48,553 bases of DNA from Pseudomonadota bacterium. GTDB lineage: Bacteria > Pseudomonadota > Gammaproteobacteria > Burkholderiales > Burkholderiaceae_C. This document shows positions 1 through 48,553 of the stretch, one piece after another (the first letter of the stretch is position 1; each line of letters starts with the position of its first letter). Location of the stretch: contig JABBOE010000004.1 in NCBI GenBank assembly GCA_019351955.1, positions 1 through 48,553 of the forward strand. Reading direction: 5' to 3'. Both the position numbers and the translations under genes were made by a program. The notes under the pieces were generated by a model. It saw only the letters and a list, made by a program, of their open reading frames with translations. It searched no databases and was not told the origin of the DNA.

Positions 1-406
1 AGACGCGGCTGTTGGCGGCATCGAGCTTGATCTGTTTCGGGTCGGGGTAGCGGAAGCTCGCGCCCTGGCCCTTCTTCTTGAAGCGCGGAAAGTCCGCGCG
101 CCTGGCGAAGAAGTTGGTGTAGGTGCGTTCCAGATCCTTGAGCGCCTGTTGCAACGGATGCACGGGCGCCTCGGCCAGCCAGGGTGCGACGCGCCTCGAA
201 GGCAGCGGCGCCCCGTTACGCCATGCCGTGAGTTCCTTGCACAGCCCGGCGTAGCCGAGCTTTTTCTCACCCCGCTCGTGACGTGCCTTTTGCAACGCCA
301 GCGCCTCATTGAACACGACCCGGCACGAGCCTGCGGAGCGGCGCATCTGGCGCTGCTGCTGGCCGTCTGGCCGAAGCTCGAATTTGAACGCCTGGAGTCG
401 CTTCAT
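1..406 (-). CDS. tnpB: TnpB (OrfB) of an IS200/IS605-type element, N-terminal part, cut by window edge
   Basis: The frame opens with ATG at 406 and stays open to base 1, giving about 135 residues that begin MKRLQAFKFELRPDGQQQRQ and include EAPVHPLQQALKDLERTYTN and RRADFPRFKKKGQG. This is the N-terminal region of the TnpB family, RNA-guided nucleases carried by IS200/IS605 and IS1341-type transposons. The RuvC-like catalytic residues, the zinc ribbon and any guide-RNA region at the 3' end lie outside the window. No tnpA is visible upstream, so this may be a tnpB-only element, although tnpA could lie elsewhere. It has the same orientation as the gsp genes and starts 111 bp after the gspK stop. 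A decayed relative is present at 26726-26850. Confidence 0.85.
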   Translation of the reverse strand, partial: MKRLQAFKFELRPDGQQQRQMRRSAGSCRVVFNEALALQKARHERGEKKLGYAGLCKELTAWRNGAPLPSRRVAPWLAEAPVHPLQQALKDLERTYTNFFARRADFPRFKKKGQGASFRYPDPKQIKLDAANSRV

Positions 407-450
407 GACTGAGTTAATGTACAGCGCATCGGGCGCCACTTCAAGAGAAG

Positions 451-471
451 GCGGATGCCTGCGGCATCCGC
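451..471. repeat. Subterminal hairpin at the presumed left end of the tnpB element
   Basis: GCGGATGCC-TGC-GGCATCCGC is a perfect 9-bp inverted repeat with a 3-base loop. It lies between the tnpB start and the gspK stop codon. Subterminal hairpins of this kind are how IS200/IS605 elements mark their ends, so this is probably the element end on the gspK side. The exact boundary cannot be set from one copy. It could also act as a terminator for the gsp operon, but no T-run follows it on the minus strand. Confidence 0.5.
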
Positions 472-516
472 GCTATCCTTCCCCGCCCTGAAGGACCGGG
501 CTTGTCGCGCATCTGG

Positions 517-1524
517 TCAGGGGGTCGCTGCCGGCGACTGCGCAAGCCAAGGCGGCACGCGCTGCATGCGCAACACCTGGGTGAGGAGGCCCACGCGCTG
601 GATCAAGGCACGCTCGGCATACGCGAATTGGCCGATGCGCACCGCTGCAGTGGCGTCAAAAAAGCCGCTGCTAACGCCGACTTGCAGGGGGGGGATGGTG
701 GGCGCCTGTTGCTGGCCCAGGGCGGTGGTGATGTCCGCGGTGCTGCGAAAGTAAGCACGTGTGCGCACTTGCACCAAGCGTGCAGCCGCGTCGGCCGAGA
801 GATCGAGCACGGCAGCGAGGACCGTGGCACTGGCCGTATTGGCGTTCACGGGCGTGGGCTGGGGTAGCAACGTGACATAGGGGGCGAGCTGGGGCAGCGC
901 GGCCGCCACCTCGGGGGACAAGCGCGCGAGGTCCTGCAAGTCGCGCAGCGGCAGTGTCGAGCCGGACGCGTCCGTTTGTGCCGATGGCAGCGAGGCCGCC
1001 GCCGGGATTGTCGTGAGCGAGACCGATTGCGAGCTCGAGGCGCTGGAGGCGATGCCGGAGGCGATTGCGTTGAGCGGCCCGTCACCGACGCCCAGCGTTG
1101 CACAGAGCCGTCCGAAAATAGCCGCGGCCGCCGGGTCGGGGCGACCCGCGGGAGCGAGATTGGCCAGGTTGAAGCGGCTCTGGGCATCCGTGATATGACC
1201 TTCCAACCATGCATCGGGCAAGCTGCCAGCGCTTTGCCCGCGCGCGGCGAGAAACGTCGACAGGCGCGACTCGGCCAGAGGCACGGCCCAAGGTTCGCTC
1301 AGATCGTCCACGCTGGAATTGCGCGCATCCTCGCGAAGGATGAGCCGCGCCCAGTCGACGGCGCCGCGCAGAATCCAGCGCGCCTGCGTCGCCTCCTTGG
1401 CGGTCTGTTCGCGACTGATCGCCCCCCACTGGTGCCAGAGCATGCCCGACACCATCACCGCGGCCAGGGCGGCGATCAGCAGCGCAGTGATCAGCGCCGC
1501 GCCCCCGGATCGGCTGCGCGGCAT
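517..1524 (-). CDS. gspK: Type II secretion minor pseudopilin GspK
   Basis: A 335-residue protein starting MPRSRSGGAALITALLIAAL. GspK caps the tip of the periplasmic pseudopilus of the type II secretion system together with GspI and GspJ. The short basic leader before a glycine and the hydrophobic helix without Glu at +5 are the recognised GspK pattern; other pseudopilins have that Glu. The length (about 330) fits GspK, which is much larger than the other pseudopilins. The ATG at 1524 was chosen over upstream in-frame starts because it places the prepilin leader at the N-terminus and follows the gspJ stop by 2 bp. It is the last gsp gene seen here. gspL and gspM, which usually follow, are replaced by the tnpB element. 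Confidence 0.9.
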   Translation of the reverse strand: MPRSRSGGAALITALLIAALAAVMVSGMLWHQWGAISREQTAKEATQARWILRGAVDWARLILREDARNSSVDDLSEPWAVPLAESRLSTFLAARGQSAGSLPDAWLEGHITDAQSRFNLANLAPAGRPDPAAAAIFGRLCATLGVGDGPLNAIASGIASSASSSQSVSLTTIPAAASLPSAQTDASGSTLPLRDLQDLARLSPEVAAALPQLAPYVTLLPQPTPVNANTASATVLAAVLDLSADAAARLVQVRTRAYFRSTADITTALGQQQAPTIPPLQVGVSSGFFDATAAVRIGQFAYAERALIQRVGLLTQVLRMQRVPPWLAQSPAATP

Positions 1525-1526
1525 CG

Positions 1527-2219
1527 TCACTGGCGGTTTTCCAGCAGGAATTCGCGCATGATCATGCCCTGCAGGTCCGGGGCGGCGCTTTGTAGCGTCA
1601 GGCGCAGCGCTGCTGGGGTGCGCAACGCGATGGCCTGAGGACTGTTGCCCGTGGCGTTCGATGCCGTGTAGGGATTCACCCACGCGCCGGTCTGCGCCAG
1701 AAGGCCCAGCCCAGCATAGCGGTACACCAGAATCCGCACGTCCGTGATGTTGGTCAGCACGGCAAGCGGCTGGCCCTGTGGGCTCTGCATCGCACCAAGC
1801 AGCATGCCGCGCAAGGCTGTCGGGGCGCTCGCCCAGCGCATCCAGCTGCCGTCAAGCAGCCCCCAGCGCACCACTTGTAACAGTCCCGCGTCCAATGGAG
1901 TCTGCGCGCCCGGCCACGCGCGCACATCAGCGCCAAGCGCTTGCGGCGCGCGGCGCACGATGAGCAGGTCGCCATTGCCGCCCAGGCTCACCGCGGGTAG
2001 CCCGGTCCCCTCGTCGCTGGCGGCGTTGAGATCGTCGCCGAGTTGGCGCATGGCGAGCGACAGCTGCTCCGCGGCGTGCATACGGACACTGGCGGCGTCG
2101 CGCCCCTGGGCCACGCTGTTCAGGCCCCGCCAGCCCAGGCCCGCCATCACGGCAAGGATGAGCGCAGCCACCAGCAGTTCGATGAGCGTGAAGCCGGCAG
2201 AGCGTGGCGGGCGGCCCAT
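1527..2219 (-). CDS. gspJ: Type II secretion minor pseudopilin GspJ
   Basis: A 230-residue prepilin-like protein. It begins MGRPPRSAGFTLIELLVAAL, with the prepilin peptidase site G|FTLIE at residues 9-14 and the conserved Glu at +5 of the mature protein. GspJ joins GspI and GspK in the tip complex of the pseudopilus. The size (about 200-230) and the place between gspI and gspK support J. The ATG at 2219 overlaps the gspI stop (ATGA), indicating translational coupling, and the stop is 2 bp before gspK. Upstream in-frame starts would add about 70 residues before the leader peptide and were rejected. Confidence 0.9.
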   Translation of the reverse strand: MGRPPRSAGFTLIELLVAALILAVMAGLGWRGLNSVAQGRDAASVRMHAAEQLSLAMRQLGDDLNAASDEGTGLPAVSLGGNGDLLIVRRAPQALGADVRAWPGAQTPLDAGLLQVVRWGLLDGSWMRWASAPTALRGMLLGAMQSPQGQPLAVLTNITDVRILVYRYAGLGLLAQTGAWVNPYTASNATGNSPQAIALRTPAALRLTLQSAAPDLQGMIMREFLLENRQ

Positions 2220-2587
2220 CACAGGTTCCCGATAATGGTCACCACGTTCCAAGCTGTCCAGCCCGAAGCCTGCTGCACTTGGACGTCGACACGGCGGAAG
2301 TTTGGGTTGGGCGTCGGCTGCACGTCCACGTTGAGCGTGAAGCTGGTGCCGGCCTCGGCGCAGGTGGATGTGCTTTGGCCCACCGGAAGGAAATTGCGTG
2401 TCAGGCGCTGTTCCACGAGAAAGTTCTCGGCGCATTGCTGCGCAAGTACGGCCTGGTGGTAGCGCTGGGCGTTGTCCTGCAGCCCACCCGAGGCGCGCAT
2501 GGCCGCCAGCAAGGCAATGGCCACCACGGCTAATGCCACAAGCACCTCCAGCAGCGTGAAGCCCGGTGAGTGGCGGCGCGTGTGCAT
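2219..2587 (-). CDS. gspI: Type II secretion minor pseudopilin GspI
   Basis: A 122-residue protein starting MHTRRHSPGFTLLEVLVALA, which carries a class III (type IV prepilin-like) leader with cleavage at G|FTLLE. GspI nucleates the pseudopilus tip with GspJ and GspK. Length is normal for the family (about 120-130). The ATG at 2587 lies 7 bp after the gspH stop, and the gene's own stop overlaps the gspJ start. A longer in-frame start at 2659 would bury the leader and sit inside gspH, so it was not used. Confidence 0.9.
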   Translation of the reverse strand: MHTRRHSPGFTLLEVLVALAVVAIALLAAMRASGGLQDNAQRYHQAVLAQQCAENFLVEQRLTRNFLPVGQSTSTCAEAGTSFTLNVDVQPTPNPNFRRVDVQVQQASGWTAWNVVTIIGNL

Positions 2588-2594
2588 GATCGCT

Positions 2595-3170
2595 TCAGCG
2601 CGCGCTCTGCACGGCAAAGGGCGCCAGACCGTCGCTGGCGATGGTGATGACACGGCCATCCCCGTGCAAGGTCACCGCCATCGGCGCTGACACAGGCTCG
2701 GTGCCGAAGACCAACCAGCTCGGCGAGGCGCCCAACCCCGACGCCCCGCCACTGGCTCGCACAGCCACGTCGCCGGCTTGCACGGTCGGCGTGTTGGACC
2801 GAGGCAGATAGCTGGGGGGCACCGTTTCGCGCGCGTCCAGCCACTGCCAGGCGCGCGCTGTAAGGGGTGGGTTGTCCAGCGGAATCCACCCCCTTGGGGA
2901 TGGCTGCAGGAAGGTGTAGCCGTCCGATCCCGGCGCCCAGGCCAGGGGTTCGCCGCGGTCGGCGGCTTGCTCGCGCGCTGCATCCAGCAGCGCGGCCAGA
3001 CGCTCGGCCTCGCGCTGCATGCTTTCCTGCCCACTTTGCGGCAGAGCCAGTGCGGCAAGCCCGGTGAGCAGGGCCATCACCAGAAGCGTGACCAGCAGTT
3101 CGACCAGCGTGAAGCCACGCGGGCTGCGCCGTGCTGGCCCAGCGCTATTGCCAGCTGCCAATGTCGGCAT
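2595..3170 (-). CDS. gspH: Type II secretion minor pseudopilin GspH
   Basis: A 191-residue pseudopilin with RSPRGFTLVELLVTLLVMAL near its N-terminus, carrying the G|FTLVE processing site. In type II secretion, GspH links the tip complex to the GspG shaft. The ATG at 3170 was chosen because a GGAGG lies about 12 bp upstream on the minus strand. This start overlaps the end of gspG by 26 bp. An in-frame start at 3218 is possible but would overlap gspG by 74 bp. The order G-H-I-J-K is the canonical one. Confidence 0.87.
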   Translation of the reverse strand: MPTLAAGNSAGPARRSPRGFTLVELLVTLLVMALLTGLAALALPQSGQESMQREAERLAALLDAAREQAADRGEPLAWAPGSDGYTFLQPSPRGWIPLDNPPLTARAWQWLDARETVPPSYLPRSNTPTVQAGDVAVRASGGASGLGASPSWLVFGTEPVSAPMAVTLHGDGRVITIASDGLAPFAVQSAR

Positions 3171-3603
3171 TGGCGCCTTCGCCTCCGGGCTTGCCGTCGG
3201 CGCCATAGCTGAACACATCGACCGGGCCCTTCACGCCTGGGTTGAGGTACTGGTACGGGCGGCCCCAGGGGTCGGTCGGCAGCTTTTCGAGGTAGGGCTT
3301 CCAGTTGGTTGGGATGGGGGGCGCAGCGGGCTTGACCACCAGCGCTTGAAGCCCCTGCTCCTGCGTGGGGTACATGCCATTATCGAGCTTGTACAGCTTG
3401 ATGGCCTGCATGATTGTGGCAATATCCGTCCTGGCTGCTGTTTCACGCGCCTCATCGGTGCGGCCGAGGATATTGGGCACGATGAGCGCAGCCAGGACGC
3501 CCATGATGACCAACACGACCATCAGCTCGATTAACGTGAAGCCGCGCGTACGGCGCTTTGTGGGCTGGGGCGAGGTGGAGAGAAATAGTGGGGCTTGGGT
3601 CAT
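3145..3603 (-). CDS. gspG: Type II secretion major pseudopilin GspG
   Basis: A 152-residue protein with RTRGFTLIELMVVLVIMGVL, the prepilin cleavage site and Glu+5. Next come NILGRTDEARETAARTDIAT and LYKLDNGMYPTQEQGLQALV, both hallmarks of GspG, the repeating subunit of the pseudopilus shaft. The C-terminal part has the calcium-site region around FSYGADGKPGGEG. The ATG at 3603 was preferred. A GTG in frame at 3627 is an alternative, and neither has a strong ribosome binding site. It is the first gene of the minus-strand gsp run, with its promoter in the 125 bp shared with gspC. Confidence 0.93.
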   Translation of the reverse strand: MTQAPLFLSTSPQPTKRRTRGFTLIELMVVLVIMGVLAALIVPNILGRTDEARETAARTDIATIMQAIKLYKLDNGMYPTQEQGLQALVVKPAAPPIPTNWKPYLEKLPTDPWGRPYQYLNPGVKGPVDVFSYGADGKPGGEGANADIGSWQ

Positions 3604-3728
3604 GCTTGGGCGTCCGTGATTGGCCACTCGGTTGGGCCAGATTCCAAGTGCTCGCGAGCCATCGGGATCGAAGCCGGTGCGGTGCGCGCGAGGACCTGTT
3701 CGCGTGAGGCGGCCATAATACGAGCGTT

Positions 3729-4352
3729 ATGGTTCGCTTCCTATCCTCTTTCTCCCCCGGGTCTGCAGTCGGCGGCCTGTCTTCGGACGCGCCTTCGGCA
3801 GCCTCCTTGCGCCTGGCTTGGTTTGTAAGTTTGCTGCTGGCGTTTGCCGCCGCAGCAAGCATCGGCTATTGGGGGCTGCGTCTGCTCGCGCGCCCGCTGC
3901 CAGTGCCGGCGGATGCACGACAAGTGGGCCGTCTTGACACGGACACGCTTGCCGCAGCGGCGCCTCGGCTGTTCGGCACTGCTGCGTCAGCCCACGAGAA
4001 GGCGGCCGCAGCCCCCGCGCGGTTCCGTCTGTGGGGCGTCATTGGCGGCGGCTCGCAGGCCGGCGCGGCACTCATCGGGATCGACGGCAAGCCCCCTCGT
4101 GCCGTAGCCGTGGGTGCAGAGGTGACCCCAGGGGTGTGGCTGGACTCAACGGCGTATGGCCAGGCTGTCCTGCAGCAGGACAGCGCGCGGACCGAACTCA
4201 AGGTGCAGCCGAATCTCGGCCCTCCAAGCATACCCACCGTGGGAGGGGCAGCAGCTTATGCACAGCCTCAAAGTTCGCCGTCGCCAGGGCCCGCCGGCGC
4301 CAGCTTTTTGCCCAACTTGGCGCCAGGGTTCACGCCGCGACCGCCGCCTTGA
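3729..4352 (+). CDS. gspC: Type II secretion inner-membrane protein GspC (short form)
   Basis: A 207-residue protein with a cytoplasmic N-terminus of about 25 residues, one membrane helix at roughly residues 27-52, and a periplasmic homology region. That region contains LFGTAAS, FRLWGVIGGG and ALIGIDGKPPRAVAVGAEV, the pattern of the GspC HR domain that contacts the secretin GspD. A Pro-rich tail follows with no visible PDZ domain, so this resembles the short GspC/GspN-type proteins of Burkholderiales rather than enterobacterial GspC. It is divergent from gspG and ends 19 bp from the convergent ilvA. Confidence 0.8.
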   Translation: MVRFLSSFSPGSAVGGLSSDAPSAASLRLAWFVSLLLAFAAAASIGYWGLRLLARPLPVPADARQVGRLDTDTLAAAAPRLFGTAASAHEKAAAAPARFRLWGVIGGGSQAGAALIGIDGKPPRAVAVGAEVTPGVWLDSTAYGQAVLQQDSARTELKVQPNLGPPSIPTVGGAAAYAQPQSSPSPGPAGASFLPNLAPGFTPRPPP

Positions 4353-4371
4353 CGGAGAACGCGGCGCAGAT

Positions 4372-5919
4372 CTAAAGAAAGAGTTGGACCACCGGGTTGT
4401 CGGTTTCCTCAACATAGGCATAGCCCAGGGTTCCGAGAAATTGGCTGAAGCGCTTGTGATCGGCTGGACGCACCTGAATGCCGACCAGAACCCGCCCGGC
4501 GTCCCCGCCTTGGTTGCGGTAGTGAAAGAGGCTGATATTCCAGTCCGGTTTGAGGTGCTCCAGAAAGCGCATGAGGGCACCCGGGCGTTCCGGAAAGTCA
4601 AAGCGAAATAGGCGTTCGTTGACCGCAAGGGTCTGCCCGTTGCTGTCTCGCGGGGCATGCCCGCCCACCAGATGCCGCACGTGCTGCTTGGCGAGTTCGT
4701 CGTCGGTCAGGTCCAGCGTGGCGTAGCCGGCGCGTTCGAGCGTCTGGGCGATGCGCAGCGCGTCGTCCCGACCGCTGACACCGATGCCGGCAAAGACATG
4801 AGCCTGCTCGGGGTCGCCCATGCGGTAATTGAATTCGGTGACGGCGCGATTGCCCAGCAACGCGCAGAGCTTGCGGAAACTGCCAGGTTGCTCGGGGATG
4901 CTGACCGCAAAGAGCGCCTCGCGTGCTTCGCCCACTTCGGCACGCTCGGCCACGAAGCGGAGCCGGTCAAAATTCATGTTCGCGCCGCAGGTGATGGCGA
5001 TCAGCGTTTCGCCCTTGAGCTTGTGCGCAGCCACGTACTGCTTCACCGCCGCCACCGACATAGCGCCGGAGGGCTCCAGCACGCGGCGCGTATCCTCGAA
5101 CACGTCTTTCAGCGCCGCGCACACCTCGTCGGTGTTGACCACGACAAAGTCGTCCACCAGCTTGCGCGTGAGGCGAAAGGTTTCCACGCCCACGCGCTTC
5201 ACGGCAGTGCCGTCGGCGAACAGACCGACATCGGACAGTTCCACGCGCTTGCCTGCGCGCACGCTTTTGAGCATGGCGTCGGAGTCTGTGGTTTGCACGC
5301 CAATCACTTTGATCTCCGGCCGTACCGCCTTGATGTAGGCTGCTACGCCCGAAACCAGTCCGCCCCCGCCGATGGCGCAGAACACCGCATGGATCGGCCC
5401 CTGGTGCTGGCGCAGGATTTCCATGGCAATGGTGCCTTGCCCCGCGATCACATCGGGGTCGTCAAACGGGTGCACGAAGGTGAGGCCCTGGGCGTTCTGC
5501 ACGGTCAGGGCATGGGCATAGGCGTCGCTATAACTCTCGCCTTCCAGCACAATGTCCACATTCGCGCCGCCGAAGGCCCGCACCGCGTCGATTTTTACCT
5601 TGGGCGTGGTCGATGGCATCACGATCACCGCGCGGCAGCCCAGTTTGTGGGCCGACAGGGCAACGCCTTGGGCATGGTTGCCAGCCGAGGCGCAAATCAC
5701 GCCGCGCTTGCGCTCGTCCTCGCTCAAGTGCGACATTTTGTTGTAAGCGCCGCGCAGCTTGAAACTGAATACAGGCTGCTGGTCCTCGCGCTTGAAAAGG
5801 ACCTTGTTGTGCAGTCGCCGGCTCAGTATGCGTGCGGGCTCGAGCGGCGTTTCATGTGCCACGTCATACACGCGCGCGGTGAGGATGCGCCGCAGATAAT
5901 CAGTATCCTTCTTGGTCAC
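4372..5919 (-). CDS. ilvA: Threonine ammonia-lyase (threonine deaminase), biosynthetic long form
   Basis: A 515-residue cytoplasmic PLP enzyme that deaminates L-threonine to 2-oxobutanoate, the first committed step of isoleucine synthesis. The PLP lysine is Lys54 in SFKLRGAYNK. The phosphate-binding glycine loop is seen as AIGGGGLVSG, and SAGNHAQGVA is present. The last roughly 190 residues hold two ACT-like regulatory domains (FPERPGALMRFLEHL in the second), which marks the isoleucine-inhibited biosynthetic form, not the short catabolic one. The start is a GTG at 5919 without a strong ribosome binding site. Its leader contains an intrinsic terminator (5996-6024), so attenuation is possible. 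Confidence 0.95.
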   Translation of the reverse strand: MTKKDTDYLRRILTARVYDVAHETPLEPARILSRRLHNKVLFKREDQQPVFSFKLRGAYNKMSHLSEDERKRGVICASAGNHAQGVALSAHKLGCRAVIVMPSTTPKVKIDAVRAFGGANVDIVLEGESYSDAYAHALTVQNAQGLTFVHPFDDPDVIAGQGTIAMEILRQHQGPIHAVFCAIGGGGLVSGVAAYIKAVRPEIKVIGVQTTDSDAMLKSVRAGKRVELSDVGLFADGTAVKRVGVETFRLTRKLVDDFVVVNTDEVCAALKDVFEDTRRVLEPSGAMSVAAVKQYVAAHKLKGETLIAITCGANMNFDRLRFVAERAEVGEAREALFAVSIPEQPGSFRKLCALLGNRAVTEFNYRMGDPEQAHVFAGIGVSGRDDALRIAQTLERAGYATLDLTDDELAKQHVRHLVGGHAPRDSNGQTLAVNERLFRFDFPERPGALMRFLEHLKPDWNISLFHYRNQGGDAGRVLVGIQVRPADHKRFSQFLGTLGYAYVEETDNPVVQLFL

Positions 5920-5995
5920 GGACGGCCTGGGGACGGAACGAAAGCCACCATTCTAGGAAGCCGTGGGGCGACGGCCCCGGGGTTTCGTCGCGGGC

Positions 5996-6024
5996 AAAAA
6001 AAACCCAGGCGTGGAGCCTGGGTT
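5996..6024 (-). terminator. Intrinsic terminator in the ilvA leader (possible attenuator)
   Basis: Read on the minus strand, AACCCAGGC-TCCAC-GCCTGGGTT forms a 9-bp stem followed by a run of T residues. It lies about 77 bp upstream of the ilvA start and points the same way. The only gene further upstream on this strand is coq7, which lies beyond the plus-strand osmC gene, so the structure belongs to the ilvA leader. Codons just upstream in one frame are rich in Leu, Ile and Val (DLLTLIVVD). However, that frame has only a TTG start and runs through the hairpin, so a classical leader peptide is not demonstrated. Confidence 0.7.
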
Positions 6025-6336
6025 GGAATCCACCTAAGGAGGAGGGTGGAGGAGACAAGGGGTGTTGATCAACAACAATCAACGTGAGCAAATCATAAAC
6101 GATCTTCCTGCTGCGACGCAAAACCCTGTGGCGAGCTCAGGTATTTCAGAGAATCAGTATAGACTTATATGTAAAACATCGATAGAACAACAACTTACAG
6201 AAAACTTGGCATCGTTCCTGGGCCGACCTTCCCCTGTTGCCAAGCCGATTGCCACGCGCGAGCGAAGGGGATTGTTGCGCTGCAACAACATGGCCCGCTC
6301 CGCACACCATCAGCGAATAGGGAGACTTGATTCATC
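6025..6336. other. AT-rich intergenic region, divergent ilvA and osmC promoters
   Basis: No gene is seen. The stretch from about 6140 to 6215 is clearly more AT-rich than its surroundings and is the likely promoter region for both genes. On the minus strand a TTGTTG / TATAAG pair with an 18-bp spacer could drive ilvA. On the plus strand TTTCAG followed by TATATG with a 16-bp spacer could drive osmC. Both are weak matches. GTTGATCAAC at 6063-6072 is a 10-bp palindrome in the ilvA leader. Confidence 0.4.
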
Positions 6337-6774
6337 ATGGAATGCACCGTGCAGTGGATGGGAAGCGACGGAATGGCCTTCATCGCGACAACAGGCAGTG
6401 GCCATATCCTCGCCATGGACGGCGCGCCCGCTGCGCGCGCGGGCGACCCGGGCGGGCACAACCGGGCGCCACGGCCCATGGAAACGGTACTCGCAGGCGC
6501 CGGTGGTTGCACCGCGTACGACGTCGTTTTCATCCTGAAAAAGGGGCGGCAGGACGTGCGTGGATGCAGCGTCAAGCTTGAGGCTGAACGTGCCGCGACC
6601 GACCCCAAGGTCTTCACCCGCATCCACTTGCATTTCACCGTGAGCGGCAAGGGCCTCCAGCCAGACGCCGTCGAGCGTGCCGTGCAGTTGTCGGAAGAAA
6701 AATACTGTTCAGCAACCGCGATGCTGGGCGCGACCGCGGCGATCACGCACAGCGTCGACATTGTTGAGGCGTGA
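6337..6774 (+). CDS. OsmC/Ohr family protein (YhfA-like)
   Basis: A 145-residue cytoplasmic protein. OsmC/Ohr proteins reduce organic hydroperoxides with a pair of conserved cysteines. Here the first lies in AGAGGCTAYDVV and the second in EEKYCSATAML, matching the OsmC spacing. METVLAGAGGC is the family signature before the first Cys. The length and sequence resemble the YhfA-like branch, whose physiological substrate is not settled. It is convergent with coq7, with an 18-bp gap and no visible terminator between them. Confidence 0.85.
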   Translation: MECTVQWMGSDGMAFIATTGSGHILAMDGAPAARAGDPGGHNRAPRPMETVLAGAGGCTAYDVVFILKKGRQDVRGCSVKLEAERAATDPKVFTRIHLHFTVSGKGLQPDAVERAVQLSEEKYCSATAMLGATAAITHSVDIVEA

Positions 6775-6792
6775 TCGTTCGTGGCAGGCGTC

Positions 6793-7446
6793 CTACACCC
6801 ATCGTGCTGTCGTCGTCATGGCTTTGGCGGCAGCGCGCATCGCCCACCGCACAGGAGGTGGCAAGGTGGTCGCCCCCAATTTTTGTGCCGCCTTTGCATG
6901 CGCCACTTCATCGGCCTTCATGCGCTCGACCACGGCGCGTGACTCCACGTCAGCTTGCGGCAGGCTCTGAAGGTGTCCAGCCAGGTGTTGCTCGACTTGG
7001 TTTTCGGTCTCCACAACAAACCCCAGGCTCACGTTGTCGCCCGCAGCGCGCCCCGCGAGCAGTCCCAGCGCGAATGCGCCGGCGTACCACAGCGGATTGA
7101 GCAGGCTGGGGCGCGACTGCAACTCGCCCAAACGCTGCGCGCACCACGCCAAATGGTCGCCCTCTTCGCGAGACGCCTGCAGAAGATGGGCACGCAAGCT
7201 CGCGTCATGCGTGGCGAGCGCCTGGCCCTGATACAACGCCTGCGCACAGATCTCCCCCACATGGTTGACGCGCATCAACTGGCCCGAAAGGGTGCGCTCG
7301 GCGTCCGATAGCACGGCACCGGCCCCAAGTGGGGTCTGCGGCATGGGTCGCGAGGGATGCAAACCGCCGGCGAGCGTTTTCAGGGCGTTGTCGGCAGCAA
7401 TGGTGAGCCGGTCCGGCAGCGAAGATTCGAGGTTACTGTCATCCAT
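6793..7446 (-). CDS. coq7: Coq7-type demethoxyubiquinone hydroxylase
   Basis: A 217-residue di-iron monooxygenase that hydroxylates 2-polyprenyl-3-methyl-6-methoxy-benzoquinol in the late part of ubiquinone synthesis, on the inner face of the membrane. The carboxylate/His ligands of a di-iron four-helix bundle are visible as [34 protein letters not shown] and [10 protein letters not shown], which match the E...ExxH...E...ExxH pattern. The ATG at 7446 has GGAAGGA about 10 bp upstream. An in-frame start 11 codons earlier was rejected. Alpha- and betaproteobacteria use Coq7 where E. coli uses UbiF. Confidence 0.93.
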
Positions 7447-7630
7447 GGCGGAATCCTTCCAGAAGGTCGCGACAGGCATTGCAATCGGTCAGGTATGCGG
7501 TCGCAAGCCCGCGCTGCCGCCGGCGCCGACCGCTCTGGTGGAAATTGCGACTCATCAAAGTTTCGCCGATTGTCGTCGCCGATATGCAACAGGTTACCTT
7601 GCCAGAATACTCGACCTGGTATTTGCATGT

Positions 7631-7659
7631 TTGAGCTTGAACAGGCTGTCACTTATGGT
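7631..7659 (+). promoter_or_regulatory. Candidate promoter of the first porin gene
   Basis: TTGAGC and TATGGT are separated by 17 bp. The site ends about 70 bp before the porin start codon, at a sensible distance for a leader. It is a moderate match to the sigma-70 consensus in a GC-rich genome, and no other candidate in this 280-bp gap is better. Confidence 0.35.
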
Positions 7660-7727
7660 CATCACTGGTCGTGAGCCCATGGCCTCCACAACGCGCATTC
7701 CGATCGGCTTCATCCTTGGAGACATTT

Positions 7728-8915
7728 ATGAAAAAAACCATTCTTTCGCTGGCGATGTTCGGCGCCTTCACAGGCGCCGCCATGGCGCAAAGCCATGTTC
7801 AGCTTTACGGCATCATTGACATGGGCGTTGAGCACCTGAGCTACGACAACAGCAGCGTCAACCGGCTGAGCAGCGGTGCGCAGTCAACCGACCGCATCGG
7901 TGTGCGCGGCTCCGAAGACCTTGGCGGCGGGATGAGTGCCTTTTTCACCGCTGAGACCGGATTTTGCGCCAACGGCAACGATGTCGGGAGCCCTGCTCCG
8001 GGTAAGACGTTGGTGTATACCGGTGTCGACCAAGGCGCTCAATATCAGGCTGGGGGCAGCTACTGTTCAGGTGGCAACTTCATGGGGCGCCTGAGCGTGC
8101 TCGGCCTCAAGGGTGGTTTCGGAACGTTCGAGGGAGGCCGTTTTTACAGCTTCAACTATGACAATCTCGTCAAGGTCGACCCGTTTGGAACGGGCATGAC
8201 TGGCGCGATCAAGAACATCGATCCCGCAGGCTACAACTACGTGCGCCTGTCGCAGGCCGTGGGTTACATCACGCCGAATTTCTCCGGGCTGACGGCCGGC
8301 CTGATCTACGCGTTTGGCGCGCAGTCCGTGGGTAACTCCAACGGACAAGCCTACGAGCTGAACGTCAACTATAAGCATGGCCCGATCCTGGCTGGCCTCG
8401 ACTATCTGCACCACAACCAGACAGCCTCAAAAACCTATGATCCGTACACCTTTCTCGCCAGGGAATTTGGTTCAGCACAGACGGTCGACGGTGGCGACAG
8501 TTTCACGAACAAAATCACCCAGATCTACGGCGGATATGACTTCGGCGTTGCGACTGTCACCGCCCTGTATTCCGAGCAGAAGTATGGCGAGGGCCTGATT
8601 TACTCGGGCGCGAACCAAGCTCCTGATTTGAAAGTCTGGATGCTGGGCGTGACCGTTCCCGTCGGGCCCGGACATTTGCTGGCGTCCTACACGCAACGCA
8701 AGGACAGCAATGTTGCCGATACCCAGGCGAGGCAGTATGCCCTCGGCTACACCTATCCGCTGTCCAAGCGCACCAACGTGTACACCTCCTACGCGCGCAT
8801 CAGTAACGACAGCAAAGTCGACCAATATGTCGGCGATAACGGCTTCATGAACCAAGGGACCCTGGGCGGGCAGAGCTCAAGCGGCTTTGCCTTGGGCATT
8901 CGCCACATGTTCTGA
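7728..8915 (+). CDS. Gram-negative trimeric porin, copy 1
   Basis: A 395-residue outer-membrane porin of the betaproteobacterial general-porin family (OmpC/Porin_4 type). Residues 1-20 are a signal peptide (MKKTILSLAMFGAFTGAAMA) cleaved before QS. The mature protein starts VQLYGIIDMGVEHL and ends with the C-terminal Phe (ALGIRHMF) recognised by the BAM machinery. The motif GSEDLGGGMSAFFTAETGF is typical. The ATG at 7728 follows TTGGAG by about 8 bp. The next gene is a paralogue in the same orientation, but a terminator separates them, so each is probably its own unit. Substrate specificity cannot be read from the sequence. Confidence 0.93.
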   Translation: MKKTILSLAMFGAFTGAAMAQSHVQLYGIIDMGVEHLSYDNSSVNRLSSGAQSTDRIGVRGSEDLGGGMSAFFTAETGFCANGNDVGSPAPGKTLVYTGVDQGAQYQAGGSYCSGGNFMGRLSVLGLKGGFGTFEGGRFYSFNYDNLVKVDPFGTGMTGAIKNIDPAGYNYVRLSQAVGYITPNFSGLTAGLIYAFGAQSVGNSNGQAYELNVNYKHGPILAGLDYLHHNQTASKTYDPYTFLAREFGSAQTVDGGDSFTNKITQIYGGYDFGVATVTALYSEQKYGEGLIYSGANQAPDLKVWMLGVTVPVGPGHLLASYTQRKDSNVADTQARQYALGYTYPLSKRTNVYTSYARISNDSKVDQYVGDNGFMNQGTLGGQSSSGFALGIRHMF

Positions 8916-8939
8916 GCACGCTTGCCAGCCGCTCGAACC

Positions 8940-8962
8940 AAGCCGCCTTCGGGCGGCTTTTT
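8940..8962 (+). terminator. Intrinsic terminator after porin copy 1
   Basis: AAGCCGCC-TTCG-GGCGGCTT followed by a run of T is a textbook rho-independent terminator with a UUCG tetraloop. It lies 24 bp after the porin stop codon. The same stem recurs after the second porin. Confidence 0.92.
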
Positions 8963-9109
8963 GATGGTGTCTGGGTGCTCGCCGGTCGTCAGGGGTAACC
9001 CGTAGGACAAGGCTTTGTGGCAATGAACCAACAATTTGGGGCGATCGAGGCTTTTCTTGGTCGCATGCTTTGCACTGCTTTTGATTCTTTGCTGAAATAC
9101 ACCCAGCTC

Positions 9110-9148
9110 CTATCCAGGAGTTGGCGAACGTGACTGCCGGTTTGGCAG
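9110..9148 (+). promoter_or_regulatory. Two small hairpins in the leader of porin copy 2
   Basis: CTCCT-ATCC-AGGAG and, a few bases later, ACTGCC-GGTTT-GGCAGT are two short perfect inverted repeats in the roughly 100 bp before the second porin start codon. Porin mRNAs often have structured leaders that are targets of small RNAs, but no specific regulator can be named. They could be fortuitous. Confidence 0.3.
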
Positions 9149-9208
9149 TTCGCAACGCAAGTCCGCAGTCCCGGGCAGGTTGTCCAACAATTTTCTGGAG
9201 ATGTTCAC

Positions 9209-10327
9209 ATGAAAAAAACCATTCTTTCGCTGGCGATGTTCGGCGCCTTCACCGGCGCCGCCATGGCCCAAAGCAATGTGCAGCTGTACGGCATCATCGA
9301 CATGGGCGTCGAGCATCTGACCTATGACAACACCAGCGTCAATCGTCTGGGTTCTGGCGTCCAGTCCGGCTCGCGCATCGGCCTGAAGGGTAGCGAAGAC
9401 CTGGGTGGCGGCTTGTCCGCAATTTTCCAGGCCGAAACCGGCTTTTGCGCCAACGGCAACAGCCCTAGCGTCTACAACCACACTTTTGATCCGACCCAAG
9501 GCGCACAAGCCCAAGCCGGCGGCAGCTATTGCACCAGCGGCAGCACGTTCATGGGCCGCACCAGCATGGTTGGCCTGAAGGGCAACTTCGGTGAAGTGGT
9601 CGCCGGCCGCGTGTACACCGACTACTTCACCAACGCAGCCACCGTGGATCCGTTCGGTGCTGGCCTGACGGGTTCCATCACCAACATCGACACGGGCGCA
9701 CTGAACTACGTTCGCGCTTCGCAAGTGCTGGCCTATGTGTCCCCGAGCTTCGGCGGTTTGCAGGGCGTGGCAGCTTACGCCTTCGGCGGCCAGTCGACGG
9801 GTAACGCCAACGGCCAAGGTTACAACCTGAGCCTGAAGTACAGCAACGGCCCGATCTTCGCCGGCGTTGGCTATCTGCACCACAACGCGACACCTGCCGC
9901 GGGGAGCCTCATCACCGACGGCTACGACACCAACAAGCTGACCCAGGTGTTCGGTTCGTATGACTTCGGCGTGGCCAAGATCTCTGGTCTGTATGCCGAA
10001 GAGAAGTATGGCACGAACCAGCCCGTGCAAGGTCCTGACAACCAAGTGTGGATGCTCGGCGCTACCGTTCCCGTTGGTCCTGGCGCGATCCTGGCTTCCT
10101 ACAGCCAGATCAAGAACAAGAACCTGGCGAATTCGGCGGCCAAGCAGATTGCTGTCGGGTACACCTACTCGCTGTCCAAGCGCACCAATCTGTACACGTC
10201 CTACGCACGTATCAACAACGATACCAACGTCGACCAGTATGTGGGTGATGCAACCGTTGCTGGTAGCGGCACGGTTGGTGGTGCGTCTGCCAGCGGCTTC
10301 GCCCTTGGCATCCGTCACCAGTTCTGA
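9209..10327 (+). CDS. Gram-negative trimeric porin, copy 2
   Basis: A 372-residue paralogue of the preceding porin, with the same signal peptide, VQLYGIIDMGVEHLTYDNTS at the mature N-terminus, GSEDLGGGLSAIFQAETGF, and a C-terminal Phe (ALGIRHQF). It forms a 16-stranded trimeric outer-membrane barrel by family. The protein is 23 residues shorter than copy 1, mostly from shorter internal segments, so loop size and channel properties may differ. The first 44 bases of the two coding regions are identical including silent sites. The ATG follows CTGGAG by about 8 bp. It has its own terminator downstream. Confidence 0.94.
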   Translation: MKKTILSLAMFGAFTGAAMAQSNVQLYGIIDMGVEHLTYDNTSVNRLGSGVQSGSRIGLKGSEDLGGGLSAIFQAETGFCANGNSPSVYNHTFDPTQGAQAQAGGSYCTSGSTFMGRTSMVGLKGNFGEVVAGRVYTDYFTNAATVDPFGAGLTGSITNIDTGALNYVRASQVLAYVSPSFGGLQGVAAYAFGGQSTGNANGQGYNLSLKYSNGPIFAGVGYLHHNATPAAGSLITDGYDTNKLTQVFGSYDFGVAKISGLYAEEKYGTNQPVQGPDNQVWMLGATVPVGPGAILASYSQIKNKNLANSAAKQIAVGYTYSLSKRTNLYTSYARINNDTNVDQYVGDATVAGSGTVGGASASGFALGIRHQF

Positions 10328-10356
10328 TCAGCAGCAAGCTGTTTAGCTAGTGTTTG

Positions 10357-10383
10357 AAAAGCCGCCTTCGGGCGGCTTTTTTT
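10357..10383 (+). terminator. Intrinsic terminator after porin copy 2
   Basis: AAAAGCCGCC-TTCG-GGCGGCTTTT runs into further T residues. It is the same GCCGCC/TTCG stem as after porin copy 1, about 30 bp after the stop codon. Confidence 0.93.
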
Positions 10384-10588
10384 GTCCGCTTCCGGCATCG
10401 GAAGCGCGACATTGCTGATGGCCCGAACGGTTGACGCGTCATTCCGCATCGCGGCGACCGATCATCGCAAAATCAAACGGATTTTCGTTCGCATTTGTTG
10501 GCGAGGCTTTTCACTGCATTTGGAATTCGTGGCGAATTGCGGGCGCTATGCCGACTCGTGGCGGGCGAGTCTGGTCAAGAGCTGGTGC

Positions 10589-11479
10589 CTAGCTGGCATC
10601 CACCGCTGCATAGCGGTGCTGCTTGATCGCCTCGGTAAAGCGCATGCGGGTGTGCCTGACGCGCTCGATCAGACCCACGTGCCGTTGAACATTGATGCCG
10701 GGCAGCGAGATCACACGCAGTGAGCGGTCAGTCGCCCAGTTCACGTTGGCCAGACGCGGAACGATCGAGACACCAAAACCTTGGCGCACGATTTCAATAA
10801 TCGCTTCGACCGAATTCAACTCCATCTCGTCTGCCGTTGATACGTTGCAGCGCCGCAAGACCTCGTTCACCAGATGGCCGGTCCATGTGTGCCGGTCGAA
10901 ACGAATGAAAGGGGCGTGGCGAACCATATCCAGCGCATCATTGGGGAGTTTGAACTGCGCGTGCCGTGGAACGATCAGGACCATGGCCTCCGTGTATAGC
11001 GGAGTCCAGCGCAGGGTGGACGCCAGCGGACCCGGCGATTTTGTTACCACTGCGGCGTCGAGTTCGCCACGTTCGACGCGATCTGCAAAATCGCTTGAAA
11101 GGCCAGCCAGGATTTTGACCTTCAACCGGGGATGTTGCCGCTTGACTGCTCTGAGCGCATCTGCAAACGCGCCCATCAGTGCCGAGACCAACGCACCGAC
11201 GACGACAGTGCCTGACAACGCATCCTGGTCGGCGTCGGCCAATAGCGAGTCGTAGAGCAGCACCAGTTGCTCGATTTGGGGTGCCATGGCGCGACCCGCC
11301 GTGTTCAACACGACCGAGCGCGGCCCACGGTCAAAAAGAACCTGCTCCAGGCTTTGCTCAAGGGCTCGCATCTGCAATCCGACCGCGGCCGGGGTCAGGC
11401 CGATTTCCCTTCCTGCTGCAGTAAAGGTGCCATGCCGCACCACGGAAAGAAAAGTCTTGAAGCTGCGGATGGATGACAT
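10589..11479 (-). CDS. LysR-type transcriptional regulator
   Basis: A 296-residue regulator. The N-terminal winged helix-turn-helix spans about residues 1-60 (SIRSFKTFLSVVRHGTFTAA, then TPAAVGLQMRALEQSLEQVL). The substrate-binding domain follows from about residue 90 (GTVVVGALVSALMGAF). The gene is divergent from the fumarate reductase/fumarase operon, the usual position for a LysR protein that controls the neighbouring operon in response to a pathway metabolite, here perhaps a C4-dicarboxylate (inference). The ATG at 11479 was chosen to match the usual N-terminal length; a GTG at 11509 is the alternative. A large imperfect palindrome at 11565-11610 is a candidate binding site. Confidence 0.9.
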   Translation of the reverse strand: MSSIRSFKTFLSVVRHGTFTAAGREIGLTPAAVGLQMRALEQSLEQVLFDRGPRSVVLNTAGRAMAPQIEQLVLLYDSLLADADQDALSGTVVVGALVSALMGAFADALRAVKRQHPRLKVKILAGLSSDFADRVERGELDAAVVTKSPGPLASTLRWTPLYTEAMVLIVPRHAQFKLPNDALDMVRHAPFIRFDRHTWTGHLVNEVLRRCNVSTADEMELNSVEAIIEIVRQGFGVSIVPRLANVNWATDRSLRVISLPGINVQRHVGLIERVRHTRMRFTEAIKQHRYAAVDAS

Positions 11480-11564
11480 GGGGCGGTTGCTTCGAATTGG
11501 CTTAATCACGTCCTGTTGCCGTGGTTCGAGCCGCAGGCTGATTTCAAAAGAAGAGAGTCAGGAT

Positions 11565-11610
11565 ATTAAAGCGTTTCTTTTGCTCAACGAAAGAAAGGTT
11601 CGCTTTTAAT
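11565..11610. promoter_or_regulatory. Candidate LysR operator: nested inverted repeats
   Basis: TTTCTTT-9 bp-AAAGAAA (11574-11596) is a perfect 7-bp inverted repeat. It is nested inside a second, gapped one, ATTAAAGCG (11565-11573) against CGCTTTTAAT (11601-11610). The element lies midway between the divergent LysR and sdhB starts and is the most AT-rich sequence there, so it probably overlaps both promoters. Confidence 0.5.
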
Positions 11611-11673
11611 TTTTAGTTGCCGTGGCCACAATAGCTGCGTGCTCAAAGGCACTCGAAAGGTGCGCGAACCCCC

Positions 11674-12396
11674 ATGACTGGCAAAGACCCCTTCTTTCAT
11701 GTATCGATCTGGCGTGGCAAGGACGAGGGAAATTTCGTGAGCTACGACGTCCCGAGGCGGGAAAGCCAGACCGTGCTCGACGTCGTGACCTATATTCAGC
11801 GGGAACTCGACCCCAGCTTGAGCTATCGCTACGCCTGTCGTGTCGGCATGTGTGGCTCGTGCGCGATGACCGTCAACGGCGTAGCACGCTGGACATGCCG
11901 CACACATGTGGCCAAGGTCCAGAAGGATGGGGAGCTGGAGATCGCCCCGCTATCGAATTTCCCAGTGATCAAGGACCTTGTCACCGACATGCGGGAATTT
12001 TTCGATAAGTGGGCGCGTGCGATGGGCCGCTTTCATGGTGGATCGACTCGTGCTGACGCGTTCGCGCGTGTCGATCCGGCCAGTCGCGAGCGCCGCGCCG
12101 CCGATGCTGGCGTGGAGTGTATTGGTTGTGGTGTGTGCTACGCATCGTGCGACGTGGTCAGCTGGCGGCCCGAGTTCCTGGGGCCGGCGGCGCTCAACCG
12201 TGCATGGACCCTCGTGAACGATGTGCGCGACGTACAGCGTGATGCGCGGGTGCAGGCGACGGCGGGTGACCGTGGCTGCCACGCTTGCCATACCCAAGGC
12301 TCGTGCACCCAGCGCTGCCCGAAATCGATCGCGCCGACCGCCAGTATCGCCGGTCTCAAGCGCCTCGCGTTGTGCAGCAACTCTCTGGGCCGGTGA
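11674..12396 (+). CDS. sdhB: Succinate dehydrogenase/fumarate reductase iron-sulfur subunit
   Basis: A 240-residue electron-transfer subunit. The [2Fe-2S] ligands are in CRVGMCGSC...C (residues about 55-75). CIGCGVCYASC provides a [4Fe-4S] site, and CHACHTQGSCTQRCPKS completes the remaining clusters. This is the standard three-cluster layout of SdhB/FrdB, which passes electrons between the flavin and membrane quinone. It is the first gene of the operon, and its stop overlaps the start of the first membrane subunit. Placing the FeS gene first and the flavoprotein last, with fumarase genes between, is unlike the usual sdhCDAB order. Confidence 0.92.
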   Translation: MTGKDPFFHVSIWRGKDEGNFVSYDVPRRESQTVLDVVTYIQRELDPSLSYRYACRVGMCGSCAMTVNGVARWTCRTHVAKVQKDGELEIAPLSNFPVIKDLVTDMREFFDKWARAMGRFHGGSTRADAFARVDPASRERRAADAGVECIGCGVCYASCDVVSWRPEFLGPAALNRAWTLVNDVRDVQRDARVQATAGDRGCHACHTQGSCTQRCPKSIAPTASIAGLKRLALCSNSLGR

Positions 12397-12737
12397 TGAA
12401 CACGCGCATGCAGGTGCGGCTGTGGCTGTGGCAGCGCATCAGTGCCGCAATGCTGGCGCCGCTGGTGCTGATCCACCTGGTCACCATCATCTACGCGGTA
12501 CACGCGGGCCTGAGCGCGGCCGCTATCCTCGCACGCTTGCACGAGAACATGTGGTTCGGCGGCTTCTACGCCCTGTTCGTGCTGGCTTGCGCAGCGCACG
12601 TGCCCGTCGGCGTGGCCCGAATCGCCGAGGAATGGTTGGCGTGGCGCGGCGCGAAGGCCATGGTGTTGGGCGGAGCCTTCGGCCTGCTGGTGCTGGTGGC
12701 AGGGCTGCGCGCAGTCTACGGTGTGGTGCTGTCATGA
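12396..12737 (+). CDS. sdhC: Succinate dehydrogenase/fumarate reductase membrane anchor, first subunit
   Basis: A 113-residue hydrophobic protein with about three membrane helices: AAMLAPLVLIHLVTIIYAVH near residues 12-31, FGGFYALFVLACAAHVPVGV, and a C-terminal AFGLLVLVAGLRAVYGVVLS. The histidines in IHLVTIIYAVH and CAAHVPVG are candidate haem b ligands by analogy with SdhC. The ATG overlaps the sdhB stop (TGATG). Its own stop overlaps the next start. It anchors the catalytic subunits and forms part of the quinone site by family role. Assignment as C or D is by order only. Confidence 0.75.
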   Translation: MNTRMQVRLWLWQRISAAMLAPLVLIHLVTIIYAVHAGLSAAAILARLHENMWFGGFYALFVLACAAHVPVGVARIAEEWLAWRGAKAMVLGGAFGLLVLVAGLRAVYGVVLS

Positions 12738-13090
12738 AACGGCGCAACGATTTTCGGGCCCGCAACCACCCGGCGTACTGGGCCTTCTGGTTGCACCGGG
12801 TCTCGGGCTTGCTGTTGGCCTTGTTTCTGCCGCTGCATTTCTGGGCCCTGGGCCAGGCGCTGCAGGGCGCGGCGGCGCTGCAGGGCTTCCTCAGCTTCGC
12901 CGACCAGCCGTTATTCCGTTTCGCCGAATGGGGTCTGGTGATGCTACTGGCGCTGCACATGACCGGCGGTATCCGCTTGTTGCTCATCGAGTTTGCCCCT
13001 TGGTCCGGCCTGCGCCAGGACTTGATCGCGGTGGCGCTGGGCGCGGCGGCTGCCGTGGGTGTGGCTTTCGCGCTGGCACTGCTCGGCTGA
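12734..13090 (+). CDS. sdhD: Succinate dehydrogenase/fumarate reductase membrane anchor, second subunit
   Basis: A 118-residue membrane protein with WAFWLHRVSGLLLALFLPLH, which resembles the HRxSG motif of SdhC/D near the quinone pocket. LMLLALHMTGGIRLLLIEF-like sequence follows, with a second candidate haem His, and then a third helix. ATGA overlap with the preceding gene shows translational coupling. Together with the 113-residue subunit it would form the four-subunit complex. The C/D names follow order and are not certain. Confidence 0.78.
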   Translation: MKRRNDFRARNHPAYWAFWLHRVSGLLLALFLPLHFWALGQALQGAAALQGFLSFADQPLFRFAEWGLVMLLALHMTGGIRLLLIEFAPWSGLRQDLIAVALGAAAAVGVAFALALLG

Positions 13091-13121
13091 GCGCGTCGGG
13101 CCGACATTGAAGGACTCCCGC

Positions 13122-13997
13122 ATGAAGATCGACCTAAAGGCCATCGAGGACACGGCGCGCGAGCTTTACATACGCGCTCTCAAGGTGTTGCCGCCTGACA
13201 TCAAACAGGGTTTTGACCAACTCGTCAGAAACGAAAGCGTGCCGCGAGCGCAAGGCGTGCTCAGGACCATGATGACGAACATCGAGGTCGCTGAGCGCAC
13301 CGACAACTTGTTGTGCCAGGACACAGGAGTGCCGATTTACAACTTGCGCATCGGCAGCGGCGTTGAGGTCGATGGTCATGCGTTGAAGGCAGCAATCCGA
13401 CGCGGCTGCGAGCGGGCCACGCGGGAATATCCATTGCGTTCGTCGGTGGTGCATCCACTGACACGCCGCAACGAGCACACCTCCTGTGGCATCGAGGTTC
13501 CCGTGATCCACATCGATTTTGTCGAGACGACGGACTTTCTGGACATCGAGATGATCCCCAAGGGGAGCGGGTCGGAAAACAACTCATTTCTGAAAATGGC
13601 GATCCCCGCTGAGGGCATCGATGCCATCAAGACCTTTGTCGTGGACTGTGTCGTTGCCGCCGGTGGCAAGACATGCCCACCGACTATCGTTGGCGTCGGC
13701 CTCGGCGGCACGTCGGATCTGTGCGTTGCGCTGGCCAAGCGCGCTGCCACCCGGCCGCTGGGCACCCGTTGCGATGACCCCGACGGTGCCCTCCTCGAGG
13801 ATGAGCTGTCGCAGGCGGTCAACCAGCTCGGGGTTGGTCCGCAGGGACTCGGGGGCGACTCCACCGCCTTTGCCGTGCATATCGAACTGGCGGCCACGCA
13901 CATCACGATGAACCCCATTGCCGTGAACATGCAGTGCCATTCCGCACGCCGGGCCCGAGCCAGCTTCACCCCGACCGGCATTCACTACGGATTCTGA
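13122..13997 (+). CDS. Class I fumarate hydratase alpha subunit (TtdA-like)
   Basis: A 291-residue subunit of an oxygen-sensitive [4Fe-4S] hydro-lyase. NLLCQDTGVPIYNL, RNEHTSCGIEVPV and VAAGGKTCPPTIVGVGLGGT supply the conserved cysteines that bind the cluster. The fold covers the N-terminal half of single-chain fumarases such as FumA. Two-subunit members include fumarase and L(+)-tartrate dehydratase (TtdAB), and sequence alone does not separate them here. Placement inside a succinate/fumarate oxidoreductase operon favours fumarase, malate to fumarate. The ATG at 13122 follows AAGGA. The beta subunit begins 2 bp after the stop. Confidence 0.85.
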   Translation: MKIDLKAIEDTARELYIRALKVLPPDIKQGFDQLVRNESVPRAQGVLRTMMTNIEVAERTDNLLCQDTGVPIYNLRIGSGVEVDGHALKAAIRRGCERATREYPLRSSVVHPLTRRNEHTSCGIEVPVIHIDFVETTDFLDIEMIPKGSGSENNSFLKMAIPAEGIDAIKTFVVDCVVAAGGKTCPPTIVGVGLGGTSDLCVALAKRAATRPLGTRCDDPDGALLEDELSQAVNQLGVGPQGLGGDSTAFAVHIELAATHITMNPIAVNMQCHSARRARASFTPTGIHYGF

Positions 13998-13999
13998 TC

Positions 14000-14614
14000 A
14001 TGGCCCATCACGAACTGAACACCCCGGTCACCGAGGCGCAGGTGCGAGAACTGCACGCCGGCGATACGGTGACCCTGCAGTCCACATTGTTCGGCATTCG
14101 CGATGCGACCCAGATCCACATGTTCGACCGGGGGCGCACGACCCGCTTCGATCTGCGCGGGCATGCCGTGATCCACACCGCACCGAACGTGCGCCGGGTT
14201 ACGGCGAGTCCGGAGTTCCCGGCGGGCTACGCCCCGGTGTGCATTGGCACGACGACATCGGACCGCATGGAACGCTTTACCTGGCCGCTGATGCAGCAGT
14301 ACGGCGTGCGCATGATCGTCGGCAAAGGCGGGCTCCGCGCCGACTCGCTCGAGGCCTTCGCCAAACTCGGTGGCGTGTATCTGGCCATCGTCGGCGGCAC
14401 AGCGGCTCTGGAGAGCACCTGGATCGAGCAGATCGAGGATGTTGACCTCGACGACCTGAACCCGGAATCGTTGTGGAAATTCCGCATCCGCGATTTCGGG
14501 CCACTGCTCGTGGCGATGGACAGTCATGGCAACAGCCTGTACGAAGACGTGAGGCATGACGTGCAGGAGCGCCGCACTCGCGTGCTGGCGGGGCTTGGCG
14601 TGAGAACGGCATAA
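14000..14614 (+). CDS. Class I fumarate hydratase beta subunit (TtdB-like)
   Basis: A 204-residue protein equivalent to the C-terminal domain of class I fumarases. LHAGDTVTLQSTLFGIRDAT and MIVGKGGLRADSLEAF are family signatures, the KGG loop being part of the active site. It pairs with the alpha subunit, which begins the same transcript segment, and the two genes are 2 bp apart. As for the alpha subunit, tartrate dehydratase is the main alternative. No tartrate transporter or ttdR-like gene lies beside it, which slightly favours fumarase. Confidence 0.85.
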   Translation: MAHHELNTPVTEAQVRELHAGDTVTLQSTLFGIRDATQIHMFDRGRTTRFDLRGHAVIHTAPNVRRVTASPEFPAGYAPVCIGTTTSDRMERFTWPLMQQYGVRMIVGKGGLRADSLEAFAKLGGVYLAIVGGTAALESTWIEQIEDVDLDDLNPESLWKFRIRDFGPLLVAMDSHGNSLYEDVRHDVQERRTRVLAGLGVRTA

Positions 14615-14627
14615 GGCCAGCTGGCAC

Positions 14628-16379
14628 ATGAACTTGAAGCACATCGACACCGATATCCTGATCCTCGGCTCGGGCGGCGCCGGGCTGTTCGCAGCCCTGC
14701 ACGCGCACCAAGCCGACCCCCGACTGTCGATCACGATCGCGGTCAAGGGCCTGCTGGGCAAGTGTGGCTGCACCCGCATGGTGCAGGGCGGGTACAACGT
14801 TGCGCTCGCCGAGGGCGACTCGGTCGAGCGGCACTTCATGGACACGATCGAGGGAGGCAAGTGGCTGTCCAACCAGGATCTGGCCTGGACGCTGGTGACG
14901 AAGGCCGTGGAGCGGATCCACGAGCTTGAAAACGAACTCGGCTGCTTTTTCGATCGCAACCCGGACGGCACCGTGCACCAGAAGGCCTTTGCTGGGCAGA
15001 CCTTCGACCGCACGGTGCACAAGGGCGACCTGACCGGGATCGAGATCATCAATCGCCTGGCAGAGCAGGTCTGGGCACGCGGCATCGACCGGCTTGAGGA
15101 GCACCGTGCCATCGAACTTGTGCGCACGCCGGACGGCAACGCGCTGGCTGGCGTGCTGATGATCGATATGCGCAACGGTGAGTTCGTGTTTGTGCGCGCC
15201 GGCGCGGTGCTGCTGGCAACTGGCGGCGGGCCGACCATGTACAAATTCAACACGCCGTCGGGTGACAAGAGCTGCGACGGTCTGGCCATGGCGCTACGCG
15301 CCGGGTTGGCGCTGCGCGACATGGAAATGGTGCAATTTCACCCCACCGGGTTGTTGGCTGGCGTGCATACACGCATGACCGGAACCGTGCTTGAAGAGGG
15401 CTTGCGGGGTGCGGGTGGGTGGCTGCTCAACGGCCACGGTGAGCGGTTCATGCAGACCTACGACGCGCGTGGCGAACGCGCCACGCGCGACATCGTGTCG
15501 CGCGGCATCTTCGCCGAGATGCGCGCCGGGCGTACCTCACCCAACGGCGGCGTGTACATCCAGATGGCCCACCTCGGCGCGGACAAGGTCCGGCACCAGT
15601 TCAAGGGCATGGTCGAGCGCTGTGCCGACTGCGGGTTCGATTTGGCCGGCGGCAAGGTTGAGGTCGTGCCTACCGCGCACTACATGATGGGTGGCGTGGT
15701 GTTCCGCCAGGACTGCACCACCGAACTGCACGGTCTCTTTGCTGCCGGCGAGGACACGGGCGGGGTGCACGGTGCCAACCGCCTGGGCGGCAACGGCGTG
15801 GCCAACTCGACAGTCTTCGGCGGCATTGCAGGCGAAGCCATGGCGCTGTGGGTGCGGGGTAACCCGGGCCGCCGCGAGCCGGATCTGGAGGCGATCCAGC
15901 GCACCATCGACGAGCACGAGGCCCCGTTTAGCCACAAGCCAGGTGACCTCAATGCGATTCGCGAGGCGCTATATGAGTGCATGTGGGAAGACGTCGGCAT
16001 CCTCCGCGACGCGAACGGACTGGCGCGGGCCCAGGCGCGGCTGGTAGCACTGCAAGGGGAACTGGCCGCGGTCGGCGTGGCTGACGGCGAGCGAGCGTAC
16101 AACCTGAGCTGGCATGACTGGCTGAACCTGCGCAACCTCATCGCGGTCAGCCGCGTGATTGCTGCGGCGGCAGCCAGCCGAGAGAATTCGCGCGGGGCGC
16201 ACTTTCGCGAGGACTTTCCGGATGCTGGCGAGCTTCTCTCGTCGACCTACAGCAACGTGCGCCAGGATGGCGGGCGAGTTGTCGTGTCGCACGACCCCGT
16301 GGTGTTCTCCCGCGTCCAACCCGGGCGGACCATCCTCGTTGAGATCGGCGCGGTGCAGGCGAAGCTTGCCACGCTGTGA
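14628..16379 (+). CDS. sdhA: Succinate dehydrogenase/fumarate reductase flavoprotein, covalent-FAD His replaced
   Basis: A 583-residue flavoprotein with an N-terminal FAD dinucleotide fold (ILILGSGGAGLFAALHA, residues 10-26). Active-site motifs are MEMVQFHPTG, LRGAGGWLLN, HYMMGG and HGANRLGGN, so the dicarboxylate site looks intact. The segment that in SdhA reads S-H-T-x-x-A-Q-G-G reads G-C-T-R-M-V-Q-G-G here, residues 47-55. Cys48 therefore replaces the His that is normally bonded to the FAD 8-alpha carbon. Known family members without that bond keep fumarate reduction but lose most succinate oxidation, so fumarate reductase activity is favoured (inference). It is the last gene of the operon, 13 bp after the fumarase beta subunit. 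Confidence 0.88.
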   Translation: MNLKHIDTDILILGSGGAGLFAALHAHQADPRLSITIAVKGLLGKCGCTRMVQGGYNVALAEGDSVERHFMDTIEGGKWLSNQDLAWTLVTKAVERIHELENELGCFFDRNPDGTVHQKAFAGQTFDRTVHKGDLTGIEIINRLAEQVWARGIDRLEEHRAIELVRTPDGNALAGVLMIDMRNGEFVFVRAGAVLLATGGGPTMYKFNTPSGDKSCDGLAMALRAGLALRDMEMVQFHPTGLLAGVHTRMTGTVLEEGLRGAGGWLLNGHGERFMQTYDARGERATRDIVSRGIFAEMRAGRTSPNGGVYIQMAHLGADKVRHQFKGMVERCADCGFDLAGGKVEVVPTAHYMMGGVVFRQDCTTELHGLFAAGEDTGGVHGANRLGGNGVANSTVFGGIAGEAMALWVRGNPGRREPDLEAIQRTIDEHEAPFSHKPGDLNAIREALYECMWEDVGILRDANGLARAQARLVALQGELAAVGVADGERAYNLSWHDWLNLRNLIAVSRVIAAAAASRENSRGAHFREDFPDAGELLSSTYSNVRQDGGRVVVSHDPVVFSRVQPGRTILVEIGAVQAKLATL

Positions 16380-16587
16380 TCTCGGCAAGCCGGGACGCCA
16401 TGACGCAGGGACTGGACGGTCGGGGTTGCGCGATCGATGCCGCGCCATGCTGCAGGAGTCGCTCGCTGCAGGCGCGCACTGCCACGGCGTTGACGCGCCC
16501 AGCCTGCTCGGCGCATGGTTTGACGCCTTGTGCGGCCGCCGCGTTCTTGCGCCCGGCGTGCAGACGTGCTTGCCGGGATTGGCTGCG
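16380..16587. other. Intergenic gap between convergent operons
   Basis: The flavoprotein gene and the exporter gene point at each other across 208 bp. No convincing reading frame, T-run terminator or repeat is seen. Confidence 0.5.
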
Positions 16588-17337
16588 CTAGAGGTTATGC
16601 CAGATCAGGCTCGTGCCGGAGGCGATCAGGATCGCCCACACCGCCTGCACGATCCGATGTGCCGGCAGCTTGCGGTTCAGGTGGCTGCCCAGGTACAGAC
16701 CAGCCATCATGACCGGTAGCAGCACGAGCGCAAGTTGCAGCACATGCGGCTGCCTGTATAGCCCCACGGAGGTGAAAAGAACGAGTCGCGCCAGGCCGCT
16801 GAAGAAAATCAGGGCGCTGATGGTTGCGCGCAGCATGCGCGCATCGGGCAGCCGGCGCGCCAGGTAGGCAACGTAGATGGGCCCGCCGGTCCCGAACAGC
16901 GCCGTGAACAATCCCCCCAGCAAGGCCAATGGTGCTGCCCACGCCACCGAAATGGGCCGCCGCTGCGCCCGGAATGCCAGGCTCCATGTCGCGTAGGCCA
17001 GAATGAAGCAGCCCAGTGTGATGAGCAGCGGCCTTTGCGGCGCGCGCACGAGAAGGGTAACTCCGATCAGCATGCCAGCGACCATGAACGGAATGATGCG
17101 CAGCAACTCGTCGCGCGCCACGGCGCTGTGGTTGCGCAGTCCCAGCACGATGCCGGCGCCGAGGTCGAAGATCAACATCATCGGCACCACCGATCGCAGC
17201 GGCAGAAAATGCGTCAGCAGCGGGACGGCGGTGATTGACGAGCCGAAGCCGGTGAGGCCATAGATGGTGTAGGCCAGCGCGATGATCAGGGTCGCGCTGA
17301 GCAGCGTAACCCACGGAAACGGCAAATCGATCATCAT
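16588..17337 (-). CDS. TauE/SafE family permease, probable sulfite exporter
   Basis: A 249-residue protein with about eight hydrophobic segments. An inverted two-fold pattern is typical of the family: ALAYTIYGLTGFGSSITAVP in the first half and GGLFTALFGTGGPIYVAYLA in the second. TauE/SafE proteins export sulfite, sulfoacetate or related anions. It is the last gene of the minus-strand run containing suyAB, whose product includes sulfite, so sulfite export is the natural role (inference). The ATG at 17337 (a second ATG follows at once) places the first helix correctly, though no clear ribosome binding site is present. The gap to the preceding gene is 100 bp. Confidence 0.82.
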   Translation of the reverse strand: MMIDLPFPWVTLLSATLIIALAYTIYGLTGFGSSITAVPLLTHFLPLRSVVPMMLIFDLGAGIVLGLRNHSAVARDELLRIIPFMVAGMLIGVTLLVRAPQRPLLITLGCFILAYATWSLAFRAQRRPISVAWAAPLALLGGLFTALFGTGGPIYVAYLARRLPDARMLRATISALIFFSGLARLVLFTSVGLYRQPHVLQLALVLLPVMMAGLYLGSHLNRKLPAHRIVQAVWAILIASGTSLIWHNL

Positions 17338-17437
17338 GTGCGCGCTGACGTGGGCGGCATGCCGCGCGTGGCTGGGCCCTTGCTGCTGCGCCGCCGGGGC
17401 ATGGGCTTTCGCCTTGCGGGCAAGATTCGTTGTTGTT

Positions 17438-18442
17438 TCACCCGTGTGCCAACGCCTGCAGCTGCTCGTACAGGGGCACTCCAACCTCAATACCGTCCGC
17501 GTGGGCTTTCTGAGACAGGTCGAAGCGGCGCTGTCCGGGGAGACGGACCTCGGGGTCCTGACACATCGCTGCGACCAGCGTTTCCAGTCGCTCATCGAAC
17601 ACGTCGCTGCCGGCGAGCGCAGCTGGATCGATAACCATAAAGGCTTGGCCGATACGTGGGCGATTGCCCGCGTCCGTGAAGAATGAATCGGCCTCGAAGC
17701 CAAACGACGCACCTGTAAGCGCACAGCACAGGAGCTCGACAATCAGCGCGAGCATGGCTCCCTTGACCCCTCCTGCCGGAAGCATGGAACCTTCGAGACC
17801 AGCTTTGGGGTCGGTCGTCGGTCGACCTTCTGGGTCCACTGCCCAGCCCAGCGGAATGCTGCGCCCCTCCTTGGCCGCCACCATCAGTTTGCCCCGAGCA
17901 ACCTCGGACAGTGACAGGTCGATGGCTAACGGCGGCGCCTTACGGCGGGGAAACACAGCCGCGATCGGGTTGGTGCCGAACAGCGCACGTTTGCCACCCC
18001 ATGCAGGCATCGCTGCGGGTGAGTTGCCAAAAGCCAGGCCGACCATGCCGGCGCTGCTGACTGGGCTCAGGTGCTCAACGGCGACGCCAAAATGGTGGCT
18101 GCGCGTGACCCCAGCGAAAGCCGTGCCGCAGGCCCGTGCGCGTGCAATGGCCTCGCGCACGGCGAGCGCGCAGGCGGGAAATGCCAGGCCATCGTCGGCG
18201 TCGACAAGGCAGGCGGCGCCTTTGGCATGGATCACCTTCGGCACAGCGTCGCCATTGACGCGACCGTTGCGCAGGTGCGCGGTGTACTGTGCCACGCGCG
18301 ATAGACCGTGCGACGGCAGCCCCTGGGACTCCGCGGCAACCAGTGCCTGGGCGGTGGACTGAGCCATGAGCGAGGAGGCCCCGGCCCGGCGCAATGCAGT
18401 GGCAACGAGATCAGTCAGAGCAGACAACGCGACATGAGGCAT
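17438..18442 (-). CDS. comC: Malate/L-lactate/sulfolactate dehydrogenase family (Ldh2), ComC-like
   Basis: A 334-residue NAD(P)-dependent dehydrogenase of the Ldh2/MDH2 family, which is unrelated to classical Rossmann lactate dehydrogenases. Motifs are AAESQGLPSHGLSRV, VTRSHHFGVAVEHL, GTNPIAAVFPR and GGVKGAMLALIVELL. The family includes (R)-sulfolactate dehydrogenase (ComC), alongside malate, ureidoglycolate and lactate enzymes. Next to slcC- and suyAB-like genes the best reading is reversible oxidation of (R)-sulfolactate to sulfopyruvate. The ATG at 18442 gives the usual N-terminus. A GTG at 18472 overlaps the stop of the upstream gene (GTGA) and is an alternative. Specificity is inferred from context. 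Confidence 0.75.
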   Translation of the reverse strand: MPHVALSALTDLVATALRRAGASSLMAQSTAQALVAAESQGLPSHGLSRVAQYTAHLRNGRVNGDAVPKVIHAKGAACLVDADDGLAFPACALAVREAIARARACGTAFAGVTRSHHFGVAVEHLSPVSSAGMVGLAFGNSPAAMPAWGGKRALFGTNPIAAVFPRRKAPPLAIDLSLSEVARGKLMVAAKEGRSIPLGWAVDPEGRPTTDPKAGLEGSMLPAGGVKGAMLALIVELLCCALTGASFGFEADSFFTDAGNRPRIGQAFMVIDPAALAGSDVFDERLETLVAAMCQDPEVRLPGQRRFDLSQKAHADGIEVGVPLYEQLQALAHG

Positions 18443-18468
18443 GGGTGGAGGTTTGAGATGACGGACGA

Positions 18469-19404
18469 TCACGTGCCGAGGGCATGCAGGAAGTCGCCGA
18501 CCTTTTCGGCGATCATGGTGCTGACGCGGGCGTTGGATTCGCACGTGACACCTGCCACGTGCGGGGTGAGAATCAAGTTGGGAAGGTTGGCCAGTGGCGA
18601 GCCTGCCGCCAGCGGCTCGTGCTCGAACACGTCGAGGGCGGCGCCCGCGAGTTCGCCACGGCGCAGTGCTGTCGCGAGCGCCTCTTCGTCAATCACGCCG
18701 CCGCGCGCGGAGTTCACCAGCACCGCCCCGGAGTGCAACAGCGCCAGCTTTCCGGCATCGATCAGGTGGCGTGTCTGAGGGGTCAGCGGAATGTGCAGAC
18801 TGACGACGTCGGATTCGGCAAGCAATGCGTCGAGTTCGCGGGGCGTCGCGCCAGTCTGCGCCCACATCGGGGAATGGAGGTCGACCATCGGGTCGTGAGC
18901 CAGTACACGCATGCCCAGCGCAACGCCCAGGCGCCCCGTGCAGCGCCCGATGTCGCCGAAACCAACCAGACCCAGGGTCTTGCCGGCGATTTCGCGTCCT
19001 TCGGACAGGCGCGCGCGCGGCCAGGCGCCGGAGGCCACCTCGGCGCTGGACAAATAGGCGCCGCGCAGAAGCAGCATTGCCATCGCGATCACGTATTCGG
19101 CCACCGCCTGCGCATTGGCACCGGAGGCGGGAATGACGTGGATATCGCGCGCCGCACAGGCCGTCAGATCGATGTTGTCCAGACCGACGCCGAGCCGGCC
19201 GACCACGCGCAACTGCGGCGCTGCCGCCAGCAATTCGGCATCGACCTGAGTGCGGTTGCGTACGATCAAAGCATCGGCCGAGTGTACGCGCGCCCGCAGC
19301 GCGGCGGGCGCGTCGACAAGTAGCGGCTCGTAGGTGACATCGAAGCGGCTGCGTAGCTTCGCAACCGCTTGCTGATCCATGAATTCGCTGACGACGATTC
19401 TCAT
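18469..19404 (-). CDS. slcC: D-isomer-specific 2-hydroxyacid dehydrogenase, (S)-sulfolactate dehydrogenase-like
   Basis: A 311-residue NAD-dependent dehydrogenase. The nucleotide fold is in TLGLVGFGDIGRCTGRLGVA (residues about 141-160). The catalytic triad fits Arg in LVNSARGGVIDE, Glu in DVFEHEPL and His in LTPHVAGVT. The fold is shared with phosphoglycerate dehydrogenase. Its position beside comC- and suyAB-like genes matches SlcC, which oxidises (S)-sulfolactate to sulfopyruvate. Together the two dehydrogenases convert the S to the R enantiomer. The substrate is inferred from the neighbours; the family is certain. Confidence 0.78.
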   Translation of the reverse strand: MRIVVSEFMDQQAVAKLRSRFDVTYEPLLVDAPAALRARVHSADALIVRNRTQVDAELLAAAPQLRVVGRLGVGLDNIDLTACAARDIHVIPASGANAQAVAEYVIAMAMLLLRGAYLSSAEVASGAWPRARLSEGREIAGKTLGLVGFGDIGRCTGRLGVALGMRVLAHDPMVDLHSPMWAQTGATPRELDALLAESDVVSLHIPLTPQTRHLIDAGKLALLHSGAVLVNSARGGVIDEEALATALRRGELAGAALDVFEHEPLAAGSPLANLPNLILTPHVAGVTCESNARVSTMIAEKVGDFLHALGT

Positions 19405-19449
19405 CTGGCTTGCTTCCTGGTCAGGACAGGGCCAACGGTTGCGCGCTGT

Positions 19450-20328
19450 TCATGCCTGCATGCCCCACTTGCGTACCGTGTGGCGCTCGATGGTGCGGAA
19501 AATCAGGTTTTCGACGATCAATCCGATGATGATGATGGCCAGAAGCCCGGCGAACACTTTCGAGATTTCCAGCAGGTTCTTGCTTTCGTAGATATACCAG
19601 CCCAAGCCGCCTGAACCCGAACTGACGCCAAACACCAGCTCGGAGGCGATCAGCGTGCGCCAAGCAAAGGCCCAGCCGACTTTGAGCCCCGTGAGGATGC
19701 TTGGAAACGCTGCCGGAATCAGGATTTTCACGATGTACGGAAGCCCCCTCAGGCCGTAATTGCGCCCGACCATGCGCAGCGTATTGGACACCGACAGAAA
19801 ACCCGATTGCGTATTCAGCGACACCGCCCAAACCACCGAGTGCACCAGCACGAAAATCAAACTGCCGTCTCCAAGGCCGAACCAAATCAGCGCGATCGGC
19901 AGCAGAGCTATGGCGGGTAATGGGTTGAACATCGCCGTCAGGGTTTCAAGTAAATCGGCGCCGACACGCGTGGCCACGCCGAATGCTGTCAGCACGGCGG
20001 CCAGTGCGACACCGAGTGCATAGCCGGTCAGCAGAACCTTGAGGGAGACCCAGATCTTGATCAGCAGCTCGCCGCTGATGATGCCTTTCACGAAGGTGGT
20101 CATGGTCGACCAGAACGTCGGGAACAGCAGACTGTTGTTGATCAGGCGCGCACCGATTTCCCATGCGATGGCCAGCAGGATGATGATGACTGTCTTGCGC
20201 AACGCGGCGTTGTTGTAGCAGGTCTCGAACCGCGACAGAGGCTTTTCGACGACACCGAAGCTCGTCGAATCGATGGGCTCCCGATAGATCTCGGGGCGCG
20301 GCAGTTGCAAGCTGTCGCTATCAGGCAT
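19450..20328 (-). CDS. ABC transporter permease, nitrate/sulfonate/taurine (SsuC/TauC) type
   Basis: A 292-residue inner-membrane protein with about six helices and a cytoplasmic N-terminal tail of roughly 45 residues. The EAA-like loop (RNYGLRGLPYIVKILIPAAF) docks the ATPase. ALIWFGLGDGSLIFVLVHSV and ASELVFGVSSGSGGLGWYIY are typical of the SsuC/TauC/NrtB branch. The start overlaps the end of the ATPase gene by 8 bp, and the stop is 45 bp before slcC. It probably forms a homodimer that imports the sulfonate bound by the protein encoded at 21199-22203. Confidence 0.9.
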   Translation of the reverse strand: MPDSDSLQLPRPEIYREPIDSTSFGVVEKPLSRFETCYNNAALRKTVIIILLAIAWEIGARLINNSLLFPTFWSTMTTFVKGIISGELLIKIWVSLKVLLTGYALGVALAAVLTAFGVATRVGADLLETLTAMFNPLPAIALLPIALIWFGLGDGSLIFVLVHSVVWAVSLNTQSGFLSVSNTLRMVGRNYGLRGLPYIVKILIPAAFPSILTGLKVGWAFAWRTLIASELVFGVSSGSGGLGWYIYESKNLLEISKVFAGLLAIIIIGLIVENLIFRTIERHTVRKWGMQA

Positions 20329-21124
20329 GCTGGACCCCCTGGTTCATGTTCTCGCCTGCGAAGAGCAGGTCGTTGATCTTCGCTTCGAGCTGGATTGCTT
20401 CCTCACGGTCGGTACTGTCGCGCGAGCGACCCTCGAGTTCGGCGCGGACTTGGCCCGGGTGTGGGGATAGCAGCAGGATACGGTTGCCCAGTTTGATCGC
20501 CTCGGGAATCGAGTGGGTCACGAAAATGACTGTGAAATGGGTGTCGTCCCACAGCTGCAGGAGTTCGTCCTGCATCTTGCGCCGGGTCAGCGCATCGAGC
20601 GCGGCGTAGGGCTCATCCATCAGCAGCACGTCGGGTTCCATTGCCATGCCGCGGGCGATGGCAACGCGCTGTTTCATGCCCCCGGACAGCATATGGGGAT
20701 AGTGGTTGGCGAACTGCATCAGGCCAACCTTCCCCAGGTAGTAGTCAGCCTTGTCTTCGGCCGCTCGTCCCTTCCATTTTCCAGATGACAGCAGCGGGAA
20801 CATGACGTTTTGCTTGACAGTCTTCCAAGGCAGGAGTTGATCAAACTCCTGGAAGACCATCATGCGGTCGTAGCCCGGCTTGGAGACCGCCACACCCTTC
20901 AGCATGATCTCCCCCTCCGAGGGTGTGAGAAACCCCCCGATGGCCTTGAGCAGGGTCGATTTGCCGCAGCCAGATGGGCCCAGCAGGATGTAGCGGTCGG
21001 ATTTGCAAACCTGGAAATCGACCCGATAGGTCGCTGTGACCAGATGGTTCGGGGTCTTGTACTGCAGTGTCACCCCGTGCACGTCCAGGAGGACCTGCGG
21101 GTTCGGACGCGTCGATGGATTCAT
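20321..21124 (-). CDS. ABC transporter ATP-binding protein, nitrate/sulfonate/taurine (SsuB/TauB) type
   Basis: A 267-residue ATPase. Walker A is GPSGCGKST at residues 49-57, the signature is LSGGMKQRVA, Walker B is VLLMDEP, and the H-loop is VTHSIPEA. The SsuB/TauB-like features FQEFDQLLPWKTVKQNV and DEPYAALDALTR are present. It powers the importer formed with the adjacent permease and binding protein. It lies 74 bp after the binding protein gene and overlaps the permease start. Confidence 0.92.
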   Translation of the reverse strand: MNPSTRPNPQVLLDVHGVTLQYKTPNHLVTATYRVDFQVCKSDRYILLGPSGCGKSTLLKAIGGFLTPSEGEIMLKGVAVSKPGYDRMMVFQEFDQLLPWKTVKQNVMFPLLSSGKWKGRAAEDKADYYLGKVGLMQFANHYPHMLSGGMKQRVAIARGMAMEPDVLLMDEPYAALDALTRRKMQDELLQLWDDTHFTVIFVTHSIPEAIKLGNRILLLSPHPGQVRAELEGRSRDSTDREEAIQLEAKINDLLFAGENMNQGVQHA

Positions 21125-21198
21125 GTGGTTACACAGGTTCCTACAGCACTGGCACTGGAGCCTTCATCAGGCGAAGGAAGCGCGAAGTCGACTGCGGC

Positions 21199-22203
21199 TC
21201 AGCTGCCTGGAAGGTTGTCGACATTCGGGAAGAAAAGATCCTTCCACGACTTCGGCACCGTCTTGATGGTTCCGACTTTGCGCATGAAGCGGACGTATTT
21301 CATGACGTGCTCGGGCGTCGTCGTGTAGACAACCTGCGGATCCTGCAGCATTTTGAGGATGTCATCGACCTTGTCCTTTTTGTCGTTGGTCATCTTCAGG
21401 TACAGCCCGGCAGCCCATTTCTTGTCATGGTTGATGTCCCCAATTGCCTGGTCGAGGGCAGCCACGAATGCGGCATAAATCTTCGGATTCTCCCGGTAGA
21501 ACTTACTCGTGGTCCAGACCAGATTGAAGGACGCGGGGCCACCCAGCACGGTGTACGAATCGAGGACCGTGTGCACACCGGGCATCTTGAGTTCCTGGTA
21601 CTGGAACGGCGGGGCGCCGAAGTGCGCAGTCACAGCCCCGCTGGCCAGGGCAGCCATCGCGTCGGGGTGGCTCATCGACACTGTCAGCGCGTCAAGCTTG
21701 TGTTCCTGGCCCGGTCCGAATGCCTGCTCGGCCGCCATTTCGAGCGTCACGGCCTGAATTGAGACCTTGACCGCCGGCAACGCAATCTTGTCTTTGCTTG
21801 TGAAATCCTTGATGGTCTTCACATTCGGATCGGAGGTGTTCAGGTACAGCGGCATCGCATTGAGCGCGGCCACGCCCTTGATGCCGTAGTTATTGCGGGT
21901 GCGCGCCCAGGCAATGACCATCGGTGCGACGCCACCGGACGCGAACTGCAAACTGCCGGACAGAAGCGCCTCGTTCATCACGTTGCCGCCGGCGAACTTG
22001 ATCCAGGAGACTTTCAGGTCCTTGATGCCACGCGTTGCGGCCTGTTTTTCGAGCAGGTTCTGGTCCTGCATCACCATCAGGGGCAAATAGCTGATTCCAT
22101 ATTCGCGTGCAACGGCAATCTCCTTCACCTCGGCGCTGGCTGTGGCAGAAGTGCCCAGCAAGACGCCGGCTAGCAGGGTGGCTCCGATCAGATGCTTCTT
22201 CAT
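21199..22203 (-). CDS. ABC transporter substrate-binding protein, SsuA/NMT1-like
   Basis: A 334-residue periplasmic binding protein with a signal peptide of about 24 residues (MKKHLIGATLLAGVLLGTSA...ASA|E). The mature part has VAREYGISYLPLMVMQDQNL and LLSGSLQFASGGVAPMVIAW, characteristic of the SsuA/TauA/NMT1 fold that binds sulfonates, taurine, nitrate or pyrimidine precursors. Next to suyAB the ligand is probably 3-sulfolactate or a precursor (inference). Most described sulfolactate operons use TRAP or TTT uptake systems, so an ABC importer would be a variation. The ATG at 22203 is preceded by GAGGAG-like sequence. Confidence 0.87.
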   Translation of the reverse strand: MKKHLIGATLLAGVLLGTSATASAEVKEIAVAREYGISYLPLMVMQDQNLLEKQAATRGIKDLKVSWIKFAGGNVMNEALLSGSLQFASGGVAPMVIAWARTRNNYGIKGVAALNAMPLYLNTSDPNVKTIKDFTSKDKIALPAVKVSIQAVTLEMAAEQAFGPGQEHKLDALTVSMSHPDAMAALASGAVTAHFGAPPFQYQELKMPGVHTVLDSYTVLGGPASFNLVWTTSKFYRENPKIYAAFVAALDQAIGDINHDKKWAAGLYLKMTNDKKDKVDDILKMLQDPQVVYTTTPEHVMKYVRFMRKVGTIKTVPKSWKDLFFPNVDNLPGS

Positions 22204-22372
22204 GGTGTCTCCTCATGAGTGTCAGGCGATGATGGTGGGCGATGTGGGCATCGCTCCGCGTTGTGCGCCCTCACAGCTTTGTGCTGCAGGCGCTGGTCAA
22301 ACCCCGACGCGATGGCCACAGACCAGCGCCGGGCAAAACCCTAGCGACTGCCAGAGTCAATCGTGGACGCGC

Positions 22373-23548
22373 TCATGCGCTTTCGTACAGTCTTGTCAAC
22401 ACGAATTCGCGGTGACCCAGCGCTTCGGCCGCCGTCAGGCGTCCATTCGCGGTGCGCACCAGGCACTCAAGCGCCTTGTCGCCAGCCTGGTCGAGGTTGA
22501 TCTCGCGTTGCAGCAACCCCGAGACATCAACGTCGATATGTTCATGCATGAGGCGCACTGTGCGTGGGTTGGCGCACAGCTTGATCACAGGAAGGATCGG
22601 ATTGCCGATCACATTGCCTTGGCCTGTCGGGAAAAAATGCGCCACGTAGCCCGAGGCGGCGCAAAGCGTGACCATCTCGGCGGCGGCCGAGGATGAGTCC
22701 ATGAACCACAACCCGGGATGTGTCGGGACTTCGGCTTTGTCGATGACTCCGTCAACGCGGCATTTCTTGCCGATCTTCTGAATATTGCCAAGCGCCTTTT
22801 CCTCGATCGTCGTCAGCCCGCCGGCGATATTTCCCTTCGTCGGTTGGCTTTCTGAAAGATCGGTTGTCTTATGTCGGTTGATCATGTCCTGATACCGATC
22901 GAACATGAACATGAAGCGCTCGCGCACTGCATCGGTGGCGCAGCGCGCAGCCACGATGCTCTCGCCGCCCGTGATTTCGGATGTCTCGCCAAACACCAAA
23001 GTGTTGCCCAACTCGTAAAGCTTGTCGAAGGCGTTGCCCACAGTGGGATTGGCGCCGCATCCCGAGGTGGTATCGCTCTCGCCACATTTGGTCGAAACCC
23101 ACAGTTCACTCAATGGGCAGCGTTCCCGCTGCTTTTCCGTGGCCCACTGCACATACTCGCGGGCGGCCTGGCTGGCACGCTTGATGGTGTCGTGATCCCC
23201 ATGCCCCTCGATGCCGAAACCTGTCACAGGCTTGCCCGTCGCGGCGATGCCGTCGACGACCTTTTTCGTCCAGCCGTCCTCGATGCCGATGACCACCACG
23301 GCCGCGACGTTTGGGTTGCATCCTGTGCCGATCAGTGTGCGGAAATGGAGATCGAGGTCGGCCCCGAACTGCAAACGGCCGTATGGGTGGGGAATCGCCA
23401 TCGTGCCTTTGATGTTGTGCGCCACTGCCTCCGCAGCTGCATTGGATAGGTCGTCCAAGGGTAGGATGATGACGTGGTTGCGCACACCCACCCGGCCATT
23501 TTCGCGGCGGTAGCCCAGGATGGTGGTGTCTTTGGAAATAGTTGGCAT
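22373..23548 (-). CDS. suyB: (2R)-sulfolactate sulfo-lyase large subunit SuyB
   Basis: A 391-residue member of the UxaA/galactarate dehydratase family, normal length for SuyB. Motifs are [69 protein letters not shown] and [20 protein letters not shown]. SuyAB, an iron-dependent cytoplasmic lyase, splits (R)-3-sulfolactate into pyruvate and sulfite. The split into a large chain and a separate 93-residue SAF-domain chain matches SuyAB. The ATG at 23548 follows GAGGAAG. suyA lies 134 bp upstream. An altronate or other sugar-acid dehydratase is the alternative, but the dehydrogenases and exporter nearby fit sulfolactate better. Confidence 0.85.
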
Positions 23549-23682
23549 GTTGCTTCCTCTAAGGCTGGTCAGAAGTTCGGGGAACATCGAAAAGGATTGG
23601 CGGCACGTGCCGACTGAAGCGCCATCGCATGGACGCGTTGTCGGTGTTCAAGTCGGCTCGCCATGACCCACACGGCCGCTGC

Positions 23683-23964
23683 TTACCAGCGCTTCGTCTT
23701 GATGTTTTGAACATGCGCGTGCTCGCCGACATGGATCGGGGAAACAACCTTGCCGATGTCGACGGCGTACTTCCATACGGTGTCGCCCGTGGCCATGTCC
23801 TTGAGTGCGATTTTGTGGCCAATGGGAATGTCTTGTGTAGCCTTGACGCTGGTCATGCGGTCTTCATCCATGATCCAGCCATTGAGCTCCATGCCTGCCT
23901 TGACACCTTCAACGACGACGACGGCAACGGAGTCCTTGGAATCGTGCAGTACGAAGTGAATCAT
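23683..23964 (-). CDS. suyA: (2R)-sulfolactate sulfo-lyase small subunit SuyA
   Basis: A 93-residue SAF-domain protein with VVVVEGVKAGMELNGWIMDE, DIPIGHKIALKDMATGDTV, and a C-terminus GEHAHVQNIKTKRW. This corresponds to the N-terminal domain of UxaA and to SuyA, the small subunit of sulfolactate sulfo-lyase. The ATG at 23964 has AAGGAG 7 bp upstream and was preferred over distal in-frame starts that add unrelated sequence. It is the first gene of the minus-strand operon. A strong inverted repeat at 24037-24059 lies in its promoter region, shared with the divergent gntR-type gene. Confidence 0.85.
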   Translation of the reverse strand: MIHFVLHDSKDSVAVVVVEGVKAGMELNGWIMDEDRMTSVKATQDIPIGHKIALKDMATGDTVWKYAVDIGKVVSPIHVGEHAHVQNIKTKRW

Positions 23965-24036
23965 TCTGTCTCCTTGGTATGTATATCTGTTCCGGGGCTT
24001 TTGTCCGCACGGGCAGATGCAAGAATACGGATGCAT

Positions 24037-24066
24037 GTCATCTAAGTCAACTAGATGACCTAGATG
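24037..24066. promoter_or_regulatory. Candidate GntR-family operator between suyA and the regulator
   Basis: GTCATCTA-AGTCAAC-TAGATGAC is a perfect 8-bp inverted repeat with a 7-bp spacer. It is followed 1 bp later by a third half-site, TAGATG. Weaker outer symmetry (AATAC on the left, GTATT on the right) extends it. It sits between divergent suyA and the HutC-type regulator and overlaps the expected -35 region of the regulator (TAAAAT at 24077-24082 is a candidate -10). Repression of both genes by the regulator is the likely arrangement. Confidence 0.6.
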
Positions 24067-24146
24067 TATTCCCGAGTAAAATAAGAGCAAATGTTTCGGG
24101 CTTTGGCGCCCGGTTTCTTCCACTGAGTACAAGCCAACGAGCAGCA

Positions 24147-24899
24147 ATGACGGACGCAATTTCAACGGAGATGTCTCTGGGGACGCATCTGTACAAAGAG
24201 GTGAAGCACAAGATCACTGAGTCTTTGCGTACAGGTGAATGGAAGCCGGGCGACGTCATTCCCTCGGAAAAGAGGCTCAGCGAGCGATTTGCGGTGAGCA
24301 TCGGAACGGTGCGCAAGGCCGTGGATGAGCTCACAGCGGAGAACATGCTGATCCGGCACCAAGGGCGCGGCACCTTTGTTGCTTCGCACGGTCGAGGGCG
24401 ATACTTCTTTTCCTTCTTCCATATCGTGCGCCAGGATGGGCATCGAGAATTCCCCACCGTCGAACTCGTTGAATTCGAGAAACGTTACGCTGACGCGAAA
24501 ACAGCTGCTGCCCTGAGCATTGGGGTGGGCGACAAAGTTCTTTGTTTCACCAACAGGCTTAGCTTGCAGGGCGATCCAGTCATCCTGGATCAAATTGTCG
24601 TGCCAGCTACGCTGTTTAAGACGCTGACCGAGCGTACGCTGCGCGAGCGTCGCACCACGATTTACCAGCTTTATCAGGAGCAGGCCGGCATCAGCGTGAT
24701 TCGAACCGCAGACCGTGTTCGCGCGACCAAGGCCGATTCCGGCAAGGCCCGATTGTTGGGGGTGCCAGCCGGGCACCCGCTTCTGTTGGTGGTGCGTGTG
24801 GCGCACTCGTTCAAAGACAAGCCGGTCGAGTTGCGTCACTCCTACGTCAATACCGACCGTTACGAATACGCTGTCGATCTGGTGGGCGATGAGCTCTAA
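24147..24899 (+). CDS. GntR-family transcriptional regulator, HutC/UTRA type
   Basis: A 250-residue regulator. The N-terminal winged helix-turn-helix is at about residues 12-80 (YKEVKHKITESLRTGEWKPG, PSEKRLSERFAVSIGTVRKA, GRGTFVASHGRGRYFF). The C-terminal UTRA ligand domain contains LCFTNRLSLQGDPVILDQIV and HPLLLVVRVAHSFKDKPVEL. It is divergent from suyA across 182 bp that carry a palindromic site, so it probably controls the sulfolactate operon and itself in response to a substrate or intermediate. The ATG at 24147 was chosen to start just before the DNA-binding domain; the ribosome binding site is weak. Confidence 0.9.
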   Translation: MTDAISTEMSLGTHLYKEVKHKITESLRTGEWKPGDVIPSEKRLSERFAVSIGTVRKAVDELTAENMLIRHQGRGTFVASHGRGRYFFSFFHIVRQDGHREFPTVELVEFEKRYADAKTAAALSIGVGDKVLCFTNRLSLQGDPVILDQIVVPATLFKTLTERTLRERRTTIYQLYQEQAGISVIRTADRVRATKADSGKARLLGVPAGHPLLLVVRVAHSFKDKPVELRHSYVNTDRYEYAVDLVGDEL

Positions 24900-24989
24900 C
24901 CATAGCCGTCACGACGACGCGCAGCGTGCCTGCGCCCCAATCCTCCGCCGTTCCACGCCGTCTCTTTCATTGCGAGGGGTGAATCGACC

Positions 24990-26600
24990 GTGCATTCGTT
25001 CAGCTTCAGTACAACTTATCCGTCGATCCGGCAGCCGGTGTTCGCGCGCAATGTAGTTGCGACTTCACAGCCTCTGGCTGCGCAGGCTGGGTTGCGCATG
25101 TTGCAGGCAGGTGGCAACGCAGTGGATGCCGCGATTGCCACCGCAGCGGCCTTGACAGTCGTCGAGCCCGTGAGTAACGGACTTGGATCGGACGCGTTTT
25201 GCTTGATCTGGGACGGGCGTCGACTGCACGGACTGAACGCTTCGGGCTGCGCGCCGGAAGCGTGGACGCCCGAGTATTTCGAGCATAAATACGGAGCGGG
25301 CCCTCGCCTGCCGAAGCGTGGCTGGGATTCCGTGACCGTGCCGGGCGCAGTTGCCGGCTGGGCGGCGTTGTCACAGCGTTTTGGCAGATTGCCGTTTGCC
25401 GACCTGATGCAGCCGGCGATCGGTTACGCCCGTGACGGCTTCGCCGTGTCGGTGATCGCGCAAAAGCGCTGGGCTGGGTCGATCGCGGAGCTCAATGCGC
25501 AGCCTGGCTTTGCAGAAGCTTTCATGCCCGGAGGGTGCGTCCCACAGGCTGGCCAAACATGGCGGTTTCCGGCCGCAGCGCGGGCCTTGCAAGCCATTGG
25601 TGCGAGCCGTGGGGAGGCGTTTTATCGGGGGGAGATTGCAGGGGCCTTGGTGCGACACGCTGCAGCGAATGGTGGTGCCATGAGCCGCGCCGATCTGGAA
25701 AGCTATCGCCCGGACTGGGTCGAGCCGATTTGCCGGGTGTTTCAAGGCCATGTCGTGCATGAACTGCCACCCAATGGGCAGGGCGTGGCCGCGCTGATGG
25801 CCATCTCCATACTCGAGCATCGGGGAATCGAGCGCTTTGCACCGGATTCCCCGATAGCCCAGCATTTGCAGATTGAAGCCATGAAGCTCGCGTTCGCCGA
25901 CGTTTATCGTTATGTTGGCTCGGAACAGGCCATGCAGGTACGCACCTCAGATTTGATCGACGACGACTACCTGCGCAAGCGAGCTGAGCTCATTGACGAA
26001 CGGCGTGCGCAGGACTTTGGGCCCGGCAATCCGGCCCGGGGTGGAACGGTATATCTGGCCACGGGCGATGCCGACGGGATGATGGTCAGCTTCATTCAGA
26101 GCAATTTCATGGGATTTGGCTCCGGGGTCGTTGAGCCGGAATGGGGAATTTCTCTACAAAACCGTGGCCACGCCTTCTCGCTGCAGCCGGGGCCCAATAT
26201 CGTTGCACCGGGCAAGCGCCCGTTCCACACAATCATCCCGGGTTTCGTCACGAAGGGGGGGCGGGCGGCGATGGCCTTCGGCGTGATGGGTGCCAACATG
26301 CAGCCGCAAGGCCATGTCCAAACCCTAGCCCGCATTTTGGCCTGGGGTCAGAACCCGCAGGCTGCATGTGATGCGCCGCGCTGGCGTATCGTGGACGGCC
26401 TAAACGTCGAGGTCGAAGCCACAATGTCGCCCGAGCTCGTGCAGGGGCTGGCCGGACTGGGCCACCGCATCAAGATTGTGGCCGATAGCTACCAAGACTT
26501 TGGCTCTGGCCAGTTTATCTGGAACCTTGGCGACCCCAGGGCTAGGGGCTACATCGCCGCCAGCGACTGGCGGCGTGATGGCCAAGCAGCGGGCTATTGA
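24990..26600 (+). CDS. Gamma-glutamyltransferase family protein (YwrD-like)
   Basis: A 536-residue N-terminal-nucleophile hydrolase. The proposed autoprocessing and catalytic Thr is Thr353 in RGGTVYLATGDADGMMVS, aligned with the Thr391 region of E. coli Ggt. The pocket motif VSNGLGSDAF is the form seen in the YwrD-like branch rather than classical Ggt. LPPNGQGVAALMA and GVMGANMQPQGHVQ are conserved. No signal peptide is visible, so it is probably cytoplasmic. It starts with GTG after GAGGGG and lies 90 bp after the regulator on the same strand. Its substrate is unknown. It may release a sulfonate or amine from a gamma-glutamyl or other amide before the suy pathway (speculative). Confidence 0.85.
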   Translation: MHSFSFSTTYPSIRQPVFARNVVATSQPLAAQAGLRMLQAGGNAVDAAIATAAALTVVEPVSNGLGSDAFCLIWDGRRLHGLNASGCAPEAWTPEYFEHKYGAGPRLPKRGWDSVTVPGAVAGWAALSQRFGRLPFADLMQPAIGYARDGFAVSVIAQKRWAGSIAELNAQPGFAEAFMPGGCVPQAGQTWRFPAAARALQAIGASRGEAFYRGEIAGALVRHAAANGGAMSRADLESYRPDWVEPICRVFQGHVVHELPPNGQGVAALMAISILEHRGIERFAPDSPIAQHLQIEAMKLAFADVYRYVGSEQAMQVRTSDLIDDDYLRKRAELIDERRAQDFGPGNPARGGTVYLATGDADGMMVSFIQSNFMGFGSGVVEPEWGISLQNRGHAFSLQPGPNIVAPGKRPFHTIIPGFVTKGGRAAMAFGVMGANMQPQGHVQTLARILAWGQNPQAACDAPRWRIVDGLNVEVEATMSPELVQGLAGLGHRIKIVADSYQDFGSGQFIWNLGDPRARGYIAASDWRRDGQAAGY

Positions 26601-27050
26601 GTCAAAGAGTCATCCAAAAGCCTCATTTTGGCCTTGATATAGCGACATAAATAACTTTGCCTAGCGCTTTCGCGAACCCGGGTTGGTTGGTCGGGTCGCG
26701 TCAAAAGCCCGACCGTTCGCCCGCTGTGCGCGGAAAGTCCGCGCGCCTGGCGGAGAAGTTGGTGTAGGCGCGCTCCAGATCCGCCAGCGACTGTCGCAGC
26801 GGGTGCACGGGTGCCTCGGGCAACTGCGGCATCTCGGAACTGTGGTGCCAGGGCTTCGTCTGTCAAGTTGGGCAACTTGGTCGTCAAGGCAGGTCCCTCG
26901 ACGTCGCCCGCACGATCGAGGTGAGCCGTGAGGACGCCGCGCGGTGGTCGTCGGATGCGTTCGAGCGAGGCAGGCGCCGCCACGGAATCTCGCAGTTGCT
27001 CTCGTTGGGTCGGCCCTGACGGCCCGCGACTCGTGCTTGGCGGCCTCGAT
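26601..27050. other. Gene-poor junction holding a tnpB relic
   Basis: The gap lies between the gamma-glutamyltransferase-like gene and hflX. Apart from the tnpB relic no recognisable gene is present. AT-rich sequence at about 26620-26660 contrasts with GC-rich flanks and may mark the join of unrelated segments. No target-site duplication or intact element end could be identified. Confidence 0.5.
26726..26850 (-). pseudogene. TnpB fragment (IS200/IS605-type), decayed
   Basis: On the minus strand one frame reads EMPQLPEAPVHPLRQSLADL then ERAYTNFSARRADFPR. This corresponds to the internal segment EAPVHPLQQALKDLERTYTN...ARRADFPR of the TnpB at 1-406. Matching DNA runs for about 110 bp, after which similarity is lost on both sides. 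There is no start codon, catalytic domain or element end, so this is an inactive remnant of a related insertion. Confidence 0.75.
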
Positions 27051-28394
27051 TTAGGCGGCATGCTCACGCAGTGAGCGGATCGTCGATTCCTGGCCGCGCA
27101 CGCGGAACACGGCACCCGCTTCTTCCGCGCTTTCGGCCAGCACTTCGCAGTTCGCGTAGATGTCTCGGCGCAGCTGCTGCGCCGACCACGGCACGAGCAG
27201 CTCGGCCTCGACCAGGTTCGTCTGGAAAAATGCCACGATGATGGAGCGCAATTTCGCCACGTCGTCAGCGCAGCGCGCGCTCATCACGATGCACGAGGGG
27301 TACTTAGCGTGCATGTCGCGCGCGAATTCCAACTGCGCTTTGGTGTCGCCGGCGTGGTCGATCTTATTGAATACGCGAATGCGCGGCACGTCCTGCGCAC
27401 CGATTTCGGCGAGCACGTCGTCGGTGACTTGGCGCTGGCGTTCGAATCCGGGATCGCTGGCGTCGATCACGTGCAGCAGCAACGACGCGTCCAGCGCTTC
27501 GTCCAGCGTGGACTTGAACGACTCGACCAATCCGTGCGGGAGGTTCTTGATGAACCCCACGGTATCGCTGACCAGCACGCGCGGCACGCTCTCCGGTTGG
27601 AGCACGCGCACCGTGGTGTCCAGGGTCGCGAACAGCTTGTTGGCCACCAGCACCTCGCTGCCGGTGAGTGCGCGCATCAGCGTGGATTTGCCCGCGTTCG
27701 TGTAACCCACCAATGCCACGCTTGCCACGCCCTGGCCTTGCTGGCGGCGCGCGCGCTGGGTCTCGCGCTCGGTGCCCATGGCGTTGATTTCCATTTGCAG
27801 CTCCGCGATGCGGTCGCGGATCTTGCGCCGATCCAGCTCGGTGTGCGACTCGCCGGCACCTCGGCCGCCGGTGCCGCTTCGCTGCCGGCCTTGCGGCCCG
27901 GCCAGCTTGGCCGCTTCGCGAAGCCGCGGCGCCATGTATCCCAGGCGCGCAATCTCGACCTGGGCGCGGGCGGCACGCGAGCGCGCGTGGCGATGGAAGA
28001 TCTCGAGTATGACCATGGTCCGGTCCATCACCTCGCATCCCACGGCCTTCTCCAGGTTGCGCGCCTGGGAAGGCGAAATCTCGTGATCGATCAGCAGCAC
28101 CTGGATGCCCTCGAATTCCAAGCTCGTCGCGTGGCCCGGCCGATCGTCGTGCCCAATGTTGGCGCGGCTTTCGATATAGGCACGCACTTCGTCGCGCTTG
28201 CCCGCGCCGAGATAGGCCGTCGTGTCGAAGCCAGTGCGCTTCTGGATGAAGGTTTGCACGACCCGGTAGCCTAGGGTCTTGGCCAGTTCTCGCAGCTCGG
28301 CGAGCGAGGACTCGAAATCGGCATCGCTCACATCGGGCATCTGTACCGCGGCGACGACGGCGTCGAGCGGCTTTTCCTGGGTGTCTGGCTGCAT
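27051..28394 (-). CDS. hflX: Ribosome-associated GTPase HflX
   Basis: A 447-residue GTPase. The N-terminal HflX domain includes TFIQKRTGFDTTAYLGAGKR and DRTMVILEIFHRHARSRAAR, followed by a Gly-rich linker with GPQGRQRSGTGGRGAGES. The G domain has G1 GYTNAGKST, G2 region TLDTTVR, G3 DTVGF and G4 NKID. HflX splits stalled or stressed 70S ribosomes. The ATG at 28394 has AGGAC upstream; earlier in-frame starts at 28421 and 28538 are possible. In many proteobacteria hflX sits in an hfq-hflX-hflKC operon. Here it stands alone, with a tnpB relic downstream and restriction-gene relics upstream. Confidence 0.95.
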   Translation of the reverse strand: MQPDTQEKPLDAVVAAVQMPDVSDADFESSLAELRELAKTLGYRVVQTFIQKRTGFDTTAYLGAGKRDEVRAYIESRANIGHDDRPGHATSLEFEGIQVLLIDHEISPSQARNLEKAVGCEVMDRTMVILEIFHRHARSRAARAQVEIARLGYMAPRLREAAKLAGPQGRQRSGTGGRGAGESHTELDRRKIRDRIAELQMEINAMGTERETQRARRQQGQGVASVALVGYTNAGKSTLMRALTGSEVLVANKLFATLDTTVRVLQPESVPRVLVSDTVGFIKNLPHGLVESFKSTLDEALDASLLLHVIDASDPGFERQRQVTDDVLAEIGAQDVPRIRVFNKIDHAGDTKAQLEFARDMHAKYPSCIVMSARCADDVAKLRSIIVAFFQTNLVEAELLVPWSAQQLRRDIYANCEVLAESAEEAGAVFRVRGQESTIRSLREHAA

Positions 28395-28570
28395 GGGGTC
28401 CTGCCGTGGCAAAGGGAACATCGCATCGTACGGGCACGAGCCCATTTCACGCCAATCCAAGACAGCGGCCCTCATGCCAGAATGTCGAATCGTAAGAAAC
28501 CGACAGGCGGCAGGGCTGAACAAGCCCGACATCGGCATCCTGCCTGACTAGTGTCTCGACGACGCGCCAT

Positions 28571-29064
28571 ATGAAGGAGCGCAACCTGGCGGTCAAGCTG
28601 CTGGAGCGTCTGCTCCAGGACGACATCAAGAACCGATTCAAGACCCATGTGGTCAAGGCGGGCAAATATTCGGAACTGCTGCAGGAAAGTCTCAAGCGCT
28701 ATCGCAACCGCACCATCGGAACCGCCCAGGTCATCGAGGAGCTCATCGCCCTATGGAAGCAGTTCCCCGAGGAGGCCTCAAGAGCCCTGACGAGCTGGCC
28801 TTCCACGACGCGCTGGCCGCCAATAAGTCGGCGTACGGGAACTGGGCGACGAGACCCTGGAAAAGACGGCCGTCGAGTTGACGCTGAAACGGCGGAACTC
28901 CGTAACGGTCGACTGGTCGGTGCGGGATTCGTGTGAGCCCGCCTCCGGTGATGGTCAAGACCCTGTTACGCCGTTACAAGTGCCCGCCGGATAAGCAGAA
29001 AGAGGCGACTGAGACGGTGCTCAAGCAGGCGGAGATGCTGTCGGCGGAGTGGGCCATAGCCTGA
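28571..29064 (+). pseudogene. Type I restriction enzyme HsdR, C-terminal fragment, copy A
   Basis: The frame starts MKERNLAVKLLERLLQDDIK and continues through QESLKRYRNRTIGTAQVIEE to FPEEA. Similarity then jumps frame to SPDELAFHDALAANKS, again to RELGDETLEKTAVELTL and [11 protein letters not shown], and once more to [11 protein letters not shown] and ends [11 protein letters not shown]. These are the C-terminal segments of HsdR, the ATP-dependent motor/nuclease of type I restriction, in the correct order. At least three frameshifts and loss of the motor and nuclease domains make it a pseudogene. No hsdM or hsdS lies nearby. A second decayed copy follows at 30711. Confidence 0.85.
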
Positions 29065-29340
29065 GCTGGATGCGTCCCTCGGGCGCCGTTCGCGCCATTC
29101 GCTAGGCCGCGAAGATCGACCGGCAGGGCCGCCGCGAAGATTGCGCGCACGCGCTTTTCGCAATACGGGAATCCCGTGTACGAGTATCAGACGGGGCGGC
29201 TGTGTAATCGGGCACACGCGGAATACGCGAAAGATCACCACAAAGGCGAAACGCGAGACTCCCCTGAGGATATCCACCCTCAGGGGAGTTCTCACCTTAA
29301 TGAGAGAAATTCCAGACTCAATCAAACTCGGCAGTCCCCA
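28678..29340 (+). repeat. Direct repeat A (HsdR tail plus downstream hairpin)
   Basis: This segment is similar along its length to 30711-31378 in the same orientation. It covers the end of the HsdR relic, about 190 bp of noncoding sequence, and a hairpin at 29258-29289. Scattered substitutions and small indels show the copies have been diverging for some time. The two copies flank the carbonic anhydrase gene, with a start-to-start distance of about 2.03 kb. Boundaries are by eye, to within about 20 bp. Confidence 0.8.
29258..29289. repeat. Perfect 12-bp hairpin in repeat A
   Basis: ACTCCCCTGAGG-ATATCCAC-CCTCAGGGGAGT is a perfect stem with an 8-base loop. No T-run follows it, so a simple intrinsic terminator is unlikely. 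The equivalent hairpin in repeat B (31292-31323) differs in the arms by one base pair, changed on both sides. Confidence 0.85.
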
Positions 29341-29710
29341 CGACCAACGTCGCTGGCGACAGCGTGCTGCACGCCCGATTGGACGCTTTGTGATGTACGT
29401 CAAACCATAATATCGCCTCGCTGTTATAAAGAGTTACACGCGTGCGTCCGACGTTGTCGGCGGTTGCATCGGAGCCTGTGATGAAACCAGCAATGGGTCA
29501 AAACACCTCAGCGGCCTCTGCTCGCGCCTTCGTGGTGTTCCCACGGGTGGAACGCAATTTCGCGCCAAGTGACGCGGGGTCAGTGGGTGTTGGCCCGCCA
29601 CGTGCGTTACCAGGACGTTGCGAGTGGATGGCGCTTTGTCACAACGCTACTGGCATGTTGCTCAAGCCTGTCTTGCTACGCACACCCAGAGACTTTTTGG
29701 AGATCGAACC
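29341..29710. other. Intergenic region upstream of the carbonic anhydrase
   Basis: No convincing gene is seen. TGTTATAAA at 29422-29430 fits an extended -10 element and is a candidate promoter, but it lies about 280 bp before the start codon, which would imply a long leader. CATAATATCG just before it is a second AT-rich candidate. GGAG just before 29711 serves as ribosome binding site. Confidence 0.4.
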
Positions 29711-30433
29711 ATGTCTTCCATATTCGCGAAAGCGTTGCTCGCCGCGGCACTGCTGTTGACGTCGCTTGCCAGCGTTTCAGCCAGCCCCGTTGCTACAGCC
29801 AGCCATCCTGACCTGGCCCAGATCAAGGGCGCCATTCAGCATGTTTTGAGAGGAAATGACAGCTTTGTCAAAGGCAGGGCCGCATCGTCCTTTGCGGCTC
29901 GGATCGCAGGACAGCATCCGACTGCCACCGTGGTGAGTTGCTCGGATTCGCGTGTGCAGGCCGAGGCCATTGACCAGGATCCGGAGGGTGACCTGTTTAT
30001 GGTGCGCGAGATTGGCAACCAGATGGCGAGCGGCGAAGGCTCGGTCGAGTATGGCGTACGCCATCTGCACACGCCGCTGTTACTCATCGTTGGGCATTCG
30101 TCGTGCGGGGCGGTGAAGGCGGCAATGGGCAATTACACGGATCTTGAGCCCGCCATCAAGCGAGAACTTGACACACTGAAGGTGACCAAGGGAAGTGCCG
30201 ATGATGCGCAGGCGGTGAAGCGCAGCGTCGAACAGAACGTGAACGAACAGGTGACGTTCGCGCTCAAGAAATTCGCCCCCGAGGTCAAGGATGGCAAACT
30301 TGCCGTATTAGGCGCCGTGTACGATTTTCGTAACGACTACGGGCAGGGGCATGGCCGCCTCGTGTTCGTAAACGTCAATGGCACGACCGACCCCACACAA
30401 ATCACAAGGTTGCTGCGGAGCTATCGCCGCTAG
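29711..30433 (+). CDS. Periplasmic beta-class carbonic anhydrase
   Basis: A 240-residue enzyme that interconverts CO2 and bicarbonate. Zinc ligands and catalytic pair are visible: Cys77-x-Asp79-x-Arg81 (CSDSR) and His129-x-x-Cys132 (HSSC). The N-terminus MSSIFAKALLAAALLLTSLA followed by SVSASPVA is a signal peptide, so the enzyme is probably periplasmic, which is less common than cytoplasmic forms. It may supply or trap inorganic carbon or buffer the periplasm. The ATG at 29711 follows GGAG; longer in-frame starts lack a signal peptide at the N-terminus. It stands alone between two copies of a repeat carrying HsdR relics. Confidence 0.93.
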   Translation: MSSIFAKALLAAALLLTSLASVSASPVATASHPDLAQIKGAIQHVLRGNDSFVKGRAASSFAARIAGQHPTATVVSCSDSRVQAEAIDQDPEGDLFMVREIGNQMASGEGSVEYGVRHLHTPLLLIVGHSSCGAVKAAMGNYTDLEPAIKRELDTLKVTKGSADDAQAVKRSVEQNVNEQVTFALKKFAPEVKDGKLAVLGAVYDFRNDYGQGHGRLVFVNVNGTTDPTQITRLLRSYRR

Positions 30434-30448
30434 GGCGGCGATAGCTCC
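30417..30448 (+). terminator. Perfect 14-bp hairpin over the carbonic anhydrase stop codon
   Basis: GGAGCTATCGCCGC-TAGG-GCGGCGATAGCTCC is a perfect 14-bp inverted repeat with a 4-base loop that contains the TAG stop codon. There is no T-run after it, so it may stabilise the mRNA 3' end or act with Rho rather than as a classical intrinsic terminator. Confidence 0.55.
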
Positions 30449-30710
30449 GGATGCGAGCCTGATGATCAAGGCGTGAATGGACAACTCGACGCCTGAGTGC
30501 GGAGTGTTCTTCGCATGTCTGCAACTTTGGCGCATGACTTCGCATCAGATTCACTTTTCGTTCCATCGCGTCGAAAGTCCCGGCGGACTTTGCATGACCA
30601 TTGCCGTCGCGAAGAATCCAACATTGACGCACTGCGATGCGAGCCGGTTCGGTTTTGCGATGACTCCGCATGAGTCGTAGGCGACGACTTGCATCGAATT
30701 GTTGCGATTG
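30449..30710. other. Intergenic region after the carbonic anhydrase
   Basis: No gene is recognised in either strand. The sequence contains several near-copies of short words such as TTCGCAT and GCATGA (around 30500, 30540 and 30670) without forming a clean array. Confidence 0.4.
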
Positions 30711-31099
30711 CCTGCAGGAGAGCCTCAAGCGGTAACGCAGTCGCGCCGTCGAGACAGGGCCAGATCATCGAGGAGCTCATCGCCCTATGGAAGCAGTTTC
30801 CCGAGGAGGCCTCGGGAGCCCTGACGAGCGGGCTTTCTACGACGCGCTGGCCGCCAATGAGTCGGCTACGGGAACTGGGCGACGCGACCCTGAAAAGGAC
30901 TGCCGTCGAGTTGACGCTGAAACTGCGCAACTCTGTAACCGTGGACTGGTCCGTGCGGGACTCGGTGCGCCCCAGCCTGCGGGTGATGGTCAAGACTCTG
31001 TTACGCCGTTACAAGTACCCGCCAGATAAAGAGGAAGAGGCGACCGAGACCGTACCGAAGCAGGCGGAGATGCTGTCGGCGGAGTGGGCCGTAGCCTGA
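30711..31099 (+). pseudogene. Type I restriction enzyme HsdR, C-terminal fragment, copy B
   Basis: It begins within the HsdR segment LQESLKR, immediately hits a TAA stop, then reads VETGQIIEELIALWKQFPEE. After a short out-of-frame stretch (EPDERAFYDALAANESA in another frame) the main frame resumes with [40 protein letters not shown] and [20 protein letters not shown], and ends at 31099. It is shorter than copy A at the 5' end but has fewer frameshifts. It lacks all catalytic parts of HsdR and is a pseudogene. Confidence 0.85.
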
Positions 31100-31291
31100 G
31101 CTGGATGCGTTCCTCGGGCACCGTTCGCGCCATTCGCTAGGCCGGGAAGATCGACCGGCAGGGCGCCGCGAAGATTGCGCGCACGCGCTTTTCGCAATGC
31201 GGGAAACCCGTGTGCGAGCATCAGACGGTGTGGCCGTGTAATCGGGCGCATGGGGAATAGACGCGAAATCTCCGCAAAGGCGAAATGCAAG

Positions 31292-31323
31292 ACTCCTCTG
31301 AGGATATCCATCCTCAGAGGAGT
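31292..31323. repeat. Perfect 12-bp hairpin in repeat B
   Basis: ACTCCTCTGAGG-ATATCCAT-CCTCAGAGGAGT is perfectly paired. Relative to repeat A the sixth base of the left arm is T instead of C, and the matching base of the right arm is A instead of G, so pairing is kept. One loop base also differs. Confidence 0.85.
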
Positions 31324-31396
31324 TCAAAACTGAGTGAGAGGAATTCAAGACTCAATGAAACTCGACACTCGACACCATCAGTGGCGGTCGCGGGGC

Positions 31397-31424
31397 TTGA
31401 ATTCCCATGCTTTGGCCTTATAAT
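31397..31424 (+). promoter_or_regulatory. groESL promoter (sigma-70-like)
   Basis: TTGAAT and a perfect TATAAT are separated by 16 bp. The CIRCE operator begins at the last base of the -10 element, so the transcription start should fall within CIRCE. Confidence 0.85.
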
Positions 31425-31450
31425 TAGCACTCGCATGAAGTGAGTGCTAG
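31424..31450. promoter_or_regulatory. CIRCE operator (HrcA binding site)
   Basis: TTAGCACTC-N9-GAGTGCTAG matches the CIRCE consensus TTAGCACTC-N9-GAGTGCTAA at 17 of 18 arm positions. HrcA bound here represses groESL until heat shock. It lies about 105 bp upstream of the groES start and immediately after the -10 hexamer. Confidence 0.95.
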
Positions 31451-31554
31451 CGGACGGATGTCTCGAAATCTGACGGTCTCCCCAAGTGCTTAGGCCGGTG
31501 CCATGCACCGGTGTGCGTTCAATCCCTCGAATTCCATCAACAGGAGCAACACGA

Positions 31555-31845
31555 ATGAAATTGCGTCCCTTGCATGACCGCGTGATCGTTAAGCGCGTGG
31601 AACAGGAAACCAAGACGGCTTCGGGCATTTTTATTCCCGACAATGCCGCCGAAAAGCCCGATCAGGGTGAAGTTCTGGCCGTAGGCCCAGGCAAGCGTGA
31701 TGACAAGGGCGAACTGAGCCCCATGTCGGTGAAGGTTGGTGATCGCGTGCTGTTTGGCAAGTATGCCGGGCAGACCGTCAAGGTTGACGGCGACGAATTG
31801 ATGGTGATGCGCGAAGATGACCTGATGGCGGTCATCGAGAAGTAA
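31555..31845 (+). CDS. groS: Co-chaperonin GroES
   Basis: A 96-residue subunit of the heptameric lid of the GroEL chamber. [20 protein letters not shown] at the N-terminus, the mobile loop [16 protein letters not shown], and [20 protein letters not shown] are diagnostic. The ATG at 31555 follows AGGAG. groEL begins 42 bp after the stop. Regulation by HrcA is indicated by the upstream CIRCE element. Confidence 0.98.
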
Positions 31846-33534
<1,689 letters not shown>

Positions 33535-33589
33535 AGCTGTCCAGTGTCTGGGTTGGGCCGCGGCAGCACGCCGAAGCCCTCTCGGTCAT

Positions 33590-33625
33590 GGGCCTGCAGA
33601 CCTTCGGGTTTGCAGGCCCATTTTC
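33590..33625 (+). terminator. Intrinsic terminator of groESL
   Basis: GGGCCTGCA (33590-33598) pairs with TGCAGGCCC (33611-33619) across a 12-base loop and is followed by ATTTTCTTT. Stem plus T-rich tail fits a rho-independent terminator. Confidence 0.85.
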
Positions 33626-33776
33626 TTTGGCGCCGGCTGAGCCGACCTGCCAGCGCCAGAAAGGGGCGATTCAGCGGCAACGAGGGACTGGTCGTGACAA
33701 GCCAAGCGGGCGCTGCAGTTTGCACTCGGGCCGTGTGTGTCCACTACCATGTCGTGACTCGGTTCAAGGGGTTGGA

Positions 33777-34949
33777 ATGCCACGCTTTTGTACCCGATGC
33801 GGCGCGTCGAATCACGACGAGGCCCAATTTTGTAACGGCTGTGGGGCGACGCTGTCCCCGCCGTCCGCCGGAACCGCTTCGGCCTCGACTGAGGCCGAAC
33901 AAGCCCGTTCGGGCATTGCGCCACGGGCTGATGGCGGATCGACGACACAATCTGCGGTGCGCGGTGAGGACGCTGCGCCCGCTGCAGTGAGCCACCCGCC
34001 TTCCGACCAGGGGCATGGGGCACGAGCCGCCGCGCATCCCGAGTCCGATGCCCGGCGCGAGCAGGCCCGCGTGGCCGAGATCGCCGCGAGGATCAAGGTC
34101 CGGGACGAAGCGCGGGCTGCCGCGCGCATTCCCGTGGCGGCTGAAGTCAAGCGCTCGCGAAGGGCGAGCTTGCTGTCGGCGCCCATGAGCGAAAAGGAGA
34201 GCGCTCCCCAGGCGCACTCGGCCAATGGTACTGGGGAGGAGGACGCTGAATTCCCGCCGGCGAAGGTGGAGCGCGCGCGCACGCCCCTGACGCTGCCAGT
34301 GGCTGGCTTGGCCGCGCTGGTGGTCGCCGGGGGCGCTTACTGGTGGATGCACGCGCGCGAAACGGCAATCATGCACGAGGCGGCTTATGCGCCCGTCGTG
34401 GCGAAGACGCAGGCCGCACCAGCTCGGCAGGAACCCCCCAGTGACGTGCCCGCCACGCGGGCCGCAGGCCCTGGCGCTGTGGCCCGCGTGGCTGCGTTGG
34501 CGCCGCACACTGCGCAACAAACAGGCTTAACGACTGCGTCTGACCACGGCAAGCAGCGTGCACATAGCGGCGCTACGCCTGAGGACATGCGGCAGGAAAA
34601 GTCAGGCGCGCAGCGGCGACGCGAGGACATGCAGTCCACGCCTGAGGCGAGAAGTCATGCGGTTGCTGCGCTGCGAACGCATCAACGGCAGGCTGAAGGC
34701 TCGGTGCAGGTGGCCAAGTCCCAGCAGGTGGCGCAACAGTCTTCGCAGCCCGTGCAGGGCCTCCAGGGGCGGGTGGAAGCATTGCGCAAGGCCGTTGCAG
34801 CGTGCCAGACCAAGGCCAACTTTTTCATGCAGGAGTGGTGTATCCAGCGGGTGCGCTGGAAGTATTGCGGAGCTCCGCTGGAGCCGGACCCCCTGTGGGG
34901 CAAGACCCCCGAGTGCCCAAATTCGCAGCACCACCGCATCAACCCCTAA
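33777..34949 (+). CDS. Zinc-ribbon membrane protein of unknown function
   Basis: A 390-residue protein. The N-terminus MPRFCTRCGASNHDEAQFCN then GCGA forms a C-x2-C...C-x2-C zinc ribbon (residues about 5-25). A long, charged, low-complexity segment follows. A single membrane helix is at about residues 174-192 (LTLPVAGLAALVVAGGAYWW). The rest is Ala/Gln/Arg-rich, ending in a conserved-looking Cys-containing tail (AACQTKANFFMQEWCIQRVR and WKYCGAPLEP). The topology suggests a cytoplasmic zinc ribbon and a periplasmic tail. The start follows AAGGGG. I do not recognise a function. The tail resembles uncharacterised domains in Burkholderiales membrane proteins. Confidence 0.75.
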   Translation: MPRFCTRCGASNHDEAQFCNGCGATLSPPSAGTASASTEAEQARSGIAPRADGGSTTQSAVRGEDAAPAAVSHPPSDQGHGARAAAHPESDARREQARVAEIAARIKVRDEARAAARIPVAAEVKRSRRASLLSAPMSEKESAPQAHSANGTGEEDAEFPPAKVERARTPLTLPVAGLAALVVAGGAYWWMHARETAIMHEAAYAPVVAKTQAAPARQEPPSDVPATRAAGPGAVARVAALAPHTAQQTGLTTASDHGKQRAHSGATPEDMRQEKSGAQRRREDMQSTPEARSHAVAALRTHQRQAEGSVQVAKSQQVAQQSSQPVQGLQGRVEALRKAVAACQTKANFFMQEWCIQRVRWKYCGAPLEPDPLWGKTPECPNSQHHRINP

Positions 34950-35075
34950 CCGGTCATGGAGCGCAGTCCTGAGCTGCGGCGCTTTGGTGGTGCCGCAAGG
35001 ATCTGAGTTCGCTTGTTGGTTCACTCCGCCATTGCAACGCATCCCGCCACGAGGGCATGACAAGAGGAGAAGGCA

Positions 35076-35285
35076 ATGACTGTGAGAACAACCGATAACC
35101 TCATCGTGCTATTGCGCAGCTTGATCGCCAGCGCGGAGGTGGGCAAGGCAGTCCAAAAGTCGAGTCAAAAACGCGGCGAGGCGCTTGGCCAGCCCGGCGC
35201 GCGGTCATCCGAACCAGAATCAGTGGCGCCGCAATCCAAAGGTTTTTTCCAGGGGCTCAAAAGTCTGATGCGCTTGCGCGACTGA
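35076..35285 (+). CDS. Small hypothetical protein
   Basis: A 69-residue frame starting with ATG after a strong ribosome binding site (GAGGAGAAGG). It is predicted soluble, Ser/Lys/Arg-rich, without a signal peptide or clear domain. The N-terminal half (TDNLIVLLRSLIASAEVGKA) could form an amphipathic helix. No family is recognised. It lies 126 bp after the zinc-ribbon gene and about 230-250 bp before the patatin-like gene, on the same strand. The ribosome binding site is the main support. Confidence 0.5.
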   Translation: MTVRTTDNLIVLLRSLIASAEVGKAVQKSSQKRGEALGQPGARSSEPESVAPQSKGFFQGLKSLMRLRD

Positions 35286-35539
35286 CATGCAAACCGCACG
35301 CCTTGGCTCGAAGTCGCCCCCGAACGATCGGTCCCGGCGGTCTGAGCCCGGTCTCGGAAGCAGCCGACGTGCCCCGCTGCGATCAAGGTGGCCCCGCGAG
35401 CGATGCTGGCTATGCCGCGATCGGCGCCCTGTGCTGGAGATTTGAGCCGTGGGTGCGACAACGCGCAAGGGGCGGATTGGGCAAGGTCGTCACGAAGGAA
35501 ACCCACTGCACCATGCGGCCCTTCGGTACGCTTGAGCTC

Positions 35540-37822
35540 ATGCGCATGCCTCGACTCATCGCCCGTTGTTTCCTGCTTGGGGCCATGGCACTCGCTGCCG
35601 TGGCAAGGCACCCCGCCGAGGCACAAGGCGGGCCTGCAGAGCCTGCGGCAGCCGAGCACGTCCCCCTTGGCACGGCCGGTGCGCAGTCGGGGCCTCGCAT
35701 CTGCCTGGCGCTTTCTGGCGGCGGCGCTCGCGGACTGGCGCACATTGGTGTGCTGATGGCGCTGCGGGAGCTGCGCGTACCGGTGGACTGCATCGCGGGC
35801 ACAAGCATGGGCGCCATCGTTGGCGGCTTGTACGCAGCAGGGGTCCCGCTGGCTGTCCTGCGCCAGCAGGTGGCCGGGTTGGACTGGAACGCCGTGTTCC
35901 GCGGTCGTCCGCCGCGCGCAGGGCTGGATTTTCAGCGCAAAGTGGGTGACATGCGCATTCCAGGTGGTATCGAGCTCGGCATCAACGAACATGGACAGCT
36001 CAGCCTTCCCGACGCTGCGGTGAACAGCACAGCGCTTGAAACGGTGCTGACCAACCTCACGTTGCAGACCCGTGCGGTGGCTGATTTTGAGGCGCTTCCC
36101 ATTGCGTTTCGAGCGGTGGCCACGAATATGGTCGACGGCAAGAAAGTGGTGCTGCAGCAGGGCAATCTTGCTGCCGCGCTGCGGGCCAGCATGTCGGTGC
36201 CCGGCTTGTTTCCACCCATTGAGGTGCACGGAGCGTTGCTGGGCGACGGCGGGCTGGTGGACAACATGCCCATTGACGTGGCTCGCGCCATGGGTGCGCA
36301 GGTCATCATCGCCGTCAATATCTCGACCCCGCTGGCCTCGCGCAAGGAGCTTGGCAGCATCGTGGGCGTGACAGGGCAGATGATCAGCATTCTGATGGAA
36401 CAGAACGTGAGCGCGCAGCTCGCCACACTGAGGCCAGCCGACGTGCTGATCGACCCTGACCTGGACGGTATTTCCTCGCTGGATTTCGACAAGGGCGAGC
36501 AGGCACTACGCCAAGGTTATGCGGCCACCATGGCGGCTGCACCGCGACTGGCGCGCTACGCGCTATCGCCGCAGGCCTACCTTGCCTGGCGTATTCGCGT
36601 GGACACGCGCGCGCAGCAGTTAGTCGCCGGGTTGTCCGATCGTCCGCTGACCGCCGTGCGCGTGGAGGGTTCGGCGTGGGCGCCAGCGGTCACGCTCGAG
36701 GATAAATTGGCCCAAAAGGCGGGTGAGCCCTTGCAGTACACCGACGTGCATCGAGACCTCGATTTCCTTGCCGGTTTGGGTGATTTTTCCCGCGTCGACT
36801 ATCGTTTGGTTCGCGAAGGTGACGGCGACGCGCTGGTCTATCACGTGGCCGACAAGCCATGGGGACCCAATTTTCTGCGAGTCGGGTTGGGGCTCTACAC
36901 CGATCTTCGCAATCAGACCCGCTTCGAGTTGACGCTCGACCAGCGCCGTCCCTGGCTCAACAGGCTGGGCGGTGAGTGGCGCAACTTCCTGCAACTGGGC
37001 TGGGAAAACCGATGGCTGTCGGAACTGTATCAGCCGGTCAATGCGACGGACACACTGTTCCTAGCCCCCTATCTGGATGTGGATTCGCGGCCGATCGACA
37101 TGTATCGGGGCAACCAGGCCATCGACCGCTACAGGCTGACCACGTCACGCGTGGGGCTGGATTTGGGCATGCCCCTGGCCGATTATGGCGAGCTGCGTTT
37201 GGGCTACAGCGTGGCGCAGATCGCGGCAAACACGATTCTGGGGGCGTCGGACCTCAGCGGCAGCGTGCGCGAGGCCGGGATACGCGCCGTGGCCACGTTC
37301 GACAGGCTTGACCACGCCTATTTCCCGCGCGAGGGCTGGCGCGCCCGCCTCGAGACGTTCAGTGCCGACCGCAAGCTCGGCAGCGCGGCCAACTATGTGC
37401 GCATCGACCTGTCAGGGCAGGCGGACCACAGCTTCGGTCGGCAGACGATCGAGGCGGCTGCACGGCTGGCAAGCTTTCGCGACATCTCCGGCACCGGCTA
37501 CAACTATTTTGCGCTGGGTGGGTTCGACCTGCTTTCGGGTTTTCGCGAAGGCCAGATCATCGGTAACTACCTGGCCTATTTCCGGTTGGGCCTGCGCACC
37601 GAATTGACAACGGCGGGCCTGTTCGGTGGCGCCACCTATGCCGGTTTGAATCTGGAGCGTGGCAACGCCTGGGCCAGCCGGGACCAGATATCCCTGGGGG
37701 ACTTGCGCTCCAGCATCGCCTTGTACCTGGGTGCCGACACGCCGCTGGGGCCGGTGTACTTCGGTATCGGCAAGGCGCCCGGACAGGTGGTGAACTACTA
37801 CCTGATGCTGGGGCGGCCCTGA
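35540..37822 (+). CDS. Patatin-like phospholipase with POTRA and outer-membrane barrel (PlpD-like, type Vd)
   Basis: A 760-residue protein with a signal peptide (about residues 1-28, ending AEA|Q). The patatin domain at about 52-330 has the oxyanion loop SGGGARG, nucleophile Ser89 in GTSMG and catalytic Asp236 in GDGGLVDN. A POTRA-like segment around 370-450 (LTAVRVEGSAWAPAVTLEDK) and a C-terminal beta-barrel of the Omp85/surface-antigen type follow. This order matches PlpD, a type Vd autotransporter lipase. The retained domain order suggests the lipase is displayed at or crosses the outer membrane. ATGs at 35513, 35540 and 35546 are all possible; 35540 gives a compact signal peptide. Confidence 0.88.
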   Translation: MRMPRLIARCFLLGAMALAAVARHPAEAQGGPAEPAAAEHVPLGTAGAQSGPRICLALSGGGARGLAHIGVLMALRELRVPVDCIAGTSMGAIVGGLYAAGVPLAVLRQQVAGLDWNAVFRGRPPRAGLDFQRKVGDMRIPGGIELGINEHGQLSLPDAAVNSTALETVLTNLTLQTRAVADFEALPIAFRAVATNMVDGKKVVLQQGNLAAALRASMSVPGLFPPIEVHGALLGDGGLVDNMPIDVARAMGAQVIIAVNISTPLASRKELGSIVGVTGQMISILMEQNVSAQLATLRPADVLIDPDLDGISSLDFDKGEQALRQGYAATMAAAPRLARYALSPQAYLAWRIRVDTRAQQLVAGLSDRPLTAVRVEGSAWAPAVTLEDKLAQKAGEPLQYTDVHRDLDFLAGLGDFSRVDYRLVREGDGDALVYHVADKPWGPNFLRVGLGLYTDLRNQTRFELTLDQRRPWLNRLGGEWRNFLQLGWENRWLSELYQPVNATDTLFLAPYLDVDSRPIDMYRGNQAIDRYRLTTSRVGLDLGMPLADYGELRLGYSVAQIAANTILGASDLSGSVREAGIRAVATFDRLDHAYFPREGWRARLETFSADRKLGSAANYVRIDLSGQADHSFGRQTIEAAARLASFRDISGTGYNYFALGGFDLLSGFREGQIIGNYLAYFRLGLRTELTTAGLFGGATYAGLNLERGNAWASRDQISLGDLRSSIALYLGADTPLGPVYFGIGKAPGQVVNYYLMLGRP

Positions 37823-37841
37823 GCGTCTGCCACGCGGGGCC

Positions 37842-38585
37842 TCATTCCTGCATGGCCTGGGGTGCGCTTGGGGGTGTGGAGGCGACCGGTTCGCCTGCGC
37901 CATGTCCCGGCGCTTGCAGCCACTCCTCCAGCAACTGGCTGGCTTCGAGCAGGCCTTGTCGTTTGGTGGCCGAGAACATCTGAACCGAGGTGGGGGCCAT
38001 CAGGCCTGCGTGTGCGCCGTTGCGCTGCAGGTCGTCACGCACGGCCTGCGCCTGAGCATGCTGCTGGCTGCGCGTGAGTTTGTCGGCCTTGGTCAGCAGC
38101 ACGTGCACAGGTAACGCGGCGGGCGCCGAGTAACTCAGGAGCGTCCAGTCCAGCGGCGTGAGTCCGTGCCGACTGTCGGCGATGAGGACCAGGCCCACGA
38201 GCTGCGTGCGCTGCGTCAGGTATTGGGCGATAAAGCGCTCCCAGCGCTGCTTGGTGGCCAGTGGCACCGAGGCGTAGCCATAGCCCGGCAAGTCAGCCAG
38301 CAGTCCGGTCGTGGTGCCGCCCAGACCCACGCTGAACAGGTTGATGTGTTGGGTGCGCCCAGGTGTCTTGGAGGAAAAGGCCAACCGGCGCTGGCCGCAC
38401 AAGACGTTGATCGCCGTGGACTTGCCAGCGTTCGATCGCCCGACGAAAGCCACCTCCGGCCAGTCGCTCGCCGGAAGCTGATCGAACTGCGCAGCCGTGG
38501 TGAAAAACCGGGCTGACTGCAGAAGCGGGCTGGTATCGGCCGCGCGCTTGGCCGCGGGTGTGCTGGAATTCCCTATATTCGTCAT
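37842..38585 (-). CDS. engB: Ribosome-biogenesis GTPase EngB (YihA/YsxC)
   Basis: A 247-residue GTPase needed for assembly of the 50S ribosomal subunit. G1 is GRSNAGKS at residues 49-56, G2 is in KTPGRTQHIN, G3 is DLPGYGYA, and G4 is TKAD. The core matches EngB. The N-terminal 40 and C-terminal 30 residues are variable extensions, the last rich in Pro and Ala. It is convergent with the patatin-like gene (19-bp gap) and divergent from the cytochrome c gene. Confidence 0.95.
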   Translation of the reverse strand: MTNIGNSSTPAAKRAADTSPLLQSARFFTTAAQFDQLPASDWPEVAFVGRSNAGKSTAINVLCGQRRLAFSSKTPGRTQHINLFSVGLGGTTTGLLADLPGYGYASVPLATKQRWERFIAQYLTQRTQLVGLVLIADSRHGLTPLDWTLLSYSAPAALPVHVLLTKADKLTRSQQHAQAQAVRDDLQRNGAHAGLMAPTSVQMFSATKRQGLLEASQLLEEWLQAPGHGAGEPVASTPPSAPQAMQE

Positions 38586-38635
38586 GACTTATACATCGTT
38601 AGCATGCGGCATCTTATTCCCCTGTTTGAATCTCC

Positions 38636-39367
38636 ATGCGGCCAGACGAGAAAGGTATGCGCACACTTCCGACTTTTGCACACCGCCGGCGCAAGCCCCT
38701 TCGAGCTGCGCTTGGAGCTCTGGCGCTTGCCTCGACCACAGGGGTGCTGGCGAGCACGGCGCAGGGGGCGACCCCGGCAGGACCGAGCTTCGAGATCTCG
38801 GCCGCAGCGCCGACTGCTGCGCAAATCGCTCACGGCAGGCAACTGGCTCAGACGTGCGCGGGATGCCATGGGCTGGACGGCAATGCGACAAGCGCGCAGT
38901 TCCCGAAGCTGGCGCAGCAGGGCCAAGAGTACATTGCTCAGGAACTCATGCGTTTCAAGGCCGCACCGGGCAAAAAGCCCGAGCGCGTGAACGCCATCAT
39001 GAACGGGATTGCCATGGCGCTATCGCCGCAGGACATGCACGATCTCGCCGCATACTACAGCCGACAACCCATCAAACCCGCCATCGCCTCCAACGCGAAG
39101 TGGGCCAAGGTCGGCACGCAGATTTGGCGCGGGGGCATCGCCGACCGGCAGGTGCCTGCCTGCGCTGCCTGTCATGGACCCGGTGGGCTGGGTATGCCGC
39201 CTCAGTACCCACGCTTGGCTGGGCAATGGTCGGCCTACATCGAAGCGCAGCTGCATGCGTTTCGCACCGGTGCACGCGGCGATTTCACGCCCATGCACGA
39301 CATCGCTTCGCGCATGAGCGACCGTCAGATTCGTGATGTGTCAGATTTTGTTGCAGGTTTGCGGTGA
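38636..39367 (+). CDS. Dihaem cytochrome c4-like protein
   Basis: A 243-residue periplasmic electron carrier with two CxxCH haem c sites, CAGCH and CAACH, in two similar halves. Met axial ligands are probable in each half (MNGIAMALSPQDMHDLAAYY and MHDIASRMSDRQIRDVSDFV). The N-terminal RRRKPLRAALGALALASTTG...AQG is a signal peptide. Cytochrome c4 donates to terminal oxidases. An ATG at 38657 after GAGAAAGG is an alternative start and gives a shorter cytoplasmic end. It is followed on the same strand by the resB-ccsB genes needed to attach its haems. Confidence 0.92.
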   Translation: MRPDEKGMRTLPTFAHRRRKPLRAALGALALASTTGVLASTAQGATPAGPSFEISAAAPTAAQIAHGRQLAQTCAGCHGLDGNATSAQFPKLAQQGQEYIAQELMRFKAAPGKKPERVNAIMNGIAMALSPQDMHDLAAYYSRQPIKPAIASNAKWAKVGTQIWRGGIADRQVPACAACHGPGGLGMPPQYPRLAGQWSAYIEAQLHAFRTGARGDFTPMHDIASRMSDRQIRDVSDFVAGLR

Positions 39368-39450
39368 ACGATTTGCGTGGACAGCGCTCCATGCATGATG
39401 GATTTCCACAAATTGATTGCGGACTTGGCCGGGCCCGGAAGCTGGGATTT

Positions 39451-39459
39451 TGCTATATT
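39451..39459 (+). promoter_or_regulatory. Candidate extended -10 promoter upstream of resB
   Basis: TGCTATATT fits the extended -10 pattern TGnTATAAT with one mismatch. It lies about 190 bp before resB in an otherwise featureless 283-bp gap. No clear -35 element accompanies it. Confidence 0.35.
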
Positions 39460-39650
39460 GCGACGCTCCAATCGCCTTGTGCGCCGAGGCAGCCAGGGTG
39501 GCGTTTGCCTACACCCTGGTGTATGGCCCGGCAACAGGCATGAAAAGGGCCTAAAAGCGGCTGCGGTGGCCCGCGGAAACTGCGCCCGCGCGACCGGCAC
39601 TTGTACGGCCACACCCGACCGGCTCAGCGCCGGCATCTGATCGGCACCAC

Positions 39651-41840
39651 ATGTCTTCCATTTCCAACCTCAGCACCTCCGGTTTGCAGTTGCGCCGCGG
39701 CTCCCGCGCTTGGCGCAGCCTGGTCGAATTGCTGTCGTCCATGCGTTTTGCCATTTCCCTTCTGGTGGTCGTGGCCATCGCCAGCATCATCGGCACGGTG
39801 CTGCAGCAAGGCGAGGCGCTGAGCAACTATGTGGACCAGTTCGGTCCGTTCTGGACGGCCGTGTTCCATCGCATCGATCTGTTCAACGTGTACAGCTCGT
39901 GGTGGTTCCTGCTGATCATGGCTTTCCTTGTGGTGTCCACCACGCTGTGCCTGACGCGCAACACGCCCAAGATCATCGTCGACCTCAGGAGTTTCAAGGC
40001 CAACATCCGTGAGCAGGGGCTGCGTTCGTTCCATGACAAGGCCGAGGTGGAGCAACTGGCCTCGCGCGAGATGACCGTGGCGCATATCGTGAGCGAGCTC
40101 AAAGGCCATGGCTACGCCGTGAAGGTGCAACCCGTGGAGAGCGACCCGCAGGGCGCCACCATGGTGGCGGCCAAGACGGGCGGCCTCAACCGCATCGGCT
40201 ACATCCTTGCGCATAGCGCGTTCGTGCTCATCTGCGTCGGGGGGCTGCTCGATGGCGACATGATGATCAAGCTGCAGATGCTGCTGCTGGGCAAACATGT
40301 GCTGAAGACGAACATGGAAATCTCCCAGGTTCCCAAGCAGAACATCCTTTCCGTGCGCAACCCGACCTACCGCGGCAACCTGTCCATTCCCGAGGGTGGC
40401 AGCTCCAACATGGCTGTTCTCACGATCGGGGATGGATCCGTGCTGCAGCCGCTGCCCTTCATCATCACGTTGAAGAAGTTTGTGGTGGATTTTTACTCCA
40501 CGGGCATGCCGCGCTTGTTCGCCAGCAACGTGGAGATCACCGATCGCAAGACCGGCAAGACCTTTCCGGCCACGATCAAGGTCAACGAACCGCTGACCTA
40601 CGATGACGTGACCGTGTTCCAGTCCGGATTCGATGATGGCGGTTCCCATTTGCAGTTCAAGGCTTGGCCGATGCAGGGGCCAGGTGACAAGGCGTTCACG
40701 CTTGACGGTGATGTCGGCAGCTCGCGCCAGCTGACCAACGGTCAGCAGGCCCTGCGGCTGGAGATCACGGGTTTTCGGCTGATGAACGTGGAGAACATGA
40801 GTGCTGCCCAACAAGGTGGCAGGACGCCCCCCAAGACGGACCTCATGCAGAAGTTCGACCAGCACCTGGGAGCTGCAGTCAAGCGCAACCAGACCAGCAA
40901 GCTTACGAACGTTGGGCCCGCCGTGATCTACAAGCTGCGCGATGCAGCAGGCCAGGCCCACGAGTTCTTTAACTACATGCTTCCTGTTGAACTCGATGGC
41001 ATGAAGATGTTTCTCGCCGGTGAGCGCAGCGAACTCGGTGGTGCGTACCACTATCTGCGCATGCCAGCCGACTCCAAGGACTCGATCGACGGGTGGATGC
41101 GGTTTCGCGCGGCATTGGACAACCCAGCCACCCGCCAGCAGGCCGTGGATGCGTATGTGAAGGATTCCTTGCCGGCTGACGCATCCCCTACGCTGGTCAG
41201 CCAGCTCAAGGACACGGCGGGGCGCACGCTGGATATCTTCGCCGGCGACATCCCGCGCGACCCCAAGAGTGGTGCTCCCCTCGTGAAGGCGCCTGGTGGT
41301 CTGCCCGCGTTGGCCGAGTTCCTCGAGCGCAATGTGCCCAAGGATCAGTTGGCCAAGGCATCGGATGTCTTTATCCGCGTGCTCAACGGTACGCTGTGGC
41401 AGCTCTGGCAGGTCTCTCGGGTGCAGGCGGGCCTGCCGGCGGCCGTCGACAGCCCTGCCAACACGCGCTTTTTCAATGCCGCGGTTCTGGCCCTGTCGGA
41501 TTCGACCTTTTACCCCGCGCCCCTGTACCTGCAACCCACGGACTTCAAGCAGGTTCAGGCGAGCATCTTTCAGGTGGCGCGCGCGCCGGGAAAGACCATC
41601 GTGTATCTGGGCGCCATCCTGCTCATCCTCGGCGTGTTCGCCATGCTCTATATCCGCGAGCGCCGCGCATGGTTTGTCGTGCGCGACAGCGGTGCCTCGG
41701 GCAGCAGGACCCTCATGGCCATGAGCACCAACCGCCGCACGCTCGATTTCGAGAAAGAATTTGAAACCCTCCGCACCGCCACCCTGGGCGTAGGATCACA
41801 AGCGCCGGCTTCAGCATCGCCGGGTTCGGATCAAACCTGA
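39651..41840 (+). CDS. resB: Cytochrome c biogenesis protein ResB (CcsB-type, System II)
   Basis: A 729-residue membrane protein. Helices near residues 30-55 (MRFAISLLVVVAIASIIGTV), 80-105 (WWFLLIMAFLVVSTTLCLTR) and 180-200 precede a large periplasmic domain. A final helix is near residue 650 (TIVYLGAILLILGVFAMLYI). LVELLSSMRFAISLLVVVAI is typical of ResB. With the adjacent CcsB/ResC-like protein it forms the System II haem lyase that carries haem across the membrane and attaches it to CxxCH motifs. The next gene starts 12 bp after its stop, so they are co-transcribed. Confidence 0.95.
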   Translation: MSSISNLSTSGLQLRRGSRAWRSLVELLSSMRFAISLLVVVAIASIIGTVLQQGEALSNYVDQFGPFWTAVFHRIDLFNVYSSWWFLLIMAFLVVSTTLCLTRNTPKIIVDLRSFKANIREQGLRSFHDKAEVEQLASREMTVAHIVSELKGHGYAVKVQPVESDPQGATMVAAKTGGLNRIGYILAHSAFVLICVGGLLDGDMMIKLQMLLLGKHVLKTNMEISQVPKQNILSVRNPTYRGNLSIPEGGSSNMAVLTIGDGSVLQPLPFIITLKKFVVDFYSTGMPRLFASNVEITDRKTGKTFPATIKVNEPLTYDDVTVFQSGFDDGGSHLQFKAWPMQGPGDKAFTLDGDVGSSRQLTNGQQALRLEITGFRLMNVENMSAAQQGGRTPPKTDLMQKFDQHLGAAVKRNQTSKLTNVGPAVIYKLRDAAGQAHEFFNYMLPVELDGMKMFLAGERSELGGAYHYLRMPADSKDSIDGWMRFRAALDNPATRQQAVDAYVKDSLPADASPTLVSQLKDTAGRTLDIFAGDIPRDPKSGAPLVKAPGGLPALAEFLERNVPKDQLAKASDVFIRVLNGTLWQLWQVSRVQAGLPAAVDSPANTRFFNAAVLALSDSTFYPAPLYLQPTDFKQVQASIFQVARAPGKTIVYLGAILLILGVFAMLYIRERRAWFVVRDSGASGSRTLMAMSTNRRTLDFEKEFETLRTATLGVGSQAPASASPGSDQT

Positions 41841-41852
41841 AAGGCTTTCGCC

Positions 41853-43286
41853 ATGGAACTTACGAGCAAATCCCACACGTTAGGGCTCAAGCCGGCGCCT
41901 CACAATATGAAGCACACGGGCCCGTTGGCCTACCTGCGGCGCCGGTCGGTTTACGACTGGATTTTCCTTGCGCTCATTTTGGCCGGTGACGTGACCGTGC
42001 TGAGCCAGTACGGGCAGAACATGGGCTATTACGTCAAGCTCATTTTCCTTGGCGCGACGACTGCCTTGCTGTTCCTTGGCTGGGGCTGGACGGCGATCAA
42101 GAACCTGGCGATCGCCGTGGCCGCCTTGTCCCTGTTCGGCATCTGGCAGTACTACGGACCGAATGGTGTGCCGGTATTGGCGCGCGGCGAGCAGGACTTC
42201 GTCCTCAAATTTTTCCTTTCCAGCCAGACCGCCATCATGTGGATGGCCTTCCTGTTCTTCCTCAGCACAGCCAGTTACTGGGTGGGGATGTTCACAGGTC
42301 CGGCGCAGGTCACCGCGGGCGGTGCCATGGCGGGTGGCGGCGCGATGATTCGCAATGACCGCGGCTGGCAGTCGAATTTCCCTCAGCTTTTCGCATCCCG
42401 TCTGGCCTGGATCGGCGTGACCATGGCGCTCGTGGGCACCATGATGCGCTGGTTTGAGAGCTATTTGGTCGGCCCGGACGTCGGTCATATTCCGCTGTCC
42501 AACTTGTACGAAGTGTTCGTGCTGTTTTCGTGGCTTACCACGACGCTGTATCTGTACCTGGAGCACCGCTACAAAACGCGCAGCATGGGCGCTTTCGCCA
42601 TGTTGGTGGTCAGTGCCGCGGTGGTTTTTCTGCTTTGGTACAGCATGGTGCAGGGCGCCTATGAAATCCAGCCGCTGGTGCCGTCGCTTCAAAGCTGGTG
42701 GATGAAGCTGCACGTGCCCGCCAATTTCATCGGGTACGGCACGTTTGCCATTGCTGCGATGGTGGGCTTTGCCTACCTCATCAAGGCCCATGCGCAGGAA
42801 ACGTCGTTGTGGAAGCTCGGTCCGCTGTGGGTGCTCGGTTTCGTCATGTTCTTCGAGCCCCTGGTGTTTCGCCAAGGCGGCATCTCCGAGTATTGGGGGG
42901 TGTTCGCTGGCGTCTCGGCGTTGGCCGTCGGCGGCATCCTGTACAGCCGCCAGCGCATCGCCTCGCATCTGCCCTCGCTTGAGGTGATGGACGACGTCAT
43001 CTACAAATCCATCGCCATCGGTTTCACCTTTTTCACCATCGCCACGATCCTTGGCGCGATGTGGGCTGCCGAGGCCTGGGGTGGATACTGGAGCTGGGAT
43101 CCGAAGGAAACCTGGGCGCTGATCGTGTGGTTGAACTATGCAGCTTGGCTGCACATGCGACTCATGAAGGGCTTGCGCGGGCAAGTGGCTGCGTGGTGGG
43201 CGCTTACCGGGCTGCTGGTGACGACCTTCGCCTTCCTCGGTGTCAACATGTTCCTTTCCGGTTTGCATTCCTATGGCAAGCTTTAA
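41853..43286 (+). CDS. ccsB: Cytochrome c biogenesis protein CcsB (ResC/CcsA type)
   Basis: A 477-residue polytopic protein with about eight helices. The tryptophan-rich haem-handling motif is WGGYWSWDPKETWALIVWLN near residue 410. Conserved histidines are in KLHVPANFIGYGTF and in WLNYAAWLHMR. It is the haem-export and ligation partner of ResB in System II. The start at 41853 has AAAGG upstream. A strong terminator follows 21 bp after the stop, so resB-ccsB ends here. Confidence 0.95.
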   Translation: MELTSKSHTLGLKPAPHNMKHTGPLAYLRRRSVYDWIFLALILAGDVTVLSQYGQNMGYYVKLIFLGATTALLFLGWGWTAIKNLAIAVAALSLFGIWQYYGPNGVPVLARGEQDFVLKFFLSSQTAIMWMAFLFFLSTASYWVGMFTGPAQVTAGGAMAGGGAMIRNDRGWQSNFPQLFASRLAWIGVTMALVGTMMRWFESYLVGPDVGHIPLSNLYEVFVLFSWLTTTLYLYLEHRYKTRSMGAFAMLVVSAAVVFLLWYSMVQGAYEIQPLVPSLQSWWMKLHVPANFIGYGTFAIAAMVGFAYLIKAHAQETSLWKLGPLWVLGFVMFFEPLVFRQGGISEYWGVFAGVSALAVGGILYSRQRIASHLPSLEVMDDVIYKSIAIGFTFFTIATILGAMWAAEAWGGYWSWDPKETWALIVWLNYAAWLHMRLMKGLRGQVAAWWALTGLLVTTFAFLGVNMFLSGLHSYGKL

Positions 43287-43307
43287 GCTGGCCGTGATCC
43301 AGGCATG

Positions 43308-43332
43308 AAACGGGCCCTTCGGGGCCCGTTTT
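43308..43332 (+). terminator. Intrinsic terminator of resB-ccsB
   Basis: AAACGGGCCC-TTCG-GGGCCCGTTTT is a perfect 10-bp stem with a UUCG tetraloop and terminal T residues. Confidence 0.95.
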
Positions 43333-43567
43333 GCATGTCGATGGCCCCGCACACAGGGTTGATTAGCCGTCCACTCAACAGGGTTGCAAATCCCCATGTA
43401 AGGTTTGGGCTTGTCGGCCGACTAAGAATCGGAGTTAACGCAAATGTGAAGGCTAGGGCGTGCGCGATGCCATCGCGCGATGGGCATGCATCATCGATAC
43501 ACCGCAGCGCTGGGCGACGCAACATCCACCCGAACACGAATCGATTGCACACTTCCCGGAGTTCGTC

Positions 43568-44569
43568 ATGAACAAGCGACAAGATGATGGTTTCGAGCAT
43601 GGGGTCCCGTCCGAGATCACGCCGCGCGAGGTGTATCACGATCGGCGACGCCTGCTTGCCATGGCCGGCGTGGGTGCGGCAGCTGCCGTGGCCGCGGTGG
43701 CAGCACAGCGCGCACATGCGGTGCCTGCCGATGCAGCTCGCCCTGGCGCGCTGTCCGCTCTGCCGGCGACCCGTAATGCCGCTTTTTCCACATCGGAGCC
43801 GCTGACGCCCTACAAGGATGTGACGACCTACAACAATTTCTACGAGTTTGGCACCAGCAAGAGCGACCCGGCCAAGTACGCCGGCAGCCTGCAGACGAGG
43901 CCGTGGACCGTGGTGGTGGAGGGCGCGGTGCACAAGCCGCGCACTTTTGGCATCGAGGATTTGCTCAAGCTCTCGCCAATGCAGGAGCGCATCTATCGCC
44001 ACCGCTGCGTTGAGGGATGGTCCATGGTGATTCCCTGGATCGGCTATCCGCTGGCGACCCTGCTCAAGGCGGTCGAGCCGATGGGCAACGCCAAATATGT
44101 CGAATACATCACCTTGCTGAACCGGGCCGAGATGCCGGGCCAGAATGATCCCGTGCTGCAATGGCCTTACCTCGAGGGCCTGCGCATGGACGAAGCCATG
44201 CACCCGCTCACGCTCCTGACCTTCGGCCTGTACGGTGAGGTTCTGCCCAACCAGGACGGGGCCCCCATGCGCATGGTCATTCCCTGGAAATATGGATTCA
44301 AGGGCGGCAAATCAATCGTCCGGATCCGCCTTGTGGAAAAGCAGCCGATCACCTCCTGGATGCGGGCCGTGCCGCAGTGGTACGGTTTTTATTCCAACGT
44401 CAACCCCGACGTCAGTCCGCAGAACTGGAGCCAAGCCAACGAGCGCCGCATCGGCCAAGGCGCATTTGGAGGGTTGTTCGCGCCGCGCATTCCAACGCAA
44501 ATGTTCAATGGTTATGGCGCGCAGGTGGCCGGCCTGTACAAGGGCATGAATCTGACCAAGGATTTCTGA
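43568..44569 (+). CDS. msrP: Protein-methionine-sulfoxide reductase catalytic subunit MsrP (YedY)
   Basis: A 333-residue periplasmic molybdopterin enzyme that repairs oxidised methionines in envelope proteins. A twin-arginine type signal is at residues 25-50 ([20 protein letters not shown]). The Mo-ligating cysteine is Cys147 in [29 protein letters not shown] and [18 protein letters not shown] are conserved. Length is normal. The ATG at 43568 gives the Tat signal at the N-terminus. msrQ follows 18 bp later, forming the usual msrPQ pair. Confidence 0.95.
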
Positions 44570-44587
44570 AGAATACGCGAGCCCGGT

Positions 44588-45271
44588 ATGAATCATTTTT
44601 ATCGGATCACGGCTCCAGCGGCCAGGTGGATGCGCCGCGTGACCCTTCAGTCCCGAGGGTTCAAGCCCGTGGTGTTTGCGGCCTGTCTGGTCCCCCTGGG
44701 TACGCTGGTATGGCGTGCGCTGACCGTGCAACTCGGCGCCAACCCTGAGCAGACGCTGATCTGGACCACGGGGCTGTGGGCCTTGCGCTTCCTGCTGATC
44801 ACGCTGGCGATCACGCCGCTGCGCGCGGTGACCGGCTGGACTGAGCTGGCGCGGCTGCGGCGCATGCTCGGGCTCTTCGCCTTTGCCTATGCACTGCTGC
44901 ACTTCACCTGCTACCTAGGCCTGGTGAACGGGTTCAGCTTGGGCGCCGTGGCCAAGGATGTGGTGAAACACCCGTTTGTCCTGGCCGGCATGACGGCCCT
45001 TACGCTCATGCTGCCGCTTGCCGCCACGTCCACCAACCGCATGATCAAGCGCTTGGGCGCGGCGCGCTGGAAGGCGCTTCACAAACTCGTATACGTTGTG
45101 GGCGTGGTCGCGGTGTTCCATTATTGGTGGGGCAAGCTGGCCAAGAACAACACGGCCGACCCGAAAATCTACGCGGCGGTTTTGGCCACCCTTCTGGCCT
45201 GGCGCCTGGTCAGGGCATGGCAGGGGCGGCGCAGGCAAGGGCGAAGACAGCCCGCGGATGCACGGGCCTGA
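44588..45271 (+). CDS. msrQ: Haem-binding membrane subunit MsrQ (YedZ)
   Basis: A 227-residue integral membrane protein with about six helices that passes electrons from the quinone pool or flavin to MsrP. Conserved elements are RRMLGLFAFAYALLHFTCYL, with a candidate haem His, and LHKLVYVVGVVAVFHYWWGK, with further His residues. It is co-transcribed with msrP. The basic C-terminal tail (RAWQGRRRQGRRQPADARA) is probably cytoplasmic. It ends 18 bp before the convergent lysA. Confidence 0.95.
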   Translation: MNHFYRITAPAARWMRRVTLQSRGFKPVVFAACLVPLGTLVWRALTVQLGANPEQTLIWTTGLWALRFLLITLAITPLRAVTGWTELARLRRMLGLFAFAYALLHFTCYLGLVNGFSLGAVAKDVVKHPFVLAGMTALTLMLPLAATSTNRMIKRLGAARWKALHKLVYVVGVVAVFHYWWGKLAKNNTADPKIYAAVLATLLAWRLVRAWQGRRRQGRRQPADARA

Positions 45272-45289
45272 AGACCAACGAGGGTCGGA

Positions 45290-46591
45290 TCAGAAGACGA
45301 GTAACTGTTCGCCCGCCATCAGGTGCTCGACGGTTTCACGCTCGCGGATGAGGTGGACCGTGTCTCCATCGACCAGAATCTCCGCAGCGCGCGGTCGCGT
45401 GTTGTAGTTCGACGCCATCGCCATGGCGTAGGCACCTGCCGACAGCACCGCCAGCAGGTCGCCCTCGCGCAGATCGATTTCGCGCGCGCGCCCCAGCCAG
45501 TCACCCGATTCGCACACCGGGCCGACCACGTCGTAGCGCAACGCCTGTGTGCCGTCACGCGGGCGTACCGGCACGATCGCCTGCCACGCCTCGTACAGCG
45601 CCGGGCGCATCAAGTCATTCATCCCAGCATCCACCACCGCGAAATGACGCTCCAGGCTCGATTTGAGGGTGATGACTTCGCTGAGCAACAGCCCGGCGTT
45701 CCCCACGACGGAGCGGCCCGGCTCCATCATCACCTGCCGATGTCCCTGCCCTGCTCGCTCCAGTCGATCGAGCAGGGCAGACATCAACGCAGCGGGAGTG
45801 GGTGGTGTCTCCTCGGCGTAACGGATGCCGAGGCCGCCGCCGAGGTCAATGTGTTCGAGCTTGATCCCGTGGTGCTCGAGTTCATGCACCAGCGCGAGCA
45901 CCCGATCAAGTGCGTCGAGGTAGGGCTCGAGCTGTGTGATCTGGGAGCCGATGTGGCAGTCGATGCCCACGATGCGCAGGTTGGGCAGCAGCGCGGCGTC
46001 GAGGTAGGCCCGGAGTGCCAGGCCTTGGGCAATGCCGAACTTGTTGCTCTTGAGTCCGGTGGAGATGTACGGATGGGTTTTTGCGTCCACGTCGGGGTTG
46101 ATGCGCAGGCTCACAGGTGCGGTCGCGCCCAGTTCGCCCGCGACGTGGCTCAGCCGTCGCAGTTCGCTTTGCGACTCGACGTTGAAACACTGCACACCGG
46201 CCTGTAGGGCCGCGCGCATCTCCGCGGAAGTCTTGCCCACGCCGGAGAAGACGATTTTTCCGGGGTCGCCACCTGCGGCGAGCACGCGTGCGAGCTCGCC
46301 GCCAGAGACGATGTCGAAGCCCCAGTCGCAATGCGCAAGAAGCTGCAGGATGGCCACGTTTGAATTAGCCTTCACGGCATAGCGCAGCGCAACGGGCTTG
46401 CCTTGTGCCGCAGTCTGATAGGCGCGCGCAGCTTGCTCGATCGCGGCGCGTGAGTACACATAAAGCGGGGTGCCAAAGCGCCGCGCAAGCTCGGCAATCG
46501 GCACGGCCTCGACCATCAGCTGGCCATTGCGATAAGCGATCTGCGGATGGCCTGCGAGCTCGTCAGAATAGGGGGCGGAATGCTGCGACAT
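45290..46591 (-). CDS. lysA: Diaminopimelate decarboxylase
   Basis: A 433-residue PLP enzyme that decarboxylates meso-diaminopimelate to L-lysine, the last step of lysine synthesis. The PLP lysine is Lys74 in YAVKANSN. HIGSQITQLEPYLDALDRVL and MMEPGRSVVGNAGLLLSEVI form the binding pocket. The active-site Cys is in GPVCESGDWLGRA from the partner chain of the dimer. Length is standard. lptM lies directly upstream in the same direction, a conserved pairing in proteobacteria. Confidence 0.97.
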   Translation of the reverse strand: MSQHSAPYSDELAGHPQIAYRNGQLMVEAVPIAELARRFGTPLYVYSRAAIEQAARAYQTAAQGKPVALRYAVKANSNVAILQLLAHCDWGFDIVSGGELARVLAAGGDPGKIVFSGVGKTSAEMRAALQAGVQCFNVESQSELRRLSHVAGELGATAPVSLRINPDVDAKTHPYISTGLKSNKFGIAQGLALRAYLDAALLPNLRIVGIDCHIGSQITQLEPYLDALDRVLALVHELEHHGIKLEHIDLGGGLGIRYAEETPPTPAALMSALLDRLERAGQGHRQVMMEPGRSVVGNAGLLLSEVITLKSSLERHFAVVDAGMNDLMRPALYEAWQAIVPVRPRDGTQALRYDVVGPVCESGDWLGRAREIDLREGDLLAVLSAGAYAMAMASNYNTRPRAAEILVDGDTVHLIRERETVEHLMAGEQLLVF

Positions 46592-46654
46592 GGGGCGAAG
46601 GTGGCGTGGTCAGGGGAGGAGCGCGCGCAGGCCATTAAATCGGCTCACCTGCGG

Positions 46655-46813
46655 TCAGCCTTGAGCAGGTGTGGTCTGCGGCGGCTTCGGCAGGTACAGG
46701 GGGCCCTTTTGCCCGCAGCCAGCCATCAGGGCGCTGGCTGCAATCAATGCGGCAAGTAAACCTGCGGTCCTTGCGCGGGCAAATCTTGTTCCTAGAATGC
46801 CTCTGGTCTGCAT
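46655..46813 (-). CDS. lptM: LPS translocon maturation chaperone LptM (small lipoprotein, YifL-like)
   Basis: A 52-residue frame starting MQTRGILGTRFARARTAGLL. The signal peptide ends in the lipobox LMAGC (Cys33), followed by GQKGPLYLPKPPQTTPAQG. Lipobox followed by G-Q-K-G-P-L-Y-x-P is the signature of YifL/LptM, a lipoprotein that helps the LptD-LptE outer-membrane translocon mature. The position between cyaY (divergent) and lysA (downstream) is the conserved one. It is short and easily missed in annotation. Confidence 0.93.
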   Translation of the reverse strand: MQTRGILGTRFARARTAGLLAALIAASALMAGCGQKGPLYLPKPPQTTPAQG

Positions 46814-46836
46814 CGAATGAGTGTATCAGCCACGCC

Positions 46837-47154
46837 ATGAACGACCTGCCTCAAAGTGAGTACCTGCGTCTTGCCGAAACCACGCTGGGCACGCTGGAAG
46901 CGGCGGCTGATGCCGCCGATCTGGACTCCAAGCGCGAGGGCTCGGTGTTGACTCTCGAACTGGATAACGGCGAGTCTGTCATCATCAATCTGCAGCCGGC
47001 CATTCAGGAATTGTGGTTGGCAAGCAAGTCTGGCGCGTACCACTTCCGTGCCAAAGGCGGGCAGTGGCTGGACACGCGCGGCGGGCGGAGTTTCTCCAGC
47101 CTGGTGCAAGAGGCTGTGACGAAGCAGGGTGGTCCACAACTGGCGCTGGACTGA
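46837..47154 (+). CDS. cyaY: Bacterial frataxin CyaY
   Basis: A 105-residue cytoplasmic iron-binding regulator of iron-sulfur cluster assembly. The acidic first helix (SEYLRLAETTLGTLEAAADA) is followed by strands with VLTLELDNGESVIINLQPAI, ELWLASKSGAYHF and WLDTRGGRSFSSLVQEAV, which are CyaY hallmarks. Length is standard. It is divergent from lptM across 23 bp, so the two start regions nearly touch. It is convergent with the penicillin-binding protein gene. Confidence 0.95.
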   Translation: MNDLPQSEYLRLAETTLGTLEAAADAADLDSKREGSVLTLELDNGESVIINLQPAIQELWLASKSGAYHFRAKGGQWLDTRGGRSFSSLVQEAVTKQGGPQLALD

Positions 47155-47192
47155 CGCAGACTGCCCCGGCGCGCGTGGGCCGAGGCGGCGGA

Positions 47193-48553
47193 TCAATTCC
47201 AGTTCGGGAACAGTTTGGACGCTGCGCCGTTGCTGGCTGGGGCGGCCGGCGGCGGGGCTGCCACGTCCAGCGCATGGATGCCTCCACCCGCAGCAAACGC
47301 TTCATACACATAGGCGTCGCCCATCTGCACCACGCCAGGCGGCGGCGTATACGCGGTGACGGGTACGCCGCGCAGCGCGCTGCGCATGAAGTCGATCCAG
47401 ATCGGCAGTGCCACGCGCCCACCGGTTTCCCGGGCCCCGAGCTTGAGTGGGGTGTCGTAACCGACCCAGGCCACGGCTGCTAGGCGCGGGTTGTAGCCGC
47501 AGAACCAGGCGTCGACTGCATCGTTGGTCGTGCCGGTCTTGCCGTAAAGGTCAGGCCGCTTGAGTTCGGCCTGCGCGCGCGCTGCCGTTCCGGTGCTCGT
47601 GACCTCCTGCAGCAGCGTATTCATCACGAACGCGTTGCGAGGCGTGATCGTGCGCAGGCGTTCGTCGCCGGCACGCTGGGGCTCGGGGGACGCCAGAGCC
47701 TTGCCCGAGCCATCGGCAATGGAGGCGATGAGATAGGGCTGGACCAGATAGCCACCATTGGCAAACACGGCGTAGGCGCGCACCATCTGGAGCGGCGTGG
47801 CCGAACCTGCGCCCAAGGCCAGGGTGAGATAGGGCGGCTGCGCGGAGGGGTCGAAGCCGAAGCGTGCGCTCCATTGCTGGGCATACTTCGGGCCAATGGC
47901 ATTGAGGACACGAATGGCCACCATGTTTTTCGACTGCGCCAAGCCCCGCTTGAGGGTGATGGGGCCGTCGTAGGTGCCGTCATAATTCTTCGGCTCCCAG
48001 GCCTGTCCGCCGGTTGCAGCGGCATCGAAGAACAGGGGTGCGTCGTTCACGAGCGTGGGAGGCATGAAGCCCTTGTGCAGCGCAGCTGAGTAGATGAAGG
48101 GCTTGAAGCTCGAGCCAGGCTGGCGCTGCGCCTGCGTGACGTGGTTGAAGGCATTTTGTTGAAAATCGAAGCCGCCAACAAGGGCTTGGATGGCACCGTT
48201 TTCCGGGTTCATCGCGACGAAGGCTGACTGCACACGTGGGATCTGCGTGATGACCCAATGGCCTTGTTGGGGCTTCCACAGGCGCACCACGGCGCCTGGG
48301 CGAAGGGCCATGTTGGGTTGGGCCCCTGGCCCCAGGCCCAGGGCCGCGGCCTGTCGCAGGCTATCACCCGACAGTTCAAGCACGGTACCGCCCGGGCGCA
48401 TGACTTGCACCTGCCGGGGCTTGACGGCAGTCACTACGGCACACTGCAAGCCATCAGCATCCGGATGGTCATTGCAGGCATCGTCGACAGTCTGGGGCCA
48501 GCCCGCGCTGCTCGCTGGGGGATCAACGTAAGCCTCAGGGCCGCGCCAGGCCT
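47193..48553 (-). CDS. mrcA: Penicillin-binding protein 1A, C-terminal part, cut by window edge
   Basis: The reading frame is open from the right edge for 453 codons and ends at 47193. Upstream residues include AWRGPEAYVDPP, as in class A PBPs. The transpeptidase motifs are all present: SxxK in GSSFKPFIYS, SxN in LAQSKNMVAIRVL, and KTG in YGKTGTTNDAV. The N-terminal membrane anchor and glycosyltransferase domain lie outside the window. It polymerises and cross-links peptidoglycan in the periplasm. The C-terminal tail is Ala/Pro-rich. Confidence 0.95.
   Translation of the reverse strand, partial: AWRGPEAYVDPPASSAGWPQTVDDACNDHPDADGLQCAVVTAVKPRQVQVMRPGGTVLELSGDSLRQAAALGLGPGAQPNMALRPGAVVRLWKPQQGHWVITQIPRVQSAFVAMNPENGAIQALVGGFDFQQNAFNHVTQAQRQPGSSFKPFIYSAALHKGFMPPTLVNDAPLFFDAAATGGQAWEPKNYDGTYDGPITLKRGLAQSKNMVAIRVLNAIGPKYAQQWSARFGFDPSAQPPYLTLALGAGSATPLQMVRAYAVFANGGYLVQPYLIASIADGSGKALASPEPQRAGDERLRTITPRNAFVMNTLLQEVTSTGTAARAQAELKRPDLYGKTGTTNDAVDAWFCGYNPRLAAVAWVGYDTPLKLGARETGGRVALPIWIDFMRSALRGVPVTAYTPPPGVVQMGDAYVYEAFAAGGGIHALDVAAPPPAAPASNGAASKLFPNWN

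Follow-up and report, generated by a model that had tools for sequence, protein, structure and literature searches.

Two facing operons

The window, the whole stretch of 48,553 nucleotides analysed here (contig JABBOE010000004.1 of assembly GCA_019351955.1), carries two operons that face each other, sdh-fum on the plus strand and a sulfolactate operon on the minus strand. Open reading frames and profile searches recovered all eight minus-strand genes of the sulfolactate operon, in the order given by the initial annotation. That annotation let its stretch end with the operon at 24899, which is the end of a divergent plus-strand GntR/UTRA gene that it did not list. Taking the eight genes as the whole unit, it also missed the plus-strand operon at 11674-16379, which has the gene order sdhB-sdhC-sdhD-fumA-fumB-sdhA, is convergent with the sulfolactate operon and is conserved together with it. 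Order and orientation of all 16 genes, lysR through gntR, are identical in three other loci, L020, L029 and L041 (Thiomonas sp. FB-6), indicating that the grouping of the two operons is not due to chance. The features are as follows.

10589..11509, minus: LysR-family regulator, divergent from sdhB (Pfam LysR_substrate and HTH_1)
11674..12396, plus: sdhB-like iron-sulfur subunit (Pfam Fer2_3; NCBIfam dhsB TIGR00384, 192.9 bits, cut-off 88)
12396..12737, plus: sdhC-like membrane subunit (Pfam Sdh_cyt, 28.1 bits, cut-off 25.8)
12734..13090, plus: sdhD-like membrane subunit, its start overlapping the sdhC end (Pfam Sdh_cyt, 47.5 bits, cut-off 25.8)
13122..13997, plus: fumA-like alpha subunit of a class I (Fe-S) hydratase (Pfam Fumerase; NCBIfam PRK06246 and TIGR00722 above cut-off)
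14000..14614, plus: fumB-like beta subunit of the hydratase (Pfam Fumerase_C)
14628..16379, plus: sdhA-like flavoprotein (NCBIfam TfrA/SdhA models, best 507 bits, under the cut-off of 718)
16588..17334, minus: TauE/SafE-family permease, proposed sulfite exporter (Pfam TauE, 104.6 bits, cut-off 32.6)
17438..18442, minus: comC-like Ldh2-family dehydrogenase (Pfam Ldh_2; top NCBIfam model L-sulfolactate dehydrogenase, 211 bits, cut-off 500)
18469..19404, minus: slcC-like D-2-hydroxyacid dehydrogenase (Pfam 2-Hacid_dh_C)
19450..20328, minus: ABC permease (Pfam BPD_transp_1)
20321..21124, minus: ABC ATPase (Pfam ABC_tran; top NCBIfam model taurine ABC ATPase, under cut-off)
21199..22203, minus: ABC substrate-binding protein, SsuA/TauA-like (TIGR01728, SsuA family, 65.2 bits, under the cut-off of 163.5)
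22373..23548, minus: suyB, (R)-sulfolactate sulfo-lyase large subunit (SuyB clade 100/100; 84% identity to the Cupriavidus pinatubonensis homologue)
23683..23964, minus: suyA, small subunit (by position and a weak galactarate dehydratase N-terminal match)
24039..24057, no strand: palindrome CATCTA-N7-TAGATG in the gntR-suyA intergenic region, candidate operator for GntR (0/100 window shuffles)
24147..24899, plus: GntR/UTRA-family regulator, divergent from suyA (Pfam GntR and UTRA)

The sulfolactate lyase module and the importer

The suyB phylogeny that the initial annotation had proposed as a check (29 rows, 22 on the SuyB side and 7 outgroup, several outgroup branches being long) placed the window protein in a clade (100/100) that also holds the SuyB proteins of Cupriavidus and Paracoccus, separate from UxaA/GarD, and not with the altronate/galactarate dehydratases. 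According to a passage of PMC6336799, SuyAB is distinguished by the absence of Cys residues conserved in UxaA/GarD. In our alignment, three columns hold Cys in 5 of the 7 outgroup rows, among them UxaA and GarD, versus none of the 22 SuyB rows; a fourth Cys (C155 of the window protein) is common to both sides. SuyA is a separate 93-aa ORF directly upstream of suyB that gave no Pfam match at E <= 0.001; in annotated SuyB loci of other genomes, too, a short UxaA-family ORF adjoins suyB.

The names SlcC and ComC, as first assigned, rest on synteny. L-sulfolactate dehydrogenase (NF040650) is the top-scoring NCBIfam model for the Ldh2-family protein and its cut-off is missed, and we call this protein ComC-like only. 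The slcC-like product is 58-63% identical to homologues in suy loci L006, L008, L010 and L011, and its putative name derives from its position beside suyAB and comC. The permease clears the Pfam TauE cut-off, with sulfite proposed as the exported ion. We regard the predicted sulfolactate lyase module, with its two dehydrogenases and TauE-family permease, as well founded.

Text available to us from PMC12421959 describes SuyAB with SlcC/ComC and an exporter in Chromohalobacter and Paracoccus. The window locus resembles that system in having SuyA, SuyB, two sulfolactate dehydrogenase-like proteins and a TauE-family permease, and differs from it by adding an Sdh-like complex, a fumarase-like hydratase and a TauA/SsuA-like importer. 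In the hpsRNOUP-suyAB cluster of Cupriavidus pinatubonensis (L003), the source of the 84% identical SuyB, sulfolactate is formed from DHPS by HpsNOP, as described in a passage of PMC11382572. The genome of the window has a similar DHPS-type locus (L112) holding a second suyAB copy. Next to the window operons no hps genes were detected, and sdh-fum takes their place. With the second suyAB copy, sulfolactate cleavage was probably already provided for in this host. No sulfite dehydrogenase lies in the sulfolactate operon; a SorA-like protein is encoded on contig C140 of the genome, its score under the model's cut-off.

The initial annotation had described a complete pathway with its own importer. 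Its lyase module stood, but the unit also includes sdhBCD-fumAB-sdhA, and sulfolactate is probably not the main cargo of the ABC importer, since the importer lies inside the sdh-fum run, between sdhD and fumA, in L053, L073 and L081, and since the window-type binding protein is absent from the fetched stretches of eight module-free SuyB loci (L003, L004, L005, L007 and L009-L012). Counting against the importer's part in the unit proposed below, two or more genes of the window type are present in only 18 of 80 fetched SdhA-like loci, and the SdhA-like protein is absent from 4 of the 13 genomes that carry the window-type binding protein.

A remodelled Sdh-like complex and its linkage to SuyB

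We take H238, R287, H351 and R385 to be the catalytic His/Arg set of the SdhA flavoprotein and the Glu256 column to be the substrate-site Thr position. All four catalytic residues are kept in 82 of 82 aligned SdhA-like rows. The substrate-site Thr has become Glu256 in every one of these rows (82/82), whereas Thr is found in the compared solved FrdA and SdhA chains and in the housekeeping SdhA of the host, and an invariant Arg in an insert adjoining this site is likewise fixed (82/82). The flavoprotein scores below the curated SdhA/FrdA cut-offs (507.2 against 718 for PRK06263, 432.4 against 567.3 for TIGR01812) and is 34% identical to the housekeeping SdhA, which is encoded on contig C113 and reaches 894.4 bits on TIGR01816 (cut-off 727.35). 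The locus resembles TCA succinate dehydrogenase and fumarase in its subunit set, its catalytic His/Arg residues and its predicted chemistry, which would be the same on an isosteric substrate, and differs in the Glu for Thr, the missed SdhA cut-offs and the run shared with sulfonate genes. We propose that the sdhA-like product may be a quinone-linked 3-sulfopropanoate dehydrogenase; counting against this, the new Glu256 is acidic and offers no obvious aid to sulfonate binding.

Both subunits of the hydratase clear the Pfam cut-offs (Fumerase, 293.6 versus 25 bits; Fumerase_C, 105.8 versus 22.2); among the NCBIfam models, alpha lies above TIGR00722 and beta narrowly under TIGR00723 (140.5 versus 145.15). 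The FumA-like and FumB-like proteins are related to chains A and B, respectively, of the solved structure 7xky. Other fumarases of the host, FumC and another class I enzyme, are encoded on contigs C38 and C78. FumAB-like is our candidate sulfoacrylate hydratase; against this assignment, the fumarase that accompanies the Sdh-like complex in more distant modules is a different one, 34-37% identical.

Of 399 genomes sampled from the order, 51 encode the SdhA-like protein, 71 encode SuyB and 50 encode both (Fisher p 1.8e-45); by genus (n=159), all 25 genera with the SdhA-like protein fall within the 31 that have SuyB. The lone genome without SuyB, G211, carries the module on a contig of 17 kb, with a ComC-like match next to it. 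SdhA-like and SuyB genes lie 2.0-18.5 kb apart on one contig in 40 of the 51 genomes, in varied gene orders and orientations; against linkage, they are far apart or on separate contigs in 10. Homologues of suyA, suyB, slcC or comC occur in 55 of 80 fetched SdhA-like loci and in 32 of the 40 with full flanks, the other 8 having none of the four within 10 kb. On this co-occurrence and linkage, we place sdhBCD-fumAB-sdhA in the same unit as the sulfolactate operon.

The larger conserved neighbour families listed, part of them annotated, included none that stood out as producing 3-sulfopropanoate. A TPP enzyme in 23 of the 80 SdhA-like loci and a sulfatase-family gene in 10 are not accounted for by the pathway proposed below.

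Counting against the pairing, SuyB is absent from 6 of 11 SdhA-like genomes found phylum-wide. All six encode Xsc above cut-off and full-length ComD matches, and in one of them, G444, comD adjoins hpsN and the module. Among 14 control genomes, Xsc exceeds the cut-off in none and ComD in two. ComD/Xsc may provide another sulfolactate exit in carriers without SuyB.

A candidate route for 3-sulfopropanoate

We favour the reading, with a probability of roughly 0.6, that the two facing operons form one catabolic unit for 3-sulfopropanoate, an isostere of succinate. From sequence we infer the substrate, each reaction, its stereochemistry, transport specificity and regulation. The TauABC/SsuABC-type ABC transporter would import 3-sulfopropanoate, and the Sdh-like membrane complex would strip two hydrogens from it, yielding 3-sulfoacrylate (the fumarate analogue) and delivering the electrons to quinones. 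Hydration of this product by the two-subunit class I fumarase-like enzyme would give 3-sulfolactate (the malate analogue). With the usual fumarase geometry the product would be (R)-sulfolactate, since exchanging CH2COO- for CH2SO3- inverts the R/S descriptor; (R)-sulfolactate is the substrate enantiomer of SuyAB. Any (S)-form could be interconverted by the SlcC-like and ComC-like dehydrogenases via sulfopyruvate (the oxaloacetate analogue). SuyAB would then cleave (R)-sulfolactate to pyruvate and sulfite, which the TauE-family protein may export. Overall, the predicted sequence 3-sulfopropanoate to sulfoacrylate to sulfolactate to pyruvate and sulfite would mirror succinate to fumarate to malate.

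The Sdh-Fum pair would also be explained by sulfosuccinate, the surfactant sulfonate of succinate, processed through sulfofumarate and sulfomalate, oxidised by the ComC/SlcC-like enzymes to sulfo-oxaloacetate and, after loss of CO2 to sulfopyruvate, reduced to sulfolactate for SuyAB. Malate/lactate-type dehydrogenases are indeed frequent (comC in 44/80 loci, slcC in 24/80), and a DctA-type C4-dicarboxylate carrier adjoins suyB in Methylobacterium, with dctA homologues in 9/80 loci; DctA, however, also stands beside suyAB without the module (L004). Neither slcC nor comC lies within 10 kb in 3 of 28 full-flank suyB loci, where copies could be elsewhere. We consider this substrate unlikely, as it requires an additional oxidation and decarboxylation whereas 3-sulfopropanoate gives sulfolactate directly, and as both carboxylate sites of the dehydrogenase would be expected to be kept, but one is altered.

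Slightly less probable still is the model of the initial annotation, a self-contained operon for sulfolactate uptake, epimerisation and cleavage, with sdh-fum a separate neighbouring dicarboxylate system, for example for C4 acids derived from pyruvate. In its favour, modules made up of the sulfolactate genes alone are already known, each of the two operons here has its own regulator, and of 59 loci tested only 2 have a GntR-type site before sdhB above the 99% null level. This model sits poorly with the 50/51 co-occurrence, the recurrent linkage in many gene orders, the importer inside the sdh-fum run of some loci, the housekeeping Sdh and fumarases that the host already has, and the uniform active-site change. 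The top NCBIfam match of the flavoprotein, the fumarate reductase model TfrA, would suit a complex running in reverse, with sulfoacrylate from sulfolactate as respiratory electron acceptor and 3-sulfopropanoate excreted. SuyAB and TauE in the unit point instead to breakdown, and the carriers include the aerobic genera Paraburkholderia, Methylobacterium and Polynucleobacter, making a reductase very improbable.

For the 3-sulfopropanoate reading, the passage we have of PMC11489063 (2024) states that bacteria degrading sulfoquinovose, DHPS or homotaurine excrete 3-sulfopropanoate, that HpfXYZ forms it in Enterococcus gilvus, and that, one thesis aside, there were no earlier reports of bacteria degrading it; the thesis has homotaurine catabolism in Roseovarius nubinhibens proceeding via 3-sulfopropionate, sulfoacrylate and sulfolactate, and the passage gives no genes for these steps. 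The chemistry proposed here is alike in substrate and in its steps to sulfolactate, and differs in that genes are proposed. The locus points to specific genes, in named species, that may carry out the missing degradation steps. If the reading is correct, the gap between sulfoglycolysis products and sulfite would be closed, a TCA enzyme pair would have been duplicated and adapted to a sulfonate isostere, and some genes annotated as succinate dehydrogenase or fumarate hydratase would mark sulfonate metabolism. A broader version, held a shade less firmly, is that SdhABCD-paralogue 3-sulfopropanoate dehydrogenase and FumAB-paralogue 3-sulfoacrylate hydratase form a sulfonate copy of this TCA arm, delivering sulfolactate to SuyAB in many Betaproteobacteria or, in another class of the phylum, to ComDE-Xsc. 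Paraburkholderia, Polynucleobacter and other bacteria of soil and freshwater would then have a route for 3-sulfopropanoate free of CoA esters.

As for regulation, GntR is predicted to act at the palindrome before suyA, a site that also precedes the second suyAB and, in other loci, pathway genes; LysR probably governs sdhB. Homologues of gntR and of lysR are each present in 28 of the 80 fetched loci.

The sulfolactate operon and the facing sdh-fum operon

The initial annotation described eight minus-strand genes at 16588-24899 as a complete sulfolactate operon. All eight genes were found, in the order described, whereas the end at 24899 is that of a divergent GntR/UTRA regulator gene. The gene list thus held up; the completeness did not, as the locus is larger and includes a facing operon of sdh-like and fum-like genes:

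10589-11509, LysR regulator gene, divergent from the sdh-fum operon
11674-16379, plus strand, sdhB, sdhC, sdhD, fumA, fumB and sdhA, facing the sulfolactate operon with 208 bases between the ends
24039-24057, palindrome CATCTA-N7-TAGATG between gntR and suyA
24147-24899, GntR/UTRA regulator gene (gntR)

The SuyB of the window is 84 percent identical to a Cupriavidus pinatubonensis homologue, the neighbours of which match the hpsRNOUP-suyAB cluster reported in PMC11382572. A 29-row tree placed the window SuyB in a clade with SuyB of Cupriavidus, Paracoccus and Methylobacterium, split 100/100 from a seven-row outgroup (E. coli UxaA and GarD and five other UxaA-family rows). Five of the seven outgroup rows have Cys at three columns where none of the 22 SuyB rows does. 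Because of this split and the missing Cys columns, SuyB stands apart from the altronate/galactarate dehydratases, an identity that the initial annotation had named as fatal to its reading and that is ruled out here. The sulfolactate module in the window is of a known kind. Elsewhere in the host genome (G000:C140:5291-6487) we noticed a SorA-like sulfite dehydrogenase (538 bits, cut-off 600).

The host carries a housekeeping SdhA on contig C113 (over the SdhA cut-off and 34 percent identical to the SdhA-like flavoprotein of the window), a FumC on C38, also over its cut-off, and, on C78, a further class I fumarase. These rule out that the sdh-fum genes are the sole TCA enzymes of the host; the operon in the window is therefore an extra set. 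Plasmids of Methylobacterium radiotolerans and M. oryzae carry sdhB-C-D-fumA-fumB-sdhA near suyAB, slcC-like and comC-like genes, and the M. oryzae locus continues with a SorA sulfite dehydrogenase (685 bits, cut-off 600) and a gene whose annotation reads putative sulfate exporter.

Around the two operons, two tandem porin-like genes with nearly identical N-termini lie beside the LysR gene (7671-8915, Pfam Porin_4; 9209-10327, matching a porin model weakly), and a Rfam match to a Betaproteobacteria toxic small RNA lies at 5995-6057 (66.8 bits, gathering threshold 50). A gamma-glutamyltranspeptidase gene (24990-26600) starts 90 bases past gntR on the same strand.

Linkage of the sdh-fum module to sulfolactate breakdown

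From a scan with the SdhA-like protein over named genome contigs, we kept the best 80 of at least 590 relatives (70-82 percent identical) and called their neighbour genes by identity thresholds of our own setting. At least one of suyA, suyB, slcC and comC was present in 55 of these best 80 loci. Among the 40 loci with full 10 kb flanks, 32 held at least one of the four genes and 29 held suyA or suyB; in the other eight, all four were absent within 10 kb. The exact gene order and orientation of the window recurs in three loci (L020, L029 and L041, the last from Thiomonas sp. FB-6), while others hold the same genes in shuffled order, a pattern that speaks for a functional connection.

An even draw of 399 Burkholderiales genomes was searched for SuyB (E <= 1e-130) and the SdhA-like protein (E <= 1e-150, identity at least 67 percent). 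SuyB was found in 71 genomes and the SdhA-like protein in 51; both occurred in 50, the SdhA-like protein alone in 1, SuyB alone in 21 and neither in 327 (Fisher p 1.8e-45, which overstates independence because the genomes are related). Of 159 genera, 31 have SuyB, and these include all 25 that have the SdhA-like protein (hypergeometric p 7.7e-24). In 40 of 51 pairs the two genes share a contig at a distance of 2.0-18.5 kb; one further pair is far apart on a single contig and nine are on different contigs. In the genome with the SdhA-like protein and no SuyB (G211), a ComC-like match adjoins the sdh-fum module. The sdh-fum module is very likely linked in function to sulfolactate breakdown.

In a draw of 393 Pseudomonadota genomes, the SdhA-like protein was found in 11 and SuyB in 15, with both in only five, three of which are also part of the Burkholderiales draw. 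The six SdhA-like genomes without SuyB, outside the class of the window, are probably Alphaproteobacteria. Sulfolactate can be broken down through SuyAB or through ComDE and Xsc (PMC11382572). Xsc was over its cut-off in all six of these genomes and in none of 14 control genomes, and ComD matched at full length in all six (four over the cut-off, two just below) and was over the cut-off in two of the 14 controls, the comparison being with these 14 genomes only. In one of the six, G444, comD (contig C5, 119428-119901) adjoins an hpsN homologue and the sdh-fum module; directly beside the Sdh-like module, its locus L132 (4079-6475) has the hpsN homologue together with a TPP pair of two ORFs, of which the first is the ComD match. 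Since SuyAB and ComDE/Xsc both serve as exits, the partner of the module seems to be sulfolactate breakdown as a whole.

A second suyAB copy was found in the host on contig C205 (73-6708), in a DHPS-type locus with a SuyB 85 percent identical to that of the window. In this locus suyA and suyB stand with genes for an MFS carrier, a histidinol-dehydrogenase-family protein (HpsN-like), an SDR protein (HpsO-like) and a zinc alcohol dehydrogenase (HpsP-like), the Hps names being given by resemblance to the C. pinatubonensis locus, as NCBIfam places these genes only by family; the divergently oriented GntR gene is split over two ORFs. One of the host's two suyAB copies appears to serve DHPS, the other to go with sdh-fum.

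Active sites and the proposed 3-sulfopropanoate route

Solved relatives exist, so the SdhA-like protein can be assigned the flavoprotein fold. In a tree of 35 flavoproteins, 33 SdhA-like rows were split 100/100 from the host SdhA and NadB, both on very long branches. We aligned 82 SdhA-like rows, comprising 78 of the 80 fetched loci (L077 and L082 were lost at ORF choice), the window, the Methylobacterium locus L008 (twice, with different starts) and L013 (M. radiotolerans JCM 2831). All 82 conserve H238, R287, H351 and R385 (window numbering), which we take to be the family's catalytic residues. At position 256, presumably part of the substrate site, all 82 rows have Glu, where the compared solved FrdA/SdhA chains and the host's own SdhA have Thr. 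All rows also have Gly390, where the host SdhA has Ser, and a short insert with an invariant Arg249. Among 12 further loci, Glu was found in all 11 read (L141 was left out), and the insert Arg is Lys in L132. That all rows share a change at one carboxylate site of the two would suit a substrate carrying a single carboxylate beside another kind of acid group.

In the fumarase-like alpha subunit, 55 of 65 family-invariant positions match a solved archaeal fumarase; in the beta subunit 42 of 83 differ from it, four of these being a gap in the solved chain or outside the stretch compared. In L132-L140 and L143 the same Sdh-like complex occurs with another two-subunit fumarase, whose alpha subunit shares 34-37 percent identity with that of the window, which suggests that the hydratase may have been recruited more than once.

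The locus probably encodes a 3-sulfopropanoate pathway whose opening two steps are catalysed by retuned copies of succinate dehydrogenase and fumarase. 3-Sulfopropanoate stands to succinate as 3-sulfolactate stands to malate, and its dehydrogenation followed by hydration would yield sulfolactate directly. Water addition with normal fumarase geometry would give (R)-sulfolactate, which is the SuyAB substrate; the product would be named (R) because CH2SO3- outranks the carboxylate, a deduction from naming rules. We put 3-sulfopropanoate as the substrate of the module at roughly 0.6. Sulfosuccinate is kept as a rival substrate, an idea prompted by DctA in Methylobacterium. The acidic nature of Glu256 is unexplained by the 3-sulfopropanoate reading.

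For homotaurine catabolism in Roseovarius nubinhibens, PMC11489063 credits a thesis with a route via 3-sulfopropionate, sulfoacrylate and sulfolactate; it names no genes at that point and gives 3-sulfopropanoate degradation as not otherwise reported. The mechanism in Bilophila is called unclear in PMC12890257. Within the parts of the open literature searched, the thesis excluded, no paper came up that assigns a sulfonate to these sdh-fum genes.

The ABC transporter genes, which the initial annotation took as the sulfolactate operon's own importer, are present as described, and their uptake role is read differently here. Two or more ABC genes occur in 18 of the best 80 of at least 590 SdhA-like loci; L053, L073 and L081 have them between sdhD and fumA, and L042 immediately ahead of fumA. 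Eight SuyB loci that lack the sdh-fum module showed no binding protein of the window type within the stretches examined. Because of these positions and this absence, the transporter is read as a putative importer of the Sdh-like enzyme's substrate. As a marker the binding protein gave a weak answer (13 of the 399 Burkholderiales genomes, nine with the SdhA-like protein).

A putative GntR operator and accessory genes

The CATCTA-N7-TAGATG palindrome also precedes the host's second suyAB. Searching 90 loci (1.50 Mb) with the 19-base window pattern, allowing up to four mismatches, gave 30 start positions, merging into 25 sites (100 letter-shuffled patterns: mean 1.22, largest 5). A perfect-palindrome version gave only nine, against mirrored shuffles (n=100) with a mean of 1.22, one of which reached 14. 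Of the 25 sites, 22 point at a pathway gene no more than 450 bases away, mostly suyA or gntR; others lie at sbp, encoding the binding protein (L018, L035, L057), slcC (L043), comC (L046) and sdhB (L075, L083). A site was found at most 500 bases upstream in 13 of 48 loci with a suyA hit.

A weight-matrix scan, trained on suyA/gntR-facing sites and with null windows from the same loci, which hold real sites, gave mixed results, with these counts:

Upstream regions passing the 99 percent null level
suyA, 23 of 40
slcC, 6 of 25
sbp, 4 of 19
comC, 1 of 46
sdhB, 2 of 59
lysR, 1 of 28
TPP enzyme gene, 1 of 24
fumA, 0 of 66
sdhA, 0 of 80
dctA, 0 of 9

At the 99.8 percent level only suyA passed (10 of 40). 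In L075 and L083 gntR is divergent from sdhB. Since sdhB sites occur in 2 of 59 loci and the mirrored-shuffle controls are less clean, the sites suggest possible GntR control of sdh-fum for these two loci, not in general.

Other genes recur at the 80 SdhA-like loci. A TPP enzyme, resembling relatives of 2-hydroxyacyl-CoA lyase and benzaldehyde lyase, is encoded in 23 of them, in several directly downstream of sdhA, and also in L008 (7562-9187). A sulfatase-family gene was found in ten (L054, L061, L063, L072, L074, L076, L079, L089, L091 and L093), always between sdhD and fumA; the representative in L054 (5823-7337) matches Pfam Sulfatase and SGSH_C. A TRAP-type carrier was found in 11. At a guess, some of these genes may mark other entry points, such as homocysteate through 2-oxo-4-sulfobutyrate.
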